A stretch of 64,000 nucleotides of DNA from Rhizobacter sp. AJA081-3. Its GTDB lineage: Bacteria; Pseudomonadota; Gammaproteobacteria; Burkholderiales; Burkholderiaceae_C. The notes under the pieces were generated by a model that was not told the origin of the DNA, searched no databases, and saw only the letters and a program-made list of their open reading frames with translations. Location of the stretch: positions 4,464,001 to 4,528,000 of the forward strand of contig NZ_CP059067.1 of the NCBI RefSeq assembly GCF_017795745.1, in the 5' to 3' direction. The translations under genes and the position numbers were made by a program. Of this stretch, positions 1 through 64,000 are shown piece by piece (positions within the stretch are counted from its first letter, which is position 1; every line of letters starts with the position of its first letter).

Positions 1-2
1 CA

Positions 3-806
3 TTCGTTGCGGCGAACAGGCCGCTGGTGCGGCTGCTCATCGGCCGCGGGGCCACCTTCCCGGTGGTCGCCGAGCAACTGCGCCAGCTGTTCGTGGAGGA
101 AGCGGTCGCCGAGATCCAGCGCCGCGGCGGCAAGCCCACGAGCAGTGCGGTGTCGCTCCTCAGCGGCGTGCACCGCAAGGACCTGCGCGCGCGAGAACCC
201 GGCGGGGCGAAGGCTGCGCACTCGCCGGCCGCAGAGCATGCCGCCCCCGCCTCGCTCGGGCTGATCGGGCAAGTCGTCGGGCGCTGGATGAGCGATCCGA
301 AGTTCCTGGACGGCGCGACGCCGCGCATGCTGCAGCGAGGCAGCGAGCCGGGAAGTTTCGACGAGCTCGTTCAGGGCGTCAGCACCGATGTCGGGCCGCG
401 CGCCGTGCTCGAGGAGATGCTGCGCCTGGACGTCGTGCGCGTGGAGGACGAGCACATCGTGCTGGACACCCTGGGCATGGTGCCGCGAGGCGATTTCGCG
501 GCCATGTCCGAGGCGCTGGGGCTGAACCTTCACGATCACGCCGCCGCGGCCTGCGCCAACCTGATCGACGGGCGGAACCTGCTGGAGCAGGCCATGTACG
601 TGGACGAGATATCGCCCGAGTCCGCACACCTGCTGCACGAGGCGGCCAGCCGCGCCTGGCGCCCGGTGCTCGCCCGCGTTCTGCGGCTGGCGGACAAGCG
701 CGTCGCACACGACGCGGCCAAGGAAGTCGAGGCGCGGCGGCAAGCACGCGTTCGGTTCGGCGTGTATTTCTACGCCGAGGATGGCAAGGACAAGGAGCCA
801 GAATGA
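3..806 (+). CDS. DUF6502 family protein (5' end outside window)
   Basis: The reading frame is already open at base 3, so the start codon lies upstream and only about 268 C-terminal codons are visible. The protein carries the conserved blocks of DUF6502: a PLVRLLIGRG start-proximal segment with a helix-turn-helix-like look, SLLSGVHRKDLR, a central VGRWMSDPKFLD segment, GPRAVLEEMLRLDVVRV, and LNLHDHAAAA near the middle. The family's function is unknown; the N-terminal part suggests DNA binding, which is inference. The stop overlaps the start of the next lipoprotein gene by 4 bp (ATGA), so the two are probably translated together. Confidence 0.7.
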   Translation, partial: FVAANRPLVRLLIGRGATFPVVAEQLRQLFVEEAVAEIQRRGGKPTSSAVSLLSGVHRKDLRAREPGGAKAAHSPAAEHAAPASLGLIGQVVGRWMSDPKFLDGATPRMLQRGSEPGSFDELVQGVSTDVGPRAVLEEMLRLDVVRVEDEHIVLDTLGMVPRGDFAAMSEALGLNLHDHAAAACANLIDGRNLLEQAMYVDEISPESAHLLHEAASRAWRPVLARVLRLADKRVAHDAAKEVEARRQARVRFGVYFYAEDGKDKEPE

Positions 807-1372
807 AGTTGTTCAGTCCGGCCTGGCGCGCGACCCCGCGCGCCGTGGTTGCGTGGAGCCTGTTGATCGCACTGGGCGGTTGCGGCGGTGGCGTGGTGGG
901 CACCGGCACCGGCGCGGGCGACGGCCCCGGGGATATCCCGGGCACGCCTGCCGGGTTGTGCGCAGCGGAGTTCGCCAGCGCCAGTCTGGCCTGCGCGGCG
1001 GGGTCGGACGACCCCTGGCGCGGCACGTCTGCCGTGTTCTGGGCCGACATCGACGGGGTCGACGACGGTGCCACGGTGCTCGCCATTCTCGAAGGCAACA
1101 CCATGAGCCTGCAGGTGCCCTGCAGCCAGGTGGCCTTCCTCGGCACCTGGTTCGAGTTCGCCGACGGAACGCTGGCCTTCCTTGGCAGCTTTTCCGACGC
1201 CGAGGCCACCGAGGCCCGCGCCGCCATCGTGCGCGTGCTGCCGGCGCCCGACGAGCCGGGTGCGGTGGGCCGGCTGGAGATGCTCGACGCCAAGGGCGCC
1301 ACGTTGTACGGGCCGTGGCTGATTCGCCGTGTGGAGGGCAACGTGAGGATCGCGGAATGCACGCTCGCCTAG
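803..1372 (+). CDS. Putative lipoprotein downstream of DUF6502
   Basis: This 189-residue protein begins with a basic stretch and a hydrophobic segment ending in a lipobox (LIALGGC), followed by a Gly-rich linker. This predicts a lipid-anchored periplasmic or outer-membrane protein. The mature part has several cysteines and a VFWADIDG-like beta region but no domain I recognise. The start overlaps the DUF6502 stop by 4 bp, and the 3' end overlaps the next gene by 16 bp, which suggests a three-gene operon. No function can be assigned. Confidence 0.65.
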   Translation: MKLFSPAWRATPRAVVAWSLLIALGGCGGGVVGTGTGAGDGPGDIPGTPAGLCAAEFASASLACAAGSDDPWRGTSAVFWADIDGVDDGATVLAILEGNTMSLQVPCSQVAFLGTWFEFADGTLAFLGSFSDAEATEARAAIVRVLPAPDEPGAVGRLEMLDAKGATLYGPWLIRRVEGNVRIAECTLA

Positions 1373-1785
1373 CCCTGGCCTGCGGCATCCTGTGGTGCCA
1401 GGCGGCCGCAGCGGAGCCCTTGTACCTGTGCAAGGCCTACAGCGGCGGCCTGTTCTGGTCGTCCGCGCACTGCAGCACGCGGCAGGCGACGATCGACCGC
1501 ATCGTCGAGGTTCCCGAGGGCATGCCGTTCGAGCAGCAGGTGATGCTCGGCAACCAGGCCGCGGCGGAAGGCGCGCGGCTGGCGGCACCGCCCCCCGCTC
1601 AACCGCCTCAGCCCGTCCAGCGATCGGCACGCCAGCGTGCCGAAGACGAATGCGCGCGGCTCGAAGCGCACATCGCGCGCCTGGATGCGATGGCGCGTCA
1701 GCCGCAGTCGGCGGCCGTGCAGGACAAGCTCGCGGAACGACGCCGCTCGGCACGCAGCCGGCAGTTCGAGCTGCGGTGCAAGTAA
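1357..1785 (+). CDS. Small secreted coiled-coil-like protein
   Basis: The predicted 142-residue product has a signal peptide (about residues 1-19, ending ACGILWCQAAAA). A conserved-looking block follows: YLCKAYSGGLFWSSAHCS and then a PEGMPFEQQV segment. A Pro-rich linker leads to a charged C-terminal helix (ARLEAHIARLDAM) that could form a coiled coil. The paired cysteines suggest disulfides in the periplasm. I have seen similar blocks in uncharacterised Burkholderiales proteins, but the family has no known role. The ATG at 1357 is chosen because it gives the signal peptide and overlaps the upstream gene. Confidence 0.6.
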   Translation: MHARLALACGILWCQAAAAEPLYLCKAYSGGLFWSSAHCSTRQATIDRIVEVPEGMPFEQQVMLGNQAAAEGARLAAPPPAQPPQPVQRSARQRAEDECARLEAHIARLDAMARQPQSAAVQDKLAERRRSARSRQFELRCK

Positions 1786-1795
1786 GCCTGCCGCG

Positions 1796-2773
1796 ATGAG
1801 GGCCGTGGTCTGCAGGGAGTTCGGTGGGCCCGAGGTGCTGGACTTCTGCGAACGGCCGATTCCGCAGCCGCAAGCCGACGAGATCCTGGTGAAGGTCCGC
1901 GCCACGACGGTCAACTCGGCGGACTGGCGCCTTCGCTCCATGAGCCTGCCGCCCGGATTCGGGCCGCTCGGCCGGCTCGCGTTCGGGTTCACGCGGCCGA
2001 GGAATCCGGTGCTCGGCTCGGAGCTCGCTGGCGACGTCGTGGCCGTCGGGTCGCGCGTGTCCGCGTTCAAGCCGGGCGACCCGGTCTTCGCCTTCACCGG
2101 CTCGGGCCTGGGCTGTCACGCCGAATACAGGTGTCTGCCTGCCCACGGTGGCGTGGCGCTGAAGCCGCCGGATCTCAGCTATGCGCAAGCCGCCGCGCTG
2201 TGCTTCGGCGGCGCCACCATGCTGGACTTCTATGGCCGCGCTGCACTCAGGGCCGGAGAACGGGTGCTGGTCAACGGTGCCACCGGCACCGTCGGCACGG
2301 CGGCAGTGCAACTGGCCAGGCACTTCGGCGCCCACGTGACTGCGGTGTGCCGCCAGGAACGCGCCGATCTCGTCTCGTCGCTCGGTGCGCGTCGGGTGAT
2401 CGACCGCTCGTCGCAGGACTTCGCAGCAGGCAGCACCGCTTACGACGTCATCGTCGATACCGCGGGGACCGCCCCGTTCTCGCGCTGTGCGCCCGTGCTC
2501 GCGCCTCGCGGCCGGCTGCTGCTCGTGCTGGCCAGCCTCGCGGAGATGCTGCGCAGCCCCTGGAACACCCTGCGCAGCGGCAAGCGCGTCATCGCCGGCC
2601 CTGCCGCGGAGCGCGCCGAGTACGTGCATCGGCTGCGCGACCTGGCGTGTGCCAGGCACTTCCTGCCGGTCATCGACCGGACGTATCCGTTCGATGAGAT
2701 CCGCGCCGCGCACGAGCATGTCGACCGCGGGCACAAGGCCGGCAGCGTGGTGGTGGAGATGGGCCGAGGTTGA
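1796..2773 (+). CDS. Zinc-independent NAD(P)-dependent MDR reductase (quinone oxidoreductase-like)
   Basis: This is a 325-residue medium-chain dehydrogenase/reductase. The N-terminal GroES-like half (MRAVVCREFGGPEVL, then NPVLGSELAGDVVAVG and FKPGDPVF) leads to a Rossmann half with the dinucleotide motif NGATGTVGTAAVQLA near residue 155. The cysteine cluster of zinc-containing alcohol dehydrogenases is absent, so it belongs with quinone oxidoreductase-like or enoyl reductase-like members. The likely cofactor is NADPH; the substrate cannot be inferred. It starts 10 bp after the preceding stop, so it may be the last gene of that operon. ATG 1796 is preferred to upstream in-frame starts because it matches the family's N-terminus. 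Confidence 0.85.
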   Translation: MRAVVCREFGGPEVLDFCERPIPQPQADEILVKVRATTVNSADWRLRSMSLPPGFGPLGRLAFGFTRPRNPVLGSELAGDVVAVGSRVSAFKPGDPVFAFTGSGLGCHAEYRCLPAHGGVALKPPDLSYAQAAALCFGGATMLDFYGRAALRAGERVLVNGATGTVGTAAVQLARHFGAHVTAVCRQERADLVSSLGARRVIDRSSQDFAAGSTAYDVIVDTAGTAPFSRCAPVLAPRGRLLLVLASLAEMLRSPWNTLRSGKRVIAGPAAERAEYVHRLRDLACARHFLPVIDRTYPFDEIRAAHEHVDRGHKAGSVVVEMGRG

Positions 2774-2797
2774 TGTACCGGCGCCCCGTTCGGTACA
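2774..2797. promoter_or_regulatory. 7-bp perfect inverted repeat after the MDR gene
   Basis: TGTACCG and CGGTACA flank a 10-nt spacer directly after the MDR stop codon. No T-tract follows on either strand, so this is either a weak hairpin at the 3' end or an operator for the gene at 2834. Confidence 0.35.
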
Positions 2798-2833
2798 GCA
2801 CACGCCAAGACACAGCGAGAAGGGAATTTCATC

Positions 2834-3292
2834 GTGGAAAGTCGATCCAGCGGCGCCTTGCCATCCGTTCCCCTGTGGCAACTCAATTCACTGCGCTTCT
2901 TCTTCCTGCTCATGGCCTGCGTCATGGGCGGCTTTGTCTGGAAGCAGATCCTCTTCGATTCAGCCGATTGGCCGTGGACGAAAGGTCTTGCCAAATCGAT
3001 GCTGGCGGCCCTGGCATTGATGAGCCTCCTGGGCGTGCGCTATCCCTTGCAAATGCTGCCGCTGATGCTCTACGAACTGGCCTGGAAGACCATCTGGATG
3101 GCCCTGATCGCCTTCCCGGCGTGGGCCTCGAACCGGATGACAGCCGACATCGAAGCGCTCTTCTTCGATTGCGTCGGGGTGGTGATCCTGTTCTTCGTGA
3201 TCCCCTGGCCCTATGTCTGGGCCCGCTACTTCAAACAGCCGGCTGAACCGTGGAGAAAGCCGCCGGCCCCGGCTGGCGAAGTCATCGATTGA
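2834..3292 (+). CDS. Small integral membrane protein
   Basis: This 152-residue protein starts at GTG with a purine-rich stretch (gagaaggg) upstream. It has about four hydrophobic segments: roughly residues 17-38 (SLRFFFLLMACVMGG), 50-65, 72-92 and 105-128 (VVILFFVIPWPYVWARYF). The C-terminus is short and Pro-rich. It is therefore a predicted inner-membrane protein. No enzyme motif or transporter signature is visible and I do not recognise the family. It converges with the lipoprotein gene ending at 3301. Confidence 0.6.
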   Translation: MESRSSGALPSVPLWQLNSLRFFFLLMACVMGGFVWKQILFDSADWPWTKGLAKSMLAALALMSLLGVRYPLQMLPLMLYELAWKTIWMALIAFPAWASNRMTADIEALFFDCVGVVILFFVIPWPYVWARYFKQPAEPWRKPPAPAGEVID

Positions 3293-3300
3293 AGCCGGGA

Positions 3301-3873
3301 TCAACGCGAGCCCGGCTGCAAACCTGCCTTCAGCGCAGCCTGGATGTCTTGCGGCAACGTGGCCACGCCCTTGATGACCCCCGGGCCGCCATGGGCCCAG
3401 TGCACAGAGAACGAGCGCGGCGCAGAGCTCGGGAGTCGGTACTCCTCGATGTCGAGCACGACCTCCGTCCCGCCTTCGACGAGCGCCAACGACGTGCCGA
3501 TCCTGACGACCGGCCCGAGCTCACGCACTGCAATGGCGACAAGCCTGTCGTGCCGCGGCGCAGCGTCGGAAGCCGCGGACTGGATGGCCGATGCAGACAG
3601 CTGCGCAACGCGCCTCACCGAGACGGAGGCGAAGCAGCCCGAGTCCTTGAAGAATCGGTCGATGCCCTCGGCCGCTGCAGCTTCCCGCGCCGGCACATCC
3701 TTCTGATCAGGGCGCCACTGCGGAGCCCAGACGACGACGGCTGCAGCGGAAGCCCGGCACACGGGCGGCTGCGGCGAGGGCCTGAACTGCGTGCTGCTCG
3801 TGGCGGCACAGCCGCACAGCGCCAGCATCGCCAGGGCGAGCGCGGAGCCTGGCACCGGCGGGATGAAGTTCAT
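3301..3873 (-). CDS. Putative DUF4136-like lipoprotein
   Basis: The 190-residue product has a signal peptide with lipobox LALCGC near residue 20, so it should be lipid-anchored. The mature part reads as an alpha/beta domain with AAEGIDRFFKDSGCF and VLDIEEYRL. This resembles small lipoproteins that follow efflux or signalling genes, but family membership is not certain. Start 3873 is the only in-frame ATG that gives a proper signal peptide. The longer upstream open frame overlaps the 79-residue lipoprotein gene and is rejected. Confidence 0.6.
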   Translation of the reverse strand: MNFIPPVPGSALALAMLALCGCAATSSTQFRPSPQPPVCRASAAAVVVWAPQWRPDQKDVPAREAAAAEGIDRFFKDSGCFASVSVRRVAQLSASAIQSAASDAAPRHDRLVAIAVRELGPVVRIGTSLALVEGGTEVVLDIEEYRLPSSAPRSFSVHWAHGGPGVIKGVATLPQDIQAALKAGLQPGSR

Positions 3874-3905
3874 GTCGGTCCTGTCTCGAGAAGATGGCCG
3901 CCGGC

Positions 3906-4145
3906 CTACTTCGGGCGGGGAAGGTTGCGTCGCGTCTGATCGTCGCGCATGCCTTCGAGGGTTTCGCGCGCCTCCTGGAGCTCCTCGTCGGTGGGAGCCC
4001 TGCGCACCACGCGCCGGCCGATGTTGCTGCCGGTGACGTCTTCGCGACGGTAGCTCGGCGATGCATCGGCTCCCTGCTCGGCGGGGGGGGTCTGGCAACC
4101 GGCGAGGTTGACGATGAACAGAACAAGCATTGCGATTCGGTTCAT
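3906..4145 (-). CDS. Short lipoprotein
   Basis: This 79-residue protein starts MNRIAMLVLFIVNLAGC, a short signal peptide with a clear lipobox (cleavage before Cys17). The remainder is hydrophilic with a charged helix (APTDEELQEARETLEGM). Its start overlaps the stop of the LuxR-type regulator gene by 4 bp, so the two are translationally coupled. The function is unknown; coupling suggests co-expression with the regulator. Confidence 0.6.
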   Translation of the reverse strand: MNRIAMLVLFIVNLAGCQTPPAEQGADASPSYRREDVTGSNIGRRVVRRAPTDEELQEARETLEGMRDDQTRRNLPRPK

Positions 4146-4825
4146 GAAACAGGTCCTGCGTTGTGGTTCGTCGACAGATGGAGATGGCGCGTTTCAGGCG
4201 CCCCGCTCTCATCCGTATTCTGGAGGAGCAAGCCTCGCTGGTGAGCCTTGATCACCGCCTGCGTGCGGTTGCGGGCGCCCAGATTGTCGAACAGCGCCGT
4301 CACGTGCAGCTTGACGGTGCGCTCGGCGATGCTCAGCGCATCGGCGATGCGCTTGTTCGGTTCGCCAAGCGCGATCAGCGACAGCACCTCGTGCTGCCTG
4401 GGCGTGATCGACAGGAGCCGGCCAGCATCCTCGTGCATCGCGCCATGCGGTCCGCCATGGGCCCTGACCAGCTCTCGGAGCCGGGCCACGAAGACGTCCG
4501 CCGGCAGCGCACGATGGATCACGCCGGCAACACCCGCGTGCACGAGCATCCTCTGGCTCCAATCGCCATGATTTCGGACGATCACCACACGCACGGCCGT
4601 CGGAAATCGCTGCGCGATCGATGCCAGCACCGCTGGACCGCCGGCGTCGAGCGCATGGGCATCGACCATCACCACATCGGTCTTCGCGCAGCCGTGCTGA
4701 GGGTCTTGCAGCCAGGCACTCGTCGAGGTGTAGACGCGCAGTTCGTCGGCAGGCGAACTTCTCGACAAGACATGCGCCAGGCCGACGCCGAACAAGGGTT
4801 CGCGATCGATCAGCACCAGGCGCAT
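4142..4825 (-). CDS. LuxR/NarL-type regulator with degenerate receiver
   Basis: Of 227 residues, the N-terminal ~120 form a receiver-like domain with the acidic start LVLIDREP and a candidate phosphoacceptor Asp in VVMVDAHA. The usual conserved Lys near the end of the receiver is not evident (GVIHRALPAD where Lys is expected). This points to atypical or phosphorylation-independent control. The C-terminal LuxR helix-turn-helix is clear: LLSITPRQHEVLSLIALG, NKRIADALSIAERTVKLH, then ALFDNLGARNRTQAV. It is a DNA-binding transcription factor. No sensor kinase is adjacent. A lipoprotein gene follows with a 4-bp overlap. Confidence 0.82.
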   Translation of the reverse strand: MRLVLIDREPLFGVGLAHVLSRSSPADELRVYTSTSAWLQDPQHGCAKTDVVMVDAHALDAGGPAVLASIAQRFPTAVRVVIVRNHGDWSQRMLVHAGVAGVIHRALPADVFVARLRELVRAHGGPHGAMHEDAGRLLSITPRQHEVLSLIALGEPNKRIADALSIAERTVKLHVTALFDNLGARNRTQAVIKAHQRGLLLQNTDESGAPETRHLHLSTNHNAGPVS

Positions 4826-4937
4826 GGCATTCTTCCGGCAAGCACAGGAGACACCCTCTTCGAGCGACAGAAGACTGTCGGGGTGACAGGCTAAACCGGG
4901 TCACCTTTGCGTTTGCCCAGTGAGACGCCCTGCCGCG

Positions 4938-5765
4938 TCAGGCGAAAGGCTTGCGCCAGAAGGCGCCGCTCCAGTCGATCCGGGTCAGCGATGGCTGCAT
5001 GTCATGCGCACGGAAGTAGTCGTCGACGGCCTGGCGGCAGGCCGGATGCGAGTAGTCGTCGACGATGCAGAAGCCGCCTGGCTGCAGCTTCGGATAGAGC
5101 GCCTGCAAGGCATCGTGCGTGGACTCGTACATGTCGCCGTCCAACCGCAGGATCGCGAGGCGTTCGATCGGCGCGCTCGCCAGCGTGTCCTTGAACCAAC
5201 CCTCCAGGAAGACGACCTGGTCGTCGAGCAGGCCGTAGCGCCTGAAGGACTCTTCGACCTGCTGCCGCGACACGCCCAGGTAGTCGCGAAAGCGGTGGTG
5301 GTCGTCGCCGGCATCGGCGGGGTACCTGCCCTGGTCCGGGGGCGGCAGGCCCTGAAAGGAATCCGCCGCAAACACCCGCCGGTCGACACTGCCGCAGGCC
5401 TTGAGGATGCCCTTCATGAGGATCACCGCACCGCCGCGCCAGACGCCGGTCTCGATGAAGTCGCCAGGAATGTCCTCGCGGATCACGGTCTGGACGCAGT
5501 CACGGAGGTTGTCCAGCCGTCTCGAACCGATCATCGAGTGGGCCAGCGTGGGCCAGGTGGCGCCGACCGCGCGCCTCGAACGGTCCGCGCGCGGCAGCTT
5601 CGTGACCTGGTAGCCCAGCCGCTGAAGCCCGTGCGACAGGCCGTGAAGCAGCTTGTGGCCGGGTCGCCGGGCCGGCAACAGCGTCACCGGCATGCCCGGT
5701 TCGTCCCACAGGTCGAATTCGAGTGTCTTCTTGAGCAGGTCGATGTAGAGCTCGGTGGGATCCAT
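4938..5765 (-). CDS. TylF/MycF-family SAM-dependent O-methyltransferase
   Basis: This 275-residue protein matches the macrocin O-methyltransferase (TylF) family. It has a SAM-binding motif GDFIETGVWRGGAVILM around residue 105, FAADSFQGLPPPD in the middle, LAILRLDGDMYESTHDAL with the metal-binding acidic pair, and the family-typical GGFCIVDDYSHPACRQAV. These enzymes methylate sugar hydroxyls using S-adenosylmethionine and Mg2+, often in glycan or secondary-metabolite pathways. No glycosyltransferase or biosynthetic cluster surrounds it, so the substrate is unknown. Confidence 0.82.
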   Translation of the reverse strand: MDPTELYIDLLKKTLEFDLWDEPGMPVTLLPARRPGHKLLHGLSHGLQRLGYQVTKLPRADRSRRAVGATWPTLAHSMIGSRRLDNLRDCVQTVIREDIPGDFIETGVWRGGAVILMKGILKACGSVDRRVFAADSFQGLPPPDQGRYPADAGDDHHRFRDYLGVSRQQVEESFRRYGLLDDQVVFLEGWFKDTLASAPIERLAILRLDGDMYESTHDALQALYPKLQPGGFCIVDDYSHPACRQAVDDYFRAHDMQPSLTRIDWSGAFWRKPFA

Positions 5766-5938
5766 GCGCGTGCGAGTTGACGGGGCTGCCTGACAGGGCC
5801 CTGGGCCGCTCGGTGCACCAGGGGCGCCCGGTTGGGCAAGCGACCCGTCGGATCGCGCTTCACCTCCGGTCGCGCGTCGAGAATCTAGGCGCTGCCCGAC
5901 TCGCGCGGAATAGCACCAAAGGGCAGGCGAGTCACCGG

Positions 5939-6280
5939 CTACTCGCTCGGGCGACCCAGGTAGGCCCTGATCGCGCAGATGCGGCCGCTGTCGTTGAACT
6001 CCACGACGTCGACCACGAAGAGTTCGAGCTCGCCGTCGATCAGGATGCGCAGTTCGCCGGCGACCGCCCGCTCGGACTCGTGGGTGGACAGCACGTCGAT
6101 CTCGATGGAACGGGCCGCGTCGAAGTTCTTCGCGGTCTCCGCGAGCGCGGCACGCCGCCCTTGCACGAAGAGCTTCCAGTCACGCAGGCGGATGTCGTCG
6201 GCGAACAGTCCGTCGATGGCACCGAGGTCCTTGCGCGCATAGGCGGCGAGGTAGTCCATGAAGCTTTTTCGGTTCTTCAC
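5939..6280 (-). CDS. NTF2-like (SnoaL-like) protein
   Basis: The 113-residue product has the small cone-fold pattern of the NTF2/SnoaL superfamily: helix YLAAYARKDLGAIDGLFADD, then alternating strands ending with VVEFNDSGRICAIRAYLG. Members may be ketosteroid isomerase-like enzymes or non-catalytic binding proteins; no catalytic set is certain. It lies 12 bp downstream of the GNAT gene on the same strand, so they probably share a transcript. Confidence 0.65.
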   Translation of the reverse strand: MKNRKSFMDYLAAYARKDLGAIDGLFADDIRLRDWKLFVQGRRAALAETAKNFDAARSIEIDVLSTHESERAVAGELRILIDGELELFVVDVVEFNDSGRICAIRAYLGRPSE

Positions 6281-6292
6281 TGGGGCACGCTC

Positions 6293-6724
6293 TCAAGCTG
6301 GGGGGCTGTCTTGATAGAGGGTCGGAAAGTACCGCTCCATGATCGACTCGGGACGCGCCGGAGACGCGAAGCCGAACTGCGCATACAGGCCGTGGGCGCT
6401 GCTCGTGGCCAGCATGAATCGGCGCAGACCCTGCAACTCCGGGTGCGACAAGGCCGCCTGCGTGATGAGCTTGCCAAACCCGCGCCCTCGATAGGCCGGC
6501 AGCACGAAGACATCGGCGAGGTAGGCGAACGTGGCGTGATCGGAGACGACCCTGGCAAACGCGACCTGGGACTGTTCGACAAAGCCGCCGAAGCACAGCG
6601 AGTGCTCGATGGCACGCTCGACGAGCGGCCGGGAGATGCCTCGGGCCCAGGTGGAGTGCTGGCTGAGAAAGCCATGAATCAGGGCCAGGTCGAGTTCCGA
6701 CTTGTCGGTCGTGAAGCGAATCAT
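6293..6724 (-). CDS. GNAT family N-acetyltransferase
   Basis: This 143-residue protein shows the GNAT core: FAYLADVFVLPAYRGRGFGK contains the acetyl-CoA pyrophosphate-binding R/Q-x-x-G-x-G/A pattern around residue 80, followed by FMLATSSAHGLYAQFGF typical of motif B. It probably transfers an acetyl group to a small-molecule or peptide amine. No substrate can be named. The ATG at 6724 matches the family N-terminus (MIRFTTDKSEL). No good ribosome binding site precedes it; instead a GGGCT repeat tract starts 7 bp upstream, which could affect expression. Confidence 0.8.
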   Translation of the reverse strand: MIRFTTDKSELDLALIHGFLSQHSTWARGISRPLVERAIEHSLCFGGFVEQSQVAFARVVSDHATFAYLADVFVLPAYRGRGFGKLITQAALSHPELQGLRRFMLATSSAHGLYAQFGFASPARPESIMERYFPTLYQDSPPA

Positions 6725-6731
6725 GTGCGAT

Positions 6732-6759
6732 GGCTGGGCTGGGCTGGGCTGGGCTGGGC
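6732..6759. repeat. GGGCT pentanucleotide microsatellite
   Basis: About 5.6 tandem copies of GGGCT occupy 28 bp between the GNAT start codon (minus strand) and the divergent MipA-like gene. The tract sits where the GNAT ribosome binding site would be expected. A 5-bp unit would shift spacing by non-multiples of three if copy number changed. Confidence 0.9.
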
Positions 6760-6895
6760 CGCGGCGCCTGCGCGGTACCGGCCGACATGTTAGATCGACC
6801 GCCCCCTTTGCCACGAATGTGCGGCACCGGCCCTTTGCATTTGCAAAGCCTCGGGTCACTAGAGTGCGCCGCTTCCAGAACAGCCCGTGCACTCC

Positions 6896-7750
6896 ATGAA
6901 CCTGAAGTCTCCTCGACGCCGACTCCTGAACCTGCCCTTCGACCACTTCCACCGACCCAACGCCCGGCCGCTTTGCGCGTTGCTCGTCATCGTCGCGGCG
7001 CCACTCGTGGCACAGGCCCAGAGCACGCCGCCTCGCGAAGGCTTCAGCGCGACACTCGGGCTGGGCGTCGTTTCCAGCAGCAGCTACGAAGGCAGCCCGC
7101 ATCGTCGGACGCTCGTCTTCCCGGACGTCTCGATGTCGTATCGAACGCAGGCCCTTGGAACCTTCGATCTGGGGCCACAGGGCTTGACCTGGGCGCCGCC
7201 CGGGGACGACGAGCTTCATTGCGGGCTGGTGCTCACCAGCGACCCGGGGCGACTCGATCGCCGGCCCGGGCGCCTGAACCCCACGCCCGGCGACAGCCGC
7301 CTGGCGGGCATGGGCGACATCGACAGCAGCGTCGAGGCCGGTGCATTCGTCGGCTTCGGCCCGCTGCTGGTCACGGCGCGTCGCTCCCTGCGTGACGAGC
7401 CTCATGCAGCCTCCCGGGTGGACATCGCCTTGCGGCACGGCGTGGCACTGAGCGACCGGCTCGGAGTTCAGGTGGAGGCCGCGGCTGCATGGGCGGGCCG
7501 GGGTTTCATGCAGTCCCATTTCGGCGTGACGTCGGCCCAGGCCGCAGCCAGCGGCTTTCGCGTCTACTCGCCGGGGGCAGGCTGGCATCGCACCACCTTG
7601 AGCGTCGCCGCCGAATACAGGCTCGCGACGCCTTGGAGCGCGCGGGCTTCACTGACAGGCACGCGGCTGAGCGACGCGGCGGCAGACAGCCCCATCGTGG
7701 CCCGGCGAAGTTTCGCGACCGCGGCCGTCAGCGTTGTTCGTGAGTTCTAG
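6896..7750 (+). CDS. MipA/OmpV-like outer-membrane protein
   Basis: The predicted 284-residue protein has a long N-terminal region with a hydrophobic export segment (LCALLVIVAAPLVAQA, about residues 22-40). Alternating beta strands follow and the C-terminus ends in Phe (AAVSVVREF), as expected for a beta-barrel recognised by the BAM machinery. The FSATLGLGVVSSSSYEG start and repeated amphipathic strands match the MipA/OmpV family, linked in other bacteria to scaffold or outer-membrane functions. ATG 6896 is used; GTG 6887 is in frame and possible. No ligand can be inferred. Confidence 0.75.
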   Translation: MNLKSPRRRLLNLPFDHFHRPNARPLCALLVIVAAPLVAQAQSTPPREGFSATLGLGVVSSSSYEGSPHRRTLVFPDVSMSYRTQALGTFDLGPQGLTWAPPGDDELHCGLVLTSDPGRLDRRPGRLNPTPGDSRLAGMGDIDSSVEAGAFVGFGPLLVTARRSLRDEPHAASRVDIALRHGVALSDRLGVQVEAAAAWAGRGFMQSHFGVTSAQAAASGFRVYSPGAGWHRTTLSVAAEYRLATPWSARASLTGTRLSDAAADSPIVARRSFATAAVSVVREF

Positions 7751-7771
7751 TCGCCGCGCCGGCGCGTCCGC

Positions 7772-8242
7772 TCATCCCTTTGCGGACGCAGCTTGCTGGG
7801 CGCGCATGCGCGCGTGGGCGTACGCGCCCTGCGGCACGTGCAGCAGGTCGGCCACGCGCCACAGCACGTGGCGCTCGTGGTCGCCGAGGTGCCCGTCGGC
7901 ATAGGCGACGTGCCACATGTGTTCGACCATGCGCAGCTTCTGCGGCATGTCGAAGCGCTCGTTGATGCGCGAGGTGAAGCTGAACAGATCGGTGGCGTCA
8001 CGCGCCGCCACCTCGGCCAGCTCGGCCAGGCGCTGCGCCTCGTCGTCACTCAGCGCGAACTTGTCGCGCAGGGCCGCTCGCACCGCCTCGCGCTCACCGG
8101 CATGGAAGCTGGCATCGGCGCGCATCACCTCCACGAGCATGACGGCCGTGGCGAGCTGCAGCAGGTGCTCGGTCGCTTCGGGGCTGGCCTGCGCCGGCGG
8201 CGGCAGCAGGCGGTCGAGCAGATCGTTCAGGGTCTTGAGCAT
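7772..8242 (-). CDS. TerB-like protein
   Basis: This 156-residue all-helical protein fits the TerB/DjlA-N fold: LLQLATAVMLVEVMRADASF near residue 27 with the conserved acidic residue, HAGEREAVRAALRDKF, and a second repeat HVAYADGHLGDHERHVLWRV near residue 110. TerB-like domains bind metals through conserved acidic residues and appear with tellurite or stress-response proteins. No other ter gene is nearby, so tellurite resistance is not implied. Its start lies 7 bp downstream of the DTW-protein stop. Confidence 0.78.
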   Translation of the reverse strand: MLKTLNDLLDRLLPPPAQASPEATEHLLQLATAVMLVEVMRADASFHAGEREAVRAALRDKFALSDDEAQRLAELAEVAARDATDLFSFTSRINERFDMPQKLRMVEHMWHVAYADGHLGDHERHVLWRVADLLHVPQGAYAHARMRAQQAASAKG

Positions 8243-8249
8243 GGCCTCA

Positions 8250-8870
8250 TCATGCCGCCAAACGCCGTGGCCGGCGCTGCCGGGCCGCCACGCCTGCGAC
8301 GAACTCGCCGAAGGCGTCGAGCAGCGGCGCGGCATCGAAGGACGGGCCCTCCAGCATCGCCAGCGCCGCAACGGTGGCTTCGAGCGTCGAGACCTGGTCG
8401 GCCCGCCGCGCCGCGCGGATCTCGCGGTAGCGGGTCGGCGCGGGCGCGTCCAGCGACAGCCGGGGCAGCGCGGCCAGGGCCGGGTGCTCGAGGAGCATCC
8501 GCAGGCTCTTGCGCCACGTCGCGTCGAGGACCACCAGCCTCACGGGCGCGCCTTCATTCGTCCCCGGGGCCGCCGGCGCGGGCGCGGCTGGCACGTCCGG
8601 ATAGAGCAGCCACGTCTGCCGGCCGGGGCGCTGCAGCAGAGCCTCCAGCACCTCAGGCGCGAAGCGCTCGCCGACGACCACCTCGCAGTGCGCCAGAGAC
8701 AGGCGCAGCATCGCCACGCTGTTCTTCGCCTGGCGCTGTTCCTGCGGGTGTTGCAGCACGAGCACCTCGGTGCGATGGGCGGTCGGCCGCGCCAGCGCGC
8801 ACAGGCAGGCCGTCTGCGGGCGCAGGCAGCGCGCGCAGACCGCGCGGCGAGGGGTGGGCGCATCTGTCAC
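8250..8870 (-). CDS. DTW-domain protein (tRNA uridine aminocarboxypropyltransferase-like)
   Basis: The 206-residue protein has an N-terminal zinc-binding-like pair (CARCLRPQTACLC), VLVLQHPQEQRQAKNS, then the family signature in variant form (VVLDATWRKS where many members have DGTW), and LPRLSL plus PTRYREIRAARRADQVSTLEA. Characterised DTW proteins (TapT/TuaA) add an aminocarboxypropyl group from SAM to uridine in tRNA. GTG 8870 is used because it gives normal family length. The frame stays open without a stop to ATG 9233, described separately. Its neighbour downstream is the TerB-like gene. Confidence 0.8.
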   Translation of the reverse strand: MTDAPTPRRAVCARCLRPQTACLCALARPTAHRTEVLVLQHPQEQRQAKNSVAMLRLSLAHCEVVVGERFAPEVLEALLQRPGRQTWLLYPDVPAAPAPAAPGTNEGAPVRLVVLDATWRKSLRMLLEHPALAALPRLSLDAPAPTRYREIRAARRADQVSTLEATVAALAMLEGPSFDAAPLLDAFGEFVAGVAARQRRPRRLAA

Positions 8871-9233
8871 GCGGGAATGGTCGCACGCCTGTCCCGCCTT
8901 CTGCCGCTGGGCGTCGCCGCAGGTCCACGATCGCCGGGGATCGGGAGCAACGATTCGCTCACGCGGAGTCGACCATGGCCCGGACCTGCCACCACGGCGG
9001 CCACTCTTGTAGCCGCCGCTGTTGTCGTTCATCGTGATCCAGCGCCGCTCTTCGGCGCGATAGAACCAGTCCTTGTCCTGCTGGAAGAACACCTGCGTGC
9101 CGGCGGCTTCCCGGATGTTGACGATCTCGTTGCCGTGGGCGCGCACCTCGTCGAAACCGGTGGTCGCCTGCTGGACCATCTCGCTGTAGTGAGAGTTGAG
9201 CTCCAGCAGCAGAGTGTTCACCTCAGCCGGCAT
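8871..9233 (-). other. In-frame open extension upstream of the DTW gene; possible small protein or fusion
   Basis: An ATG at 9233, 9 bp after the stop of the phytochrome-operon response regulator, opens a frame that runs without a stop into the DTW protein. Its first ~75 codons look protein-like: ELNSHYSEMVQQATTGFDEV, then DKDWFYRAEERRWITMND. The last ~45 codons are Arg/Gly/Ser-rich and look non-coding. It could be an N-terminal fusion, a small ORF whose natural stop was lost, or a relic. I do not recognise the domain. Confidence 0.35.
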
Positions 9234-9242
9234 GCGCGTGAA

Positions 9243-10070
9243 TCACGGCAAGTGCTCCGGCAGAACCTGCGCGCCGACGCCACGGTAGCCGATGAACCGG
9301 CAGGTTTCGTCGAGCATGGGCTCACCGCTGATCCTGAACTGCTCGCGCGAACCGTCGGCGCGCTGGCGGTGGAGAACGAAGTCCAGGAAGGGCCGGCGCG
9401 CTGCGATGTTGTCCTTCAACGCCTGGCAGCCGACAGCGTCCCAGGCGCCGCCGACGTCGGCCCCCGCTGCGCCGGCCGATGCGGCGTCGACCATGCCCAG
9501 GATCTGCGCGACGGGGCCGGACACTTTCGTGAAGTCGCCCGCCTCGTTCAGTTCCCAGTACCAGTCTGCCGCCAGTGCGGTCAGGTTGCGGAAACGGGCT
9601 TCGCTTTCCCGCAGTTCGGCAGTCCGCGCCAGCACGGTCATTTCCAGATGCTTGTTGTGCGCTGCCACCATCTTGTAGAGCAGGCGCAACTCGAGCATGT
9701 GCCGGATGCGGATCTTGACTTCCACAATGTCGAAGGGCTTGTTGATGAAGTCCATGGCACCCGCCTGCAGTGCACGCAGCTTGTGTCCGGGTTGGGCGGT
9801 GAGCACGATCACAGGCAAACAGACATCATCGGTGTCCGATCTCAGACCTTCCATGACGCCGAATCCATCCAGCCCGGGCATCAGCAGGTCGAGCAGGATC
9901 AGGTCGTAGCGGTTTTCGCGGTGCATCGAGCCGACCTGCAGCGGGTCGAGCGTCGACTGCACGTGGGTGTACCCGGCTTCGTGCAGCAGGCGTTCCAGCA
10001 TCTGCACATGGGCCTGCTGATCGTCGACGATCAGGATCTTGGCATTCAGAAGATCGGCTTCGGTCAACAT
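9243..10070 (-). CDS. Response regulator with receiver and PAS domain
   Basis: This 275-residue protein has a receiver (residues ~10-130: ILIVDDQQAHVQML, phosphoacceptor Asp in LILLDLLMPGLDG, Thr in IVLTAQP, Lys in FINKPFD). A short coiled coil (ARTAELRESEARFRNL) and a PAS domain (ADWYWELNEAGDFTKV to residue ~270) follow. There is no DNA-binding, kinase or GGDEF output, so it probably relays signals by interaction. Its start overlaps the hybrid kinase stop by 1 bp (TGATG), placing it at the end of the bacteriophytochrome operon. Confidence 0.85.
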   Translation of the reverse strand: MLTEADLLNAKILIVDDQQAHVQMLERLLHEAGYTHVQSTLDPLQVGSMHRENRYDLILLDLLMPGLDGFGVMEGLRSDTDDVCLPVIVLTAQPGHKLRALQAGAMDFINKPFDIVEVKIRIRHMLELRLLYKMVAAHNKHLEMTVLARTAELRESEARFRNLTALAADWYWELNEAGDFTKVSGPVAQILGMVDAASAGAAGADVGGAWDAVGCQALKDNIAARRPFLDFVLHRQRADGSREQFRISGEPMLDETCRFIGYRGVGAQVLPEHLP

Positions 10071-12037
10071 CAGGCATTCTCCAGGGTGGTGGCGCTGCGG
10101 CCGATGGCGTGGGTTCGCTGAAGCGCCAGGTCCAGCGCGTCCACGAAGGCGTCGCTCTCCATGGGCTGCGCAAGGAATCTGAAGCAGCCCGCCGCCAGCG
10201 CGGCCTCGGCATCGCGCGGCATGGCGTCTTCACCCAGTGCGATGACAGGGATGTGCGATGTGCTCGGGTCTCTGGCCAGCAACTGCATGGCCTGCAGGCC
10301 GCCTGGGTCCGACGGGCGGACGCCGATCAGGATCACGTCGGGCCGCGCCGACCGTGCCATCTTGATGCCGGCGTCGATGTCGCGTGCGCGCAGCAGGCAA
10401 GTACGCGGCCGTCGGGCAAGGATTCTTTCGAGGCGCAGCAGTCGGCCAGCGTCTTCCTCGACGTACAGCACGGTGTGCTCCGGCACACGTCTGTCGTCAA
10501 CGGGCGGCGGTGCCGCATCAAGCTCGAACCAGAAGCAGCTGCCGACGCCTGGCGTGCTGTCGACACCGATGCAACCGCCCATCAGCTCGACCAGCCGCTT
10601 GCAGATCACCAGGCCGATGCCCGTGCCAGGCTCGGTGCCGGACTCCTTTCCGAGCCGATTGAAGGGCTGGAAGAGTTGCGCGATCTGCGCTGCCGCCAGT
10701 CCCCGGCCTGTGTCCTCGACACTCACGCGCACGCGCTGCTCGGGTGTCACGGTGCAGCGCACCGTGACCTGCCCGGCGCTGCGGTTGTACTTGATGGCGT
10801 TGGACAGCAGGTTGATGAGCACCTGCTTCGTCCTCGTCGGGTCGGCCTGCACGAAGCAGGGCTGCTCGAAGTGCGGGAAGACCAGCCGGATGCCACCACC
10901 CTGCGCCTGCGGCTCGATCATGGCCCGGCAGTCATCGAGCACATCCTGCAGCGACATCGACTGCGACGACAGCACGGTCTTGCCGGACTCGATCGACGTC
11001 AAGTCGAGGATCTCGTTGATCAGGCCCAGCAGGTACCAGCCGGCGCTGAGGATCTGCTGGACGCTGTCCTGCTGTGCCGGCGTGGGCGGGGGCGTGCCGG
11101 CCTCGAGGAGCTGCGTGAAGCCGAGCATGGCGCTCAGCGGCGAGCGGAGCTCATGGCTCATGCTGAGCAGGAAATCCGATTTCGCCCGGTTCGCCGCCTC
11201 TGCCTCGGCCTTGGCGGCAATCAGCGCCAGTTCGACGCGCTTGCGTTCCGTGGTGTCGTAGAACAGCACCGCCACTTGGCGCGCTTGCGGATCCCCCAGA
11301 CGAAAGGCGTAGACATCGAACCAGCGTTGCAGGGCCTCGGAGTGCCGCTCCATGCGCACAGGCGTGCCCGTCGAGGCGACGCGTCCATAGGCCTTGAGCC
11401 ACAGGTCCTCGATGTCCGGCACCAGGCCATGCAGAGTCCGGCCCACGGCCGCATGCAAGCCGGTTTGTTGCTCGAACGCCGGGTTGACCTGGATGTAGTG
11501 GGCATCGATGGCGTCGCCGGCTGAGTCGAAGCTCAGCTCTATGACGGCATAGCCCGCGTCGATCGAGTTGAACAGGGCTCGGTAGCGCTCTTCCGATGTG
11601 CGCAGGGCTTCTTGCGCACCCCGGCGTTCGGTCAGCAGCGCGAAGCGTCCGATGGCGTTCTCGACAGCGCGCGTCAGGCTGTCGGCGCTGGTCCAGCGCT
11701 TGCCGATGAAATCCTGGGCACCGGCGCCGAGCAGATTCGGCCCTTCTTCCATCGCCATGCCGGTGATCACGACCACCGGGCACGGCGGCATTCCGGTGTC
11801 GCGGCACAGCGCCGCCAGCACCGCATGGGCGTTCATGTCGGGCAGGTCGTAGTCGAGCAGCACGCAGTCCACCGGCCCGCTGTGCGGGTCGAGCAGCATG
11901 CAGATGCCCTCGGCGCCCAGCCGGGCCTCGCTGAAGCGGTAGCGGCGGCTGCCACCGAGCAACAGCATCTGTCGCAGCTCGGCGCAGTCTTCCGCGTTGT
12001 CTTCGATCAGCAGAATGTGCCAGGGCGGTTTGGCCAT
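10070..12037 (-). CDS. Hybrid sensor histidine kinase, REC-PAS-HisKA-HATPase-pseudoREC
   Basis: A 655-residue cytoplasmic kinase. An N-terminal receiver (ILLIEDNAEDC, Asp in VLLDYDLPDM, Lys in FIGKRW) leads to PAS (about 145-265), HisKA with the phospho-His box LLSMSHELRSPLSAMLGF, and HATPase with N box LINLLSNAIKYN and G boxes DTGRGL and GTGIGL. The C-terminal receiver is degenerate: VILIGVRPSD has Gly where the phosphoacceptor Asp belongs, and FLAQPME has Gln for the conserved Lys. So it cannot accept phosphate in the usual way. No membrane segment is visible. The gene sits 15 bp after the small receiver gene and overlaps the next gene by 1 bp, consistent with relay from the phytochrome. 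Confidence 0.9.
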   Translation of the reverse strand: MAKPPWHILLIEDNAEDCAELRQMLLLGGSRRYRFSEARLGAEGICMLLDPHSGPVDCVLLDYDLPDMNAHAVLAALCRDTGMPPCPVVVITGMAMEEGPNLLGAGAQDFIGKRWTSADSLTRAVENAIGRFALLTERRGAQEALRTSEERYRALFNSIDAGYAVIELSFDSAGDAIDAHYIQVNPAFEQQTGLHAAVGRTLHGLVPDIEDLWLKAYGRVASTGTPVRMERHSEALQRWFDVYAFRLGDPQARQVAVLFYDTTERKRVELALIAAKAEAEAANRAKSDFLLSMSHELRSPLSAMLGFTQLLEAGTPPPTPAQQDSVQQILSAGWYLLGLINEILDLTSIESGKTVLSSQSMSLQDVLDDCRAMIEPQAQGGGIRLVFPHFEQPCFVQADPTRTKQVLINLLSNAIKYNRSAGQVTVRCTVTPEQRVRVSVEDTGRGLAAAQIAQLFQPFNRLGKESGTEPGTGIGLVICKRLVELMGGCIGVDSTPGVGSCFWFELDAAPPPVDDRRVPEHTVLYVEEDAGRLLRLERILARRPRTCLLRARDIDAGIKMARSARPDVILIGVRPSDPGGLQAMQLLARDPSTSHIPVIALGEDAMPRDAEAALAAGCFRFLAQPMESDAFVDALDLALQRTHAIGRSATTLENA

Positions 12038-12052
12038 TGGGTAGGGGGAGGT

Positions 12053-12466
12053 TCAGGCGGGCAGCACGACGCTGCCCAGCCAGTAGGCGAAGATCTGCTG
12101 CAGAACCTGCAGATGCAGGGCGTGGTCCACCGGTTTGACGTGGTACGCATTGGCGCCGTGCGCGTAGCAGAACTGCAGGTCGCGTGGGTTGGCCGAGGCG
12201 GTGAGCACCACGAGCGGCAAGGCCTTGAACCTGTCGTCGCTTCGGATCTCTCGCAATGCTTCGCGGCCATCGTCACCGGGCGTGTTCAGGTCGAGCAGCA
12301 CCAGCCCCAGGCGGCCGCGCAGGTCGCCGTGCAATTGGCGCAGGCAATCGCTCCCGGAGCTGGCGCGCACGATCGGATGGGGCAGCTGCGCGCGCCGGGC
12401 GGCATCCTGCACGGTCTGGAAGTCTTCGTCGGAGTCCTCCACCACGAGGATGGGTCGCCCAGGCAT
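12053..12466 (-). CDS. Stand-alone receiver (Rcp1-like) partner of the phytochrome
   Basis: The 137-residue protein is a single receiver domain: ILVVEDSDEDFQTV at the N-terminus, phosphoacceptor Asp in LVLLDLNTPGDDG, Thr/Ser in LVVLTASANP, and Lys in AYHVKPVDH. Rcp1-type receivers are the usual phosphotransfer partners of bacterial and cyanobacterial phytochromes. The start codon shares one base with the stop of the bacteriophytochrome gene (TGATG), which supports coupled translation and this pairing. Confidence 0.9.
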   Translation of the reverse strand: MPGRPILVVEDSDEDFQTVQDAARRAQLPHPIVRASSGSDCLRQLHGDLRGRLGLVLLDLNTPGDDGREALREIRSDDRFKALPLVVLTASANPRDLQFCYAHGANAYHVKPVDHALHLQVLQQIFAYWLGSVVLPA

Positions 12467-14820
12467 CAGCGCGCCTCCCCCGGCATGCCGGGCAAGGTGA
12501 AAAAGAACGTGGTGCCCACGCCCAGGCTCGAATCCAGCCAGACACGCCCGCCGTGGCGCTGCACCAGCTTCTGAACGATGGTCAGACCGGCGCCGACGCC
12601 GCCGCCGTAGTCGTCGCGGCCGTGCATCCGCTTGAACATGCGAAACACCTGTTCGTGGTGCCGCTGGGCAATGCCGATGCCGTCGTCCTTGACGTAGAAG
12701 ATGGCTTGCCCGGCGGTTTCGGGCGGGGCGTTGGGACGCGCTGCCGCTTCATCTGCGGCGAGGTAACCCACTTCGATGCGCACGTCGGCCTGCTGCTTGT
12801 ACTTGATCGAGTTGGCCAGCAGGTTGCTGTAGATCTCTCGAACCCGAACCGGGTCGCATCGCGCGTTCGGCAGCGGCCGCGGAATCTCGATGCTGCAGCG
12901 GCTTTCGGGCCGCTGCGCTCCGATCATCTCCAGTGCCTCCTCGAGCACCGCATTGAGGTCGGCATCTTCCAGCTCCAGCTCCATCCGGCCCACGCGCGAG
13001 AAGTGCAGCAGCGAGTCGAGGAGGCTGTCCATGCGCACGGTCAGGCGCATCATGTTCTCGATGCGCCTGCGGTTGTCGCCGTCCACGGCCTCTGCGCTTT
13101 CCAGCAACTGGTGCGCGTAGCGGTGGATGCCGCGCAGCGGCTCCTTCAGGTCGTGCGAGGCCACGTACGCAAAGGCGTCGAGCTCGTCGTTGCTGCGCGT
13201 CAGGTCGGCGTTCAGGTCGGCCAGGCGTTCGGCACGGGTGATGACGAGCTCCAGCACCAGCAGGCGCAAGCGCAGCGCCGCATCGATCTCGATGCCCGCC
13301 CAGGGCGGCGACTGCCCGCGCACCGATTCGACGAAGATCTCGAACGATGCGCGCGGGCTCAGGCGCAGGCCCTGCGGGCCGGGAACGGCCGGCTCGTCGT
13401 GCGGATTGCCCGCCCACTTCACCGTCTGCAGGGTCTGGGGCCGGAACCAGATCATCAGCCCGCGCCGCTGGCGAGACAGCGCCACCGCGAGCACGCCGCT
13501 GGCGATGTCTTCCAACCCCTCGGCGGCGGGGCAAGCACGCGCCAGCGCATCCGTGACAAAGACCGGCCGTGTCGCAGATTCCAGTTCGGGCCGCCCGTAC
13601 AGCCACGCGGCCAGCTCGTCGAGCTGAGTCACGTCGGGCACGCGGCCCACGCACCACCAGCGATCCAGGTGGTACAGCGCGGCGCCGCCGGCATCGATGG
13701 CATCGAGCAGCGAGGGCTGGTGCGCGGTGAGGGCGAGCAGGTCGCCTTCGCGTGCCGAGCGGGCCACCAGTTGCTGGTGCACTTCTTCCAGCCTCAGCCG
13801 GTAGGACAGCTGTTCTGCCTGTTCGGCCGACTTCAGTTGCAGCGACGCCACCTGGGCCAGCAGTTCGCAGGCCGCGCGTACCTGGTAGGGAAACTGCGTG
13901 GCGGCGTAGTGGTGGCAGGCGATCAGGCCCCAGAGTTCACCGTCGAGCATGATGGGCATCGTGAGCGACGCCGCCACGCCCATGTTGGCCAGGTACTCGG
14001 TGTACATCACCGACGCGCCGCGCAGCGCGCAGTGCGTCATGTCGAGCGCGTGGCCGTTGTCGGGATTGGCCAGTGGAAGCATTTCCACCAGCGGGCCGGC
14101 GGCATCGGGCAACGGGCGGATCCAGATGCGCTTGAAGATCTCGCGCGCCGGCTGCGGGATGTCGGCAGCCGGGTAGTGCAGCCCGAGCCAGGGCGCCAGC
14201 GTGTCGCGCCTGCTTTCGGCGATGACCTCGCCGTGATGGTCGGGGTGGAAGCGGTAGACCATCACGCGGTCCAGGCCCGTGATGGCGCGCACTTCCTCGG
14301 TCACTTGCTGGCAGAAGCCGCGCACGCTGGCAGCGGCCTGCAGGCGACCGACCGCCGACTTCACCAGCAGGAAGAAGTCGCTGCCGCTGTGCTGGCCGGC
14401 GCGCACGGTGGACTCGAACTCCAGCACGGCCACACCGCCGCTGGTGTGCAGGCTGACGTCGAGCGGCAACGCGCCGGAGCGCGCCGGCAGCGTGAACGCG
14501 TAGGCCGGACCGCGCTCCAGCGCCTCGTGCGCCAGCATCTCGCGCAGGCGAGCCTCTCCCGTGGAACCCACCACGTGACCCACCGGCTGGCCGAGCAACT
14601 GCTCCGCGGCTTCGCCCAGGTGCTGCAAGGTGTTTTCGCTGGCCTGCAGGATCCGCAGGTCGCTCAGGCGCAGCACCAGCAGCGCGCCATGGGCCTGGAT
14701 GCAGCCCGGCGTCTGCACCGGTTCGCTGTCGCAGCTGGTCAGTGTCGTGCCGTGGCGCTTGATGCTGTAGGGGCCCGTTCCCCAGGGCAGGGGCGGGTCA
14801 GCAGTGGCTCGCGAGTTCAT
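12466..14820 (-). CDS. bphP: Bacteriophytochrome histidine kinase
   Basis: A 784-residue red/far-red photoreceptor kinase with PAS-GAF-PHY-HisKA-HATPase order. Cys30 in TSCDSEPVQTPG matches the N-terminal cysteine that binds biliverdin in bacteriophytochromes. The GAF domain holds the signature PAADIPQPAR, and the PHY region has a tongue-like segment near VLAVALSRQRRGLMIWFRP. The kinase core has VASHDLKEPLRGIHR (phospho-His) and SNLLANSIKYK, DDGIGI and GGGVGAGLTI in the ATPase. No heme oxygenase (bphO) is adjacent, so biliverdin must come from elsewhere. ATG 14820 is chosen because it places the chromophore Cys at the usual distance. It heads a four-gene signalling operon. Confidence 0.95.
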   Translation of the reverse strand: MNSRATADPPLPWGTGPYSIKRHGTTLTSCDSEPVQTPGCIQAHGALLVLRLSDLRILQASENTLQHLGEAAEQLLGQPVGHVVGSTGEARLREMLAHEALERGPAYAFTLPARSGALPLDVSLHTSGGVAVLEFESTVRAGQHSGSDFFLLVKSAVGRLQAAASVRGFCQQVTEEVRAITGLDRVMVYRFHPDHHGEVIAESRRDTLAPWLGLHYPAADIPQPAREIFKRIWIRPLPDAAGPLVEMLPLANPDNGHALDMTHCALRGASVMYTEYLANMGVAASLTMPIMLDGELWGLIACHHYAATQFPYQVRAACELLAQVASLQLKSAEQAEQLSYRLRLEEVHQQLVARSAREGDLLALTAHQPSLLDAIDAGGAALYHLDRWWCVGRVPDVTQLDELAAWLYGRPELESATRPVFVTDALARACPAAEGLEDIASGVLAVALSRQRRGLMIWFRPQTLQTVKWAGNPHDEPAVPGPQGLRLSPRASFEIFVESVRGQSPPWAGIEIDAALRLRLLVLELVITRAERLADLNADLTRSNDELDAFAYVASHDLKEPLRGIHRYAHQLLESAEAVDGDNRRRIENMMRLTVRMDSLLDSLLHFSRVGRMELELEDADLNAVLEEALEMIGAQRPESRCSIEIPRPLPNARCDPVRVREIYSNLLANSIKYKQQADVRIEVGYLAADEAAARPNAPPETAGQAIFYVKDDGIGIAQRHHEQVFRMFKRMHGRDDYGGGVGAGLTIVQKLVQRHGGRVWLDSSLGVGTTFFFTLPGMPGEAR

Positions 14821-15134
14821 CGTGCGGCGTGCCCTGGGGTGGTGCCGCAGGAGAGACAGCGCAGGCACACACGCTCGGACGCCGGCGCGAGCGTCCTCCG
14901 GCAGCTGGGTTGGGTTTCGTAGGGCAAGATTCCGGCAAGATCGCATGCCGCCGGCGCCGTGTCTGTGCGGTATCGAACATGCTCACCGGTCGACAGGCGG
15001 CGTGCCCTGTGGTCAGACGAAGTGCCGGCACGCGGCCGGGGCGCCAGGCTCCGGCGACAGGGGTCGCACCGAATTCTTTTCTTGCGGTGCGCCCCAATGC
15101 GGGAACTCGATCCGAATCGGACTACCCTCCGGGT
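14821..15134. other. Intergenic region upstream of bphP and the 112-aa gene
   Basis: This 314-bp gap separates two divergent genes. I see no convincing ORF, promoter match or strong hairpin. A short inverted repeat TCCG-AAT-CGGA lies near 15110, shortly before the start at 15135. Confidence 0.4.
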
Positions 15135-15473
15135 ATGCAAAAAGACACCACACCGAAACCCATGGAGCCCTTCACTCTCGAAGAAGAGAGGGCGCTTGTA
15201 GACAAGCTCGACACGCTGTCGGTGGCCTCACTCCAGAACTACATCGCTTCAGCGCGATCTGCGCTGGGGAGCAAAGCCTTGGCGGCAACCTGGCGGCCGC
15301 GCATCGAGTTCGGCGCAGGCCATGCGGAGCAGGCGTTGGTCAAGGCGCAGGCCGCCTCGGCGCGCGATGCACTGGCACTTTCTCTCGCGCCACCGGTGGT
15401 CGCGTCGAAGTCGAAGAAGGCGGCCGCGCCTGTCGCAGACGAGGAGTCCGAGCAGACGACCGACGAAGCGTGA
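15135..15473 (+). CDS. Conserved-looking small hypothetical protein
   Basis: A 112-residue product starting MQKDTTPKPMEPFTLEEE. A predicted helical region (ALVDKLDTLSVASLQNYIAS) precedes an Ala-rich part, and a basic-then-acidic tail (KSKKAAAPVADEESEQ) ends the protein. There is no signal peptide or membrane segment. I do not recognise a family. Codon use is typical of coding sequence in this window, but the upstream ribosome site is weak, so the start is uncertain. Confidence 0.5.
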   Translation: MQKDTTPKPMEPFTLEEERALVDKLDTLSVASLQNYIASARSALGSKALAATWRPRIEFGAGHAEQALVKAQAASARDALALSLAPPVVASKSKKAAAPVADEESEQTTDEA

Positions 15474-15634
15474 CCCGGGAATGCGCCGATGACCCGGCCG
15501 CGTCGGGCGTGGGCGGTCGTTCGGGCGCGGAATGCGAATTCCCGAATCCAGTCTCTCGCGGCCGACCCAGCACTCAACCTCAGGCAAGCTGTCCCGCGCA
15601 CTGAGGATCGAAGCTGCGATGCCTGACCGCCTTC

Positions 15635-17752
15635 TCAGACTTCGCCTGCACTCTCTCCAAGCATCAGTCGCTCGCACTGCAGGCAAAGATAGTTCGCGCG
15701 CAGCAGTCGCTCGCCTGCGCCGACATCCTGAGTCAGCACGGCGCGAAAGATCGTGAAGCCGGCGTCTGCCAAACGCTCCGCGTGGCTCGCCAGTCCGGCG
15801 CGCGCTTGTTCGGCATGGTCCGGTGGACTGCCGCGCTCCGCCTGTCGCTGCAGTTCATGCCGCAGGTGCTGCAACGCACCTGGTGCCACTGGCGCATTCA
15901 TCGCCGGCATCGGTGCATCGCGCGAAGGAACCATGCGCTTCAACCGCTCCAGAAGCGCCGAGGCCATACCCAGCTGCGGTGCGTCGTCGAAGTACAGCGC
16001 ATCGACGCAAACGTCCTTGCCATCGGGGCGCACCAGGCTCAGGGGCTCTGCCACCACGCCGCCCTGCGTGGACGCACGCAGCCGGGCAATCACCAGAGTT
16101 CCCGGCACCAACGCGGCCGGCCCCAGGCTTTCGACGCGCCCGATGGCGTGCTGGCTGTACTCGTCGAACGGCGTCTCCGCGGCCAGCGTTTGCCCCTGCC
16201 CATCCAGCAGCGGCCAGACCAGGGTTTGACGCGCGTCGTCGAACCGGGCTTCGCCGAACTGCGTGGGCCGCAACGCCACCCAGTCCTTCATCGGTTCGGG
16301 CTCGGCGAGCAGGCTGGCACGCTGTTCACCGCGTGCGCTGCACAGCGCTGCCCAGGAGTCCCAGGGCTTCAGCATCTGCACGAGCGACGCGCCATCGAGC
16401 GGCAGCACGGTGGCACTGGCGCTGTCGGCTGCCGACAGCCGGCCTGCGTCGTTGACTTGCGCCCCTTGCAGCACGACACGCTGTCCCGTGGTCTGCGCCG
16501 GCGCACCCAACCCAGCCCAAGGGCCGGCGGCCTTGTAGCGGGCGATCGGGTTGAAGCCGCGCTGCGCTTGCGGGCGCGCATCGGTGCAGGACATGAACGC
16601 CTGCTCGGCCGGCGACCAGAAGATCATCGTGAGGCCCACGTAACCCGCCGGCGAGCGCCACGCCTGCGCGCCCAGGCCCAGCAACTCCAGCGAGGCCGCC
16701 GACTCGTAGCGCGAGCGAGCGCGCCCCACCAGGTGCCGCGGCGCCGCGCCTTTCGCGGCGGCAGCCTCCAGCGCGCACACCAACCCGTGGGCGATGCTCA
16801 GCTCGTCGAGCAATCGCAGTTCGTCGGCACCCCCGGCACGCTCGAGCAGCAGTTCCACGTGGTCGGCGATGCGGCGCGTCAGCAAGGCGAGGCGGTGGTA
16901 CTCCGCGCCCTGCGCCCACACGGCCAGGGTCGCGTAGCGCTCCTGGATGCCGCGCGAGAGGTGCGCCAGGCCCAGCTCCACCGACTCGGCCAGGATCTTG
17001 CGCAAGGCGCCGCGCAGGCGCGCGCGCGACTCATCGAGGCTCGCGTCGCGCGGCTCGGCCAGCGCGTGGTCCATGCCGAGGTCCAGCGCCTGGTTGCGCT
17101 GCCGGGCGGTGGGCTCGGGCGGCGTGAGTTCGCGGCCATGGGCCCGCTGGAAGGCCAGCACCGCGGCCACGCGGTACTTCTCGATCTGCGCCAGTTCGGC
17201 ATCGGCGATCAGTGCGTCGAGGCCACCGCCCATGTAGCGCAGCGTGACGCGCGGGCGCTGCAGGCCGAGCACGAGGTGCTGCGTGCCGGAGATCAGCAGA
17301 GCGTGCTCGGGTTCGAGGTCCTGCACATACTGCCAGGCCCAGCGGTAGCCAGCCTTGCCGGCGTGGCGCACGAGCTCGGGCGCCGTCAGCGCCAGCAGGG
17401 CGGCCTGCAACGGCGCCAGCGGGTCGGCCTCGGCCGCAACGGCGGCCTCGGCGGCAGGGGCCGTGGCTTGCAGCGTCTGCTGCAGCCCCATCGCCGCCGC
17501 GAGGATGTGCTGGCACATGCCGCTGGCCGGGCAGTCGCACTGCGCGTGGGCCGGGCCGCGATGGTCGAAGCGGATGCGCTGTGCGCCGAAGCCCACCACC
17601 ACCTGGGTGGCGGACTGCTCGATCAGCTCGGCGCGCTGCTGCTCCAGGTCCTTGCGGGCCCGGCGCACCAGGCCGCGGTTGGCCAGCGCCACGTAGGACT
17701 CCTCGTCGAAGCGCGCCAGCAGCGCGGCGAGCTGATCGAGCACGCCGCTCAC
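15635..17752 (-). CDS. SWIM zinc-finger protein (YehQ-like)
   Basis: A 705-residue protein. The SWIM zinc finger sits near residue 70-85: AQCDCPASGMCQHILAAAM, matching CxCx(n)CxH. The rest is largely helical with no enzyme motif I can name. SWIM domains bind nucleic acid or protein partners. The GTG start at 17752 overlaps the VWA stop by 4 bp (GTGA), making it the last of five coupled genes. Order and content match yehQ of the E. coli yeh cluster. The upstream in-frame extension overlaps the VWA gene and is rejected. Confidence 0.8.
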   Translation of the reverse strand: MSGVLDQLAALLARFDEESYVALANRGLVRRARKDLEQQRAELIEQSATQVVVGFGAQRIRFDHRGPAHAQCDCPASGMCQHILAAAMGLQQTLQATAPAAEAAVAAEADPLAPLQAALLALTAPELVRHAGKAGYRWAWQYVQDLEPEHALLISGTQHLVLGLQRPRVTLRYMGGGLDALIADAELAQIEKYRVAAVLAFQRAHGRELTPPEPTARQRNQALDLGMDHALAEPRDASLDESRARLRGALRKILAESVELGLAHLSRGIQERYATLAVWAQGAEYHRLALLTRRIADHVELLLERAGGADELRLLDELSIAHGLVCALEAAAAKGAAPRHLVGRARSRYESAASLELLGLGAQAWRSPAGYVGLTMIFWSPAEQAFMSCTDARPQAQRGFNPIARYKAAGPWAGLGAPAQTTGQRVVLQGAQVNDAGRLSAADSASATVLPLDGASLVQMLKPWDSWAALCSARGEQRASLLAEPEPMKDWVALRPTQFGEARFDDARQTLVWPLLDGQGQTLAAETPFDEYSQHAIGRVESLGPAALVPGTLVIARLRASTQGGVVAEPLSLVRPDGKDVCVDALYFDDAPQLGMASALLERLKRMVPSRDAPMPAMNAPVAPGALQHLRHELQRQAERGSPPDHAEQARAGLASHAERLADAGFTIFRAVLTQDVGAGERLLRANYLCLQCERLMLGESAGEV

Positions 17753-18870
17753 GAGATCACCTTCACCAGCCAGTGCGCCAGCTTCTGCGGCGTGAGCGCG
17801 GCGATCTCCATGCCGCAGGCGGCCAGGCGTTCCGCCATCTGGCGGTCGTAGACCGGGTGGGCCTGACTGTCGAGCGAGGCCAGGCCGAGCAGCTTCACTC
17901 GCGCTTCGGCGAGCTTCTTGACGGCGCGCACCAGCTCGCCGGCTGGCGCGCCTTCGCAGAAGTCGGTCACCAGCACGAGCACGGTGCGGTGCGGGTTCTC
18001 CACCAGCTGGGTGCAGTAGCGCACGGCCTGCGCGATGTCGGTACCGCCGCCGAGCTGCACGCGCATCAGCGTCTCGACCGGGTCGTCGGCATGATCGCTG
18101 AGATCGACGACGCTGGTGTCGAACACGACGATGCGCACCCGGAAGGCCGGCAGCGCCGCGAGGATCCCGGCCATCACCGCGCTGTGGATCACCGAGTCGG
18201 CCATGCTGCCGCTCTGGTCCACGCACAGGATGATGTCCCAGGGCAGGCGGCGCGTGTTGCGCTCGAAGAAGCGCAGCTGCTCGATGACGAGCTGCCCGCG
18301 CTCGCGGTCGAAGTGCTTGAGGTTCTTGCGGATCGTGCCCTTGGCATCGAAGTTCTGGGCGATCGCCATCGGCGAATGGCGGAAGCGGTTGAGCCGGCCC
18401 GACAGGGCCTGCCGCACCTCGGGCTCGAGCTGGCGGCGAATCTCCTCGACCACCTGGCGGATGATGCGGCGCGCCAGGTGCAGCACGTCCCCCTTCAAGT
18501 GGCCACGCAGCGAGAGCAAGGTGCGCAGCAGCTGCTGGTTGGGCTCGAGCCGCTCCAGCGTCTTCGGGTCGGTGACGAGCTCGGTCAGGCCGTAGCGGTC
18601 GAGGGCGTGCTTCTCGATGAGCTCGACGGTCTCCTGCGGGAACAGCTCGCGCACCTCGCCCAGCCAGGTCACCAGCGTCAGCTGAGACGGGTCGAGCGAT
18701 CCCGGCGCGGGGTCGTCGCGCAGGCCGCGGCCCTTGTACTCGCGGCCGTAGAGGTATTCGAGCGCGCGGTCCATGCGGCCGTACTCGGCCTGCAGGCCGC
18801 CGCCCTGCCCGGGCAGCCGCTGCTCGGCGTACTTGCCGAGCACGAGGCGCCAGCGGGCGACGTTCTTCAT
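17749..18870 (-). CDS. VWA (MIDAS) domain protein (YehP-like)
   Basis: A 373-residue protein with an N-terminal helical part and a C-terminal von Willebrand A domain. The metal-ion-dependent adhesion site is intact: DQSGSM near residue 212, the Thr/Asp of QLGGGTDIAQAV, and the Asp in VLVTDFCEG. There is no signal peptide or membrane segment, so it is a cytosolic VWA partner, as found for MoxR ATPases. The start overlaps the DUF5682 stop by 4 bp and its own stop overlaps the SWIM gene by 4 bp. It corresponds to E. coli yehP. A chaperone- or adaptor-like role with the ATPase is inferred. Confidence 0.88.
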   Translation of the reverse strand: MKNVARWRLVLGKYAEQRLPGQGGGLQAEYGRMDRALEYLYGREYKGRGLRDDPAPGSLDPSQLTLVTWLGEVRELFPQETVELIEKHALDRYGLTELVTDPKTLERLEPNQQLLRTLLSLRGHLKGDVLHLARRIIRQVVEEIRRQLEPEVRQALSGRLNRFRHSPMAIAQNFDAKGTIRKNLKHFDRERGQLVIEQLRFFERNTRRLPWDIILCVDQSGSMADSVIHSAVMAGILAALPAFRVRIVVFDTSVVDLSDHADDPVETLMRVQLGGGTDIAQAVRYCTQLVENPHRTVLVLVTDFCEGAPAGELVRAVKKLAEARVKLLGLASLDSQAHPVYDRQMAERLAACGMEIAALTPQKLAHWLVKVIS

Positions 18871-21308
18871 GCGTCCACCCAGCTGGCCAGGCCGTCGGCC
18901 CGCAGCACGTCGAGCAGGCGCTGCGTGGTGGCCAGGTGGGCCTGCACCTGACCGGCGGAGATGTCGTAGCGCACCAGGCGGCCGAGGTCGGCCTCGCCGT
19001 GCAGCTCGGCCACCGACTGCGCGATGCGGTCGGTCTCCTTTGGCGTCATCTCGGCAAAGGCCAGGCGCAGCTCGGGCAGGTTGGCGATGAAGTCGGCGTC
19101 GTTCCAGTCCGCGAGCAGGCGATCGAGCACCGACAGCAGCGCGGGCTGCTGCCAGGCCGCCTCGCGCGCGGTCTGCAGCAGCCCGCGCAGGAACGACACC
19201 GCATCGCGCGGCGCGATCAGGCCGTTGAGGTGGCCGTCCAGCGCCACGCCGAGCTCGGCCTCGGCCAGGCGCCCGGCGCCGTAGGCCAGTCCGGCCGCCG
19301 CACCGCGGACGAAGGCCGACTCATTGCCGGCGTGCAGCTCGTCGACCAGCGCCCAGTAGAGCGCCGCATCGAGGCGCTGGCCGGCCTCGCTGGCCAGCAG
19401 CTCGCGCAGGCGCGACAGCCCTGCGACGACTTCGCTGCCGTCGCCCGCGGCGCCCTGCAGCCCGCGGCCGAGGTAGATGGCACGCTCGTAGCCCGCCTTC
19501 AGCAGCACGGGCAGCTGCTCGATGCCGCGTGCCTCCAGCGGCTCGCGCGACTCCCACAACAGCCCCAGCGTGCCGGTGGCGTGCGCGACCGACTCGAACT
19601 GCGCATCGGCCCCGATCACCGTGGCCAGCGTGCTCGCCACCTTCGGCACATGGTCGTGCAGGCCGAGCACGCAGGCCTGCACGAGCAGCGCCGCGGCGGC
19701 CTTGGCATGGCGCGGCTCGGCGCCGGCCTCGAAGCGCTCCAGCCGCTCGGCGAAGCGCGCCGACACCGCCAGCGGCACGGTGGTGCCGTACACCGAGGCC
19801 TCCACCAGCGCGGCCTCCGTGGCCGCCGAGTGCGTGTAGTCCCAATGTTCCTGCAGCCGGTCGAGACCGAATCCGTTGACGAAGTCGGGGCCGGCGCTGC
19901 GGTGGGCCAGCGGCACGCCGAGCAGGCCCAGGCCGTGGAACAGCCGGCTGGTGACGCGGTGCTCGGGGCGGCGGTAGATGTCGAGCACGGCGCGGCGCGG
20001 CTGGGAGTCGTCGATCTTCAGGCGCTGTCGGCGCGCCCGGTACTCGAAGTCGCGCACCAGCGGCGGCGTGCTCGCACCCGGCGGCACCTTGCCCATGGCC
20101 TGGCCGCTGAGCATGCGCCGGGCCACGGCAAGCACCAGCGCGCCATCGGCATCGGCATCGCCCTTGACGAAGCAGCTGGTCACCGCATCGAGCACGTCGT
20201 CGCGCACGGGCGCCGGGCGCTGGCGCAGCGCGGCGAGCTGCAGCGCGTGCTCGTAGGCCGCGCCGAGGGCCGGCATCGGCAGCGGCAGGCCGTGGCGGCC
20301 GCGCAGCTCGATGGCGATGTCGAACAGCATGGTCAGCGCGAGCTCCTGGCGTACGCGCGCACCGGCCGGCAGGCCGGCCTTGTCGTGCCGCAGCATGCGC
20401 TCCCACAGGTGCTGCTGCCAGGCCGGCGAAGTCATCCCGGCGGAGTAGCCGTTCAGGCGGTCCAGGCGATCCTGGCCGTAGCGGATCAGTGCGGCCGCCT
20501 CGTCGCTGACGGTGCTGCGCGAGATCGCCGGCCGCGCGGTGCGGCCGCCCTCCAGCAGGCCGGGCAGCGCAACCGCATGGAAGCCGCCGACCACCGCGAG
20601 CACCGGCCCGTCGCCCGGCTGGCGGCGATCAAGCGCCTGCCGGATGTGCCAGGCCATCTCGTCCTCGCGCGCCAGCGTGCCGTCGGCGCGCAGTTCCTCG
20701 TCGCTGCACTCCACGCGGGCCAGGTGGCAGTAGGCGGCCATGTCCAGCACATGCTCGTGCAGCGTGCGCGCCGTCGCCGGCGCCTCGAACAGGTGCTCCC
20801 AGAGCTCCTCGTGGTCGCGGCAGCCCAGCCGCGAGGCCAGCGCGCCGAGGTAGCGGCTGCGGCGGAAGTGGCGTTCGTCGAGCAGCGACTGCGCTTCGCC
20901 GTCGTCCTCGTCGGGCTCGATCTGGCACTGCTCGGCATGGTCGAGGTCGATGAAGCGGGCCGGGATGCCCTGCTCCTGCGCGGCGCGCAACGCCACCAGC
21001 TCGGGCGAGTGATCGCAGAACGGGTAGTAGGCGGCGCGCCGCCGAGCCGCCTGCTCGCCCTGCGGCTTGAACACGGCGTAGGTGTAGACCGCCAGCGGCA
21101 TGCGCGCCTCGGGATGCACGAGCATCGGGATGAGCGGGTCGAAGCAGCGCGGCCCTTCGACCAGCACCGTGCTGGGTCGCACCGTGGCCAGCCAGCGGCG
21201 CAGCTGCCACGCGCAGGCCGGGCTGTGGTGCCGCACCGGAAACAGCACCAGCTCGGGCCCGATCAGCCGGGCCCCCAGCGCGCGCACCGCGTCCGACGTG
21301 GGCAGCAT
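18867..21308 (-). CDS. DUF5682 family protein (YehM-like)
   Basis: The 813-residue protein begins GARLIGPELVLFPVRHHSPACA and continues with VLVEGPRCFDPLIPML, RFIDLDHAEQC and VVGGFHAVALPGLL. The pattern of His/Glu motifs recalls the TraB/TIKI-EreA superfamily of putative hydrolases, so an enzymatic N-terminal half is possible; this is inference. The C-terminal half is helical. DUF5682 proteins regularly occur between MoxR and VWA genes, as here and in E. coli (yehM). ATG 21308 is chosen because it starts 13 bp after the MoxR stop. Its stop overlaps the VWA start. Confidence 0.8.
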   Translation of the reverse strand: MLPTSDAVRALGARLIGPELVLFPVRHHSPACAWQLRRWLATVRPSTVLVEGPRCFDPLIPMLVHPEARMPLAVYTYAVFKPQGEQAARRRAAYYPFCDHSPELVALRAAQEQGIPARFIDLDHAEQCQIEPDEDDGEAQSLLDERHFRRSRYLGALASRLGCRDHEELWEHLFEAPATARTLHEHVLDMAAYCHLARVECSDEELRADGTLAREDEMAWHIRQALDRRQPGDGPVLAVVGGFHAVALPGLLEGGRTARPAISRSTVSDEAAALIRYGQDRLDRLNGYSAGMTSPAWQQHLWERMLRHDKAGLPAGARVRQELALTMLFDIAIELRGRHGLPLPMPALGAAYEHALQLAALRQRPAPVRDDVLDAVTSCFVKGDADADGALVLAVARRMLSGQAMGKVPPGASTPPLVRDFEYRARRQRLKIDDSQPRRAVLDIYRRPEHRVTSRLFHGLGLLGVPLAHRSAGPDFVNGFGLDRLQEHWDYTHSAATEAALVEASVYGTTVPLAVSARFAERLERFEAGAEPRHAKAAAALLVQACVLGLHDHVPKVASTLATVIGADAQFESVAHATGTLGLLWESREPLEARGIEQLPVLLKAGYERAIYLGRGLQGAAGDGSEVVAGLSRLRELLASEAGQRLDAALYWALVDELHAGNESAFVRGAAAGLAYGAGRLAEAELGVALDGHLNGLIAPRDAVSFLRGLLQTAREAAWQQPALLSVLDRLLADWNDADFIANLPELRLAFAEMTPKETDRIAQSVAELHGEADLGRLVRYDISAGQVQAHLATTQRLLDVLRADGLASWVDA

Positions 21309-21321
21309 CGTGCCGGGCGGC

Positions 21322-22425
21322 TCAGCGATCGAGCTCGCGGCGCGCATCGAGCACGCGCTTCCATTGCGCGTGGCGCTGCGCACGCTGCTTGACCACCACG
21401 TCGAAGTAGTGGCGCAGCTTCTTGCCGTCCTCCGGGTTGTCCTTGAGCACGGTGCCGATCAGCTGGCGCGCCACATGGTCGCCGCCGACCGAGCCGTCGC
21501 CGAAGTAGTGCGCATCCAGGCAGGCCGCATACCCCACCGACACCGCCTCGGCGGAAGACATCACCGCCGTGGGCTTCTCGATCACCACGCCCTCGCTCGT
21601 CACGCCCTGGCGCAGGTCGTTGAACGCGGTCACGAGCAGGTCCACCACGTCGGCGTCGAAGTCGACCTCCACCTGTGCGCGCGCCAGCAGCGCCTCGGTC
21701 TGCTCGCGCACCAGCTGGGTCTCGAGCTTGCGGTCGGCGATCGGCCGCACCGTCTCGAAGTTGAAGCGGCGCTTGAGCGCGCTCGACATCTCATGCACGC
21801 CGCGGTCGCGGATGTTGGCGGTGGCCAGCACGTTGAAGCCGCGCTGCGCGAACACCGTGGCGCCCTCGCCGTCGAGCTCGGGCACGTGCAGCACCTTCTC
21901 CGACAGCAGGCTGATCAGGCTGTCCTGGATTTCGGGCTGCACCCGCGTCACCTCCTCGAAGCGGCACAGCATGCCGCCGCGCATCGCCTCGTGCATCGGC
22001 CCGCCCACCAGCGCGCGCGGCGTCGGCCCTTCGGCCAGCAGCAACGCGTAGTTCCACGAGTACTTGATCTGGTCCTCGGTGGTGCCGGCGGTGCCCTGGA
22101 TGATGCAGATCGAGTTGCCGCTGATCGCCGCGGCCAGCAACTCGGAGAGCATCGACTTCGCCGTGCCGGGCTCGCCCACCAGCAGCAGCCCGCGGTCGCT
22201 CATCAGCGTGACGATGCAGCGGTCGATCAGCGCGTCGTCGCCGTAGAACTTGCGCCGCACGCCGAGCTTGTCGTCGCCGAGGATGAAGCTGCGCACGGCG
22301 CGTGGCGACAGCCGCCAGCCCTGTGGTCGCGGGCCGGCGTCCTTCTCGCGCAGACGGGCCAGTTCCTCGGCGTGCACCTGCTCGGCAGGTGCGCGCAGCA
22401 CGGCGGCGGATTCGGTGTGTGGCAT
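21322..22425 (-). CDS. MoxR-type AAA+ ATPase (YehL-like)
   Basis: A 367-residue AAA+ ATPase. The Walker A motif is GEPGTAKSML near residue 82, the Walker B-like acidic pair is in MLCRFEEVTRV, and sensor 1 lies in VLATANIRDRG. A C-terminal lid region with SSAEAVSVGYAACLD follows. MoxR ATPases act as remodelling chaperones with VWA proteins, and the VWA gene of this cassette lies two genes downstream. The start is 1 bp from the DUF4132 stop. It matches yehL of E. coli in order and neighbours. Confidence 0.9.
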   Translation of the reverse strand: MPHTESAAVLRAPAEQVHAEELARLREKDAGPRPQGWRLSPRAVRSFILGDDKLGVRRKFYGDDALIDRCIVTLMSDRGLLLVGEPGTAKSMLSELLAAAISGNSICIIQGTAGTTEDQIKYSWNYALLLAEGPTPRALVGGPMHEAMRGGMLCRFEEVTRVQPEIQDSLISLLSEKVLHVPELDGEGATVFAQRGFNVLATANIRDRGVHEMSSALKRRFNFETVRPIADRKLETQLVREQTEALLARAQVEVDFDADVVDLLVTAFNDLRQGVTSEGVVIEKPTAVMSSAEAVSVGYAACLDAHYFGDGSVGGDHVARQLIGTVLKDNPEDGKKLRHYFDVVVKQRAQRHAQWKRVLDARRELDR

Positions 22426-22426
22426 T

Positions 22427-25400
22427 TCAGTACTCGCTCTTCTTCTGCCAGTCGGCGTGGTAGCCCGTGCCCTCGGCGGCGATCAGGCGCAGGTCGTTGT
22501 AGCACTCCGACAGCAGCACCTTCGGCACCTTCGCCAGCGTCAGCTTGCCTCGCTGCCCGCTCGACTTGTCGGCACTGCTGGCGAACGACAGGTTCAGCAG
22601 CGCCACGGTGCGGTTCTCTTCGGGCAACGGGTTGCCGGTGAACTCGAGCACCGCCTGCAGCCCGAGCGTCGGGAAGCGCTTCTCGTAGACGTGGAACCAG
22701 CCGCCGTCTTCCGCCGGCCCGCGTGTGTAACCCAGCTTCAGCGCACGGCCGCGCAGCGCGAAGGCCTCGATCAGGTGTCCCTCGAAGTCCTTGATCGCGT
22801 CGTTGCCGGCCTTCGCTTCGGGCAGCGCGTAGTGGCCCTTGCCGAGCTGCTGGAAGAGCGGCTTGATCTCGTAGTCCACCAGGTGCTGCTGCCAGGCCGA
22901 CACGGCATCGGCGCCGATCAGCGAGTCGTGCGCGAGGCGCACGCGCGCCCCCTCGGTCAGTTCGACCGCGTTGTCTTCGTGGTCGGTGAGCGTGCCGTCG
23001 TCGAGCGGCCGGAAGGTCCGCGCCGCCTTGCCGTCGATGAGCTCCACCCACACCAGCCGCTGCACGAGGTGGCGCAGCACGGGGTGCTGCTGCAGGTAGG
23101 CAGCCCAGTCGGCGGCGGGCCACTCGCGCTCGGTGCACAGCGCCTCGTAGAGGCGGTCGGTCTGCAGGTCGACGATGCTCTTGAGTTCCTTCTTCGCCGC
23201 GCCGAAGGCCTTCTTCGCCTCCTTGGCCTGCTCGGCATCGTCGTCCTGCCGCGGCTCCGGCAGGGCCGCGATCTTCTTGCCGTCCGGGTTGAACAGCTCG
23301 ACCTTGAAGTCGGGCAGCAGGCGCGCCGTGAAGTTGCGCGGCCCGAAGCTCAGTTCGAGCGTGCCGGTCTCGTCGAAGCCGGCAGAGGGCACGGTGCGGT
23401 CGGCCAGCTCGGCGAGCGTCCAGCCCTTGCGTTCGGCCAGCGCCTCGGCCTGCCGCGTGGCCTCCTCCTGGAAGCTCTTGGTACGGAAGCGGCTGCCGAT
23501 GGCCAGCATCAGCTGCGTGGCGCTCGGGTGGTCGATCCAGGCCAGCATCGCGATCAGCGCCTTGCCCTGCGAGGCGCGCGAGCCGTACCACTCCTTGAGG
23601 TAACGCTGCGTGGGCCCGGCTGCGCGCTCGCGCGCGCAGGCCGCCGCCACGGCCAGCAAGCCCTTGGCGCCGATGGCCGAGCCGGCGGGCTGGCGCAGCT
23701 GGCCGGGCAGGAAGGCGGCGGTCAGCTCCTCCACGGACTTGCCGAGGTTCGGGCTGTCCTTGTAGTACTGCGGGTAGCTCGCCATCGAGGAGAAGGTCCC
23801 CTGCGCGGAGCTTTGCGCGCGGCGCATCGCCTCGTCGGGCGGGATCGGCCGCACGTCCTCGCGCAGCCAGGTCTCCAGCACGAACTGGCCGAACGCCTCG
23901 CGGTCGCGCGCATCGAACATCTCGCAGTACTTGCGCAGCACCGCATTCGGCTCGGGCGTCTTCTGCTTGACCGCCTGCATGATCATCCAGCGCAGCACGT
24001 CGGGCGGCACGGCCGCGCCGCTGTCGGCCCAGCGGACTTCGGGCAGCGCGCTCCACGGGAAGAATTCCAGGTCCTTCGGCAAGCCCTTGGCGAGCGACTT
24101 GGCCGCCTCGGCCGCCAGTGCCTTGCGGTCCAGGTACTTCTCGACCGGCTGGCCGAGGGCCTGCAGCGCATCGAGCATCGCGCCCTTGGCGACGTCGTGC
24201 TTCTCCTTGGCGACCGCCTTCTCCAGCGCGGGCACGGACGCCCCGTGGCGAAGCCGGGCCAGCCACAGGGCCGCGACAGTGCGCGTCTCCGCCTTGCCGT
24301 CGGCCAGGGCCGAGATGATGCGCTCCTCCTTGCCCGGGTGGTTCTGCAAGGCCTCCTGGGCCGGCCCGCGATCGGTCTTGCCCGAGCCCAGCGCCAGCGT
24401 GAACAGCGCATTGATGGCCGCTGCCGGCGGCTTGGGCAGCGTGGCGATGGCGCGGAACAGCCCGGCGCGGCCGAACGAGTAGTCCTTGATGGTGTCGTGC
24501 AACAGGGCCTGCAGCACGGCTTCGAGGTGGTGCGCGAAGAAGGGCCACACCTGCTCGTTGGGCCAGTCGCCCGCGAACTGAGCGCCCCACGCGTGGCAGT
24601 AGTTGCGCAGCAGCGCCTGGCCCGACTGCCCGGCCTCGTCGAGCATGCACGACAGCTCGATCAGGCTCGGCTGCCCGATGCGCCGGTGCATCGCGTTGAA
24701 GGCCTGGATGGCCGGATGCATGAGCATGCCGTCGTGCGAGGTCGCGATGTCGAAGAACAGCAGCACCTTGAGCATCGCCGCCGGCCCCACGCCATCGGTC
24801 TCGGCCAGCTTCAGCGTGGGCTGGGCCACGTGGTTCCAGCCGCGCCCGCGCTGCGGGGTGCGATCCGGCGGCCGGGGCTTCCCCGATTCGAGGTAGGCCT
24901 GCAGGGCAAGCGCATCGGCACCGGTGAAGGGCTCGTCCTGGCGCAGCGGGAACTTGTGCCCCTGGGCCGCCATGCGCGCATGGTGCTCGCGCATGCTGGC
25001 GTTCGAGCGCGTGATCGATTCGTCGATGTCCTTCCACAGGCGCGCCAGCGCTTCTTGGGGCACCCGGCAGTTGGCGGCCGACCAGTCGATGCTCGGCAGC
25101 ACGACCTCATAGGCCTGCTCTTCCTGCTCGGCCGCCTGCTCGCCCGCATCCCACTCGGCGAGCAGCGCCTGCACCGACGGCGCCTTGTCCGCCGCCGCGG
25201 TCTCGCGGGCGAAGGCCGCATCGCCGCCATCGCCCCGTTCCGTGCCGAGCTGGTGCAGCAGCCGCAGCGCATGCAGGCGCTGCTCGGGCTTGCCGTTCAA
25301 GGCCAGTTCGCGCAGCGGGGCCGACACGGCGGCGCCGCATCGGCGCAGCGCGCCCTCCGCCGGGATGCGCACCTGCTTGCTGCTGGCCACACCCAGCTCG

Positions 25401-26158
25401 CACAGCTGCGGCGCGAGCTGCTCGAGCGTGGCCGCGGTGGCGCGCGCCAGCATCGCCAGCACATGCACGCGCTGCGCCACCGACGCGGCGAGCAGATGCG
25501 GCCGCACCGCCTCGAGGTGGCGCTCCAGCGCCTGCGGATAGTCCGGCAGATCGGTCAGCATCAACAGGCGCTGCTCGGCGCCGTAGCCGGAATCGACCGG
25601 CGAGGCAAAGCAGGCGACGACCAGCGAGGCCGGCTCCAGCCCATCCTCCTGCAGCATCGCCTCGATCTGCGCGCACGCCAGGCCCTGGGCCTGGGGCCGC
25701 TGGCTCGACCAGCCCGTCAGGCTGCTCTCGGCGCTGGCCATCAGCATCACTTCGGGCCAGTGGGTGCCGCGCGGCAGCTGCAGCCGCCACGACGACACCT
25801 GGCCCTTCACGCTGGCCTCGAGCACGCGCGCCCAGCGCATGGCCACGACCGGCGGCACGGCACCGAAATGCTCGAAGACATCGGGCAATTCGCGCTCACC
25901 GCGGCCGTAGTGGTAGCCCGTGAGCCGGAAGCGCTCGCCGACCTCCGGCCGCTGCCCCACCTCGTGGAGCACCGCCATCGGCTCGCCCTGCAGCACGAAA
26001 CCGAGGATGTCGCGAGCCAGGCCCTTGCGGCCCTTGCCGCCATCGACCTGGTCCAGCGGCTCGAGCAACTTCTCCAGGCGCCGGGCCCAGGCCTCCGGGA
26101 CTCCGGGCGGCAGCTCGAACGCGCTGTCGCCGAGCAGCTTGGCCATCCATTTCAGCAT
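22427..26158 (-). CDS. DUF4132 giant protein (YehI/MolR-like)
   Basis: A 1243-residue protein beginning MLKWMAKLLGDSAFELPP, with helical repeat-like segments through the first two thirds and a C-terminal DUF4132 domain (about residues 960-1240: GTLELSFGPRNFTARLLPDF, HDSLIGADAVSAWQQHLVDY, ending HADWQKKSEY). In E. coli the related yehI lies in the molR locus; an old link with molybdate regulation exists, but its biochemistry is unknown. The start at 26158 is supported by a strong GGGGAGGAA ribosome site about 8 nt upstream. It heads the five-gene cassette and is divergent from creD. Confidence 0.85.
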   Translation of the reverse strand: MLKWMAKLLGDSAFELPPGVPEAWARRLEKLLEPLDQVDGGKGRKGLARDILGFVLQGEPMAVLHEVGQRPEVGERFRLTGYHYGRGERELPDVFEHFGAVPPVVAMRWARVLEASVKGQVSSWRLQLPRGTHWPEVMLMASAESSLTGWSSQRPQAQGLACAQIEAMLQEDGLEPASLVVACFASPVDSGYGAEQRLLMLTDLPDYPQALERHLEAVRPHLLAASVAQRVHVLAMLARATAATLEQLAPQLCELGVASSKQVRIPAEGALRRCGAAVSAPLRELALNGKPEQRLHALRLLHQLGTERGDGGDAAFARETAAADKAPSVQALLAEWDAGEQAAEQEEQAYEVVLPSIDWSAANCRVPQEALARLWKDIDESITRSNASMREHHARMAAQGHKFPLRQDEPFTGADALALQAYLESGKPRPPDRTPQRGRGWNHVAQPTLKLAETDGVGPAAMLKVLLFFDIATSHDGMLMHPAIQAFNAMHRRIGQPSLIELSCMLDEAGQSGQALLRNYCHAWGAQFAGDWPNEQVWPFFAHHLEAVLQALLHDTIKDYSFGRAGLFRAIATLPKPPAAAINALFTLALGSGKTDRGPAQEALQNHPGKEERIISALADGKAETRTVAALWLARLRHGASVPALEKAVAKEKHDVAKGAMLDALQALGQPVEKYLDRKALAAEAAKSLAKGLPKDLEFFPWSALPEVRWADSGAAVPPDVLRWMIMQAVKQKTPEPNAVLRKYCEMFDARDREAFGQFVLETWLREDVRPIPPDEAMRRAQSSAQGTFSSMASYPQYYKDSPNLGKSVEELTAAFLPGQLRQPAGSAIGAKGLLAVAAACARERAAGPTQRYLKEWYGSRASQGKALIAMLAWIDHPSATQLMLAIGSRFRTKSFQEEATRQAEALAERKGWTLAELADRTVPSAGFDETGTLELSFGPRNFTARLLPDFKVELFNPDGKKIAALPEPRQDDDAEQAKEAKKAFGAAKKELKSIVDLQTDRLYEALCTEREWPAADWAAYLQQHPVLRHLVQRLVWVELIDGKAARTFRPLDDGTLTDHEDNAVELTEGARVRLAHDSLIGADAVSAWQQHLVDYEIKPLFQQLGKGHYALPEAKAGNDAIKDFEGHLIEAFALRGRALKLGYTRGPAEDGGWFHVYEKRFPTLGLQAVLEFTGNPLPEENRTVALLNLSFASSADKSSGQRGKLTLAKVPKVLLSECYNDLRLIAAEGTGYHADWQKKSEY

Positions 26159-26335
26159 CGCATTCCTCCCCGAATGTCGTTCCGCTCTCGTGGCAGGCCT
26201 GACTATATCGACGCCCTGCTCGGGGCCGATCCGCACCGTCGCGCCACTTCACGCGGAGTTCACGAACTTCATGCCGCGTTCACGGCGCGCCGCCACAGTC
26301 CGCTGCTTCCGAAACCAGGGAGCGAGGTCGAAGAC

Positions 26336-27748
26336 ATGAAATTCCCCATCGTTGGAAAGCTGCTGGCGCTGGCCGGCGTGATGCTCGCGTTGCTGTGGGC
26401 GCTGGGCATGGTGAGCGGCGTGGTCGCCGAGCGCGAAGGCCGCCTGCGAGAGGCGCAGCGCGGCATCGCCGACAGCCTGGCAGGCAGCCAGACGCTGGCA
26501 GGCCCGGTGCTGCAGCGCCAGTGCAGCGAACAGTGGAAGGTCGAGCAGGGCGAGGGCAAGGACCGCAAGTGGGTCGACCAGCGCAAGGACTACACCCTGG
26601 CCGCCGTGCCGCACCGGCTCGCGATGGACGCATCGACACGCATCGAGCCGCGCACGCGCGGCATCTTCCGCATCAACGGCTATGTGGTGAAGGCCAGCCT
26701 GCAGGCCGACTGGACCGACCTGCAGGCGCTGCAGCCCGCCGCGCCGAAGGCCGGCGTGCAGCAGACCTGCAGCGACCCGGTGCTGTGGGTGGCGGTGGCC
26801 GACCCGCGCGGCATCCGCAGCGCGACGGTCACGCTCGCTGGCAACGAGGTGGCGGTGCAGCCTGGCACGCCGGCGCCGAACGTGCCGCGCGGTTTCCACG
26901 CCCGCTGGGCGGCCGGCAAGGCGCTGGACGGCAAGGCGACGCTGAACACCGTCGTGGCGCTGGAGCTGGTCGGCACCGAAGACCTGTCGTTCGTGCCCAT
27001 CGGCGAGCAGTCGAACTTCAAGCTCTCGTCGGACTGGCCGCACCCCTCGTTCAACGGCCGCTTCCTGCCGGCGCAGCGCAGCATCACCGGCCAGGGCTTC
27101 CAGGCCGAGTGGCAGCTCAGCGCGCTGGCCAGCCGCAGCGGCACCGAACTGCTCGGCGGATATGGCCTGTGCGCACCCGGTGAGCCAGCGCCCACGATGG
27201 CGGCTGCGGGCCAGCCCGTGCCCCTGTGCATCGAGAGATTCGGCGTCGCCTTCATCGACCCGGTGAGCACCTACGTGCTGAGCGACCGCGCCACCAAGTA
27301 CGGCCTGCTCTTCATCGTGCTCACCTTCGTGGCCGTGGGGCTGGTGGAGGTGATGCGGCGCCTGCGCGTGCACCCGGTGCAGTACGCGCTCGTCGGCTGT
27401 GCATTGGCGCTGTTCTTCCTGCTGCTGGTGAGCCTGGGAGAGCATGTCGACTTCGGTGTGGCCTACGCGACGGCGGCGACGGCGTGCACGCTGCTGCTGG
27501 GCTACTACGGCGCCCACGTTCTGAAGGGCTGGCGCGCAGGCCTGGCCTTTGCCGGCGGCATCGGCGGGCTGTACGGGCTGCTGTACCTGCTGCTGCTCAG
27601 CGAGCAGTCGTCACTGGTGCTGGGCTCGGTGCTGCTGTTCGCCGTGCTGGCGGCGGTGATGGGGGTGACGCGGCGCTTCGACTGGTATGCGCTGGGCGCG
27701 CGATTGCGCACGGAGGCAGACTTCGCGGCGAAGCCCACTCGGTCATAG
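26336..27748 (+). CDS. creD: CreD family inner-membrane protein
   Basis: A 470-residue protein with one N-terminal membrane segment (residues ~6-28, VGKLLALAGVMLALLWALGM), a large periplasmic domain (about 30-300, including RGIFRINGYVVKASLQADW and SDWPHPSFNGRFLP), and a C-terminal block of about six segments starting near YGLLFIVLTFVAVGLVEVM. This is the full CreD architecture at normal length. In enterobacteria CreD is controlled by the CreBC two-component system and linked to envelope and beta-lactam responses. No creB or creC is nearby. The start is divergent from DUF4132, with a 177-bp spacer holding no other gene I can see. Confidence 0.9.
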   Translation: MKFPIVGKLLALAGVMLALLWALGMVSGVVAEREGRLREAQRGIADSLAGSQTLAGPVLQRQCSEQWKVEQGEGKDRKWVDQRKDYTLAAVPHRLAMDASTRIEPRTRGIFRINGYVVKASLQADWTDLQALQPAAPKAGVQQTCSDPVLWVAVADPRGIRSATVTLAGNEVAVQPGTPAPNVPRGFHARWAAGKALDGKATLNTVVALELVGTEDLSFVPIGEQSNFKLSSDWPHPSFNGRFLPAQRSITGQGFQAEWQLSALASRSGTELLGGYGLCAPGEPAPTMAAAGQPVPLCIERFGVAFIDPVSTYVLSDRATKYGLLFIVLTFVAVGLVEVMRRLRVHPVQYALVGCALALFFLLLVSLGEHVDFGVAYATAATACTLLLGYYGAHVLKGWRAGLAFAGGIGGLYGLLYLLLLSEQSSLVLGSVLLFAVLAAVMGVTRRFDWYALGARLRTEADFAAKPTRS

Positions 27749-27792
27749 CGCCACGCCTGATCTGCAGGCAGCGACTGCAACCTGTCAGGCAA

Positions 27793-27831
27793 CGAAAGAA
27801 GGGGCGCCCGCCTCACGGCAAGCGCCCCCTT
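27793..27831 (-). terminator. Intrinsic terminator of the rtcB unit
   Basis: On the minus strand a 10-bp stem (GAAGGGGCGC pairing with GCGCCCCTTC) is followed by TTTCGTT. It lies 15 bp after the rtcB stop and probably ends the whole 6-kb unit. It may also serve creD from the other side, though no T-tract follows on the plus strand. Confidence 0.7.
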
Positions 27832-27845
27832 CGGGTCGAGCTGGC

Positions 27846-29063
27846 TCACCCCTTCACGCACACCACCTGCTTCAGCGTGTGCACCACGTCGACCAGGTCG
27901 CGCTGCGCTTCCATCACGGCGTCGATGTCCTTGTAGGCCGCGGGCGTTTCGTCGATCACGTCCTTGTCCTTGCGGCACTCGACGCCTTCGGTCGCGGCGC
28001 GGTGGTCGGCCAGCGTGAAGCGGCGCTTGGCTTCGCCGCGGCTCATCACGCGGCCCGCGCCGTGCGAGCAGCTCTCGAAGCTGTCCGCATGGCCCTTGCC
28101 GCGCACGATGTAGCTGCGCGCGCCCATGCTGCCGGGGATGATGCCCAGCTGCCCGGCCTTCGCGCTCACCGCGCCCTTGCGGGTGACGTACACCTCTTCG
28201 CCGAAGTGCTGCTCCTTGCTCACGTAGTTGTGGTGGCAGTTCACCGCCTCGATGTGGCTCTGGAAGTTCTTTCGGATCACCGTCTTCGCGGCTTCGATCA
28301 CGCGCTTCATCATCACCTCGCGGTTGATGGCGGCGAACTTCTGCGCCCAGCCCACGGCGCGCACGTAGTCGCCGAAGTAGCGGCTGCCTTCCTCGAAGTA
28401 GGCCAGGTCACGGTCCGGCAGATTCGCCTGGTGGCGCATCGCGTCCTGCCTGGCCAGCTCGATGAACATCGTGCCGATGAAGTTGCCCACGCCTCGCGAG
28501 CCCGAGTGCAGCATGAACCACACGGCCCCCGCTTCGTCCAGGCACACCTCGATGAAGTGGTTGCCCGTGCCCAGCGTGCCCAGGTGCTGGATGTGGTTGG
28601 TCTTCGCCAGCTTGGGGTAGTCGCGGCACAGCTCGGTGAACTCGGGCTCCAGCTGCGCCCACGCGGTGTTCACCGAGCCCGGCGCCTTCTGCCAGGCACC
28701 CGGGTCGCGGCTGCCGGGCTGGCGGCCGTGCGGCACCGCGCGCTCGATGGCCGAGCGCAGCGGGCCCAGGTTGTCGGGCAGGTCTTCCGCCGTCAGCGTG
28801 GTCTTGCAGGCGATCATGCCGCAGCCGATGTCCACGCCCACCGCGGCCGGGATGATGGCCTTGATGGTGGGGATCACCGAGCCCACGGTGGCGCCGATGC
28901 CGAAGTGCACGTCGGGCATGGCCGCGATGTGCTTGAAGACGATGGGCAGGCGCGCGGCGTTGCGCAGCTGGCGCTTGGCCTCGTCTTCGACGGGCACGCC
29001 GCGCGTCCACATCTTCAGCGGCACGCCGCCGGGCACGTCTTCGTGGATGTGGTTGGTTTCCAT
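27846..29063 (-). CDS. rtcB: RNA-splicing ligase RtcB
   Basis: A 405-residue RtcB ligase, matching the usual length. It joins RNA ends bearing 2',3'-cyclic or 3'-phosphate to 5'-OH, using GTP and Mn2+. Metal-binding motifs include AVGVDIGCGMIACK, HFIEVCLDE and FMLHSGSRGVGNFIG; the guanylylated histidine lies in SCSHGAGRVMSRGEAKRRF. ATG 29063 has a GGAGAA ribosome site 7 nt upstream; longer starts (29078, 29126) lack one. The gene follows the slipin with a 59-bp gap and ends at a terminator. No rtcA or rtcR is in the window. The upstream tRNA-like array on the same strand suggests a tRNA repair role. Confidence 0.95.
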   Translation of the reverse strand: METNHIHEDVPGGVPLKMWTRGVPVEDEAKRQLRNAARLPIVFKHIAAMPDVHFGIGATVGSVIPTIKAIIPAAVGVDIGCGMIACKTTLTAEDLPDNLGPLRSAIERAVPHGRQPGSRDPGAWQKAPGSVNTAWAQLEPEFTELCRDYPKLAKTNHIQHLGTLGTGNHFIEVCLDEAGAVWFMLHSGSRGVGNFIGTMFIELARQDAMRHQANLPDRDLAYFEEGSRYFGDYVRAVGWAQKFAAINREVMMKRVIEAAKTVIRKNFQSHIEAVNCHHNYVSKEQHFGEEVYVTRKGAVSAKAGQLGIIPGSMGARSYIVRGKGHADSFESCSHGAGRVMSRGEAKRRFTLADHRAATEGVECRKDKDVIDETPAAYKDIDAVMEAQRDLVDVVHTLKQVVCVKG

Positions 29064-29122
29064 GATGTTGTTCTCCATTGTGAGTGCCCCGGCAGCGCTT
29101 GTGGCACTGCCGGGGCGGGCGC

Positions 29123-30259
29123 TCAACGGAGCTTCACGAGCCCGTTGAGCACCTGGTCCAGACCTCCGAACACGGAGATCTTGTCGATGCGCTCGGCCAC
29201 GCGTTCCAGCGTCTCGAGCTCCTTCAGCCGCAGGGCGACGGGGTTGTCCTCCATCACCTTGGCGGTGTTCAGCAGCGAGCGGGTCGCTGCCGTCTCTTCA
29301 CGCCGACGGATCACGTTGGCCTCGGCCGACTTCCCGGCCTCGACCACCTGGGCGAGGATGGTCTTCATCTCGCCCGGCAGCACGATGTCCTTCACGCCCA
29401 CGCCGTCGAGCTGCAGACCGTAGTCCGCGAGCTTCGCCTTGACCTGGGCGGTGACGACCTCGTCGATCACCGTCTTGTTCTCGAGCAGCTCGTCGAGCGA
29501 GCGGGTGCCCACGGCGGCGCGCAGGCCGAACTGCAGCTCGCGGTACAGGTGTTCCGCGGGCTTGGCCAGTTGCGTGTAGGCCTTCAGCACATCGGTGAAT
29601 CGCCAGGTGGCCGAGAGGTTCAGCCGCAGCGACACCTTGTCGCGGGTCAGGATCTCCTGGCCCGTGACCTCGAGGGCCTGCAGCCGCAGGTCCACGAGTT
29701 CCACCGACACGTTGCGGTTGAACTTCCAGAACGCGTACGAGCCTGCCGCGAGCAGCCGCTCGACCTTGCCGTCGATCCACAGGATGCCGGCGCCGTGTTC
29801 GGGCACCTGCACCTGCAGCACGCCGGCCAGGCCTTGCACGGCACGCTGGCGCAGCTGCGTCTGCACGAGCCGCGCCACCAGCGCAGCCGGCACTTCGGCC
29901 GAGGCGCCGATGTCAGCCACCTCGACCTGCACGTCGACCAGGCCCTTCCAGTACAGGCGCCGGGTGGCCGGCGCGAGCACCTCGGCCAGCACGCCGTTCT
30001 CGGTGCGCAAGCCGACCTGGTTCTCGCTGAGCTCGACGCGCACGAATTCGGCTGCGACCACCTCGGGCTCCTTGGCCATCAGGTAGTCGGCCAGGCCGTG
30101 CGTGAACGCCGGGGCTTCGAGTGCGAAGAGTTCCACGCGCAGGGTGTCGAGGCCGGCGAACAGCCAGTGCGTGCCGGGTTGCAGCACGCGCTCGAAATCG
30201 CCATTGCGCAGCAGCAGGCCGCGCTCGTTCTTCTTCACGGTGACACGCTTGATCTTCAT
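29123..30259 (-). CDS. Slipin family (SPFH/Band 7) protein
   Basis: A 378-residue SPFH protein beginning MKIKRVTVKKNERGLLLRNG, with a Band-7 core in residues ~170-330 (VELVDLRLQALEVTGQEILT, LSATWRFTDVLKAYTQLAKP, LADYGLQLDGVGVKDIVLP). A C-terminal coiled-coil region (VVEAGKSAEANVIRRREET) probably drives oligomerisation. No clear N-terminal membrane helix is seen, unlike many slipins. Slipins next to rtcB are known in other genomes and have been linked to RNA repair loci; the biochemical role is unclear. AAGGAG lies 7 nt upstream of the start. Confidence 0.85.
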   Translation of the reverse strand: MKIKRVTVKKNERGLLLRNGDFERVLQPGTHWLFAGLDTLRVELFALEAPAFTHGLADYLMAKEPEVVAAEFVRVELSENQVGLRTENGVLAEVLAPATRRLYWKGLVDVQVEVADIGASAEVPAALVARLVQTQLRQRAVQGLAGVLQVQVPEHGAGILWIDGKVERLLAAGSYAFWKFNRNVSVELVDLRLQALEVTGQEILTRDKVSLRLNLSATWRFTDVLKAYTQLAKPAEHLYRELQFGLRAAVGTRSLDELLENKTVIDEVVTAQVKAKLADYGLQLDGVGVKDIVLPGEMKTILAQVVEAGKSAEANVIRRREETAATRSLLNTAKVMEDNPVALRLKELETLERVAERIDKISVFGGLDQVLNGLVKLR

Positions 30260-30496
30260 GTGAGTTCTCCTTGTTCTCTTGCGTGTTGGGGATGGGTGCC
30301 GTTACAGCAACGGCCGCGGACGTCGAATGCCTGGGCCCGGATCGCACGGTGCGCGTCGGCCGCCTCCTCCCTGAAGGCGACCTCGGCTGGCCGTGGATGC
30401 GAAGCCCCGCGTGCTCGGCGCACGAGCGGCCGCCGCTGATGCACGTTCGGGCAGGCGCCCTCGGTGCACGTTCGGCGGTGGTCTTTCGACCGTTCT
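30260..30496 (-). other. Leader between tRNA-like elements and the slipin gene
   Basis: Non-coding 237-bp stretch. It contains a 6-bp hairpin (GCCGTT/AACGGC) near 30299-30315 and the direct repeat TGCACGTTCGG (30439 and 30476 areas). No sigma-54 promoter of the TGGCAC-N5-TTGC type, expected if RtcR drove the slipin and rtcB genes, was seen. A 62-codon frame here lacks coding character. Confidence 0.4.
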
Positions 30497-30567
30497 TGGA
30501 TGGAGCGGGAGTCGAACCCGCGACAGACGACTTATCAGGTCGTTGCTCTACCCGACTGAGCTATCCA
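30497..30567 (-). tRNA. tRNA-Ile(GAU)-like gene with shortened acceptor
   Basis: D-arm (GCTC/GAGC), 5-bp anticodon arm (ACGAC/GTCGT) with loop CTGATAA (anticodon GAU) and T-arm (GCGGG-TTCGACT-CCCGC) are all canonical. The acceptor is not: only TGGA/TCCA can pair, followed by TCCA as a possible discriminator plus CCA. The 5' side abuts the preceding tRNA-like element with one base between them, so a normal 7-bp acceptor cannot form. A tRNA-like RNA rather than a decoding tRNA is likely. Confidence 0.6.
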
Positions 30568-30568
30568 G

Positions 30569-30624
30569 TGGTGGTGATGCCGGGAGTCGAACCCAGGCCC
30601 TTGCGGGCCAACCAATGCATCACC
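30569..30624 (-). ncRNA. 56-nt mini-tRNA-like RNA without D-arm
   Basis: An 8-bp acceptor-like stem (GGTGATGC/GCATCACC) ends in ACCA. A T-arm (TGGG-TTCGACT-CCCG) stacks on it, giving the 12 bp found in normal acceptor/T-arm stacks. The D-arm is missing, and in place of an anticodon arm there is a 5-bp hairpin (GGCCC/GGGCC) closed by a GCAA tetraloop, so no anticodon exists. It resembles minihelix-type tRNA mimics able to attract CCA-adding or tRNA-processing enzymes. Confidence 0.6.
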
Positions 30625-30676
30625 TGGCATCCGTCGATTCCAGCAGCGCGGCATGGACGGCACCGACAGGCTTTCG

Positions 30677-30759
30677 CCCGGGCGCCGCCCACCGGCGGGG
30701 TTCACGAACCCCGGGCCTGTGAGCGTTTGCCTTCCACGACAGATTCGTTGGCACCCGAG
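30677..30759 (-). ncRNA. Structured element with long closing stem and T-arm-like hairpin
   Basis: Starting 5 bp after the HNH stop, a 10-bp helix with two G-U pairs (CTCGGGTGCC/GGCGCCCGGG) encloses a hairpin CCAACGA/TCGTGG and a strong GGGG-TTCGTGAA-CCCC hairpin resembling a T-arm. No anticodon arm or CCA is visible. It could be another degenerate tRNA-like element or a processing signal. Confidence 0.35.
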
Positions 30760-30764
30760 CCTCG

Positions 30765-31340
30765 TCAGCTCAGGCGCGATCCCTTCGGCAGGCGCGCGGC
30801 CAGCCACTCGTGCACATCGGCGCGGATGTGCCGGCCTTCGAGCAGAAAGTCCTCGAATCGGCTCGGCACATACGGCAGGTACACGAGCGGCATGCCCGCC
30901 TCCTCCGGCGTGCGGTCGGCCTTGCGGCCGTTGCACACACCGCAGGCGGTGACCAGGTTCATCCAGGCCCAGCGTCCGCCGCGCGATTCCGGCAGGATGT
31001 GCTCGCACTGCAGCTCGCGCTCGTGAAAGCGCTGGCCGCAGTAGGCGCACGTCATGCGGTCGCGGCGGAACAGCTTGAGCTTGCTGAACGCCGGCACCAC
31101 GTCGAACAGGTTGACCTTCGACGCGCCGCGCAGCGCCATGATCGGGAACACATCGATGACCGATTGCCGCCCGCGCACGACGTTGAAGCCGCCGCGCAGC
31201 GTGGCCAGCGGCCCGCTGCCATCGACCCACGCCACCGAGCCCGTGGCCACGTGAACGGCCGCATGCTCGAGCGAGATCCACGCCTGCGGCGTGCCCTGGA
31301 TGTCGAGTTGCAGCACGTGGCTGTGGTGTTGGGTGTGCAT
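30765..31340 (-). CDS. HNH endonuclease
   Basis: A 191-residue nuclease. The N-terminal part starts MHTQHHSHVLQLDIQGTPQA. The C-terminal HNH domain has a zinc knuckle CAYCGQRF, the catalytic His in LQCEHILPESRGG, and the second zinc pair with Asn in NLVTACGVCNGRK. It should cleave nucleic acid with a ββα-metal active site. Whether DNA or RNA is cut is unknown. A near-perfect AAAGGAGG ribosome site precedes ATG 31340, and tRNA-Leu lies only 31 bp upstream on the same strand. This implies excision of tRNA from a shared transcript. Confidence 0.85.
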   Translation of the reverse strand: MHTQHHSHVLQLDIQGTPQAWISLEHAAVHVATGSVAWVDGSGPLATLRGGFNVVRGRQSVIDVFPIMALRGASKVNLFDVVPAFSKLKLFRRDRMTCAYCGQRFHERELQCEHILPESRGGRWAWMNLVTACGVCNGRKADRTPEEAGMPLVYLPYVPSRFEDFLLEGRHIRADVHEWLAARLPKGSRLS

Positions 31341-31371
31341 GGTCGGCCTCCTTTCATGGCCGTGGATTGAA

Positions 31372-31457
31372 TGGTCCCCTCGGTCCGAATCGAACGGACA
31401 TGCCCTGCGGGCTCCGGTTTCTGAGACCGGTGCGTCTGCCTATTCCGCCACGAGGGG
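31372..31457 (-). tRNA. tRNA-Leu(CAG)
   Basis: A complete class II tRNA: acceptor CCCCTCG/CGAGGGG (7 bp), anticodon arm CCGGT-CTCAGAA-ACCGG with anticodon CAG, a long variable arm with GCCC/GGGC stem, T-arm GTCCG-TTCGATT-CGGAC, and encoded ACCA. Position 1 is C paired with G72, where bacterial Leu tRNAs usually have G1-C72. It lies in the RtcB-linked array just upstream of the HNH gene. Confidence 0.85.
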
Positions 31458-31473
31458 TTGATTGAAGTTGCAT

Positions 31474-31563
31474 GCGCTTGGGGGTGACCGGCCGGAGTCG
31501 AACCGGCACAGGCGGGGCCACATCCCGCAGCTCTGCCATTGAGCTACGGCCACACCCAAGCGC
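31474..31563 (-). tRNA. tRNA-His(GUG)-like gene with extended acceptor helix
   Basis: The cloverleaf core (31484-31553) has acceptor GTGGCCG/CGGTCAC, D-arm GCTC/GAGC, anticodon arm GCGGG-ATGTGGC-CCCGC (GUG) and T-arm GCCGG-TTCGACT-CCGGC, all typical of His. The flanks GCGCTTGGG and CCCAAGCGC pair perfectly, extending the acceptor by 9 bp past one mismatch into a ~17-bp helix. The usual G-1 is replaced by T and the 3' end has one extra C before A. Normal RNase P, RNase Z and HisRS handling would be affected. Confidence 0.7.
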
Positions 31564-31573
31564 ACGCGGCAAC

Positions 31574-32722
31574 TCACCGCAGCGTGATGCCGCGCGCCTT
31601 GGCCCAGCGCTCGACCACGTTGCGCTCTTCCGCGTGCGCCAGCCGATTGGCGAGCCCGCGCACCTGGACTGCTCGAGCCTGCTGATCGACTTCGATGGTC
31701 AGCAGGCGGTCGATGCGCTCCTTCGTGCACCGCCGCAGCGACCAGATCGACGCGCGGCCGGCGATGCATTTGCCCGCATAGGTCGACACGCAGTGCCGCA
31801 TCGCCCGGCTTTCCATCACCAGGTCTTCGGCCTGCTTCAACTGCCGGACCACGAAGCGCTCGCCCTTGGCCTTGGCTTCCTTCGATGACGGCACCCACTC
31901 CCAATCGGCGAGCGGAGACCCGGCCCAGACGGCATTGGCGGTCGACGCACTGGCAGCGCGCCCGTGAACCCGGCGTCGCATCGCCTCGATGCGCTCGATG
32001 GCCGCGATGTCGTGGTGCCACTCGTGCATCCTGCGGATGAGCGCCGGCAGGGTGCGGCCCTCGAGCTTGTAGCCAGGGTCGCCTCGCCGGCATTCGGCAA
32101 GGTAGTCGCACAGATCGTCGATCGTTTCCAACGATGCCGGGTTGACGCAGAAGAACCGGGCCACCTCGCGCCAGAAGTGAATCTCCTCGCGCGGCGTCCT
32201 GCCGATCTTCGAACGAGCAATGCGCAGGGCCAACGCGGGATCGTCGGTGTACGAACGAGCGATGGCTTCCCAGAAGGCTTCGACGAAGCTCAGGCCGGCG
32301 GTCGGATGGAGGAACGCGTGGACTTCCTTGCGCGTCAGCCAGGTGCTGGCGCCCGCCTTGTAGAGCGAACCACCGCGCGCCGCCGTGACGTACCACTGCC
32401 GGCGCAGCCGCACTTCGTCCGCGCCGAGACCGGTGTCGTCGATCCAGATGCGCTCGAGCATCGCGTGCACCGGATACAGCGCGAAGAGATGCCGCGCCGC
32501 AGCCAGGCGCAGGCGCGCGGCATCGCGCGTCTTCATTTGCGGATGCCAGGACTGGGGATCGCGCACGACTTCACCGGAGAAGCCGCGTTCAGCTTCTTCG
32601 ATCGCCTTGCTGAAGTCCGGCGTGAGCCGAGCGCGTCGCGCCACGCGGCGAAGCGCGGCGTTGCAGAGTTCTATTCGTTCGCGCTCGGCGTCCTGCCTGC
32701 GCTGGATCATCGAGCGTTTCAT
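31574..32722 (-). CDS. PcfJ-domain protein
   Basis: A 382-residue protein. The C-terminal third matches the PcfJ-like family: FVVRQLKQAEDLVMESRAMR, HCVSTYAGKCIAGRASIWS with the conserved His-Cys, a short strand (RLLTIEV), then AVQVRGLANRLAHAEE and a helix to the end. The N-terminal part is basic and helical with no known motif. PcfJ-like proteins occur on mobile elements and plasmids and their biochemical role is unknown; the conserved His/Cys suggest an enzyme. It lies between tRNA-Pro (34 bp upstream) and the His-like element (10 bp downstream), so it is co-transcribed with tRNAs. The ribosome site is weak. Confidence 0.8.
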   Translation of the reverse strand: MKRSMIQRRQDAERERIELCNAALRRVARRARLTPDFSKAIEEAERGFSGEVVRDPQSWHPQMKTRDAARLRLAAARHLFALYPVHAMLERIWIDDTGLGADEVRLRRQWYVTAARGGSLYKAGASTWLTRKEVHAFLHPTAGLSFVEAFWEAIARSYTDDPALALRIARSKIGRTPREEIHFWREVARFFCVNPASLETIDDLCDYLAECRRGDPGYKLEGRTLPALIRRMHEWHHDIAAIERIEAMRRRVHGRAASASTANAVWAGSPLADWEWVPSSKEAKAKGERFVVRQLKQAEDLVMESRAMRHCVSTYAGKCIAGRASIWSLRRCTKERIDRLLTIEVDQQARAVQVRGLANRLAHAEERNVVERWAKARGITLR

Positions 32723-32756
32723 GATGAATGGAGTGGGTTGAAGTGAAGAGTGAACA

Positions 32757-32832
32757 TGGTCTCGGTGGCAGGTTTCGAACCTGCGGCCTCGTGTTCCCGA
32801 AACACGCGCGCTGCCTGCTGCGCCACACCGAG
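32757..32832 (-). tRNA. tRNA-Pro(CGG)
   Basis: Full cloverleaf: acceptor CTCGGTG/CACCGAG, D-arm GCGC/GCGC as usual in Pro tRNAs, anticodon arm CGTGT-TTCGGGA-ACACG (CGG), T-arm GCAGG-TTCGAAA-CCTGC and encoded ACCA. The C1-G72 pair is normal for bacterial tRNA-Pro. No degenerate position is obvious. Confidence 0.85.
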
Positions 32833-32839
32833 AAGAGAT

Positions 32840-32973
32840 TGGTACCCGCGGATGGGAACCCGCAACGCGCTCCGCGCGTTGCACGTTCCGTCCGAATGAG
32901 GATCGCGGGCTTAGCCCGCGAGCATCGACCTCCGCCTTATCAAGACGGCGCTCTGCCACTGAGCTACGCGAGA
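32840..32973 (-). tRNA. tRNA-Ile(GAU)-like gene with a large insertion in the T-arm
   Basis: From the 5' side: acceptor TCTCGCG, D-arm GCTC/GAGC, and anticodon arm CCGTC-TTGATAA-GGCGG (GAU). A T-stem 5' half GATG follows, and its partner CATC appears only ~70 nt later, followed by acceptor CGCGGGT (6 of 7 pairs with one U-G) and ACCA. The insertion replaces the T-loop and folds into two perfect hairpins: TCGCGGGC/GCCCGCGA and GCAACGCGC/GCGCGTTGC. Total length is 134 nt against ~76. The insert is too small for a group I intron. Confidence 0.55.
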
Positions 32974-32983
32974 TCAAACAAGG

Positions 32984-33062
32984 TGGCACCTCGTGCACGA
33001 CTCGAACGTGCGACCTCCGGCTTCGTAGGCCGGCGCTCTGAATCCAACTGAGCTAACGAGGT
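32984..33062 (-). tRNA. tRNA-Arg(ACG)
   Basis: Acceptor ACCTCGT/ACGAGGT, D-arm GCTC/GAGC with an 11-nt loop, anticodon arm CCGGC-CTACGAA-GCCGG (ACG, read as inosine-CG if TadA modifies it), T-arm GCACG-TTCGAGT-CGTGC, discriminator G and encoded CCA. It looks fully functional. Confidence 0.85.
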
Positions 33063-33071
33063 TTGGGTTGC

Positions 33072-33147
33072 TGGTGCCAAGAGAGGGCTTCGATCCCCCG
33101 ACGCACGCGCTTTCAACGCGCCGCTCTACCTGCTGAGCTATCTCGGC
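33072..33147 (-). tRNA. tRNA-Phe(GAA)-like gene with altered T-loop
   Basis: Acceptor GCCGAGA/TCTTGGC (one G-U), D-arm GCTC/GAGC, anticodon arm GCGCG-TTGAAAG-CGCGT (GAA) and encoded ACCA. The T-loop is ATCGAAG, so the nearly invariant T54 is A, and position 38 is G. A second, canonical tRNA-Phe is at 36154 with a different acceptor, so this copy is redundant and partly degenerate. Confidence 0.75.
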
Positions 33148-33156
33148 AAACTGATC

Positions 33157-33232
33157 TGGCGCCTCGTGCGGGAGTCGAACCCGCGGCTTCCGGCTAGACA
33201 GGCCGGCACTCTGGCCGCTGAGTTAACGAAGC
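33157..33232 (-). tRNA. tRNA-Asp(GTC)
   Basis: Acceptor GCTTCGT/ACGAGGC (one G-U), D-arm ACTC/GAGT, anticodon arm CCGGC-CTGTCTA-GCCGG (GUC), T-arm GCGGG-TTCGACT-CCCGC and GCCA end with G73, as expected for Asp identity. Normal in all arms. Confidence 0.82.
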
Positions 33233-33464
33233 GAACATTCCATCCGGTGACGGGTTCCGGCGCCGCCCAATCGTTGCGGCCGATTTCCACCCCTGAAGCG
33301 TGAGCTCGACAGGGGCTTCTTGAACTTCCACTTCGGCTGTGCCCAAACGCGAGCATCCCGTCGGATGTGGTGTCTCGCTGCACGTGGCCTGGCCAAGGAC
33401 CGCGCACATCCCGGGCCACCAACACCATGTCGTGTGGCCTCGGAGTGCATGGACACACCCGAAG
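33233..33464 (-). other. Unassigned 232-bp spacer inside the tRNA array
   Basis: It is longer than the ~10-bp spacers between the other array tRNAs. A 6-bp hairpin CCCCTG/CAGGGG lies near 33289-33315. One minus-strand frame looks weakly protein-like but has no good start and runs through tRNA-Asp. No cloverleaf was found. It may hold a decayed tRNA-like element or a small RNA. Confidence 0.35.
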
Positions 33465-33540
33465 TGGAGCGGATGACGAGTCTCGAACTCGTGGCCTCGG
33501 CCATGGCGTGGCCGCGCTCTGCCTGCTGAGCTACATCCGC
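33465..33540 (-). tRNA. tRNA-Gly(GCC)-like gene with C33
   Basis: Acceptor GCGGATG/CATCCGC, D-arm GCTC/GAGC, anticodon arm CGGCC-ACGCCAT-GGCCG, T-arm ACGAG-TTCGAGA-CTCGT and TCCA end as in Gly tRNAs. The loop has C at position 33 where almost every tRNA has U33 for the U-turn, and T38. It is the first tRNA of the array. Decoding by this RNA would be impaired. Confidence 0.75.
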
Positions 33541-33591
33541 AAAGGTGCAAGACGGACCTTCGGCCAGTACCGAGGTTGTCTTGCGGCAACT

Positions 33592-33603
33592 TGTTAAAGA
33601 GCA
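33592..33603 (-). promoter_or_regulatory. boxA antitermination site (rrn type)
   Basis: The minus strand reads TGCTCTTTAACA, identical to the rrn boxA consensus bound by NusB-NusE. It lies 51 bp before the first tRNA of the array. Between them an inverted repeat GCAAGAC/GTCTTGC could form a processing stem. Confidence 0.8.
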
Positions 33604-33605
33604 TC

Positions 33606-33619
33606 CACCGTTGCCGGTG
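33606..33619 (-). promoter_or_regulatory. boxB-like hairpin next to boxA
   Basis: A 5-bp stem CACCG/CGGTG closed by a GCAA (GNRA) loop sits 2 bp upstream of boxA in transcription order. This is the boxB-boxA order of rRNA operon leaders and lambdoid nut sites. Confidence 0.65.
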
Positions 33620-33672
33620 TTGGCGATCCATCGATCGCCGGGCCTGCGCCAACGCGCAAGCCGGGTGAAGAG

Positions 33673-33710
33673 ACAAAGAAAAAGGCCCGGAACCTTTCGG
33701 TCTCCGGGCC
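33673..33710 (-). terminator. Intrinsic terminator/attenuator before the tRNA array
   Basis: On the minus strand a 9-bp stem (AGGCCCGGA/TCCGGGCCT, 11-nt loop) is followed by TTTTTCTTT. It lies 30 bp after the leader ORF stop and before boxB/boxA, so it could stop transcription before the array unless relieved. It may instead end a separate small transcript. Confidence 0.85.
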
Positions 33711-33739
33711 TCTGCGAACAGAGCTTGGAAGGCGCGCGG

Positions 33740-33898
33740 CTAGGCGCTCCCCTCTCCCGGATTCAACGGACCCTCGCTCCGATCAAGGCAATAGCCCGAC
33801 GGAATGGCCCTGCGCATCGCCACCGCTGCGAACAACGGAGCGAACGCGACCAGCCCCTGCAGGGGTCGGTGGGTTCGAATGACGTTGTGCGATTTCAC
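33740..33898 (-). CDS. Leader ORF, 52 codons
   Basis: A short GTG-started ORF with a good ribosome site (AGGAA, 6 nt spacing). The peptide begins VKSHNVIRTHRPLQGLVAF and has a hydrophobic middle (APLFAAVA) and a charged end (NPGEGSA). No run of one amino acid's codons, as in classical attenuators, is visible. It is followed by an intrinsic terminator and then the tRNA array, so a transcription-translation attenuation role is possible. It could also be a free small protein. Confidence 0.5.
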   Translation of the reverse strand: MKSHNVIRTHRPLQGLVAFAPLFAAVAMRRAIPSGYCLDRSEGPLNPGEGSA

Positions 33899-33957
33899 GG
33901 TGAGTTCCTGTGGTTCTGGCTGTGGCTCTTGCGAGCCGGTTTCTCGATGGGAGCGGA

Positions 33958-33986
33958 CTGTAAAGACTCTTTACCCAACTCGTCAA
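33958..33986 (-). promoter_or_regulatory. Putative promoter with 15-bp palindrome
   Basis: On the minus strand TTGACG is followed, 16-17 bp later, by a weak -10 (TTTACA or TTACAG). The perfect palindrome GTAAAGA-C-TCTTTAC (33960-33974) covers the spacer and -10. The site would drive the leader ORF and tRNA array. It also lies between this unit and the divergent HTH gene at 34034, so it could be an operator. Confidence 0.5.
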
Positions 33987-34033
33987 GCCCCTGCGAGAAT
34001 GGCGTCTGACTTCGTTGCATCGCGCACACACCT

Positions 34034-34405
34034 GTGTCCAACATCACCCTCACGAGACGACAGAACGCGCTGGCGCTGTTCCAGGACTACGCCGAGAAGG
34101 CGCTGGCGTCGGGCACGTCGCCCAAGGGGCTCGAGCAGTCCTTCGCGGCGACGCTGCAGATCTCGCCGAGCATGTGGAGCCAGATCAAGTCGTCGCGGCC
34201 GATCGGCGACAAGCTCGCGCGGCAGATCGAATCGGCCTGCGGCAAGCCCTCGGGTTGGCTCGACGAGCTTCGCAAGGATGCGGCGCCGCCGGCCGCCGAG
34301 ACGGCCTTCATCGAACTCGCGCTGGCGGCATGGCGTTCGACCAACAGCGCGGGGCGCAAGGCGCTGCGGGAGCATCTGAAGACGATCGTCGCAAGCGCCT
34401 CCTGA
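34034..34405 (+). CDS. XRE-like helix-turn-helix protein
   Basis: The 123-residue product (GTG start) has the helix pattern of a Cro/C1-type DNA-binding domain in residues ~30-75: PKGLEQSFAATLQISPSMWS (helix-turn-helix), then IKSSRPIGDKLARQIESACG and KPSGWLDEL. The C-terminal 40 residues form a helical dimerisation-like tail. It has no membrane segment. The gene is divergent from the tRNA array promoter region and could control it; this is inference from position. It converges on hipA. The similarity is clear in pattern but I cannot name a family. Confidence 0.6.
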   Translation: MSNITLTRRQNALALFQDYAEKALASGTSPKGLEQSFAATLQISPSMWSQIKSSRPIGDKLARQIESACGKPSGWLDELRKDAAPPAAETAFIELALAAWRSTNSAGRKALREHLKTIVASAS

Positions 34406-34436
34406 CTCGAGCAGGAACGGGTTGATCCTGCAGTGG

Positions 34437-35693
34437 TCAGGCGGCCAGGTGCTCGGCCACCTTCTTCGTTGTAGACAGCACGAACTGCTGCAGTCGTTCC
34501 GCAAGGATCCTGGCCGAATGAGGTAAGGCGGGTTTGACGTCCTTCACGGCACGTTCGAATGCGTCTGGCACTCTGCGCGCCAGGTCTGCCGCCTGTTGCG
34601 CAAGGAACTGTGGCCGCATGCCGAGTTGCCGGGCCAGCGGCACCAGGTTCGACGAGGTCATCGCTGCCGGCTTGTACTCGCCGCCGATCTCGAACGCGAA
34701 GTCCTGCGAGAGCCCTGGATACAGGCGCGTGCACATCAAGTCGTAGAACGGCGTCAGCGTCACGCCCTTGCCTGGCAGGTTGTAGATCGACAGGTTCTTC
34801 GCGTGGCTGTCGTTGTTGCCGGCGTAGAGGTTGAAGAAGATCCATCCGATGAAGTGGCGCAGGTCCACCGCAGGCTGCGTGCTATAGCGGCGGATCAGTT
34901 CGGCGCAGGTGGCCAGGCCGGGCCCTCCCTCCTTCTCGTACTTGCGCTCCGAGAGCGTACCGGCCAGCTGGCACAGGTCGTACTGGACCAGCCGCGCCAG
35001 GGTCCCATCCGGACGGGCGAGCCGATCGAAGCGCCGGACCACGCAGGACTCGGTGTGCGGCTCGTAGAACACCTCGGCGGTCGGCAGGCCGCAATGGGCC
35101 GCGGCCCGCATCACGATCGTCTCGTTGGCGGCCGAGTGCCACACCTTGGCCAGTCGCTTGATGTTCGGCTTGAGGATGTGGGTCGAGGGCGATGTGCCCT
35201 TGGGCAGGCGCGGCAGGCCGTCGTCGAAGATGGCGATGCTGGTCTTGTCCTGGGCGCCGGCCAGCGAGATCCGTGCGTCGCCACCTTGCAGGTCGATGGC
35301 CGAGGCGGACTTCTTGCCGAGGATGGCGGCCATGGCCTCCCAGGTCGTCGCCTCGTAGGTGGCCGGCTGGGGGCGCTGGCCGCCCGGCACGATCACGAAC
35401 CCTCCCGCGGTGTCTCCGGCCACTTCGAGCAGCAGTGAGAACAGGGTCGATGCCTTGCGTTGCTCCGCGAGGTAGTGGCGCAACTCGCCTTCCGGCAACA
35501 GGTTCTCGAAGAAGGCCTGCACTGCGGCCGAGTCGTTGCGGCCCGGCTGCAGCGCGATGGCCGCCACCGTCATGCGCTCCGCACGTTCGAGCCAGCTTGC
35601 CGCGTACTCGAACGCGACGGGCGAAGCGTCGTGGATCGTGCCGACGAGTTCGCTGCCGTAGTAGACGTCGAGGCGGTCGGGGCGCTGCATCAC
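34437..35693 (-). CDS. hipA: HipA-type serine/threonine kinase toxin
   Basis: A 418-residue HipA protein, near the 440 of E. coli. Conserved blocks: an N-terminal HipA_N region (VYYGSELVGTIHDASPVAFE), ISLAGAQDKTSIAIF (nucleotide-binding loop), STHILKPN, VVRRFDR, the catalytic loop with Asp in NNDSHAKNLSIY, and TPFYDLMCT with the metal-binding Asp. HipA toxins phosphorylate glutamyl-tRNA synthetase and cause dormancy; HipT/HipA variants may hit other synthetases. The start overlaps the antitoxin stop by 4 bp. All key residues appear intact, so the kinase should be active. Confidence 0.93.
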   Translation of the reverse strand: MMQRPDRLDVYYGSELVGTIHDASPVAFEYAASWLERAERMTVAAIALQPGRNDSAAVQAFFENLLPEGELRHYLAEQRKASTLFSLLLEVAGDTAGGFVIVPGGQRPQPATYEATTWEAMAAILGKKSASAIDLQGGDARISLAGAQDKTSIAIFDDGLPRLPKGTSPSTHILKPNIKRLAKVWHSAANETIVMRAAAHCGLPTAEVFYEPHTESCVVRRFDRLARPDGTLARLVQYDLCQLAGTLSERKYEKEGGPGLATCAELIRRYSTQPAVDLRHFIGWIFFNLYAGNNDSHAKNLSIYNLPGKGVTLTPFYDLMCTRLYPGLSQDFAFEIGGEYKPAAMTSSNLVPLARQLGMRPQFLAQQAADLARRVPDAFERAVKDVKPALPHSARILAERLQQFVLSTTKKVAEHLAA

Positions 35694-35965
35694 AGCACCC
35701 GCGCGGCCTTGGCTCGCACCACCAGTTCCAGCCCGAGCAGGTCCATGACATCGAGCACCTTCTGGAGCTGCACGGTGGGCTTGCCGTTTTCGAGGTCGAC
35801 GATGAACCGGTTGCCCGTGTTGCCCATCCCGGCGATGTCGAGTTGCTTGAGGGCCAGGCGCTTGCGCTGCTCGCGGACGACAGCACCCAGCTCCACCGAT
35901 GAGCGGATGGTGGCCTCTTGGCCTTGAGAATTACCGCTCGGTAATGTCGAGGTGACTGAGGGCAT
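35690..35965 (-). CDS. hipB: HipB-type XRE antitoxin
   Basis: A 91-residue XRE protein with the helix-turn-helix VVREQRKRLALKQLDIAGMG and the HipB-typical continuation NRFIVDLENGKPTVQLQKVL, then a short dimerisation tail. HipB binds operators and neutralises HipA. ATG 35965 has GGAG 7 nt upstream and is preferred to TTG 35977. One operator-like palindrome lies within its first codons and two lie upstream, so autoregulation is likely. It is translationally coupled to hipA (ATGA). Confidence 0.9.
   Translation of the reverse strand: MPSVTSTLPSGNSQGQEATIRSSVELGAVVREQRKRLALKQLDIAGMGNTGNRFIVDLENGKPTVQLQKVLDVMDLLGLELVVRAKAARVL
35931..35944. promoter_or_regulatory. HipB operator-like palindrome O1
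   Basis: TTACCGCTCGGTAA is a perfect TTACC-N4-GGTAA palindrome inside the start of hipB. It is the best of three such sites. Confidence 0.7.
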
Positions 35966-35980
35966 TGTGCACTCCAAAAG

Positions 35981-35994
35981 TTACCTATCGGTCA
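35981..35994. promoter_or_regulatory. HipB operator-like palindrome O2
   Basis: TTACCTATCGGTCA fits TNACC-N4-GGTNA. Its centre is 50 bp from that of O1 and it lies just upstream of the hipB ribosome site. Confidence 0.65.
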
Positions 35995-36029
35995 TTTTCC
36001 CTGCTGGAACACTGCGGGTCAAGCGAAAA

Positions 36030-36043
36030 TGACCTAGCGGTAA
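36030..36043. promoter_or_regulatory. HipB operator-like palindrome O3
   Basis: TGACCTAGCGGTAA fits TNACC-N4-GGTNA; its centre is 49 bp from O2. Together O2 and O3 also form a larger imperfect inverted repeat with GTTACC and GTCATTTT arms. Confidence 0.65.
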
Positions 36044-36079
36044 CTTGGAAGCAGCGAGGAGGTTCACCACCGTCCGGCG

Positions 36080-36106
36080 AAAAAAAAGCGACCCGGTGAG
36101 GGTCGC
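36080..36106 (-). terminator. Intrinsic terminator after tRNA-Phe
   Basis: On the minus strand a 7-bp stem (GCGACCC/GGGTCGC) is followed by TTTTTTTT. It lies 48 bp after tRNA-Phe and probably ends the rsmB-ntrYX-tRNA unit, insulating hipBA. Confidence 0.85.
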
Positions 36107-36153
36107 CTTCTTTATCGTCCGACGTCAGAAGCTCGTCTGCGTCGGGCCTTGTC

Positions 36154-36229
36154 TGGTGGCCAAGGGCGGAATCGAACCACCGACACGCGGATTTTCAATC
36201 CGCTGCTCTACCAACTGAGCTACTTGGCC
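36154..36229 (-). tRNA. tRNA-Phe(GAA), canonical
   Basis: Complete cloverleaf: acceptor GGCCAAG/CTTGGCC, D-arm GCTC/GAGC, anticodon arm GCGGA-TTGAAAA-TCCGC (GAA), T-arm with TTCGATT, and encoded ACCA. No degenerate positions. It lies 42 bp downstream of the ntrX-like gene. Confidence 0.95.
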
Positions 36230-36271
36230 AAGAACCGAAGATTATAGCCGAGCGCCGGGCGGCGCCCGGGT

Positions 36272-36976
36272 TCAGAGCACCCCGCCCCGCTTGTTGCGCG
36301 AGAGGTCCACGCCCAGCTGCTTGAGCTTGCGGTACAGGTGGGTGCGCTCCAGGCCGGTCTTCTCGGCCACGCGGGTCATGCTGCCGTTCTCTTGCGCCAG
36401 GTGGAACTCGAAGTAGCTCTTCTCGAACGCGTCGCGCGCCTCGCGCAGCGGCCGGTCCAGGTCGAAGCTCTGCTCGGATTGCGGGCCGAGCATCAGCGGC
36501 GTGGTGGGCAGCATGGCCCCGCCGGTCATCGCCGCCTCGACAGTCAGCGTGGTGTCCGGCAGATGGTGGTTGTGATGGACCGATGGCGAGGCCGCGGTGC
36601 GGTGGTTGCCCACCGGCTTGGCCAAGCCCTGCTCGACGGCACGCAGCAGCTTCTGCAGCGTCACCGGCTTCTCGAGGAAGGCCATGGCGCCGAACTTGGT
36701 GGCCTCGACGGCGGTGTCGATGGTGCCGTGGCCGCTCATCATGATCACCGGCATGGTCAGCAGCCCCGTGGCGCCCCATTCCTTGAGCAGCGTGATGCCG
36801 TCAACGTCGGGCATCCAGATGTCCAGCAGAACAAGGTCGGGGCGCAGCCGCTCGCGGCAGGAGCGCGCCTCGGCAGCGTTCTCGGCCACCTCGACGGTGT
36901 GGCCCTCGTCGGTCAGGATTTCCGACAGCAGCGCGCGGATGCCGAGTTCGTCGTCTACAACAAGAATGATCGCCAT
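36272..36976 (-). CDS. NtrX-like response regulator lacking the AAA+ domain
   Basis: A 234-residue protein. The receiver (residues 1-125) has ILVVDDELGIRALLSEIL, phosphoacceptor Asp in LVLLDIWMPDVDG, Thr/Ser in VIMMSGHGTID and Lys in FLEKPVT. A His-rich linker follows, then a Fis-type helix-turn-helix (MTRVAEKTGLERTHLYRKLK). The sigma-54-interacting AAA+ module found in classical NtrX/NtrC is absent, so it cannot activate sigma-54 promoters in the standard way. It is 6 bp downstream of the NtrY-like kinase gene and surely its partner. Confidence 0.9.
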   Translation of the reverse strand: MAIILVVDDELGIRALLSEILTDEGHTVEVAENAAEARSCRERLRPDLVLLDIWMPDVDGITLLKEWGATGLLTMPVIMMSGHGTIDTAVEATKFGAMAFLEKPVTLQKLLRAVEQGLAKPVGNHRTAASPSVHHNHHLPDTTLTVEAAMTGGAMLPTTPLMLGPQSEQSFDLDRPLREARDAFEKSYFEFHLAQENGSMTRVAEKTGLERTHLYRKLKQLGVDLSRNKRGGVL

Positions 36977-36982
36977 GGATGG

Positions 36983-39319
36983 TCAGTGCGTCCGGCTCAC
37001 GGTGGCCACCGCGACGGCTGGGGTGCCGTCGGCCGGAGCGAACTTGGAAAATGATAGCGAAACTTGGGCCCCTGTCGCGCCGGCGGTGCCCGCCGGCGGT
37101 GGAGTGTCGCCTGTCGCGACGTCGCGCGCCACCCCCAGGTTCGCGATGCGCACACGCGCGCCATGTTCGTCGGCGATCTTCTTGACGACGGCCAAGCCCA
37201 GGCCGGTGCCCTTGCTCTTGGTGGTGACGTACGGCTCGAAGGCCCGCTTGAGCACCTTGTCCGGGAATCCGTGGCCGTTGTCGATCACCTGCAGGCGCAC
37301 GGCACGCAGGTCGCCTTGCTCGGTGCGCGCCACCTCCGTGCGCACGAGCACGCGGCCATCGGTCTTGTCGGCCACCGAATCGAGCGCGTTCTGCACGAGG
37401 TTGTGGATCACCTGTCGCAACTGCGTGCTGTCGCCGATGATCATCGGCAGGCCCTGCCCGAGCTCGGCATACAGCTGGCCGGACTCCTGCGCGGTGACGT
37501 ACAGGCCCAGCACCTCGCCGACCAGCGCATTCAGGTCCAGCGGCTTGAGCTGCGCGGCGGGCAGCCGCGCGTAGTCGCGGAATTCGTTGACCAGCGTCTT
37601 CATCGCCTGCACCTGGTTGACGATGGTGGCGACCGAGCGCGCGAGCATGGCCTGGTCGGGCCCTTCGAGCTTGGATTCGAGCTTGTGCTGCAACCGCTCC
37701 GCCGAGAGCTGGATGGGCGTCAGCGGGTTCTTGATCTCGTGCGCGAGCCGGCGCGCCACCTCGCTCCAGGCTTCGGTGCGCTGCGCCGAGACGACCTCGG
37801 TGATGTCGTCGAACACCATCAGCCGTGCGCCCTGAGGCATGGCCGCGCCGCGAACCAGCAGCGTCAGCGTGTCGCGGTCGCGGCCCTGCGAGTCCTGCGT
37901 CTGCAGCTCGAAGGAATCCTGCCAGTGGTCGCGCTCGCCGGCCTCGGGGCTGCTGGCATGCAGTTCGAAGCGCTGCCACACGCCCTTGGCGAACACCTCC
38001 AGGCCGGGCACCTCGTCGAGCCGGCGGCCGCGGTAGGCCGACAGCGGCAGCTTGACGATCCGCGTGGCGCCGGGGTTGACGGTGTCGATGCGGCCGTCGC
38101 GGTCGAACACGATCACGCCGGCCGTCAGGTTGTCGAGGATGGTCTGCAGGTTGGCGCGCGCCCCTTCCACCTGGCGCACGCTGCGTTGCACCAGCGAGCG
38201 GGCCTCCGAGAGCTGCTCGGTCATGTCGGCGAACGAGCGGGTCAGGCCGCCCAGCTCGTCGCGCGAGGCGAACACCGGCCTGGCACTGAGGTCGCCGCGA
38301 GCCACTTGGTCCACGCCTTCTGCGAGCACCAGCAGCGGCTTGGCCAGCTGATTGCCCAGCAGGGCAGCGAGCAGCACGGCACCGAACACCGCCAGCACGA
38401 GTGCGAGCGTCAGAGTGCCGATGTACATGCGGCGCAGGCCGTCGCGCGCCAAGGCGCGCTGCTGGTACTCGCGGTAGGCGGTCTGCACGGCCAGCGCATT
38501 GGCGGTCAGGGTGGACGGCAGCAACTGCCGCACCATCAGGTAACGCTCCTGCTCGGTGAGCGCGAAGTTCGCGCTGGGGATCAGCGCGAGCACACGGATG
38601 CGCGCGTTCGGCGCGCTGCCCGTGTCTTCGTCCAGGCCCTCGAGCTGGCCGATCACGCGCGACAGCCTCGCCTGGCGCAGCATGGTGGCGGCGGGCCGGT
38701 CGGGCAGCAAGCCCGCGGCGCTGCTGCTGGCCGACAGCAGCGTCTGCCCCGACGCGCCGACGATGGCCACTTCCTGCGCCGCGAGCTGCTCGCGCAACCG
38801 CTCGAGCGCGAACATCTGCGCTGTGCCGCCGCGGCCATCGAGCAGCGGCGCCGCCGCGGTCTCGCCCAGCTTCTCGGCCGCCAGCCGTGTGCGGCCGGCG
38901 AGTTCGTTGACGAGCGCGTCGAGCGTGCCGCGGCCGAGGTTCAGGCCGGCGTCGAGCGCGCTTTCCACCTTCACGTCGAACCAGCTTTCGATGCTGCGCG
39001 AGACGAACTGGTAGCTCACCAGGTAGATCAGCACCCCCGGCACCACGCCGACGAGCGCAAAGATCGCCGCCAGCTTGAGCAGCAGCCGGCTGCCGAACTT
39101 GCGTCGCCGCACGCGCACGATCAGCCGCACCGAGGCGATGCCGATCACCAGCGCGAGCAGCGCCGCCACCGTCACGTTGACCCAGAACAGCCAGACGTAG
39201 TGGCGCTCGTACAGCGCGGGGCTGTTGGTGGCCACCGAGAGCAGGAAGGCCAGCACGAGGCCGGCCCCCGTCACTGCCACCAGCGAGACGATCCAGGCCC
39301 AGCGTGTCGCCTTGGTCAT
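36983..39319 (-). CDS. NtrY-like membrane sensor histidine kinase
   Basis: A 778-residue kinase. N-terminal membrane segments (residues ~9-32, 40-65 and a third near 83-105) flank a periplasmic region to ~290. A further segment (LALVLAVFGAVLLAALLGNQ) leads into HAMP, PAS (about 390-500), HisKA (RRLAHEIKNPLTPIQLSAER) and HATPase (HNLVQNALDSV, DNGHGFPD, GTGLGLAVVKK). NtrY-like kinases sense nitrogen or redox/envelope state depending on species. It follows the DUF4390 gene (40 bp gap) and precedes the regulator. Confidence 0.92.
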   Translation of the reverse strand: MTKATRWAWIVSLVAVTGAGLVLAFLLSVATNSPALYERHYVWLFWVNVTVAALLALVIGIASVRLIVRVRRRKFGSRLLLKLAAIFALVGVVPGVLIYLVSYQFVSRSIESWFDVKVESALDAGLNLGRGTLDALVNELAGRTRLAAEKLGETAAAPLLDGRGGTAQMFALERLREQLAAQEVAIVGASGQTLLSASSSAAGLLPDRPAATMLRQARLSRVIGQLEGLDEDTGSAPNARIRVLALIPSANFALTEQERYLMVRQLLPSTLTANALAVQTAYREYQQRALARDGLRRMYIGTLTLALVLAVFGAVLLAALLGNQLAKPLLVLAEGVDQVARGDLSARPVFASRDELGGLTRSFADMTEQLSEARSLVQRSVRQVEGARANLQTILDNLTAGVIVFDRDGRIDTVNPGATRIVKLPLSAYRGRRLDEVPGLEVFAKGVWQRFELHASSPEAGERDHWQDSFELQTQDSQGRDRDTLTLLVRGAAMPQGARLMVFDDITEVVSAQRTEAWSEVARRLAHEIKNPLTPIQLSAERLQHKLESKLEGPDQAMLARSVATIVNQVQAMKTLVNEFRDYARLPAAQLKPLDLNALVGEVLGLYVTAQESGQLYAELGQGLPMIIGDSTQLRQVIHNLVQNALDSVADKTDGRVLVRTEVARTEQGDLRAVRLQVIDNGHGFPDKVLKRAFEPYVTTKSKGTGLGLAVVKKIADEHGARVRIANLGVARDVATGDTPPPAGTAGATGAQVSLSFSKFAPADGTPAVAVATVSRTH

Positions 39320-39359
39320 GATCGGTATCGGATCGGCGCGGGGCGCGCAGGTTCAGCGT

Positions 39360-39968
39360 TCAATCGAAGCGCTGCGTACGCTCGACCGAAAGCGCCCAGT
39401 CGGCCTGCGAGGCAATGCCGATCTGCATCGGCCGTGGCAGCAGCGAGGTGTCGAGGCGGAAGCTGAACTCGACGTAATGCCGCGCGCCCTCCTCCAGCTG
39501 CGAGGGTTCGGCGACCTTCCAGTTGGCGCCGCGTCGGATCGAGGCGAAGGCCTCCGCCCGCGTCGCGAAGCTCTGGCTGATGCCGGCGAAAGTGACGCGG
39601 TAGTTGAAGGTCAGCGGCTGGAAGACGATGCGCCAGACACGCGCCGCGCTGGCGATGCGCTTGTCGCGCCAGTACCAGCGGTCGCGGAACACCTCGGCCT
39701 CGGCCACGAAGTACAGCGGCACGGCCTTGTTCAGCGCCTCCTCGGCGCCGCGCGGCAGCTCGAAGTTGACGGCGTAGTTGAGCAGCAGGCCGTCTTCGCT
39801 GCGCTGCACGCCGAAACTCGCCAGTTCGGCGCCGCCGCCTTGCGCCTGCGCGGGGGCGAGCCAGCCCAGCCAGAGCGCGAGGAGCACGCCCAGCAGCCAG
39901 CCGACCCCGGGCGCGCTGCCAACTGCGCGGGGGCCTGGACTGCCGTTCGAGCGTGCCGCGCTGAGCAT
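39360..39968 (-). CDS. DUF4390 exported protein
   Basis: A 202-residue protein with a signal peptide (about residues 20-43, LLGVLLALWLGWLAPAQA) and a beta-rich mature domain (YAVNFELPRGAEEALNK, YFVAEAEVFRDRWYWRDKRI, IRRGANWKVAE). This is the DUF4390 domain, found almost always between rsmB and ntrY in Burkholderiales, as here. The function is unknown; position suggests a periplasmic partner of the NtrY-like sensor. It starts 14 bp after the rsmB stop. Confidence 0.85.
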   Translation of the reverse strand: MLSAARSNGSPGPRAVGSAPGVGWLLGVLLALWLGWLAPAQAQGGGAELASFGVQRSEDGLLLNYAVNFELPRGAEEALNKAVPLYFVAEAEVFRDRWYWRDKRIASAARVWRIVFQPLTFNYRVTFAGISQSFATRAEAFASIRRGANWKVAEPSQLEEGARHYVEFSFRLDTSLLPRPMQIGIASQADWALSVERTQRFD

Positions 39969-39982
39969 GGGGTGGGCGGGAT

Positions 39983-41305
39983 TCAGGTCTTTTCGAGCAG
40001 GCTGTAGAAGAACCCGTCCGCCGATGCACCCGAAGGGGGCGGCGGACGATCGGGTTCATTGTCGGGCAGCGGGAGCAGATGGCCCGGGGAGGCGGGCTCG
40101 GCGGGGACGGCGGCGTCACCGTGGCGTTGCAAAAAAGCGTCGATCTGGTCCAGGCCCTCGGCCTTGAAGACCGAACAGGTGCAGTACAGCAGCCGCCCGC
40201 CCGGGCGCAGCGTCGGCCACAGGGTGTCGAGCAGGCGGGCCTGGGTGCGCGCCAGCGCGTCGATGTCGCTGGGGCGGCGCAGCCAGCGCACGTCGGGGTG
40301 GCGGCGAACGATGCCCGAGGCACTGCACGGGGCGTCGAGCAGGATGGCGTCGAAGGGTTTCCCGTCCCACCAGGCGGTGGTGTTGCCGGCGTCGGCGGCG
40401 AGGGTGCGGGCCTGAAGATGCAGACGCGCAAGCGTCTCGTGCACGCGGGCCAGGCGCTGCGGGTCGCTGTCCAGCGCCAGCACGTCGAGTTCGGCGCGTT
40501 CGAGCAGGTGGGCCGTCTTGCCCCCGGGCGCGGCGCAGGCGTCGAGCACGCGTGCTCCCGCCGGCAGGCCATGGCCGATGAGCAGGGGCGCGGCGCGCTG
40601 CGCGGCGGCGTCCTGCACCGACACGTCGCCGTCAGCGAAACCCGGTAACTGGTTGACCGGGCAGGGCTGCGCCAGCACGATGGCCTGCTCGCCGGGGCCG
40701 GCCGTGGCTGCCATGCCGGCGTCGGCCAGCCGCGCCAGGTAGGCGGCCACGCTGCCGCGCCGGGCGTTGACGCGCAGCGTCATCGGCGCCCGCTGCTGGT
40801 CGGCGGCGAGCACGGCCTGCCAATCGTCGGGCCAGTCGCGCTGCAGGCGCTCGATCCACCAGCGCGGGTGGTTGAAGGCGGCCACCAGGTTGCCGTGCAG
40901 GCCGGCCAGCAGCGCATCGCGCTCGCGCAGGAAGCGCCGCAGCACCGCGTTGACGAAACCGCCGCGCTGCTTTGCCGCCACCACAGCCTGGTCGACCAGC
41001 GTGTGCTCCGCATAGGGCGGCCCCGAGCCGGGCCACATCAGGGCCAGCGCGGTGAGCAGCAGGGAATCGAGCGCCGGTGGCGGCGCCTTCGGCACGAGCT
41101 GCTCGCGCACGGCCTGGGCCCCGCCCATCCAGCGCAGCGTGTGGAAACTCAGCGCCTGCGCGCCGGGCCGCGCGGGGCCCGGGCAACGCTCCAGCGCGTC
41201 GGTGAGGCTCTGCCCTCCGCGCACGGCCTGCACCGCGGCCGCGGCGTGGATCAGCAATTGCGCGAGCGGCAGCGAGGCGTGGGCGGTCGGGGCGGGGGCA
41301 TTCAC
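39983..41305 (-). CDS. rsmB: 16S rRNA m5C967 methyltransferase RsmB
   Basis: A 440-residue protein with an N-terminal NusB-like RNA-binding domain (residues ~1-140) and a C-terminal SAM-dependent methyltransferase: VLDACAAPGGKTAHLLE, LLDAPCSASGIVRRHPD and LLYCTCSVF with the catalytic cysteines. RsmB methylates C967 of 16S rRNA. It heads the unit rsmB-DUF4390-ntrY-like-ntrX-like-tRNA-Phe and is divergent from folE. Length fits the family. Confidence 0.93.
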   Translation of the reverse strand: MNAPAPTAHASLPLAQLLIHAAAAVQAVRGGQSLTDALERCPGPARPGAQALSFHTLRWMGGAQAVREQLVPKAPPPALDSLLLTALALMWPGSGPPYAEHTLVDQAVVAAKQRGGFVNAVLRRFLRERDALLAGLHGNLVAAFNHPRWWIERLQRDWPDDWQAVLAADQQRAPMTLRVNARRGSVAAYLARLADAGMAATAGPGEQAIVLAQPCPVNQLPGFADGDVSVQDAAAQRAAPLLIGHGLPAGARVLDACAAPGGKTAHLLERAELDVLALDSDPQRLARVHETLARLHLQARTLAADAGNTTAWWDGKPFDAILLDAPCSASGIVRRHPDVRWLRRPSDIDALARTQARLLDTLWPTLRPGGRLLYCTCSVFKAEGLDQIDAFLQRHGDAAVPAEPASPGHLLPLPDNEPDRPPPPSGASADGFFYSLLEKT

Positions 41306-41394
41306 CGTGCCCAGTCTACGGGCAGGGCCGGCCCGCGCTGCGCGGGTGGCCGGGCTGCGCTACCCTGTGGCGCTTGACGATTCACGACTTCACC

Positions 41395-42129
41395 ATGCCT
41401 GCCGACCAAGCCACCCCGATCTTCCGCACCGAGGAAGAGCTGGCGCGACTGCCCGCCTCGGACCGCATCCGCTACCGGCTGATCGGCGCGCAATGCCGCT
41501 ATCACGCCAACGACAACATCGCCGGCTTCATCGAGGACGGCGAGATCGACGAGCTCAAGGCCGAGGTCACCGCCAAGATGCAGGAGGTGCTGCGCGCGCT
41601 GGTGATCGACACCGACAGCGACCACAACACGCAGGAAACCGCCAAGCGCGTGGCGAAGATGTTCATCAACGAGGTCTTCGTCGGCCGCTACACGCCGATG
41701 CCCGCGGTGACCGAGTTCCCGAACTTCTCGCGCCTGAACGAGCTGATGATCGTCGGGCCGATCAAGGTGCGCAGCGCCTGCTCGCACCACCTGTGCCCCA
41801 TTCTCGGCAAGGTGTGGATCGGCGTGTTGCCCAACGAATTCTCGAACCTGATCGGCTTGTCGAAGTACGCTCGCATCTGCGACTGGATCATGAGCCGGCC
41901 GCAGATCCAGGAAGAGGCGGTCACCATGCTGGCCAACGAACTGCAGGAGCGCGTGAAGCCCGACGGGCTGGCCATCGTGATGGAGGCCGACCATTTCTGC
42001 ATGCACTGGCGCGGCGTGAAGGACGACGAGTCGATGATGACCAACTCGGTGATGCGTGGCGCCTTCCTGAAGGACGCCAACCTTCGCCGCGAATTCCTCT
42101 CCCTGCTCTCGAAGAAGAACGGAAACTGA
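41395..42129 (+). CDS. folE: GTP cyclohydrolase I
   Basis: A 244-residue FolE type I enzyme that converts GTP to dihydroneopterin triphosphate, the first step of folate and pterin synthesis. Zinc ligands lie in RSACSHHLCPI and CMHWRGV; NTQETAKRVAKMFINEV and MTNSVMRGAF are family motifs. ATG 41395 is chosen over TTG 41374. The BLUF gene begins 1 bp after its stop, so the two are coupled. Confidence 0.95.
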   Translation: MPADQATPIFRTEEELARLPASDRIRYRLIGAQCRYHANDNIAGFIEDGEIDELKAEVTAKMQEVLRALVIDTDSDHNTQETAKRVAKMFINEVFVGRYTPMPAVTEFPNFSRLNELMIVGPIKVRSACSHHLCPILGKVWIGVLPNEFSNLIGLSKYARICDWIMSRPQIQEEAVTMLANELQERVKPDGLAIVMEADHFCMHWRGVKDDESMMTNSVMRGAFLKDANLRREFLSLLSKKNGN

Positions 42130-42130
42130 C

Positions 42131-42556
42131 ATGCTCGTCCGACTGATGTACGCCAGCCGCGCCGCCGACTCGGTCGACCAGGAGGCGCTGCTGGCCATCC
42201 TGCGCAAGTCCAAGGCCGAGAACACGGCCAACGGCATCACCGGGGTGCTGTGCTTCTCGGGCGGCATCTTCCTTCAGCTGCTCGAAGGCGGGCGCCAGCA
42301 GGTGAACACGCTGTACAACCGAATCGCCGCGGACAAACGCCACCTCGACGTGGTGTTGCTGAGCTACGAGGAGATCGGCGAGCGCCGCTTCGCGGGCTGG
42401 TCGATGGGGCAGGTCAACCTGTCCCGGCTGAACCCGTCGCTGCTGCTGAAGTACTCCGAGACCGCGGTGCTCGATCCTTATGCGGTGTCGGGCAAGGTGT
42501 CGATGGCACTGTTCGAGGAACTGGTCGCCACCGCCTCGATCGTCGGCCAGGGCTAG
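42131..42556 (+). CDS. BLUF-domain blue-light sensor protein
   Basis: A 141-residue protein with a BLUF domain (residues 1-~95): the conserved Tyr7 in RLMYASRA, Asn in ENTANGITGVL, and Gln in GIFLQLLEGG form the flavin hydrogen-bond network; Trp in FAGWSMG is the family's conserved Trp. A C-terminal helical extension of ~45 residues could transmit the signal. It binds FAD and responds to blue light. No output domain is fused, so it must act through a partner. The 1-bp gap to folE is unusual. Confidence 0.9.
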   Translation: MLVRLMYASRAADSVDQEALLAILRKSKAENTANGITGVLCFSGGIFLQLLEGGRQQVNTLYNRIAADKRHLDVVLLSYEEIGERRFAGWSMGQVNLSRLNPSLLLKYSETAVLDPYAVSGKVSMALFEELVATASIVGQG

Positions 42557-42563
42557 TGCAGCA

Positions 42564-43388
42564 TCACAAGCCGAGCCAGGCGCCGAGCTCCAGCATCTTC
42601 GCTTCGTCGTACTTCTCGAAGCCGGTGTACTTGGTCGGCTCGAGCTTCTTCTTGCCCTCGTCGCTGCTGTCCAGCCCGATCAGGTAGTCGCGCAGCTTCT
42701 CGACCTGGTCGGCGCTGAGGTTCGGGCTGGCCACGATGTGCTTGATCGGCACCGCTTTCGACTGGGCAAGGATCTTGCCGCCCTTGGCCTGCCAGGCCTT
42801 CACCAGCGCATTGGCCGCCGTCGCGCCGGACTGCGTCAGGTTGTTCTCGACGAAGAACGGCACCGCGTCCTGGTAGCGCGTGTAGGTGATGGCGATCTGG
42901 CCCGGCTCGATCTTCGCGTCGCGCAGCGTGGCGCGCACCATCCACGAAGTGATCGAATCCTCGTCAGGCGCGCCGAGCTTGCGCCCCTTCAGGTCGGTCA
43001 GCGAGGTCATCGCGGAATCGGCCGGTACCAAGAAGCTGGCCGTGTATTTCTGGTAGCCCTTGGTCACCGCGACGAGCTTGTAGCCGCTGCCCTTGATGGC
43101 CTGGATCGACACGTGCGCCGGGTGGATCATCGCGAAGTCGTAGGCTTTGGACTGCAGGCCGCGGCGCAGCAGGTTGTAGTCGCCCACCGGCTCGATGGTG
43201 ACCGGCTGCTTGAGCAGCTTGGAGAGGTCGGCGGCGATGACGGCGTAGCGGCCACGCACCTCCTCCAGAGGCACGCGGTAGGTCACGCCCTCGTTGACCG
43301 CGAACACGAGGGCATTCGCCCACGGCGAAGCGAGCAGCATCAACGCGGCGCACAGGCCGCGGGCCAGGAAAGTGGGGGCAAGCGTCAT
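42564..43388 (-). CDS. PhnD-like periplasmic binding protein
   Basis: A 274-residue protein with a signal peptide (about 1-26, ending SPWANA) and a phosphate/phosphonate-type binding fold: YRVPLEEVRGRYAVIAADL, YDFAMIHPAHVSIQAIKG, LGAPDEDSITSWMV and QDAVPFFVENNLTQSGATA. Relatives bind phosphonate, phosphite or other oxyanions for ABC transporters. No permease or ATPase gene is adjacent, so it is an orphan or serves in sensing. Convergent with the BLUF gene. Confidence 0.8.
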   Translation of the reverse strand: MTLAPTFLARGLCAALMLLASPWANALVFAVNEGVTYRVPLEEVRGRYAVIAADLSKLLKQPVTIEPVGDYNLLRRGLQSKAYDFAMIHPAHVSIQAIKGSGYKLVAVTKGYQKYTASFLVPADSAMTSLTDLKGRKLGAPDEDSITSWMVRATLRDAKIEPGQIAITYTRYQDAVPFFVENNLTQSGATAANALVKAWQAKGGKILAQSKAVPIKHIVASPNLSADQVEKLRDYLIGLDSSDEGKKKLEPTKYTGFEKYDEAKMLELGAWLGL

Positions 43389-43441
43389 GCCCGCAGACTA
43401 GAGGCAAACCCGCTCAGGGTGGCGTGACGTAGTTGGCAGCT

Positions 43442-43768
43442 TCACGGATGAGATGTGGGGCCGAGCAAACGTTCGAGCCAGGCGCGCATCACTTCTTCTT
43501 GCGACCCGTCAATCTCGAGCCACTTGCGACGGGCGGTCTGCCCGCGCACCAGCGTCACCGCACGGCGTGGCAAGTCGAGTTCGTCGGCCACCCAGTGCAC
43601 GAGTACATCGTTGGCCTTGCCGTCCACCGGCGGCGCAGCCAGTCGAACACGCAAGGCCCCGTCGTGCAGAGCATCGGCGCCCGTGCGCTTGGCGTTGGGC
43701 ACCACGCTGACGGCCAGCCACAGGCGCTCGCCGTGGCGCGTCAGGCAGCTCGGCAGTTCGTCGGCCAC
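43442..43768 (-). CDS. DUF167 (YggU-like) protein
   Basis: A 108-residue protein with the DUF167 core: LAVSVVPNAKRTGADALHDG, LRVRLAAPPVDGKANDVLVH and VTLVRGQTARRKWLEIDG. The fold is a small alpha/beta domain of unknown function. The GTG start is 5 bp after the topB stop. A longer in-frame open stretch inside topB is a shadow. Confidence 0.82.
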   Translation of the reverse strand: MADELPSCLTRHGERLWLAVSVVPNAKRTGADALHDGALRVRLAAPPVDGKANDVLVHWVADELDLPRRAVTLVRGQTARRKWLEIDGSQEEVMRAWLERLLGPTSHP

Positions 43769-43773
43769 ACCCC

Positions 43774-46344
<2,571 letters not shown>

Positions 46345-46433
46345 GGTGTCTCGGGAAAGGCTCTGGCAAGCGGAACGTGCCGCATCAATACAATCCGGGC
46401 TTCTCGCGCGCACGCACGTACACGCGCGCGCCC

Positions 46434-46958
46434 ATGATTTCAATGTACCCAAAGACGATGAAGGCGCAAGCAACCAACGGCAAGCAGCACCCGGCCGCCG
46501 AAGCGGCCCCGGGCGGACGACGCATCCAGGTCCGCCGATCCGGCGTGCATGGCAAGGGCGTCTTCGCGCTCAAGCCGCTGTCCAAGGGCGAGGTGGTCAT
46601 CGAGTACAAGGGCGAGGTGATCGACTGGCCCGAGGCCCTTCGCCGCCACCCCCACGATCCGAAAGACCCGGACCATACCTTCTATTTCCACATCGACGAC
46701 GGCAACGTCATCGACGCCAAGCACGGCGGCAACGCGGCGCGCTGGATCAACCACGCCTGCCAGCCCAACTGCGAGGCCGACGAGATCGACGGCCGCGTCT
46801 TCATCAAGGCGCTGCGCAGCATCAAGCCGGGCGAAGAGCTGTTCTACGACTACGGCCTGATCATCGACGAGAAGTACACGCCCAAGCTGAAGAAGCAGTT
46901 CGAGTGCCGCTGCGGCTCGAAGAAGTGCCGCGGCACCATGCTGGCGCCCAAGCGCTGA
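46434..46958 (+). CDS. SET-domain protein
   Basis: A predicted 174-residue protein with an intact SET domain: GVHGKGVFALKPLSKGEVVI near the start, the SAM-binding AARWINHACQPNCEA, catalytic Tyr in GEELFYDYG, and a post-SET cysteine cluster CRCGSKKCRG. SET enzymes methylate lysine using SAM. In bacteria they are scattered; targets may be ribosomal or DNA-binding proteins. The start could instead be ATG 46443 or 46458. Divergent from topB and 7 bp upstream of birA. Confidence 0.88.
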   Translation: MISMYPKTMKAQATNGKQHPAAEAAPGGRRIQVRRSGVHGKGVFALKPLSKGEVVIEYKGEVIDWPEALRRHPHDPKDPDHTFYFHIDDGNVIDAKHGGNAARWINHACQPNCEADEIDGRVFIKALRSIKPGEELFYDYGLIIDEKYTPKLKKQFECRCGSKKCRGTMLAPKR

Positions 46959-46965
46959 ATCCACG

Positions 46966-47865
46966 ATGACAGAGACTCCGCTTCACTGGGGAGCCGAGGC
47001 GCTGTGGCAGCAGCTGCGCACACTGCTGCCCGGCCTGAGCGTGGAGGTGGTCGAGCGTTGCTCCTCGACCAACACCGCACTGCTCGAGCGCGCCCGCGTC
47101 GTCATGCGACCCGAGGCGGACAGCAGCGAGGTGCTGGTGCAGCGCAGCGTCGAGAGCGCCGCTTTCGGGCGCCGTGCCGCCGACGTGCAACCTTGCCTGC
47201 TGGTCGCCGAGCACCAGACCGGCGGCCGCGGCCGGCTGGGGCGCGGCTGGCAGTCGTCGCCGGGGGCATCGCTGACCTTCTCGCTGTCCATGCCCGTCGA
47301 GCGTGACGACTGGTCGGGCTTGTCGCTGGCGGTCGGCCTGGCGCTGGCCGAGGCGCTCGACCCGGTGCAGGGAACCGCCGCGCCGCGCGTGGGCCTGAAG
47401 TGGCCCAACGACCTGTGGCTGCTCGACGCGCCCCATGCCGGGCGCAAGCTCGGCGGCGTGCTGATCGAGACCGTCGCGGCCGGGGCCAAGCGGCTGGCCG
47501 TGATCGGCGTCGGCCTGAACGTGCGGCCGATGCAAGCCGCCGAGGTCGGCACCGGCTTCGCCTGCCTGCAGGAGATCGATCCGCAGGTCGAAGCGCCTGC
47601 CGCGCTGCACCGGCTGGCGTTGCCGCTGGTGCAGGCGATCCGCCGCTTCGAGGCCGAAGGGTTTGCCGGCTGCGCGGCCGCGTATTCGCGGCGCGACCTG
47701 CTGCTCGGCCAGCCGGTTCGCACGACGCAGCAGGGCTTGGCCGAGGGTGTCGCGCAAGGCGTCGACGCGAGCGGCGCGCTGCAGGTGCGCACGTCCACCG
47801 GCGTGGTGGCGGTGACCAGCGGTGAAGTCAGCGTGCGCCTGGGCGCAGACGGCGGCGCGGGGTAG
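46966..47865 (+). CDS. birA: Biotin-protein ligase (class I, no HTH)
   Basis: A 299-residue biotin-[acetyl-CoA carboxylase] ligase. The ATP/biotin loop TGGRGRLGRGWQSSPGASLT and KWPNDLWL are clear. The C-terminal domain ends near residue 295. There is no N-terminal winged helix, so it does not repress biotin genes as E. coli BirA does. The extended N-terminus (residues 1-70) has an insertion. It is followed after 2 bp by the SPOR-like gene. Confidence 0.92.
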   Translation: MTETPLHWGAEALWQQLRTLLPGLSVEVVERCSSTNTALLERARVVMRPEADSSEVLVQRSVESAAFGRRAADVQPCLLVAEHQTGGRGRLGRGWQSSPGASLTFSLSMPVERDDWSGLSLAVGLALAEALDPVQGTAAPRVGLKWPNDLWLLDAPHAGRKLGGVLIETVAAGAKRLAVIGVGLNVRPMQAAEVGTGFACLQEIDPQVEAPAALHRLALPLVQAIRRFEAEGFAGCAAAYSRRDLLLGQPVRTTQQGLAEGVAQGVDASGALQVRTSTGVVAVTSGEVSVRLGADGGAG

Positions 47866-47867
47866 GC

Positions 47868-48584
47868 ATGCTGCAGCGCCTGGTCATCCTGCTGATCCTC
47901 GCCAACCTGCTGTTCTTCGCCTGGTCGCGCGGCTGGCTGGAACAGATCACCGGCTCGCGCGTGCACCCCGAGCGTGAGCCCGAGCGCCTCTCGCGCCAGG
48001 TCAACCCGGGGCTGGTGGTGATCCTCCCGCCAAGTGCAGCCCCGGCCTCTGGTGCCGGGCCAGGCGCTGCGGCGCCGCCGGCGGTGTCTGCCGCTGCGGC
48101 GAGCAGCGTCTCCGCCGCCGGCACCTGTCTCGAGGCCGGGCCCTTTGCCACCGGCGCCGCCGTGTCTGCGGTGGCGGCCATGGAGGCCCTGCAGCCTGCG
48201 CTGCCGCCGGGCAGCTGGGTGGAGGTGAAGACCGAACGGCCCGGCAGCTGGATGGTCTACATGGGTCGCTTCCCGAACCGCGACGCACTGGCGAAGAAGG
48301 ACGAGGAGCTCAAGCGCACCCGCGTGAGCTACGAGTCGCTGACGGCGCCGGCTGATCTGGTGCCCGGCTTCTCGTTCGGCCGCCACCATGATCGCGCCGC
48401 GGCCGATCGCGCCCTCGAACAGCTCAGCCAGCGCGGGGTGCGCAGCGCGCGGGTGGTCGAACTGTCGGCCCCGGCAACCCAGCACATGCTGCGAGCCGAA
48501 AGGGCAGATCCTGCCGTGGCAGCGCAGCTTGCGGCGCTCAGGTCGCCCGTGCTGGGCCGCGGCTTCGTTCCCTGCGGCAACTGA
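47868..48584 (+). CDS. SPOR-domain-like membrane-anchored protein
   Basis: A 238-residue protein with one N-terminal membrane segment (LVILLILANLLFFAW, residues ~5-20), an Ala/Pro-rich linker, and a C-terminal region with GSWMVYMGRFPNRDALAKK and a helix before RARV-like strands, resembling SPOR domains that bind denuded peptidoglycan at septa. Coupled to birA by a 2-bp gap, as commonly found in Burkholderiales. Its 3' end overlaps the convergent subtilase gene by 47 bp. Confidence 0.75.
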   Translation: MLQRLVILLILANLLFFAWSRGWLEQITGSRVHPEREPERLSRQVNPGLVVILPPSAAPASGAGPGAAAPPAVSAAAASSVSAAGTCLEAGPFATGAAVSAVAAMEALQPALPPGSWVEVKTERPGSWMVYMGRFPNRDALAKKDEELKRTRVSYESLTAPADLVPGFSFGRHHDRAAADRALEQLSQRGVRSARVVELSAPATQHMLRAERADPAVAAQLAALRSPVLGRGFVPCGN

Positions 48585-50292
48585 GCGACCCCACGGCCAC
48601 GGCCAGCGCGAGCAGCCAGGGCCAGCCGAGCGCACCCCCGCCGCCACCGCCGGCAGGCACTGCGGCCGGCGGCTCGGCGATGTTCGAAGGCCGGTCGGCG
48701 CCCAGCGCCACGGCCGCATCCACCTCGGGGTTGTCGATCACCTCGGGCACGCGCGCCGTGCTCACGTACGACACCGGATCGGTGGCGTACTGCAAGGCCG
48801 CCACCGCATCCAGGATGCCGACGCCGCAGGTTGCCGTGGTGCAGATGCAGCGGCCCGGGTTCTGCTCCGAACACTCGGCGATCGTCGGCGACACCACGTG
48901 CGGCCGCGCGCTGCGCTGAAGACCGTCGATGATCTGCGCGGCCGTCAGCGACGGGTTCACGCCGAGCATCAGGCCGGCCACGCCGGCCACCACCGGCGCG
49001 GCGAAGCTGGTGCCGGCTTGGCGCACGTAGATGGAGTTGCCCACGCCGCGCACACCGTCGTTGCCCAGGGTCAGCAGGCCGTCGTCGCCCACTTCGAGGC
49101 CCCAGTTGCCGACCATGCGCGGATCGCCGCCGACGGTGGCGATGGCCAGTGCCGCGCCGAAGTTCGAGTAGCTGGCCTTGAAGCCGTCGCGGTTGAGCGC
49201 GGCCACGCCGACCACGCCGCGGCAGTTGGCCGGCCGCGACACCGCGCCGTTCTGGTTGCCGGCCGCCGCGACGACGACCACGCCGAGCCGGGCCAGCTCG
49301 TCGATCACGTCCTGGTAGGCGGCATTGCAGGCGGCACTGCCGCCGAAGCTGATGTTCAGTACACGCGCCGGGTTCGGGTTCAGGGGCAGCGGCCGGCCGC
49401 CATGGTCGAACACCTGCAGGCCGGCGGCCCAGCGCATGCCCACCACGATGTCGGCCACTTCGGCGCCGCACTTGCCGGCCACGCGCACCGGCAGCACGCG
49501 CGCACTCCAGTTGATGCCGGCGACACCGCGCCCGTTGCCCGTCTCGGCAGCGAGCATGCCGATGATGGTGGTGCCGTGCCATGAGCTGTCGTCGATCTCG
49601 CAGTCGCCGAACAGCGACGGGCTGCCATCGCGGTCGGCCTGGCTGACCCAGTCGCCGGGGTCGCTCGCATCGGCATCCCAGCCGTCGCCGTCGTTGGCGT
49701 ATTCGACGGTCGAGACGAAATCGCGGCCGGTGAGCACGCCCGAGCCGAGGTCGGCGTGCGGCGTGATCCCGGTGTCCAGCACTGCCACCACGGGGACCGA
49801 GCTGCCGGTGCTGGCCTGCCAGGCACCGAGCAGATCGGGCACGCCGCGGCGCCGATCCTCCAGGTCGTTGCGGTTGCTGCCGCCGGCCTGGAACATCCAC
49901 CACTGGCCGCTGCTGGAGAAGGTGGCCGGGTACAGCGGGTCGGTCGGCGCGTTCAGGCGCCGCTCGCGCTCGTTGGGCACCACCCACTCCACCTCGCTCA
50001 GCCTCGCCAGGCGATGCACGATGCGGCCGGCCTCGTCGGCGGGCAGCATGCGGCCGAAGTCCAGGTGCCGCGAGCGCTTGCCCACGCCACGCTCCTGCGC
50101 CGACAGGCCCGCGGCGGCCAGGACCTTCTTCATCTGCCCGGCCGTGGCGGGCGTTCCGTCGGGGTTGTCGCGAAGCTTGATGATGAGCCCGTGCGCCGCC
50201 CGCGCACCCTGGCCCCACGCCGGAAGCGCCGCGGCCAGCCCGATCAGGAGAGCGCCTGCGATCCGCTGCGCAAGCCGATGTCGCCGAAGCAC
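48538..50292 (-). CDS. Secreted S8 (subtilisin-like) peptidase 2 with GlyGly-CTERM-like tail
   Basis: A 584-residue protein with a signal peptide (ending near ALPAWGQGA), an inhibitor-like propeptide, and the peptidase S8 domain with triad Asp in VVAVLDTGI, His in SSWHGTTIIGM and Ser in AGTSFAAPVVAG. The C-terminus has a Gly-rich stretch, a membrane helix (LGWPWLLALAVAV) and Arg residues. This matches GlyGly-CTERM sorting signals cleaved by rhombosortase. The GTG start is 2 bp after the stop of the paralogue upstream. It probably arose by tandem duplication. Confidence 0.85.
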   Translation of the reverse strand: MLRRHRLAQRIAGALLIGLAAALPAWGQGARAAHGLIIKLRDNPDGTPATAGQMKKVLAAAGLSAQERGVGKRSRHLDFGRMLPADEAGRIVHRLARLSEVEWVVPNERERRLNAPTDPLYPATFSSSGQWWMFQAGGSNRNDLEDRRRGVPDLLGAWQASTGSSVPVVAVLDTGITPHADLGSGVLTGRDFVSTVEYANDGDGWDADASDPGDWVSQADRDGSPSLFGDCEIDDSSWHGTTIIGMLAAETGNGRGVAGINWSARVLPVRVAGKCGAEVADIVVGMRWAAGLQVFDHGGRPLPLNPNPARVLNISFGGSAACNAAYQDVIDELARLGVVVVAAAGNQNGAVSRPANCRGVVGVAALNRDGFKASYSNFGAALAIATVGGDPRMVGNWGLEVGDDGLLTLGNDGVRGVGNSIYVRQAGTSFAAPVVAGVAGLMLGVNPSLTAAQIIDGLQRSARPHVVSPTIAECSEQNPGRCICTTATCGVGILDAVAALQYATDPVSYVSTARVPEVIDNPEVDAAVALGADRPSNIAEPPAAVPAGGGGGGALGWPWLLALAVAVGSLSCRRERSRGPARAT

Positions 50293-50294
50293 GC

Positions 50295-52307
50295 TCAGCC
50301 GACCCGCGCCGCGGGCCGGGCCCGCCACAGCGCGAAGACCGCCAGCAGCAATGCCGCCAGCCAGCCCAGGCCGAGCGCGCCGCCGCCACCACCGCTGCTG
50401 GGCGGCGCGCCGGTCACGCTGACCTCGACGGTCTGCGAGCCGGTCTCGCCGAGAGAGTCGGTCACGGTCAGCGTGACGATGAAGCTGCCGCCGGCCGTCG
50501 GCGTGGCCGAGGCCGAGGCCGTGTTCGCCCCGCTCAGCGACGAGACGATGCCGCCGCCACTGACCAGCGTCCAGTTGTAGCTGGCGATGCTGCGCCCGGC
50601 CACCACCGCCGTCTGCGCCGAGGTGAGCGTGAACGCCGTGCCGGCCGCCGGCTGGGAGGGCGTCACGTCGATGCGCACGATCGGATCGTTCGCTGCGGCC
50701 GCCACGGCCGTCGCCGCGTCGAGCATGCCGGCGCCGCAGGTGGTGGTGGTGCAGTTGCACTCATCCTGGGGCGTGCTGTTCGGGGCGCGGCAGGCCGGCA
50801 CGCCGGGCAGCGACGGGAAGGCACGGGCCGACGAGCGCAGGAATCGCCGCACTTCGGCCGGCGACAGGTCGGGCCGCACCGACAGCATCAGCGCCGCGGT
50901 GCCGGCGACCAGCGGGGCCGAGAAGCTGGTGCCCAGCGTCGCGTTGAAGGCGTCGGTGTAGATCGCGCCGCCGGCACCCGCCACGGGGTTGAAGTCACCG
51001 CTGTTGGAGGTGGTCAGGATGGGGTACAGGCAGGGTTCGGTGGAACCGGTGTTCACGCAGTTCCCGGCCGGCGCGCTGATGCTGACCTCGGGCCCGATGT
51101 CGGAGTAGCCCACCTTGCTGCCGGCGTGGCGCAGGCCGGCCACGCCGATCACGCCCTCGCAATTGGCCGGCTCCGACACGGCAAGGCCTGCGCCGTTGCC
51201 GGCCGAGGCCACGATCACCGCGCCGCGCGCGTTCACCTGCCCGACGATGTCGGTGTACAGGGCCGAGCAGGTGCCCGAGCCGCCCAGGCTCAGGTTCAGC
51301 ACCTTCGCCGGGGTGGGATTGGCGGCAGCGCCGGGCACCGCGATACCGGCGGCCCAGAGCATGCCGGCGGTGATGTCCGAGTCCCAGCCGCCGCACTTCG
51401 ACAGCACGCGTACCGGCAGAACGCGCACGTTGCGGCCCACGCTGGCCATGCCGGTGCCGTTGTTGGTGAGCGCGCCGATCAGGCCGCTGACCTGCGTGCC
51501 GTGCCACGAACTCCGCTCTTCCAGATACTGCCCCGTGTCGTCCTGCGAGGTGCAGTGGTAGAAGAGGCCGGCCGGGTCGTTGGTTTCGGTCAGGGTGATG
51601 CCGTCGCCTTCGTCACTGGCATTTGCATCCACCCCGTTGCCGTCCTTCGAGCTCAGGAACGTGTTCGGAACGAGCGTCACGCCGTTGTCGTTGCGATCCG
51701 CACCGACGAAGTCGTAGCCGTCCAGCAGCTTGACCGCGAGGTCGGGGTGATCGAAGCGAACGCCGGTATCCAGCACCGCCACCACCATGCTGGCGCTGCC
51801 CGAGGTCACGTCCCAGGCTCCTTCGGCATTGATGGCCGAGACCGTGACGCTGTTGGGCGCACGCAGGTACCACTGGCCGGCCACCGGGCCGCCGCTGGAC
51901 GTGCCCGGCGTTCCCGCCGTCGTGTACAGCGGGTCGTTGGGCGCCACCCGGCGCGACTTGCGACGGTCGGGCACGGCGTACTCGACGTCCTTCTCGCTCG
52001 ACAGGCGCTGCGCCAGCGCCGCCGACGTCAGCCCGCTGGCGAACACCACCTGCGTGCGCTCGGCCACGCCGTGCCCGGCCTGCAGCGGCAGCCCGACGCG
52101 GGCGCCCAGCGCCTGCGCACGGCCGGCGTGCATCTGCAGGATGTCAGCCGGCTGCTGGCGCAGCAGCGCCGAATCCGACTTGAACTTGACGATCACGCGC
52201 GCCGTCATCGCCCCCGCGGGCGCCTGGGAGGTCTGCGCCTGCAGCACCGGCGGCGCCAGCAGGGCCAGTGCGAGCGAGGCCAGGATCTTCAGGGGGGTGG
52301 TGCTCAA
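50295..52307 (-). CDS. Secreted S8 peptidase 1 with PKD-like domain and GlyGly-CTERM-like tail
   Basis: A 670-residue protein with a signal peptide (LASLALALLAPPVLQA), a propeptide (ARVIVKFKSDSALLRQQP), and an S8 domain with the triad Asp in VVAVLDTGVRFDHPD, His in SSWHGTQVSGL and Ser in LGTSFSAPLVAG. A PKD/Ig-like domain (about 565-640) precedes a Gly-rich stretch, membrane helix and Arg-rich end. It is likely exported, activated by autoprocessing and anchored through its tail. It shares organisation with the next gene, which lacks the PKD-like part. Confidence 0.87.
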   Translation of the reverse strand: MSTTPLKILASLALALLAPPVLQAQTSQAPAGAMTARVIVKFKSDSALLRQQPADILQMHAGRAQALGARVGLPLQAGHGVAERTQVVFASGLTSAALAQRLSSEKDVEYAVPDRRKSRRVAPNDPLYTTAGTPGTSSGGPVAGQWYLRAPNSVTVSAINAEGAWDVTSGSASMVVAVLDTGVRFDHPDLAVKLLDGYDFVGADRNDNGVTLVPNTFLSSKDGNGVDANASDEGDGITLTETNDPAGLFYHCTSQDDTGQYLEERSSWHGTQVSGLIGALTNNGTGMASVGRNVRVLPVRVLSKCGGWDSDITAGMLWAAGIAVPGAAANPTPAKVLNLSLGGSGTCSALYTDIVGQVNARGAVIVASAGNGAGLAVSEPANCEGVIGVAGLRHAGSKVGYSDIGPEVSISAPAGNCVNTGSTEPCLYPILTTSNSGDFNPVAGAGGAIYTDAFNATLGTSFSAPLVAGTAALMLSVRPDLSPAEVRRFLRSSARAFPSLPGVPACRAPNSTPQDECNCTTTTCGAGMLDAATAVAAAANDPIVRIDVTPSQPAAGTAFTLTSAQTAVVAGRSIASYNWTLVSGGGIVSSLSGANTASASATPTAGGSFIVTLTVTDSLGETGSQTVEVSVTGAPPSSGGGGGALGLGWLAALLLAVFALWRARPAARVG

Positions 52308-52352
52308 GGCGATCTCCGATTCTTGGTTCTGCTCTGCAACGCGGCTGCAGGC

Positions 52353-52685
52353 TCAGGGGCTGACGATGCGCTTGCGCTCATCGCGCTGCACGGCTTCGAA
52401 ATGTGTCGTGTCCTCGCGCAACCGCCGCAGCGCCAGCTCGCAGTCGGCCGGCCCGCGGCAGGCCACGGTCACCGCATGCCAGGCCGCGCTGGTGGCCGAC
52501 ACGTAACGCGCCGGGCGCGCCGTGGTGTCGCTCACCAGGGTGGCGATCGCGGTCGGATCGACCGAGGGCTGTGCCAGCTTGACCATCACGCCCATGCCGA
52601 CCGAGGGCGCCGGCGGCTCCGACGCGCACGCACCCAGGCCCAGAAGGATCAGGCAGGAGGCGGCAGCAGGCAACGACGACGTCAT
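52353..52685 (-). CDS. Small lipoprotein upstream of the subtilases
   Basis: A 110-residue protein with a lipobox (LLGLGAC near residue 20) and a compact mature part: VGMGVMVKLAQPSVDPTAIA, ARYVSATSAAWHAVTV, CRGPADCELALRRL. The start of the mature domain resembles a protease-inhibitor-like or propeptide fold, which would fit the two subtilase genes 45 bp downstream; this is inference. No family was recognised. Confidence 0.6.
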   Translation of the reverse strand: MTSSLPAAASCLILLGLGACASEPPAPSVGMGVMVKLAQPSVDPTAIATLVSDTTARPARYVSATSAAWHAVTVACRGPADCELALRRLREDTTHFEAVQRDERKRIVSP

Positions 52686-52784
52686 GCTGAAAGTGTAGGG
52701 GGGGCGCCAAACCGGCCCCCGTGCGGATTCGGCGGCGTGCAGTAAAGGTTTGTAGCCAGCCTGTGGCAAGGCGTGTGCAGTGGA

Positions 52785-52816
52785 AACACCGAGGGCCCCG
52801 GCGAAGGGGCCCTCGG
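52785..52816 (-). terminator. Terminator of the tkt-gapA unit
   Basis: On the minus strand an 11-bp GC stem (CCGAGGGCCCC/GGGGCCCTCGG) is followed by TGTTTCC. It lies 13 bp after the gapA stop. Confidence 0.7.
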
Positions 52817-52829
52817 AGTGCGAGGCACT

Positions 52830-54429
<1,600 letters not shown>

Positions 54430-54449
54430 GGAATGGTTCCTCTGCGGGT

Positions 54450-56537
54450 TCAGCGCGACGCCAGGACGGCCCGCACGGTGGTGGCGACGTTCTCGGCGGT
54501 GAAGCCGAAATGTTTGAAGAGCACGCCGGCCGGGGCCGACTCGCCATACGTGTCGATGCCGACCACCGCGGCGCAGCCGTACTTCCACCAGCCGTCGGTG
54601 ACGCCGGCTTCGACGGCCACGCGCGGCAGACCGGCGGGCAGCACCGAGCTCTTGTAGGCCACGCTCTGGCGGTCGAACACACTGGTCGACGGCAGCGAGA
54701 CCACACGCACCGCGATGCCAATCGCGGCCAGCTGCTGCTGCGCGTGCAGCGCGAGCTGCACCTCGGAGCCGGTGGCGATGATCACCGCCTGTGCCTTCTT
54801 CTTCAGTCCCACCTCGCCGGGTTCGGCGAGCACGTAGCCGCCCTTGGCCATGTCGGCCAGGTTCGCCTTCGGCGCGTAGGGCAGGTTCTGCCTCGACAGC
54901 AGCAGCGCGCTCGGGCGGTGTGCGTTGACTATCGCGGCGGCCCAGGCGGCGGCGGTCTCGGCGGTGTCGGCCGGGCGCCAGACGTCCAGGCCCGGGATGA
55001 CGCGCAGCGCGGCGGCGTGCTCGACGCTCTGGTGCGTCGGGCCGTCTTCGCCCAGGCCGATGGAGTCGTGCGTGAACACGTGCACGACGCGCTGCTTCAT
55101 CAGAGCGGCCATGCGGATGGCATTGCGGCTGTAGTCGCTGAAGGTCAGGAAGGTGCCACCGTAGGGAATGAAGCCGCCGTGCAGCGCGATGCCGTTCATC
55201 ACCGCGGCCATGCCGAACTCGCGCACGCCGTAGTTGATGTGGCGGCCACCGTTGCTCGCGCCATCGGCGCCGAAGCGCAGCGCAGGCGTCGAGCTGGTGT
55301 TGGTGAGGTTGGAGCCGGTCAGGTCGGCGCTGCCGCCGAGCAACTCGGGCAGCGCCTTGGTGAAGGCCTCCAGCGCGATCTGGCTGGCCTTGCGGCTGGC
55401 CACCGTCTCGGCCTTGGCATTGGCGGCGGCCAGCGTGTCGGCGACCGTCTGCGCCCAGTTCGCCGGCAGCTCGCCGCGCATGCGGCGGGTGAACTCGGCC
55501 GCCTGCTCGGGGAAGGCGGCGCGGTAGGCGTCGAAGCGTGCATTCCAGTCACCCTCGAGCTTCGCACCACGCGCCTTGGCGTCCCACTGCGCGTAGGCAC
55601 CCTCCGGGATCACGAACGGCTCGTGGCCCCAGCCCAGCGCGACGCGCGTAAGCTTGATCTCGTCGGCGCCGAGCGCCTCGCCGTGCGCCTTGGCGGTGCC
55701 GGCGCGGTTCGGCGAGCCCTTGCCGATGGTCGTCTTGCAGCAGATCAGCGTCGGCTTGTCGGAGCCCTTGGCCTTGTCGAGGGCGGCGCTCACGGCAGCG
55801 GCATCGTGGCCGTCGACCGCGCGGATCACGTTCCAGCCATAGGCCTCGAAGCGCTTGGGCGTGTCGTCGATGAACCAGGGCGCCACGTTGCCGTCGATCG
55901 AGATGCCGTTGTCGTCGTACAGCGCGACCAGCTTGGACAGCTTCCAGGCGCCGGCCAGCGCGCAGGCCTCGTGGCTGATGCCCTCCATCAGGCAGCCGTC
56001 GCCGAGGAACACGTAGGTGCGGTGGTCGACCACCGTGTGGCCCGGGCGGTTGAACTCGCCGGCCAGCAGCTTCTCGGCCAGCGCCATGCCCACCGCGTTG
56101 GTGATGCCCTGGCCGAGCGGGCCGGTGGTGGTTTCGATGCCCGGCGTCACGCCGACCTCGGGGTGGCCCGGCGTCTTGCTGTGCATCTGGCGGAAGTTGC
56201 GCAGCTCGCTCATCGGCAGGTCGTAGCCGGACAGGTGCAGCAGCGCGTAGACGAGCATCGAGCCGTGGCCGTTCGAGAGGACGAAGCGGTCGCGATCGGC
56301 CCAGTGCGGGTTGGCCGGGTTGTGGCGCAGGTGGCCGTTCTGCGTCCCCCACAGGGCCACCGCCACCTCGGCCATGCCCATCGGCGCGCCGGGGTGGCCG
56401 GAATTGGCCTGCTGCACGGCATCCATCGCCAGGGCGCGGATCGCGTTGGCCATCACGGCCGTCGAGGAAGGGGCGATGGTGGGTGCGAGATCGGCCATGC
56501 TGGTCGCTGCGAGCGGGTTGCGGGGGGAGTCGGCCAT
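54450..56537 (-). CDS. tkt: Transketolase
   Basis: A 695-residue transketolase with the thiamine diphosphate motif [19 protein letters not shown]-terminal [18 protein letters not shown], and the pyrimidine-domain block [18 protein letters not shown] with [17 protein letters not shown]. It transfers two-carbon units in the pentose phosphate or Calvin-type pathways. ATG 56537 is used; ATG 56498 (MADLAP) is possible. Neither has a strong ribosome site. Divergent from speD. Confidence 0.95.
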
Positions 56538-56577
56538 TTTAGGGCCCGGGCGCGGCAGGCTCCGTATGATCCAGCGC

Positions 56578-56976
56578 ATGCATGGTTTGCACCTCACCGC
56601 CGATCTGCACCGCTGCGCCGTGGCGCGGGCCGAGATGACCGATCCGTCGGCCCTGCGCGAGCTCTGCCGGGCGGCGGTGCACGGCAGCGGGCTGACTCCG
56701 GTGAATGAACTGTTCCACCGTTTCGCGCAGGCGCCGGGCAGCGCGGAGCCGGCCGGCATCACCGGCGTGGTGCTGCTGGCCGAGTCGCACCTGGCGGTGC
56801 ACACCTGGCCTGAACTCGGCGCCGTGACGCTGGACGTCTACGTGTGCAACTTCGGCGCCGACAACTCGGCGCGCGCCCACAGCCTGCTCGGCGCCTTGAT
56901 CGACGCTTTCGCGCCCGCGCGGGTGGAGCGTCACGAACTCGTGCGCGGCGCGCGCACTGCAATGGCACCGACTTGA
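56578..56976 (+). CDS. speD: S-adenosylmethionine decarboxylase proenzyme (prokaryotic)
   Basis: A 132-residue SpeD with the self-cleavage site Glu-Ser in [14 protein letters not shown], where the Ser becomes the pyruvoyl cofactor, and the conserved Cys in LDVYVCNFG. It makes decarboxylated SAM for spermidine synthesis. The start [13 protein letters not shown] fits the family. No speE is adjacent. Confidence 0.9.
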
Positions 56977-57046
56977 CCGGGCTCAAGCCGGCGCGCGGCC
57001 GCGGGTGCGACGCTGGAGCCCTGCCGAAATGGCCTGGAGCCCCGTC

Positions 57047-57634
57047 ATGTCCCACCCTGCCCTGACCATCATCCGCGACGAACACGGCGCGCTGTCGGCG
57101 ATGCTGCGCTCGCTGTCCATGCTGCTGGCCGAGCACCGCCGCCACGGCTCGCTGCCCGACTTCAGCGTGCTGCGCGCAATGCTGTTCTATGTCGACGAAT
57201 TCCCCGAGCAGCTGCACCACACCAAGGAAAGCGAACTGCTGTTCCCGAAGCTGCGCGCGCGCTGCCCGGAAGTCGCCCCGGTGCTCGACAAGCTCGACCG
57301 CGACCACGCGCGTGGCGAGAAGGCCATCCGCGACCTCGAGCACGACCTGCTCGCCTTCGAGGTGCTCGGCGAGCCGCGCCGCGCGGCTTTCGAGCAGGCG
57401 GTGGAGCGCTACATCGAGTTCTACCTGAGCCACATGCGCATCGAGGAAGAAGAGGTGATTCCGCTGGCCGTCAAGAACCTCACCGCGCAGGACTGGGCCG
57501 AGCTCGACACCGCCTTCCTCGCCAACCGCGACCCGCTCACCGGCCACGAGCCGACCGACCAGTACCGCCCGCTGTTCACGAAGATCGTGCAGAACACGCC
57601 GGCGCCGATCGGCCTGGGGCCCGCGCTGACCTGA
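57047..57634 (+). CDS. Hemerythrin HHE-domain protein
   Basis: A 195-residue helical protein with iron-binding His/Glu motifs: LTIIRDEHGALSAML, LHHTKESELLFPKL, DRDHARGEKAI and YLSHMRIEEEEVIPLA. Such proteins bind a di-iron centre and O2 or NO, and act in storage, sensing or iron-sulfur repair. ATG 57047 has GGAG 8 nt upstream. It is a single gene between speD and murU. Confidence 0.88.
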   Translation: MSHPALTIIRDEHGALSAMLRSLSMLLAEHRRHGSLPDFSVLRAMLFYVDEFPEQLHHTKESELLFPKLRARCPEVAPVLDKLDRDHARGEKAIRDLEHDLLAFEVLGEPRRAAFEQAVERYIEFYLSHMRIEEEEVIPLAVKNLTAQDWAELDTAFLANRDPLTGHEPTDQYRPLFTKIVQNTPAPIGLGPALT

Positions 57635-57668
57635 GCGCGCCGGCCGGCAGCCGATAGACTGCCCGGCC

Positions 57669-58376
57669 ATGAAAGCCATCATCCTGGCCGCCGGCCGCGG
57701 CGAACGCATGCGGCCGCTGACCGACCACACCCCGAAGCCGCTGCTGCGCGTGCGCGGCAAGCCGCTGATCGAGTGGCACCTCGAAGGCCTGGCGCGCGGC
57801 GGCGTGCGTGAGGTGGTGGTCAACACGGCCTGGCTGGAGGAGCAGATCGTCGCCTCGCTCGGCGACGGCCAACGCTTCGGCATGGCCATCCGCTACTCGC
57901 TCGAAGGCCGCGACCACGGCGGCGCGCTCGAAACCGCCGGCGGCCTGAAGAAGGCATTGCCGCTGCTGGGCGTCTCGGGTGACCAGCCCTTCTGGTACGT
58001 CGCCGCCGACGTCTTCGCCCCGGCCTTCGACTTCGGCCCCGCAGCAGCCTCGGCAATCCAGGCCGGCCAGCTCGGCCACTTGTGGATGGTGCCCAACCCG
58101 CCGCAGCACCCTGGCGGCGACTTCGGCCTTGCCGACGGCCTGGCCACGGCAGCGGACGGCGGCCCGAGCTTCACCTGGTCGGGCATCGGCCTGTTCCGGC
58201 CGACCTTCGTCACCGAGCTGATGGCAGAGCTGCCACTGGGCGAGAAAGCCCGGCTGCGGCCTTATCTCGATGCGTCGATCGCTCAGCGGCGCCTGGGCGC
58301 GCGGCGCTGGGAGGGCGGCTGGGCCGACGTCGGCACACCCGAGCGACTGCGCGCGCTCGACGAAGGCACCGGCTGA
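57669..58376 (+). CDS. murU: MurU-like MurNAc-1-phosphate uridylyltransferase
   Basis: A 235-residue nucleotidyltransferase with MKAIILAAGRGERMRPLTDH and TPKPLLRVRGKPLIEWH at the N-terminus and Asp in WYVAADVFAP. Length and motifs fit MurU, which makes UDP-MurNAc in the peptidoglycan recycling route of Pseudomonas and relatives. The usual partner amgK is not next to it, so assignment rests on sequence. A mannose-1-phosphate guanylyltransferase-like role is the alternative. Confidence 0.8.
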   Translation: MKAIILAAGRGERMRPLTDHTPKPLLRVRGKPLIEWHLEGLARGGVREVVVNTAWLEEQIVASLGDGQRFGMAIRYSLEGRDHGGALETAGGLKKALPLLGVSGDQPFWYVAADVFAPAFDFGPAAASAIQAGQLGHLWMVPNPPQHPGGDFGLADGLATAADGGPSFTWSGIGLFRPTFVTELMAELPLGEKARLRPYLDASIAQRRLGARRWEGGWADVGTPERLRALDEGTG

Positions 58377-58377
58377 A

Positions 58378-59358
58378 CTACTGCGCCAGCGGCCGGGTGA
58401 TCGCGTCGATGCGCGCCAGCCAGTCGGGCGTCAGCTTGTCGACCACCTCCAGCGCACCCAGGTTGCCGCGCAGCTGATCGAGCCGCGAGGCGCCGGTGAT
58501 CACCGTGCTGACGTGCGGGTTTCGCGCCACCCAGGCGATGGCCAGCTGCGCCACGCTGCAGCCCAGGTCGGCGGCCACGCCCTCGAGCTGGCCCACGGCG
58601 GCGTTCTTCGCCCCGTCGGTGAGGCCGGCGACGAGGAAATCCATCCCCTGCAGCGCGCCGCGGCTGCCCGCCGGCACGCCGCCTCGGTACTTGCCGGTGA
58701 GCAGGCCCGAGGCCAGCGGGCTCCAGGTGGTCAGGCCCAGGCCGATGGATTCGTACAGCGGCGCGTACTCCTGCTCCACGCGCTGGCGGTGGAACAGGTG
58801 GTACTGCGGCTGCTCCATTACCGGCTTGTGAAGGTGGTGGCGCTCGGCGATGTCCCAGGCGCTGCGGATGTCGGCCGCGCTCCACTCGCTGGTCCCCCAG
58901 TAGAGCGCCTTGCCCTGCGTGATCATGTCGCTCATCGCCCGGACCGTCTCCTCGATCGGCGTGTTCGGGTCGGGCCGGTGGCAGAACACCAGGTCGATGA
59001 AGTCGAGCTTCATGCGGCCGAGCGAACCGTCGATGGCTTGCATCAAGTACTTGCGGTTCAGCGTGTCGCGGCGGTTGACGGCGTTGCCCTCGCGGTCAAG
59101 GCCCCAGAAGAACTTGGTCGAGACGACGTAGTTCAGCCGCGGCCAGTTCAGCGCTCGGATCGCCTCGCCCATCACGACCTCGCTGTGGCCGCGCGCATAG
59201 GCTTCGGCGTTGTCGAAGAAGTTGACGCCGGCATCCATCGCAGCGGCGAGCATCTCCTGCGCCGCCTTGGTGTCGACCTGGTTGTGGTACGTGACCCAGG
59301 AGCCCAGCGACAGCAGGCTGACTTGCAGGCCGGAGCGGCCGAGGCGTCGGTATTGCAT
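58378..59358 (-). CDS. Aldo/keto reductase (Kv-beta-like)
   Basis: A 326-residue NADP-dependent reductase of the Kv-beta/YghZ-like type. The TIM-barrel motifs include [15 protein letters not shown] (catalytic Asp/Tyr), VVSTKFFWG (Lys), [11 protein letters not shown] (His), and [19 protein letters not shown] in the cofactor site. Substrate unknown. It converges on murU with 1 bp between stops. Confidence 0.92.
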
Positions 59359-59515
59359 GGTGGCTTCCAAGGGACGGGAGGGCGCATGGTAGTCATTCGC
59401 CGGCCCGACCGTTCGTTCGGCACGATCGACCGTTCGCCCCGGCCGGCCGTGCATTTTTCACGTGGCGCCGCCGCAAGGCTTTGATTTGCGAGCCGAACTG
59501 GCTAAGGTGCGTGCT

Positions 59516-60277
59516 GTGAACCTGCTCTCCGCCGTGCTCACCCTGCCGATGGCGATGGCTGCTTGCGCGGCCACGCATTACCTGGCCTCGCGCGCCGTGA
59601 AAGCGGTGATGTGGTCGGTCTCGCCCTTGTCCACCGGCGAACCGCAGGCCTTCACCTACGAACGCAACGTCTACTTCACCGCCGACGCCGGCGCGATGCA
59701 GATCGTCGGCGCCGTGCTGGCCGCCGGCGTGGTGGTGTGGCTGGGCGGTGTGACGGGCTGGACCTGGCTGAGCGCGCTGGGCGTGCTGGCCTGGGCCGGA
59801 GCGTTCGCGTTCGACCTGCGCCGCTGGGAACGCGTGGCGGTGAGCGCGAACAACCTGTGGTTCCAGCGCGGCCTCGGGCAGAAGGTTCACCAGGTGGCCT
59901 TCGAGAACATCCGCGACGTCCACGTGGAGGAGCGCGATGCGCGAGGCTTCACGCTGCGCCACGGCACCCGCAACCGCGTCTGCCGGCTGCAGGTGCGCAT
60001 GAAGGACAAGCGCGTCGTGGCACTGCCCAAGACCGACGCGCACAGCGGCCTGGCCGACGTGGAATCGGTCGCCAACCAGCTGCGCCAGCGGCTGCGCAAC
60101 CTGGAAGACCGCGAATCGGTGAAGCGCGCCGAGGCCTCCGGCCACCAAGCCGCGCAGGCGGTGGCGCAGGCCCCTGCGGCCGGCGACGACGACATCCGGC
60201 GCGCCTTGCGGCGGCTGCGCGCCGGCGCGCTCGCGCCCGACGTGCCGAAGGCGGTGAAGTTGCCGAACGAGTCATGA
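59516..60277 (+). CDS. PH-like membrane protein upstream of pepP
   Basis: A predicted 253-residue protein with two membrane segments (LLSAVLTLPMAMAACAATHYL and one near IVGAVLAAGVVVWLGGVTG), followed by a cytosolic beta-rich PH/DUF304-like part (WERVAVSANNLWFQRGLGQK, FENIRDVHVEERDARG) and a helical tail. Function unknown. Start is uncertain: GTG 59516 is used; GTG 59507 or 59462 are in frame. The stop overlaps the pepP start by 4 bp (ATGA). Confidence 0.6.
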   Translation: MNLLSAVLTLPMAMAACAATHYLASRAVKAVMWSVSPLSTGEPQAFTYERNVYFTADAGAMQIVGAVLAAGVVVWLGGVTGWTWLSALGVLAWAGAFAFDLRRWERVAVSANNLWFQRGLGQKVHQVAFENIRDVHVEERDARGFTLRHGTRNRVCRLQVRMKDKRVVALPKTDAHSGLADVESVANQLRQRLRNLEDRESVKRAEASGHQAAQAVAQAPAAGDDDIRRALRRLRAGALAPDVPKAVKLPNES

Positions 60278-61677
60278 AGCGCGGCGCCGCCGCGAGCCCG
60301 GAGGTCTGTGCCCTGCGCCGTACCCGCCTGGCCGAGCAACTGGCCCGGCACGGCGGCGGCGTCGCCGTGCTGCCCACTGCACCCGAGCGGCCGCGCAGCG
60401 GCGACAGCGACCACCCCTATCGCCACGACAGCCACTTCCACTACCTGACCGGCTTCGACGAGCCACAGGCCTGGCTGCTGCTGGACGCCAGTGGCCGCAG
60501 CACGCTGCTGTGCCGCGAGAAGAACACCGAGCGAGAGATCTGGGACGGCCACCGCGTCGGCCCCGAAGCGGCTCCGGCCACGCTGGGCGTGCACGATGCG
60601 CATCCCGTCGAGGCACTCGACAAGCTGGCCGCGGAGCGCCTGGCCAACGCCAGCGCCGTGTGGTTCCCGTTCGGGCTGCACGACGGGCTGCAGGCACGCG
60701 TGGACGGCTGGCTCGCCGAGTTGCGCACGCGCGAGCGCAGCGGCGTGCAGCCGCCGGCCATGCAGCGCGACCTGTCGCCGCTGCTGTCGGAGATGCGGCT
60801 CGTCAAGGACGAGTCCGAGCTGGGCACGATGCGCCGCGCCGCGCGCATCTCCGCCGGTGCGCATGCGCGGGCGATGCGCTACTGCGCCGAGCACTTTCGC
60901 GGCGGCAGCGCCGGCCTGCCGGAATACCGCATCGAGGCCGAGCTGCTGCACGAGTTCCGCCGCCATGGCGCGCAGGCGCCGGCCTACGGCTCCATCGTCG
61001 CGGCAGGCGCGAACGCCTGCGTGCTGCACTACGCCGCGGGCGACGCCGAATTGCGCCCCGGCGAGCTGTGCCTGATCGACGCCGGCTGCGAGCTCGACGG
61101 CTACGCCAGCGACATCACCCGCACCTTCCCCGCCGACGGCCGCTTCAGCGCCGCGCAGCGTGAACTCTACGAGCTGGTGCTGGCCGCGCAGCAGGCCGCC
61201 GTGGCCGCCACGCGCCCCGGCGCGCGCAAGCAGGACGCCCACTGGGCCGCAGTGCGCGTGCTCTCGCAGGGCATGCTCGACTGCGGCCTGCTCGACCGCC
61301 GCAAGGTCGGCGATGTCGACGCGGTGATCGACAGCGCCGCCTACCGCGCCTTCTACATGCACGGCACCGGTCACTGGCTGGGTCGCGACGTGCACGACGT
61401 TGGCGACTACCTGGCCGCCGACGAAGACCCGGTGGAGCAGCCCGACGGCCTGGGCGGGCGCGTCGTCAAGCGCCCCTCGCGCGTGCTGCAGCCCGGCATG
61501 GTGGTGACGATCGAGCCGGGCCTGTACGTGCGGCCGGCCGAGGGCGTGCCCGAGCGCTACTGGAACATCGGCATCCGCATCGAGGACGACGCCGTCGTCA
61601 CCGCGAGCGGCTGCGAGCTGATCAGCCGCGACGTGCCGGTGGACGCGCGCGAGATCGAGGCACTGATGCGGGCGTGA
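60274..61677 (+). CDS. pepP: Xaa-Pro aminopeptidase (aminopeptidase P)
   Basis: A 467-residue M24 metallopeptidase. The N-terminal creatinase-like domain includes FHYLTGFDEPQAWLLL. The metal ligands lie in LIDAGCELDGYASDITRTFP (two Asp), HGTGHWLGRDVHDVG (His), VTIEPGLYV (Glu) and IGIRIEDDAVV (Glu). It removes N-terminal residues before proline. Its last 56 bp overlap the 3' end of the convergent marR gene. Confidence 0.94.
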   Translation: MKRGAAASPEVCALRRTRLAEQLARHGGGVAVLPTAPERPRSGDSDHPYRHDSHFHYLTGFDEPQAWLLLDASGRSTLLCREKNTEREIWDGHRVGPEAAPATLGVHDAHPVEALDKLAAERLANASAVWFPFGLHDGLQARVDGWLAELRTRERSGVQPPAMQRDLSPLLSEMRLVKDESELGTMRRAARISAGAHARAMRYCAEHFRGGSAGLPEYRIEAELLHEFRRHGAQAPAYGSIVAAGANACVLHYAAGDAELRPGELCLIDAGCELDGYASDITRTFPADGRFSAAQRELYELVLAAQQAAVAATRPGARKQDAHWAAVRVLSQGMLDCGLLDRRKVGDVDAVIDSAAYRAFYMHGTGHWLGRDVHDVGDYLAADEDPVEQPDGLGGRVVKRPSRVLQPGMVVTIEPGLYVRPAEGVPERYWNIGIRIEDDAVVTASGCELISRDVPVDAREIEALMRA

Positions 61678-62152
61678 GCGTCGGCGCGTCGCGCAGCGCC
61701 TCGAGCTGCGCCGAGACGCGCTGCATCACCGCGGTGACGAGTTCGAGCTCGGCCTCGCTGGCGCCGGCCACCATCGCCGCCACCACCTGCGACTGCAGCT
61801 GCAGCGTCTGTGCGGCCAGTGCCTGCCCGGCCGGCGTGAGCTGCAGGCGCTTGACGCGCGCATCGGCCGCGTCGGCCTCGCGGCGCACCCAGCCGCGCGC
61901 CTCCATCTGGGTGAGCAGCATGCTGACGCCGCTCTTGGCGACGAAGCAGCGCGCCGCCAGCGCCTGCTGCGTGATGCCCGGCGCGGTGGCCAGATTGGCC
62001 AGCACCTCGTGCTCCGCGACGCGCACGCCCAGTGCCGCCAGGCGCGCCGTCATCACCGCGTCGCACAGGTTGTAGGCACGCACCACGGCCAGCCAGGACT
62101 GGGTGCCGTGCGGGGAGGAGCGCTTCTTCGCAGTGGTCTTTGCAGTCGCCAT
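61622..62152 (-). CDS. MarR family transcriptional regulator
   Basis: A 176-residue MarR protein with the winged helix-turn-helix ITQQALAARCFVAKSGVSML and the wing ADAADARVKRLQLTPAG. The family binds palindromic operators and releases them on binding phenolic or oxidising ligands. A strong 18-bp palindrome lies in the 57-bp gap to the divergent thioesterase gene. The 3' end overlaps pepP by 56 bp. Confidence 0.88.
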   Translation of the reverse strand: MATAKTTAKKRSSPHGTQSWLAVVRAYNLCDAVMTARLAALGVRVAEHEVLANLATAPGITQQALAARCFVAKSGVSMLLTQMEARGWVRREADAADARVKRLQLTPAGQALAAQTLQLQSQVVAAMVAGASEAELELVTAVMQRVSAQLEALRDAPTLTPASVPRSRARPPARRG

Positions 62153-62167
62153 GCAATTCGTTCAGTC

Positions 62168-62185
62168 TTGAACTATACTGTTCAA
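62168..62185. promoter_or_regulatory. MarR operator overlapping a -10 box
   Basis: TTGAAC-TATACT-GTTCAA: perfect 6-bp arms around TATACT, a good -10 for the thioesterase gene. Extra half-sites (TTCAG at 62161, TTGAAC at 62188) flank it. Confidence 0.8.
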
Positions 62186-62209
62186 CATTGAACCAATTCT
62201 ACCGTGACC

Positions 62210-62737
62210 ATGAACCTCTACCTGCGGCTCCTCTGGACCCTGCTGCGCGCCTGGCGCTCGCCACGCCTGGTGCTCGGCCAGACGCTGGAGCGCACGCTGC
62301 GCGTGCTGCCCAACGACCTGGACGTGAACGGCCACATGAACAACGGCCGCTACCTGACATTGATCGACCTGATGCTGGTGGAGTACTTCGTGCGCACCGG
62401 CTTCGCGCGGGCGATGCTTCGGCGCGGCTGGCGGCCGATGGCCGGCGGCTCCTTCATCACCTACCGGCGCGGCCTGAAGCCGCTGCAGACCTACACGCTG
62501 CGCTTTCGCCTGGACGGCGGCGACGCGCACTGGAACTACATGCGCTTCGAGTTCATGCGCCACGGCCGTGTCTGCGCCGCCGGCTACATGAAGGGCGCCG
62601 CGGTGGCGCGCGACGGGCTGGTCCCCAACGCCTTGTCATACGCGGCGATCGGCCTGGCCGTGCCCGACAGCACCGTGCCCGAGCCGGTGCGCCACTGGCT
62701 GGCGGCCGAACACGGCGTGATGAACGCGGCCTGGTAG
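62210..62737 (+). CDS. Hotdog-fold thioesterase
   Basis: A 175-residue protein with a hotdog/4HBT-like signature LPNDLDVNGHMNNGRYLTL near residue 40 (the conserved Asp and His/Asn of the THEM6-like group), GGSFITYRRGLKPLQTYTLR and a later strand FEFMRHGRVCAAGYMKGA. It probably hydrolyses an acyl-CoA; the substrate is unknown. It is divergent from marR, whose operator overlaps its promoter, so MarR probably represses it. ATG 62210 preferred over GTG 62204. Confidence 0.85.
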   Translation: MNLYLRLLWTLLRAWRSPRLVLGQTLERTLRVLPNDLDVNGHMNNGRYLTLIDLMLVEYFVRTGFARAMLRRGWRPMAGGSFITYRRGLKPLQTYTLRFRLDGGDAHWNYMRFEFMRHGRVCAAGYMKGAAVARDGLVPNALSYAAIGLAVPDSTVPEPVRHWLAAEHGVMNAAW

Positions 62738-62757
62738 GCCAGAAACGGAGACCCGCC

Positions 62758-63171
62758 ATGCTGCCCCAGACCCTCATCGTCGCCGGCGCCCTGATCTTCG
62801 GGCTGCTCGGCACCATGCACCTGGCCTACACCTTCTTCACCGGCCTGTTCTCGCCGCGTGACGCCGCCACCGAGGCGTCCATGAAGCTCACCCATCCGCG
62901 GCTCACCCGGCGCACCACGCTGTGGAAGGCCTGGGTCGGCTTCAACGCCAGCCACAGCCTGGGGGCGATGCTGTTCGCGGCGGTGTACCTGCTGCTCGCG
63001 CTGGCGCACATGGACTGGCTGCGCGAAGCCCCGACGCTGGTCTGGCTGGCCGCGGTGGGCGCGCTGGCCTACCTGGCGCTGGCCGTGCGCTACTGGTTCC
63101 GCACGCCGCTGATCGGCATCGCGCTGGCCAGCACCTGCTTCCTCGCCGCCGCCATCGCGCTGAGCGTCTGA
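62758..63171 (+). CDS. Four-helix membrane protein
   Basis: A 137-residue protein with about four membrane segments: residues ~5-28 (LIVAGALIFGLLGTMHLAY), 60-85 (ASHSLGAMLFAAVYLLLALA), 90-110 and 112-135. The GFNASHSLGAML region is a conserved-looking signature of a small family of unknown function. GGAG lies 7 nt upstream of ATG 62758. It follows the thioesterase by 20 bp and probably shares its MarR control. The last 82 bp overlap the convergent oxidoreductase gene. Confidence 0.72.
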   Translation: MLPQTLIVAGALIFGLLGTMHLAYTFFTGLFSPRDAATEASMKLTHPRLTRRTTLWKAWVGFNASHSLGAMLFAAVYLLLALAHMDWLREAPTLVWLAAVGALAYLALAVRYWFRTPLIGIALASTCFLAAAIALSV

Positions 63172-64000
63172 GCCGCCGCCCGGGTGCCTTGGAAGAAGGC
63201 TTCCTCGAACACCGAGTAGGCCGACAGATCGGCATGCGCAAAGTGCACGCGTGCGCCGCGGGGCGGTGCCTGCAGCGCCTGCAGCGCCGCGTGGCCGCGC
63301 AGGCCCGGCACCGGGATGCTCATCGCGTGGCCGTAACGCATCAGGTCGATCTGGGTCACGCGCTGCGGCAGGTCGGGATGCGCCTGCGCCAGGTCGGCGA
63401 TCACGCGCTCGGCCCAGACCGGCGCCGACTCGCCGAGCAGGCGCTGCCGGGCATCGCGCAGCTGCGCTTCGTCGTTGCCACCGAGCGCCCAGTAGGCGCT
63501 GTACACCGTCGGCCCGGGATGCGCGCGCAGGCTCTGGTGCATCGCATCGACATACCCGAGCGCCGCGCTGCCGTAGAGCACGTTGTCCCATGACGGCGGC
63601 GCGCCGCCGCGATCCAGCGGCGGCCGGTCGCATTGCAGGTTGGCGACCAGCCAGGGCGCCTGGCGCATCGCTGCCACGGCTGCCGGCAGCGCCGGCGGCG
63701 GGCTCTCGAAGAGGCGCAGCGCGACGAACAGCGGCAGAGCGAGCACGAGCTGCGGCGCGCTCCAGCGCTCGACGCGCTGCTCGCGCTCGTTCCACAGATC
63801 GAGCACGACCTCGTCGCGGCGCTCCTCGACGCGCATCGCCACGCAGCCCATGTGCAGCCGCTCGCGATGTGGCGCTGCCAGCCGCTCGGCCAGCCAGCCG
63901 TTGCCTTCGGGCCAGGTGAGCACGCCCTCGCGTTCGGCCTCGCCGCTGCCGGGGGCATGGAAGCCGTGGCGGCTGGCGAAGTAGTGGATGCCGGCCCAGG
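63090..64000 (-). CDS. FAD/NAD(P)-binding oxidoreductase (N-terminal part outside window)
   Basis: The frame is open to base 64000, so the N-terminal FAD-binding motif lies beyond the window; about 303 C-terminal codons are visible. They include AGIHYFASRHGFHAPGSG at the edge, ERWSAPQLVLALPLFVALRL, VLYGSAALGYVDAMHQSLRA and RVHFAHADLSAYSVFEEAFF, a pattern seen in amine-oxidase-like flavoproteins. The substrate cannot be stated. Confidence 0.65.
   Translation of the reverse strand, partial: WAGIHYFASRHGFHAPGSGEAEREGVLTWPEGNGWLAERLAAPHRERLHMGCVAMRVEERRDEVVLDLWNEREQRVERWSAPQLVLALPLFVALRLFESPPPALPAAVAAMRQAPWLVANLQCDRPPLDRGGAPPSWDNVLYGSAALGYVDAMHQSLRAHPGPTVYSAYWALGGNDEAQLRDARQRLLGESAPVWAERVIADLAQAHPDLPQRVTQIDLMRYGHAMSIPVPGLRGHAALQALQAPPRGARVHFAHADLSAYSVFEEAFFQGTRAAAQTLSAMAAARKQVLASAMPISGVRNQ

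Follow-up and report, generated by a model that had tools for sequence, protein, structure and literature searches.

A yeh-type five-gene operon of Rhizobacter sp. AJA081-3 and its candidate role as an ATP-driven remodelling machine with a TraB/ChaN-type domain

The yeh operon is found in about 95% of the complete genomes of Escherichia coli and yet it has no known function; a related operon in Rhizobacter sp. AJA081-3 raises the question of what the products of these genes do together. The window studied here, i.e., the whole stretch of 64,000 nucleotides that was analysed, carries on its minus strand five co-directional open reading frames placed head to tail between positions 26158 and 15635 (Table 1). 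The tight coupling of these genes claimed in the preliminary description was confirmed, since all the ORFs were found where expected, with gaps of 1 nt (DUF4132/MoxR) and 13 nt (MoxR/DUF5682), and overlaps of 4 nt at both the DUF5682/VWA and the VWA/SWIM junctions. A divergent creD-like gene (ATG at 26336) forms the upstream border of the operon, and a phytochrome/response-regulator/kinase operon lies downstream. No biochemical study of any member of the cassette was found in the literature searched.

Table 1. Features of the Rhizobacter operon, in coordinates of the window.
Feature	Position	Strand	Remarks
DUF4132 protein, YehI-like, 1243 aa	22427..26158	-	Pfam PF13569, 5.4e-44
MoxR AAA+ ATPase, YehL subfamily, 367 aa	21322..22425	-	AAA_5, 2e-34; 47% identity to YehL
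DUF5682 protein, YehM-like, 813 aa	18867..21308	-	PF18934, 1e-102; ATG at 21308
VWA domain protein, CoxE-like, YehP orthologue, 373 aa	17749..18870	-	VWA_CoxE, 6.3e-55
SWIM zinc-finger protein, YehQ-like, 705 aa, GTG start	15635..17752	-	SWIM PF04434, 17.6 bits
First candidate active-site motif of DUF5682, R26-H27-H28-S-P	codons 21219-21233	-	H27 invariant
Marker, codon of H21(?), region of the R26-H27-H28-S-P motif	21246..21248	-	

The proposed match to yehI-L-M-P-Q also held: DUF4132, MoxR, DUF5682, VWA and SWIM, which together define a yeh-type (YehL) cassette, are all present, and E. coli K-12 has the same five families in the same order and strand. Identities to the K-12 proteins are 26% for yehI (C-terminal part only), 47% for yehL, 29% for yehM, 48% for yehP and 28% for yehQ (over the N-terminus). 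The two operons differ in that yehK sits between yehI and yehL in E. coli, whereas the Rhizobacter operon has no such insertion; in that E. coli has a second DUF4132 gene with a WGR domain (molR, broken in K-12) upstream of the yeh operon; and in that YehQ has two SWIM motifs and its counterpart in the window only one. The YehQ of K-12 is a shortened form. The yehL-Q genes are found on the chromosome, at a single site, in 5162 of 5426 complete E. coli genomes (at least 80% coverage). Values of pN/pS are 0.02-0.08 for yehL and yehP (0.11 for yehP in the closest strain pair), 0.12-0.15 for yehM, 0.09-0.17 for yehQ and 0.20-0.26 for yehI, the fastest-evolving of these genes; therefore, all five are under purifying selection in this species.

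The MoxR and VWA proteins make up an intact pair, and a search for disrupted active sites across their relatives, which had been suggested as a refutation, found none. In MoxR, Walker A (GEPGTAKS), Walker B (FEE), the sensor 1 motif TAN and KRRF, with the arginine finger, are intact and invariant in 93 relatives, and throughout these proteins Walker B carries Glu-Glu and not Asp-Glu. The VWA protein has a complete MIDAS of the CoxE type (D-x-S-x-S...T...D), which is invariant in 83 relatives. The SWIM protein scores 17.6 bits with PF04434, just below the cut-off of 19.6, and the other four proteins are above their cut-offs; its Cys-x-Cys...Cys-x-His (Cys3His) motif is nevertheless 99% conserved in 71 relatives, so that the sites of motor, adaptor and SWIM protein (Walker A/B, Arg finger, MIDAS and Cys3His) are kept at 99-100%. 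Formation of AAA+ rings is an established property of the MoxR family. In the NorQ/NorD system, the VWA domain sits as a plug in the MoxR ring and holds the client by its MIDAS, and this client is remodelled at the expense of ATP (PMC9976466).

For the DUF5682 protein, a fold could be proposed; no paper that deals with DUF5682 by name was found in the literature searched. Its AlphaFold model, built with 77 sequences (pLDDT 91.3, pTM 0.87), shows an N-terminal alpha/beta domain (residues 1 to about 256), followed by a helical middle region and, at the C-terminus, by a helical repeat. With the whole model, Foldseek returned mainly helical-repeat matches, none with E < 0.001, and solved structures searched with the profiles of DUF5682 and TraB yielded only coiled or designed helical proteins. 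The best VIA match was a subunit of Tetrahymena complex IV (Z 11.2), from which no family assignment was made. VIA-align placed ChaN (2g5g) on residues 1-258 with a modest score (Z 8.5, rmsd 5.3, 173 residues), against helical-repeat matches elsewhere in the model. Since this score is middling when taken alone, the profile of the N-terminal domain was compared with those of TraB and ChaN. Using hhalign, it scored 37.6 against TraB_PrgY_gumN over 205 columns (120 column-shuffled trials: 12.9 +/- 2.4, maximum 20.5), and 31.1 against ChaN over 182 columns (120 trials: 14.4 +/- 2.6, maximum 21.0). As controls, four unrelated cassette families scored 12.5-15.7, and TraB against ChaN 28.3; the probability that HH-suite itself assigns is only 54% for TraB and 23% for ChaN.

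In addition, residues H27, E51, R214 and H244 of DUF5682 are invariant in 77 proteins from all phyla, and they align with H19, E45, R215 and H241 of TraB. The invariant TraB residues, i.e., G-x-x-H, E, R and G-x-x-H, follow the same order, and the second of the G-x-x-H motifs corresponds to G241-x-x-H244 of DUF5682. The search for conserved candidate catalytic residues that had been suggested thus gave a positive answer. From the alpha/beta core and the ordered His/Glu/Arg/His motifs, we place the N-terminal part of DUF5682 in the TraB/ChaN (TIKI) fold group, an assignment that is new here and is based on the predicted model and on profile comparison. The preliminary description had spoken of TraB/EreA-like motifs; of these, the resemblance to TraB stood, and EreA/EreC similarity gave no signal: the erythromycin esterase profile PF05139, built from only 7 sequences, gave a score of 17.8, in the background range. 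The TIKI-fold group also holds non-enzymes, and for this reason we regard DUF5682 as a candidate enzyme. Active members of the group have a His/Glu catalytic set and a nearby conserved basic residue (PMC6254334). DUF5682 shares with TraB/PrgY/GumN, TIKI and ChaN the fold and the invariant His/Glu/Arg/His residues at aligned positions; unlike these proteins it looks cytosolic, has a much greater length with helical repeats at its end, and is linked to an AAA+ motor.

The resemblance to ChaN brings up the possibility that, like CoxD/CoxE or NorQ/NorD, the cassette is a chaperone for the insertion of a cofactor or metal centre, and that haem or another cofactor is handled by DUF5682. As in those systems, a MoxR ring is paired with a CoxE-like MIDAS VWA protein, and ChaN, which binds haem, appears among both the structural and the profile matches of DUF5682. 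However, such chaperones adjoin the genes of their clients, and the cassette has no client enzyme next door: no metalloenzyme recurs at 92 loci. Moreover, the invariant residues of DUF5682 fit the His/Glu/Arg/His set of TraB, and the HEAT, WGR and SWIM partners are left unexplained; the presence of DUF5682, HEAT and SWIM partners sets the cassette apart from CoxD/CoxE and NorQ/NorD. We consider this role improbable.

The loci compared here comprise 80 named loci obtained by using a MoxR alignment to scan a collection of genomes, and others from a phylum sample and from E. coli. In 82 of 93 related loci, the genes follow each other directly in the order MoxR-DUF5682-VWA, a recurrence that excludes a chance grouping, and the SWIM gene adjoins this core in 75 of the 93. 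Many of the exceptions to the adjacency are contig ends. The core is present in about nine phyla, i.e., Pseudomonadota, Bacillota, Actinomycetota, Planctomycetota, Verrucomicrobiota, Bacteroidota, Spirochaetota, Myxococcota and Acidobacteriota. DUF4132 lies upstream of the core in 44 loci and downstream in 23, and 20 loci have two or three tandem, diverse copies. In three loci, DUF5682 and VWA form a single open frame; these fusions, also new here, suggest that the two proteins are in contact. The five proteins agree in their pairwise identities (correlation r 0.89-0.96, species relatedness being ignored), and the nearest relative of all five proteins of the window is one and the same Pseudomonas locus, with identities of 81, 64, 76, 53 and 70%. 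Given this common nearest relative and the presence of the cassette in only one of eight congeners, it likely moved as one block by transfer, as judged from the sequence comparison. The neighbours of the cassette are not conserved in the congeners when empty sites are compared, and plasmid copies occur occasionally. A phage-borne cassette was discarded as a candidate, since the only match in phage records is an unverified faecal scaffold of 14 kb.

A parallel form of the cassette, with DUF5691 in place of DUF4132, was found in the course of this work and is new. In the phylum sample, DUF5682 is present in 11 of 299 genomes, and in all five loci that have no DUF4132 the MoxR-DUF5682-VWA core has next to it DUF5691, another HEAT-like family, and a SWIM gene of divergent sequence. 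DUF5691 passes its cut-off in 5 of the 299 genomes, each of which also has DUF5682, and DUF4132 is present in nine, seven with DUF5682 and two without it. A hypergeometric estimate for the co-occurrence with DUF5682, in which relatedness is ignored, gave about 2e-8 for DUF5691 and about 3e-10 for DUF4132. An independently annotated plasmid of Deinococcus taeanensis has the order SWIM-DUF5691-AAA-DUF5682-VWA. This exchange suggests that the machine would consist of a fixed core and an exchangeable HEAT scaffold.

The model of DUF4132 (AlphaFold, pLDDT 89.2) has helical repeats over about residues 1-870 followed by an alpha/beta C-terminus, and its Foldseek matches are HEAT solenoids; hence DUF4132 is predicted to be a HEAT solenoid of about 870 residues with a C-terminal domain, which is likewise a new proposal. 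In at least 14 cases a WGR domain is carried by the DUF4132 protein or by an adjacent gene; in the intact MolR of E. coli strain e1-39, WGR is fused to DUF4132, and the copy in the window has no WGR domain. It has been reported that molR is among the LexA-regulated genes of E. coli (PMC11039860, PMC4576408), and that the DUF4132 protein DRA0166 of Deinococcus radiodurans increases on exposure to mitomycin C in an IrrE-dependent manner (PMC8533742). Hence these papers place relatives of DUF4132 in two unrelated DNA-damage regulons, LexA in E. coli and DdrO in Deinococcus. The link of the cassette to nucleic acid is thus an indirect one, by way of the WGR domains of DUF4132 relatives and the regulation by DNA damage, and the latter attaches to the DUF4132 genes and not to MoxR-DUF5682-VWA. 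The old annotation of MolR would instead have the cassette regulate molybdate metabolism; apart from the historical gene name nothing favours this role, moeA and moeB are unaffected by depletion of DdrO (PMC8533742), and molybdenum genes do not recur near the loci, which makes it highly improbable.

K-12 retains a remnant of molR, yehF, and a LexA-like box is found immediately upstream of it, at a level expected by chance when taken by itself. In a weighted search, E. coli and Proteus faecis are the only cases in which such a box is conspicuous, and upstream of the operon in the window none stands out. Conservation of the box was discarded as evidence, given that the strict CTGT-N8-ACAG matches found in Clostridia fall within the sequence coding for the RHHSP motif of DUF5682 and are a coincidence of codons; one strict match outside this motif is located upstream of a Clostridial MoxR.

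On the whole, we favour, tentatively and with somewhat less than even confidence, the view that the products of the five genes form a single remodelling machine, driven by ATP and equipped with an enzyme of the TraB/ChaN type. The MoxR protein would form the AAA+ ring motor and the CoxE-like VWA protein would be its adaptor, its MIDAS metal gripping the substrate by analogy with NorQ/NorD. DUF5682 would bring a candidate catalytic domain of the TIKI fold (His/Glu/Arg/His), borne on a helical-repeat arm, close to the VWA protein, and by hydrolysis it would probably cleave a peptide or ester bond in whatever the motor presents to it. The HEAT protein (DUF4132 or DUF5691) and the SWIM protein may recruit the substrate, which is probably associated with nucleic acid, because many relatives of DUF4132 carry WGR. 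Genotoxic stress would be the likeliest occasion for its use, because relatives of DUF4132 belong to the LexA and DdrO regulons. A more detailed version of this remodelling machine, in which a segregase-hydrolase induced by DNA damage combines the MoxR/VWA motor with a cytosolic TraB/TIKI-type protease, and WGR/HEAT and SWIM aim it at protein on damaged or foreign nucleic acid in the DUF4132 and DUF5691 forms, appears to us doubtful.

A related reading is that of a general protein quality-control or stress chaperone unrelated to DNA. The broad distribution, the conserved motor and the HEAT scaffold, as well as the RavA/ViaA-like roles of other MoxR pairs (PMC3893208), are in keeping with it, and the quality-control role raised earlier is compatible with the evidence; nevertheless, it does not account for the WGR domains and the two DNA-damage regulons, and in its DNA-independent version we judge it to be at least as improbable as a role in cofactor insertion. 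As for the remodelling machine, the placement of DUF5682 in a superfamily of enzymes and the four residues proposed as catalytic allow specific and cheap experiments in E. coli, and the second form with its exchanged HEAT protein, together with the DUF4132 relatives that are switched on by DNA damage, makes the function of an anonymous operon testable.

It was also considered whether the cassette is an anti-phage or other conflict system, in which HEAT/WGR and SWIM would sense invading nucleic acid, MoxR-VWA would set a threshold and DUF5682 would be the effector. Ternary conflict systems with MoxR, VWA and further partners, as in the cassette, are known (VMAP, iSTAND; Kaur et al. 2020; PMC7159879). 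The patchy spread (1/8 congeners and 11/299 genomes of the phylum sample), the nearest relative in another class, the occasional plasmid copies, the tandem, diverse DUF4132 genes of 20 loci and the presence of WGR in retron type XIII models as well, all agree with such a function. In contrast with the VMAP and iSTAND systems, whose third components are different, the three partners of the cassette are fixed and there is no variable effector; a Pfam search detected no VMAP or iSTAND domain in the five proteins, and the bpMoxR model stayed below its cut-off. None of the five proteins matched a PADLOC-DB model above noise (one weak SWIM match, E 3.4e-4), the flanking genes are ordinary and lack the pattern of a defence island, and the near-universal, fixed E. 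coli set under purifying selection is unlike typical defence genes. The conflict machine, in the terms in which the preliminary description put it, was consequently not upheld, and a conflict role in general seems unlikely to us. The fixation and purifying selection in E. coli and the PADLOC result make dedicated phage defence less likely than a role in stress or repair. In the surroundings of the loci, PADLOC matches to WGR_XIII and to reverse transcriptase were found in single flanking genes.

The MoxR protein encoded in the cassette and its relatives carry Glu-Glu instead of Asp-Glu in the Walker B motif (93/93 relatives), and from the sequences this pair may possibly be a subfamily signature of these MoxR proteins. 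A YehL-type MoxR is also present in a cyanobacterial contig (L058), where the DUF4132, DUF5682, VWA and SWIM families are all absent within 15 kb.

In E. coli K-12, YehQ has 614 residues (15101-16945 of locus L003) versus 666-667 in other E. coli strains, and molR, the second DUF4132 gene, is split into yehF and yehH; therefore, this strain may be ill suited as a host in which to test the yeh operon.

Other features of the window are listed in the table. The tRNA genes between the cassette and the putative HipA-like pair look like an accessory array; two ORFs are interleaved with them, one of which is HNH-like, with the residues CAYCGQRF...HILPESRGG.

Coordinates of the cassette MoxR gene and of other features in the window
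Feature	Position	Strand	Content
Phytochrome operon	10070-14946	-	Single operon: phytochrome histidine kinase, single-domain response regulator, hybrid kinase
MoxR gene	21322-22425		
tRNA array	30496-33540	-	Eight tRNA genes (ARAGORN)
HNH-like ORF	near 30765-31340		
Second interleaved ORF	near 31574-32722		
Putative ninth array tRNA	32843-32973		Weak Rfam match
Putative HipA-like pair	34437-35965	-	Predicted small helix-turn-helix gene, then HipA-like kinase gene
tRNA-Phe	36154		Adjoins the putative HipA-like pair
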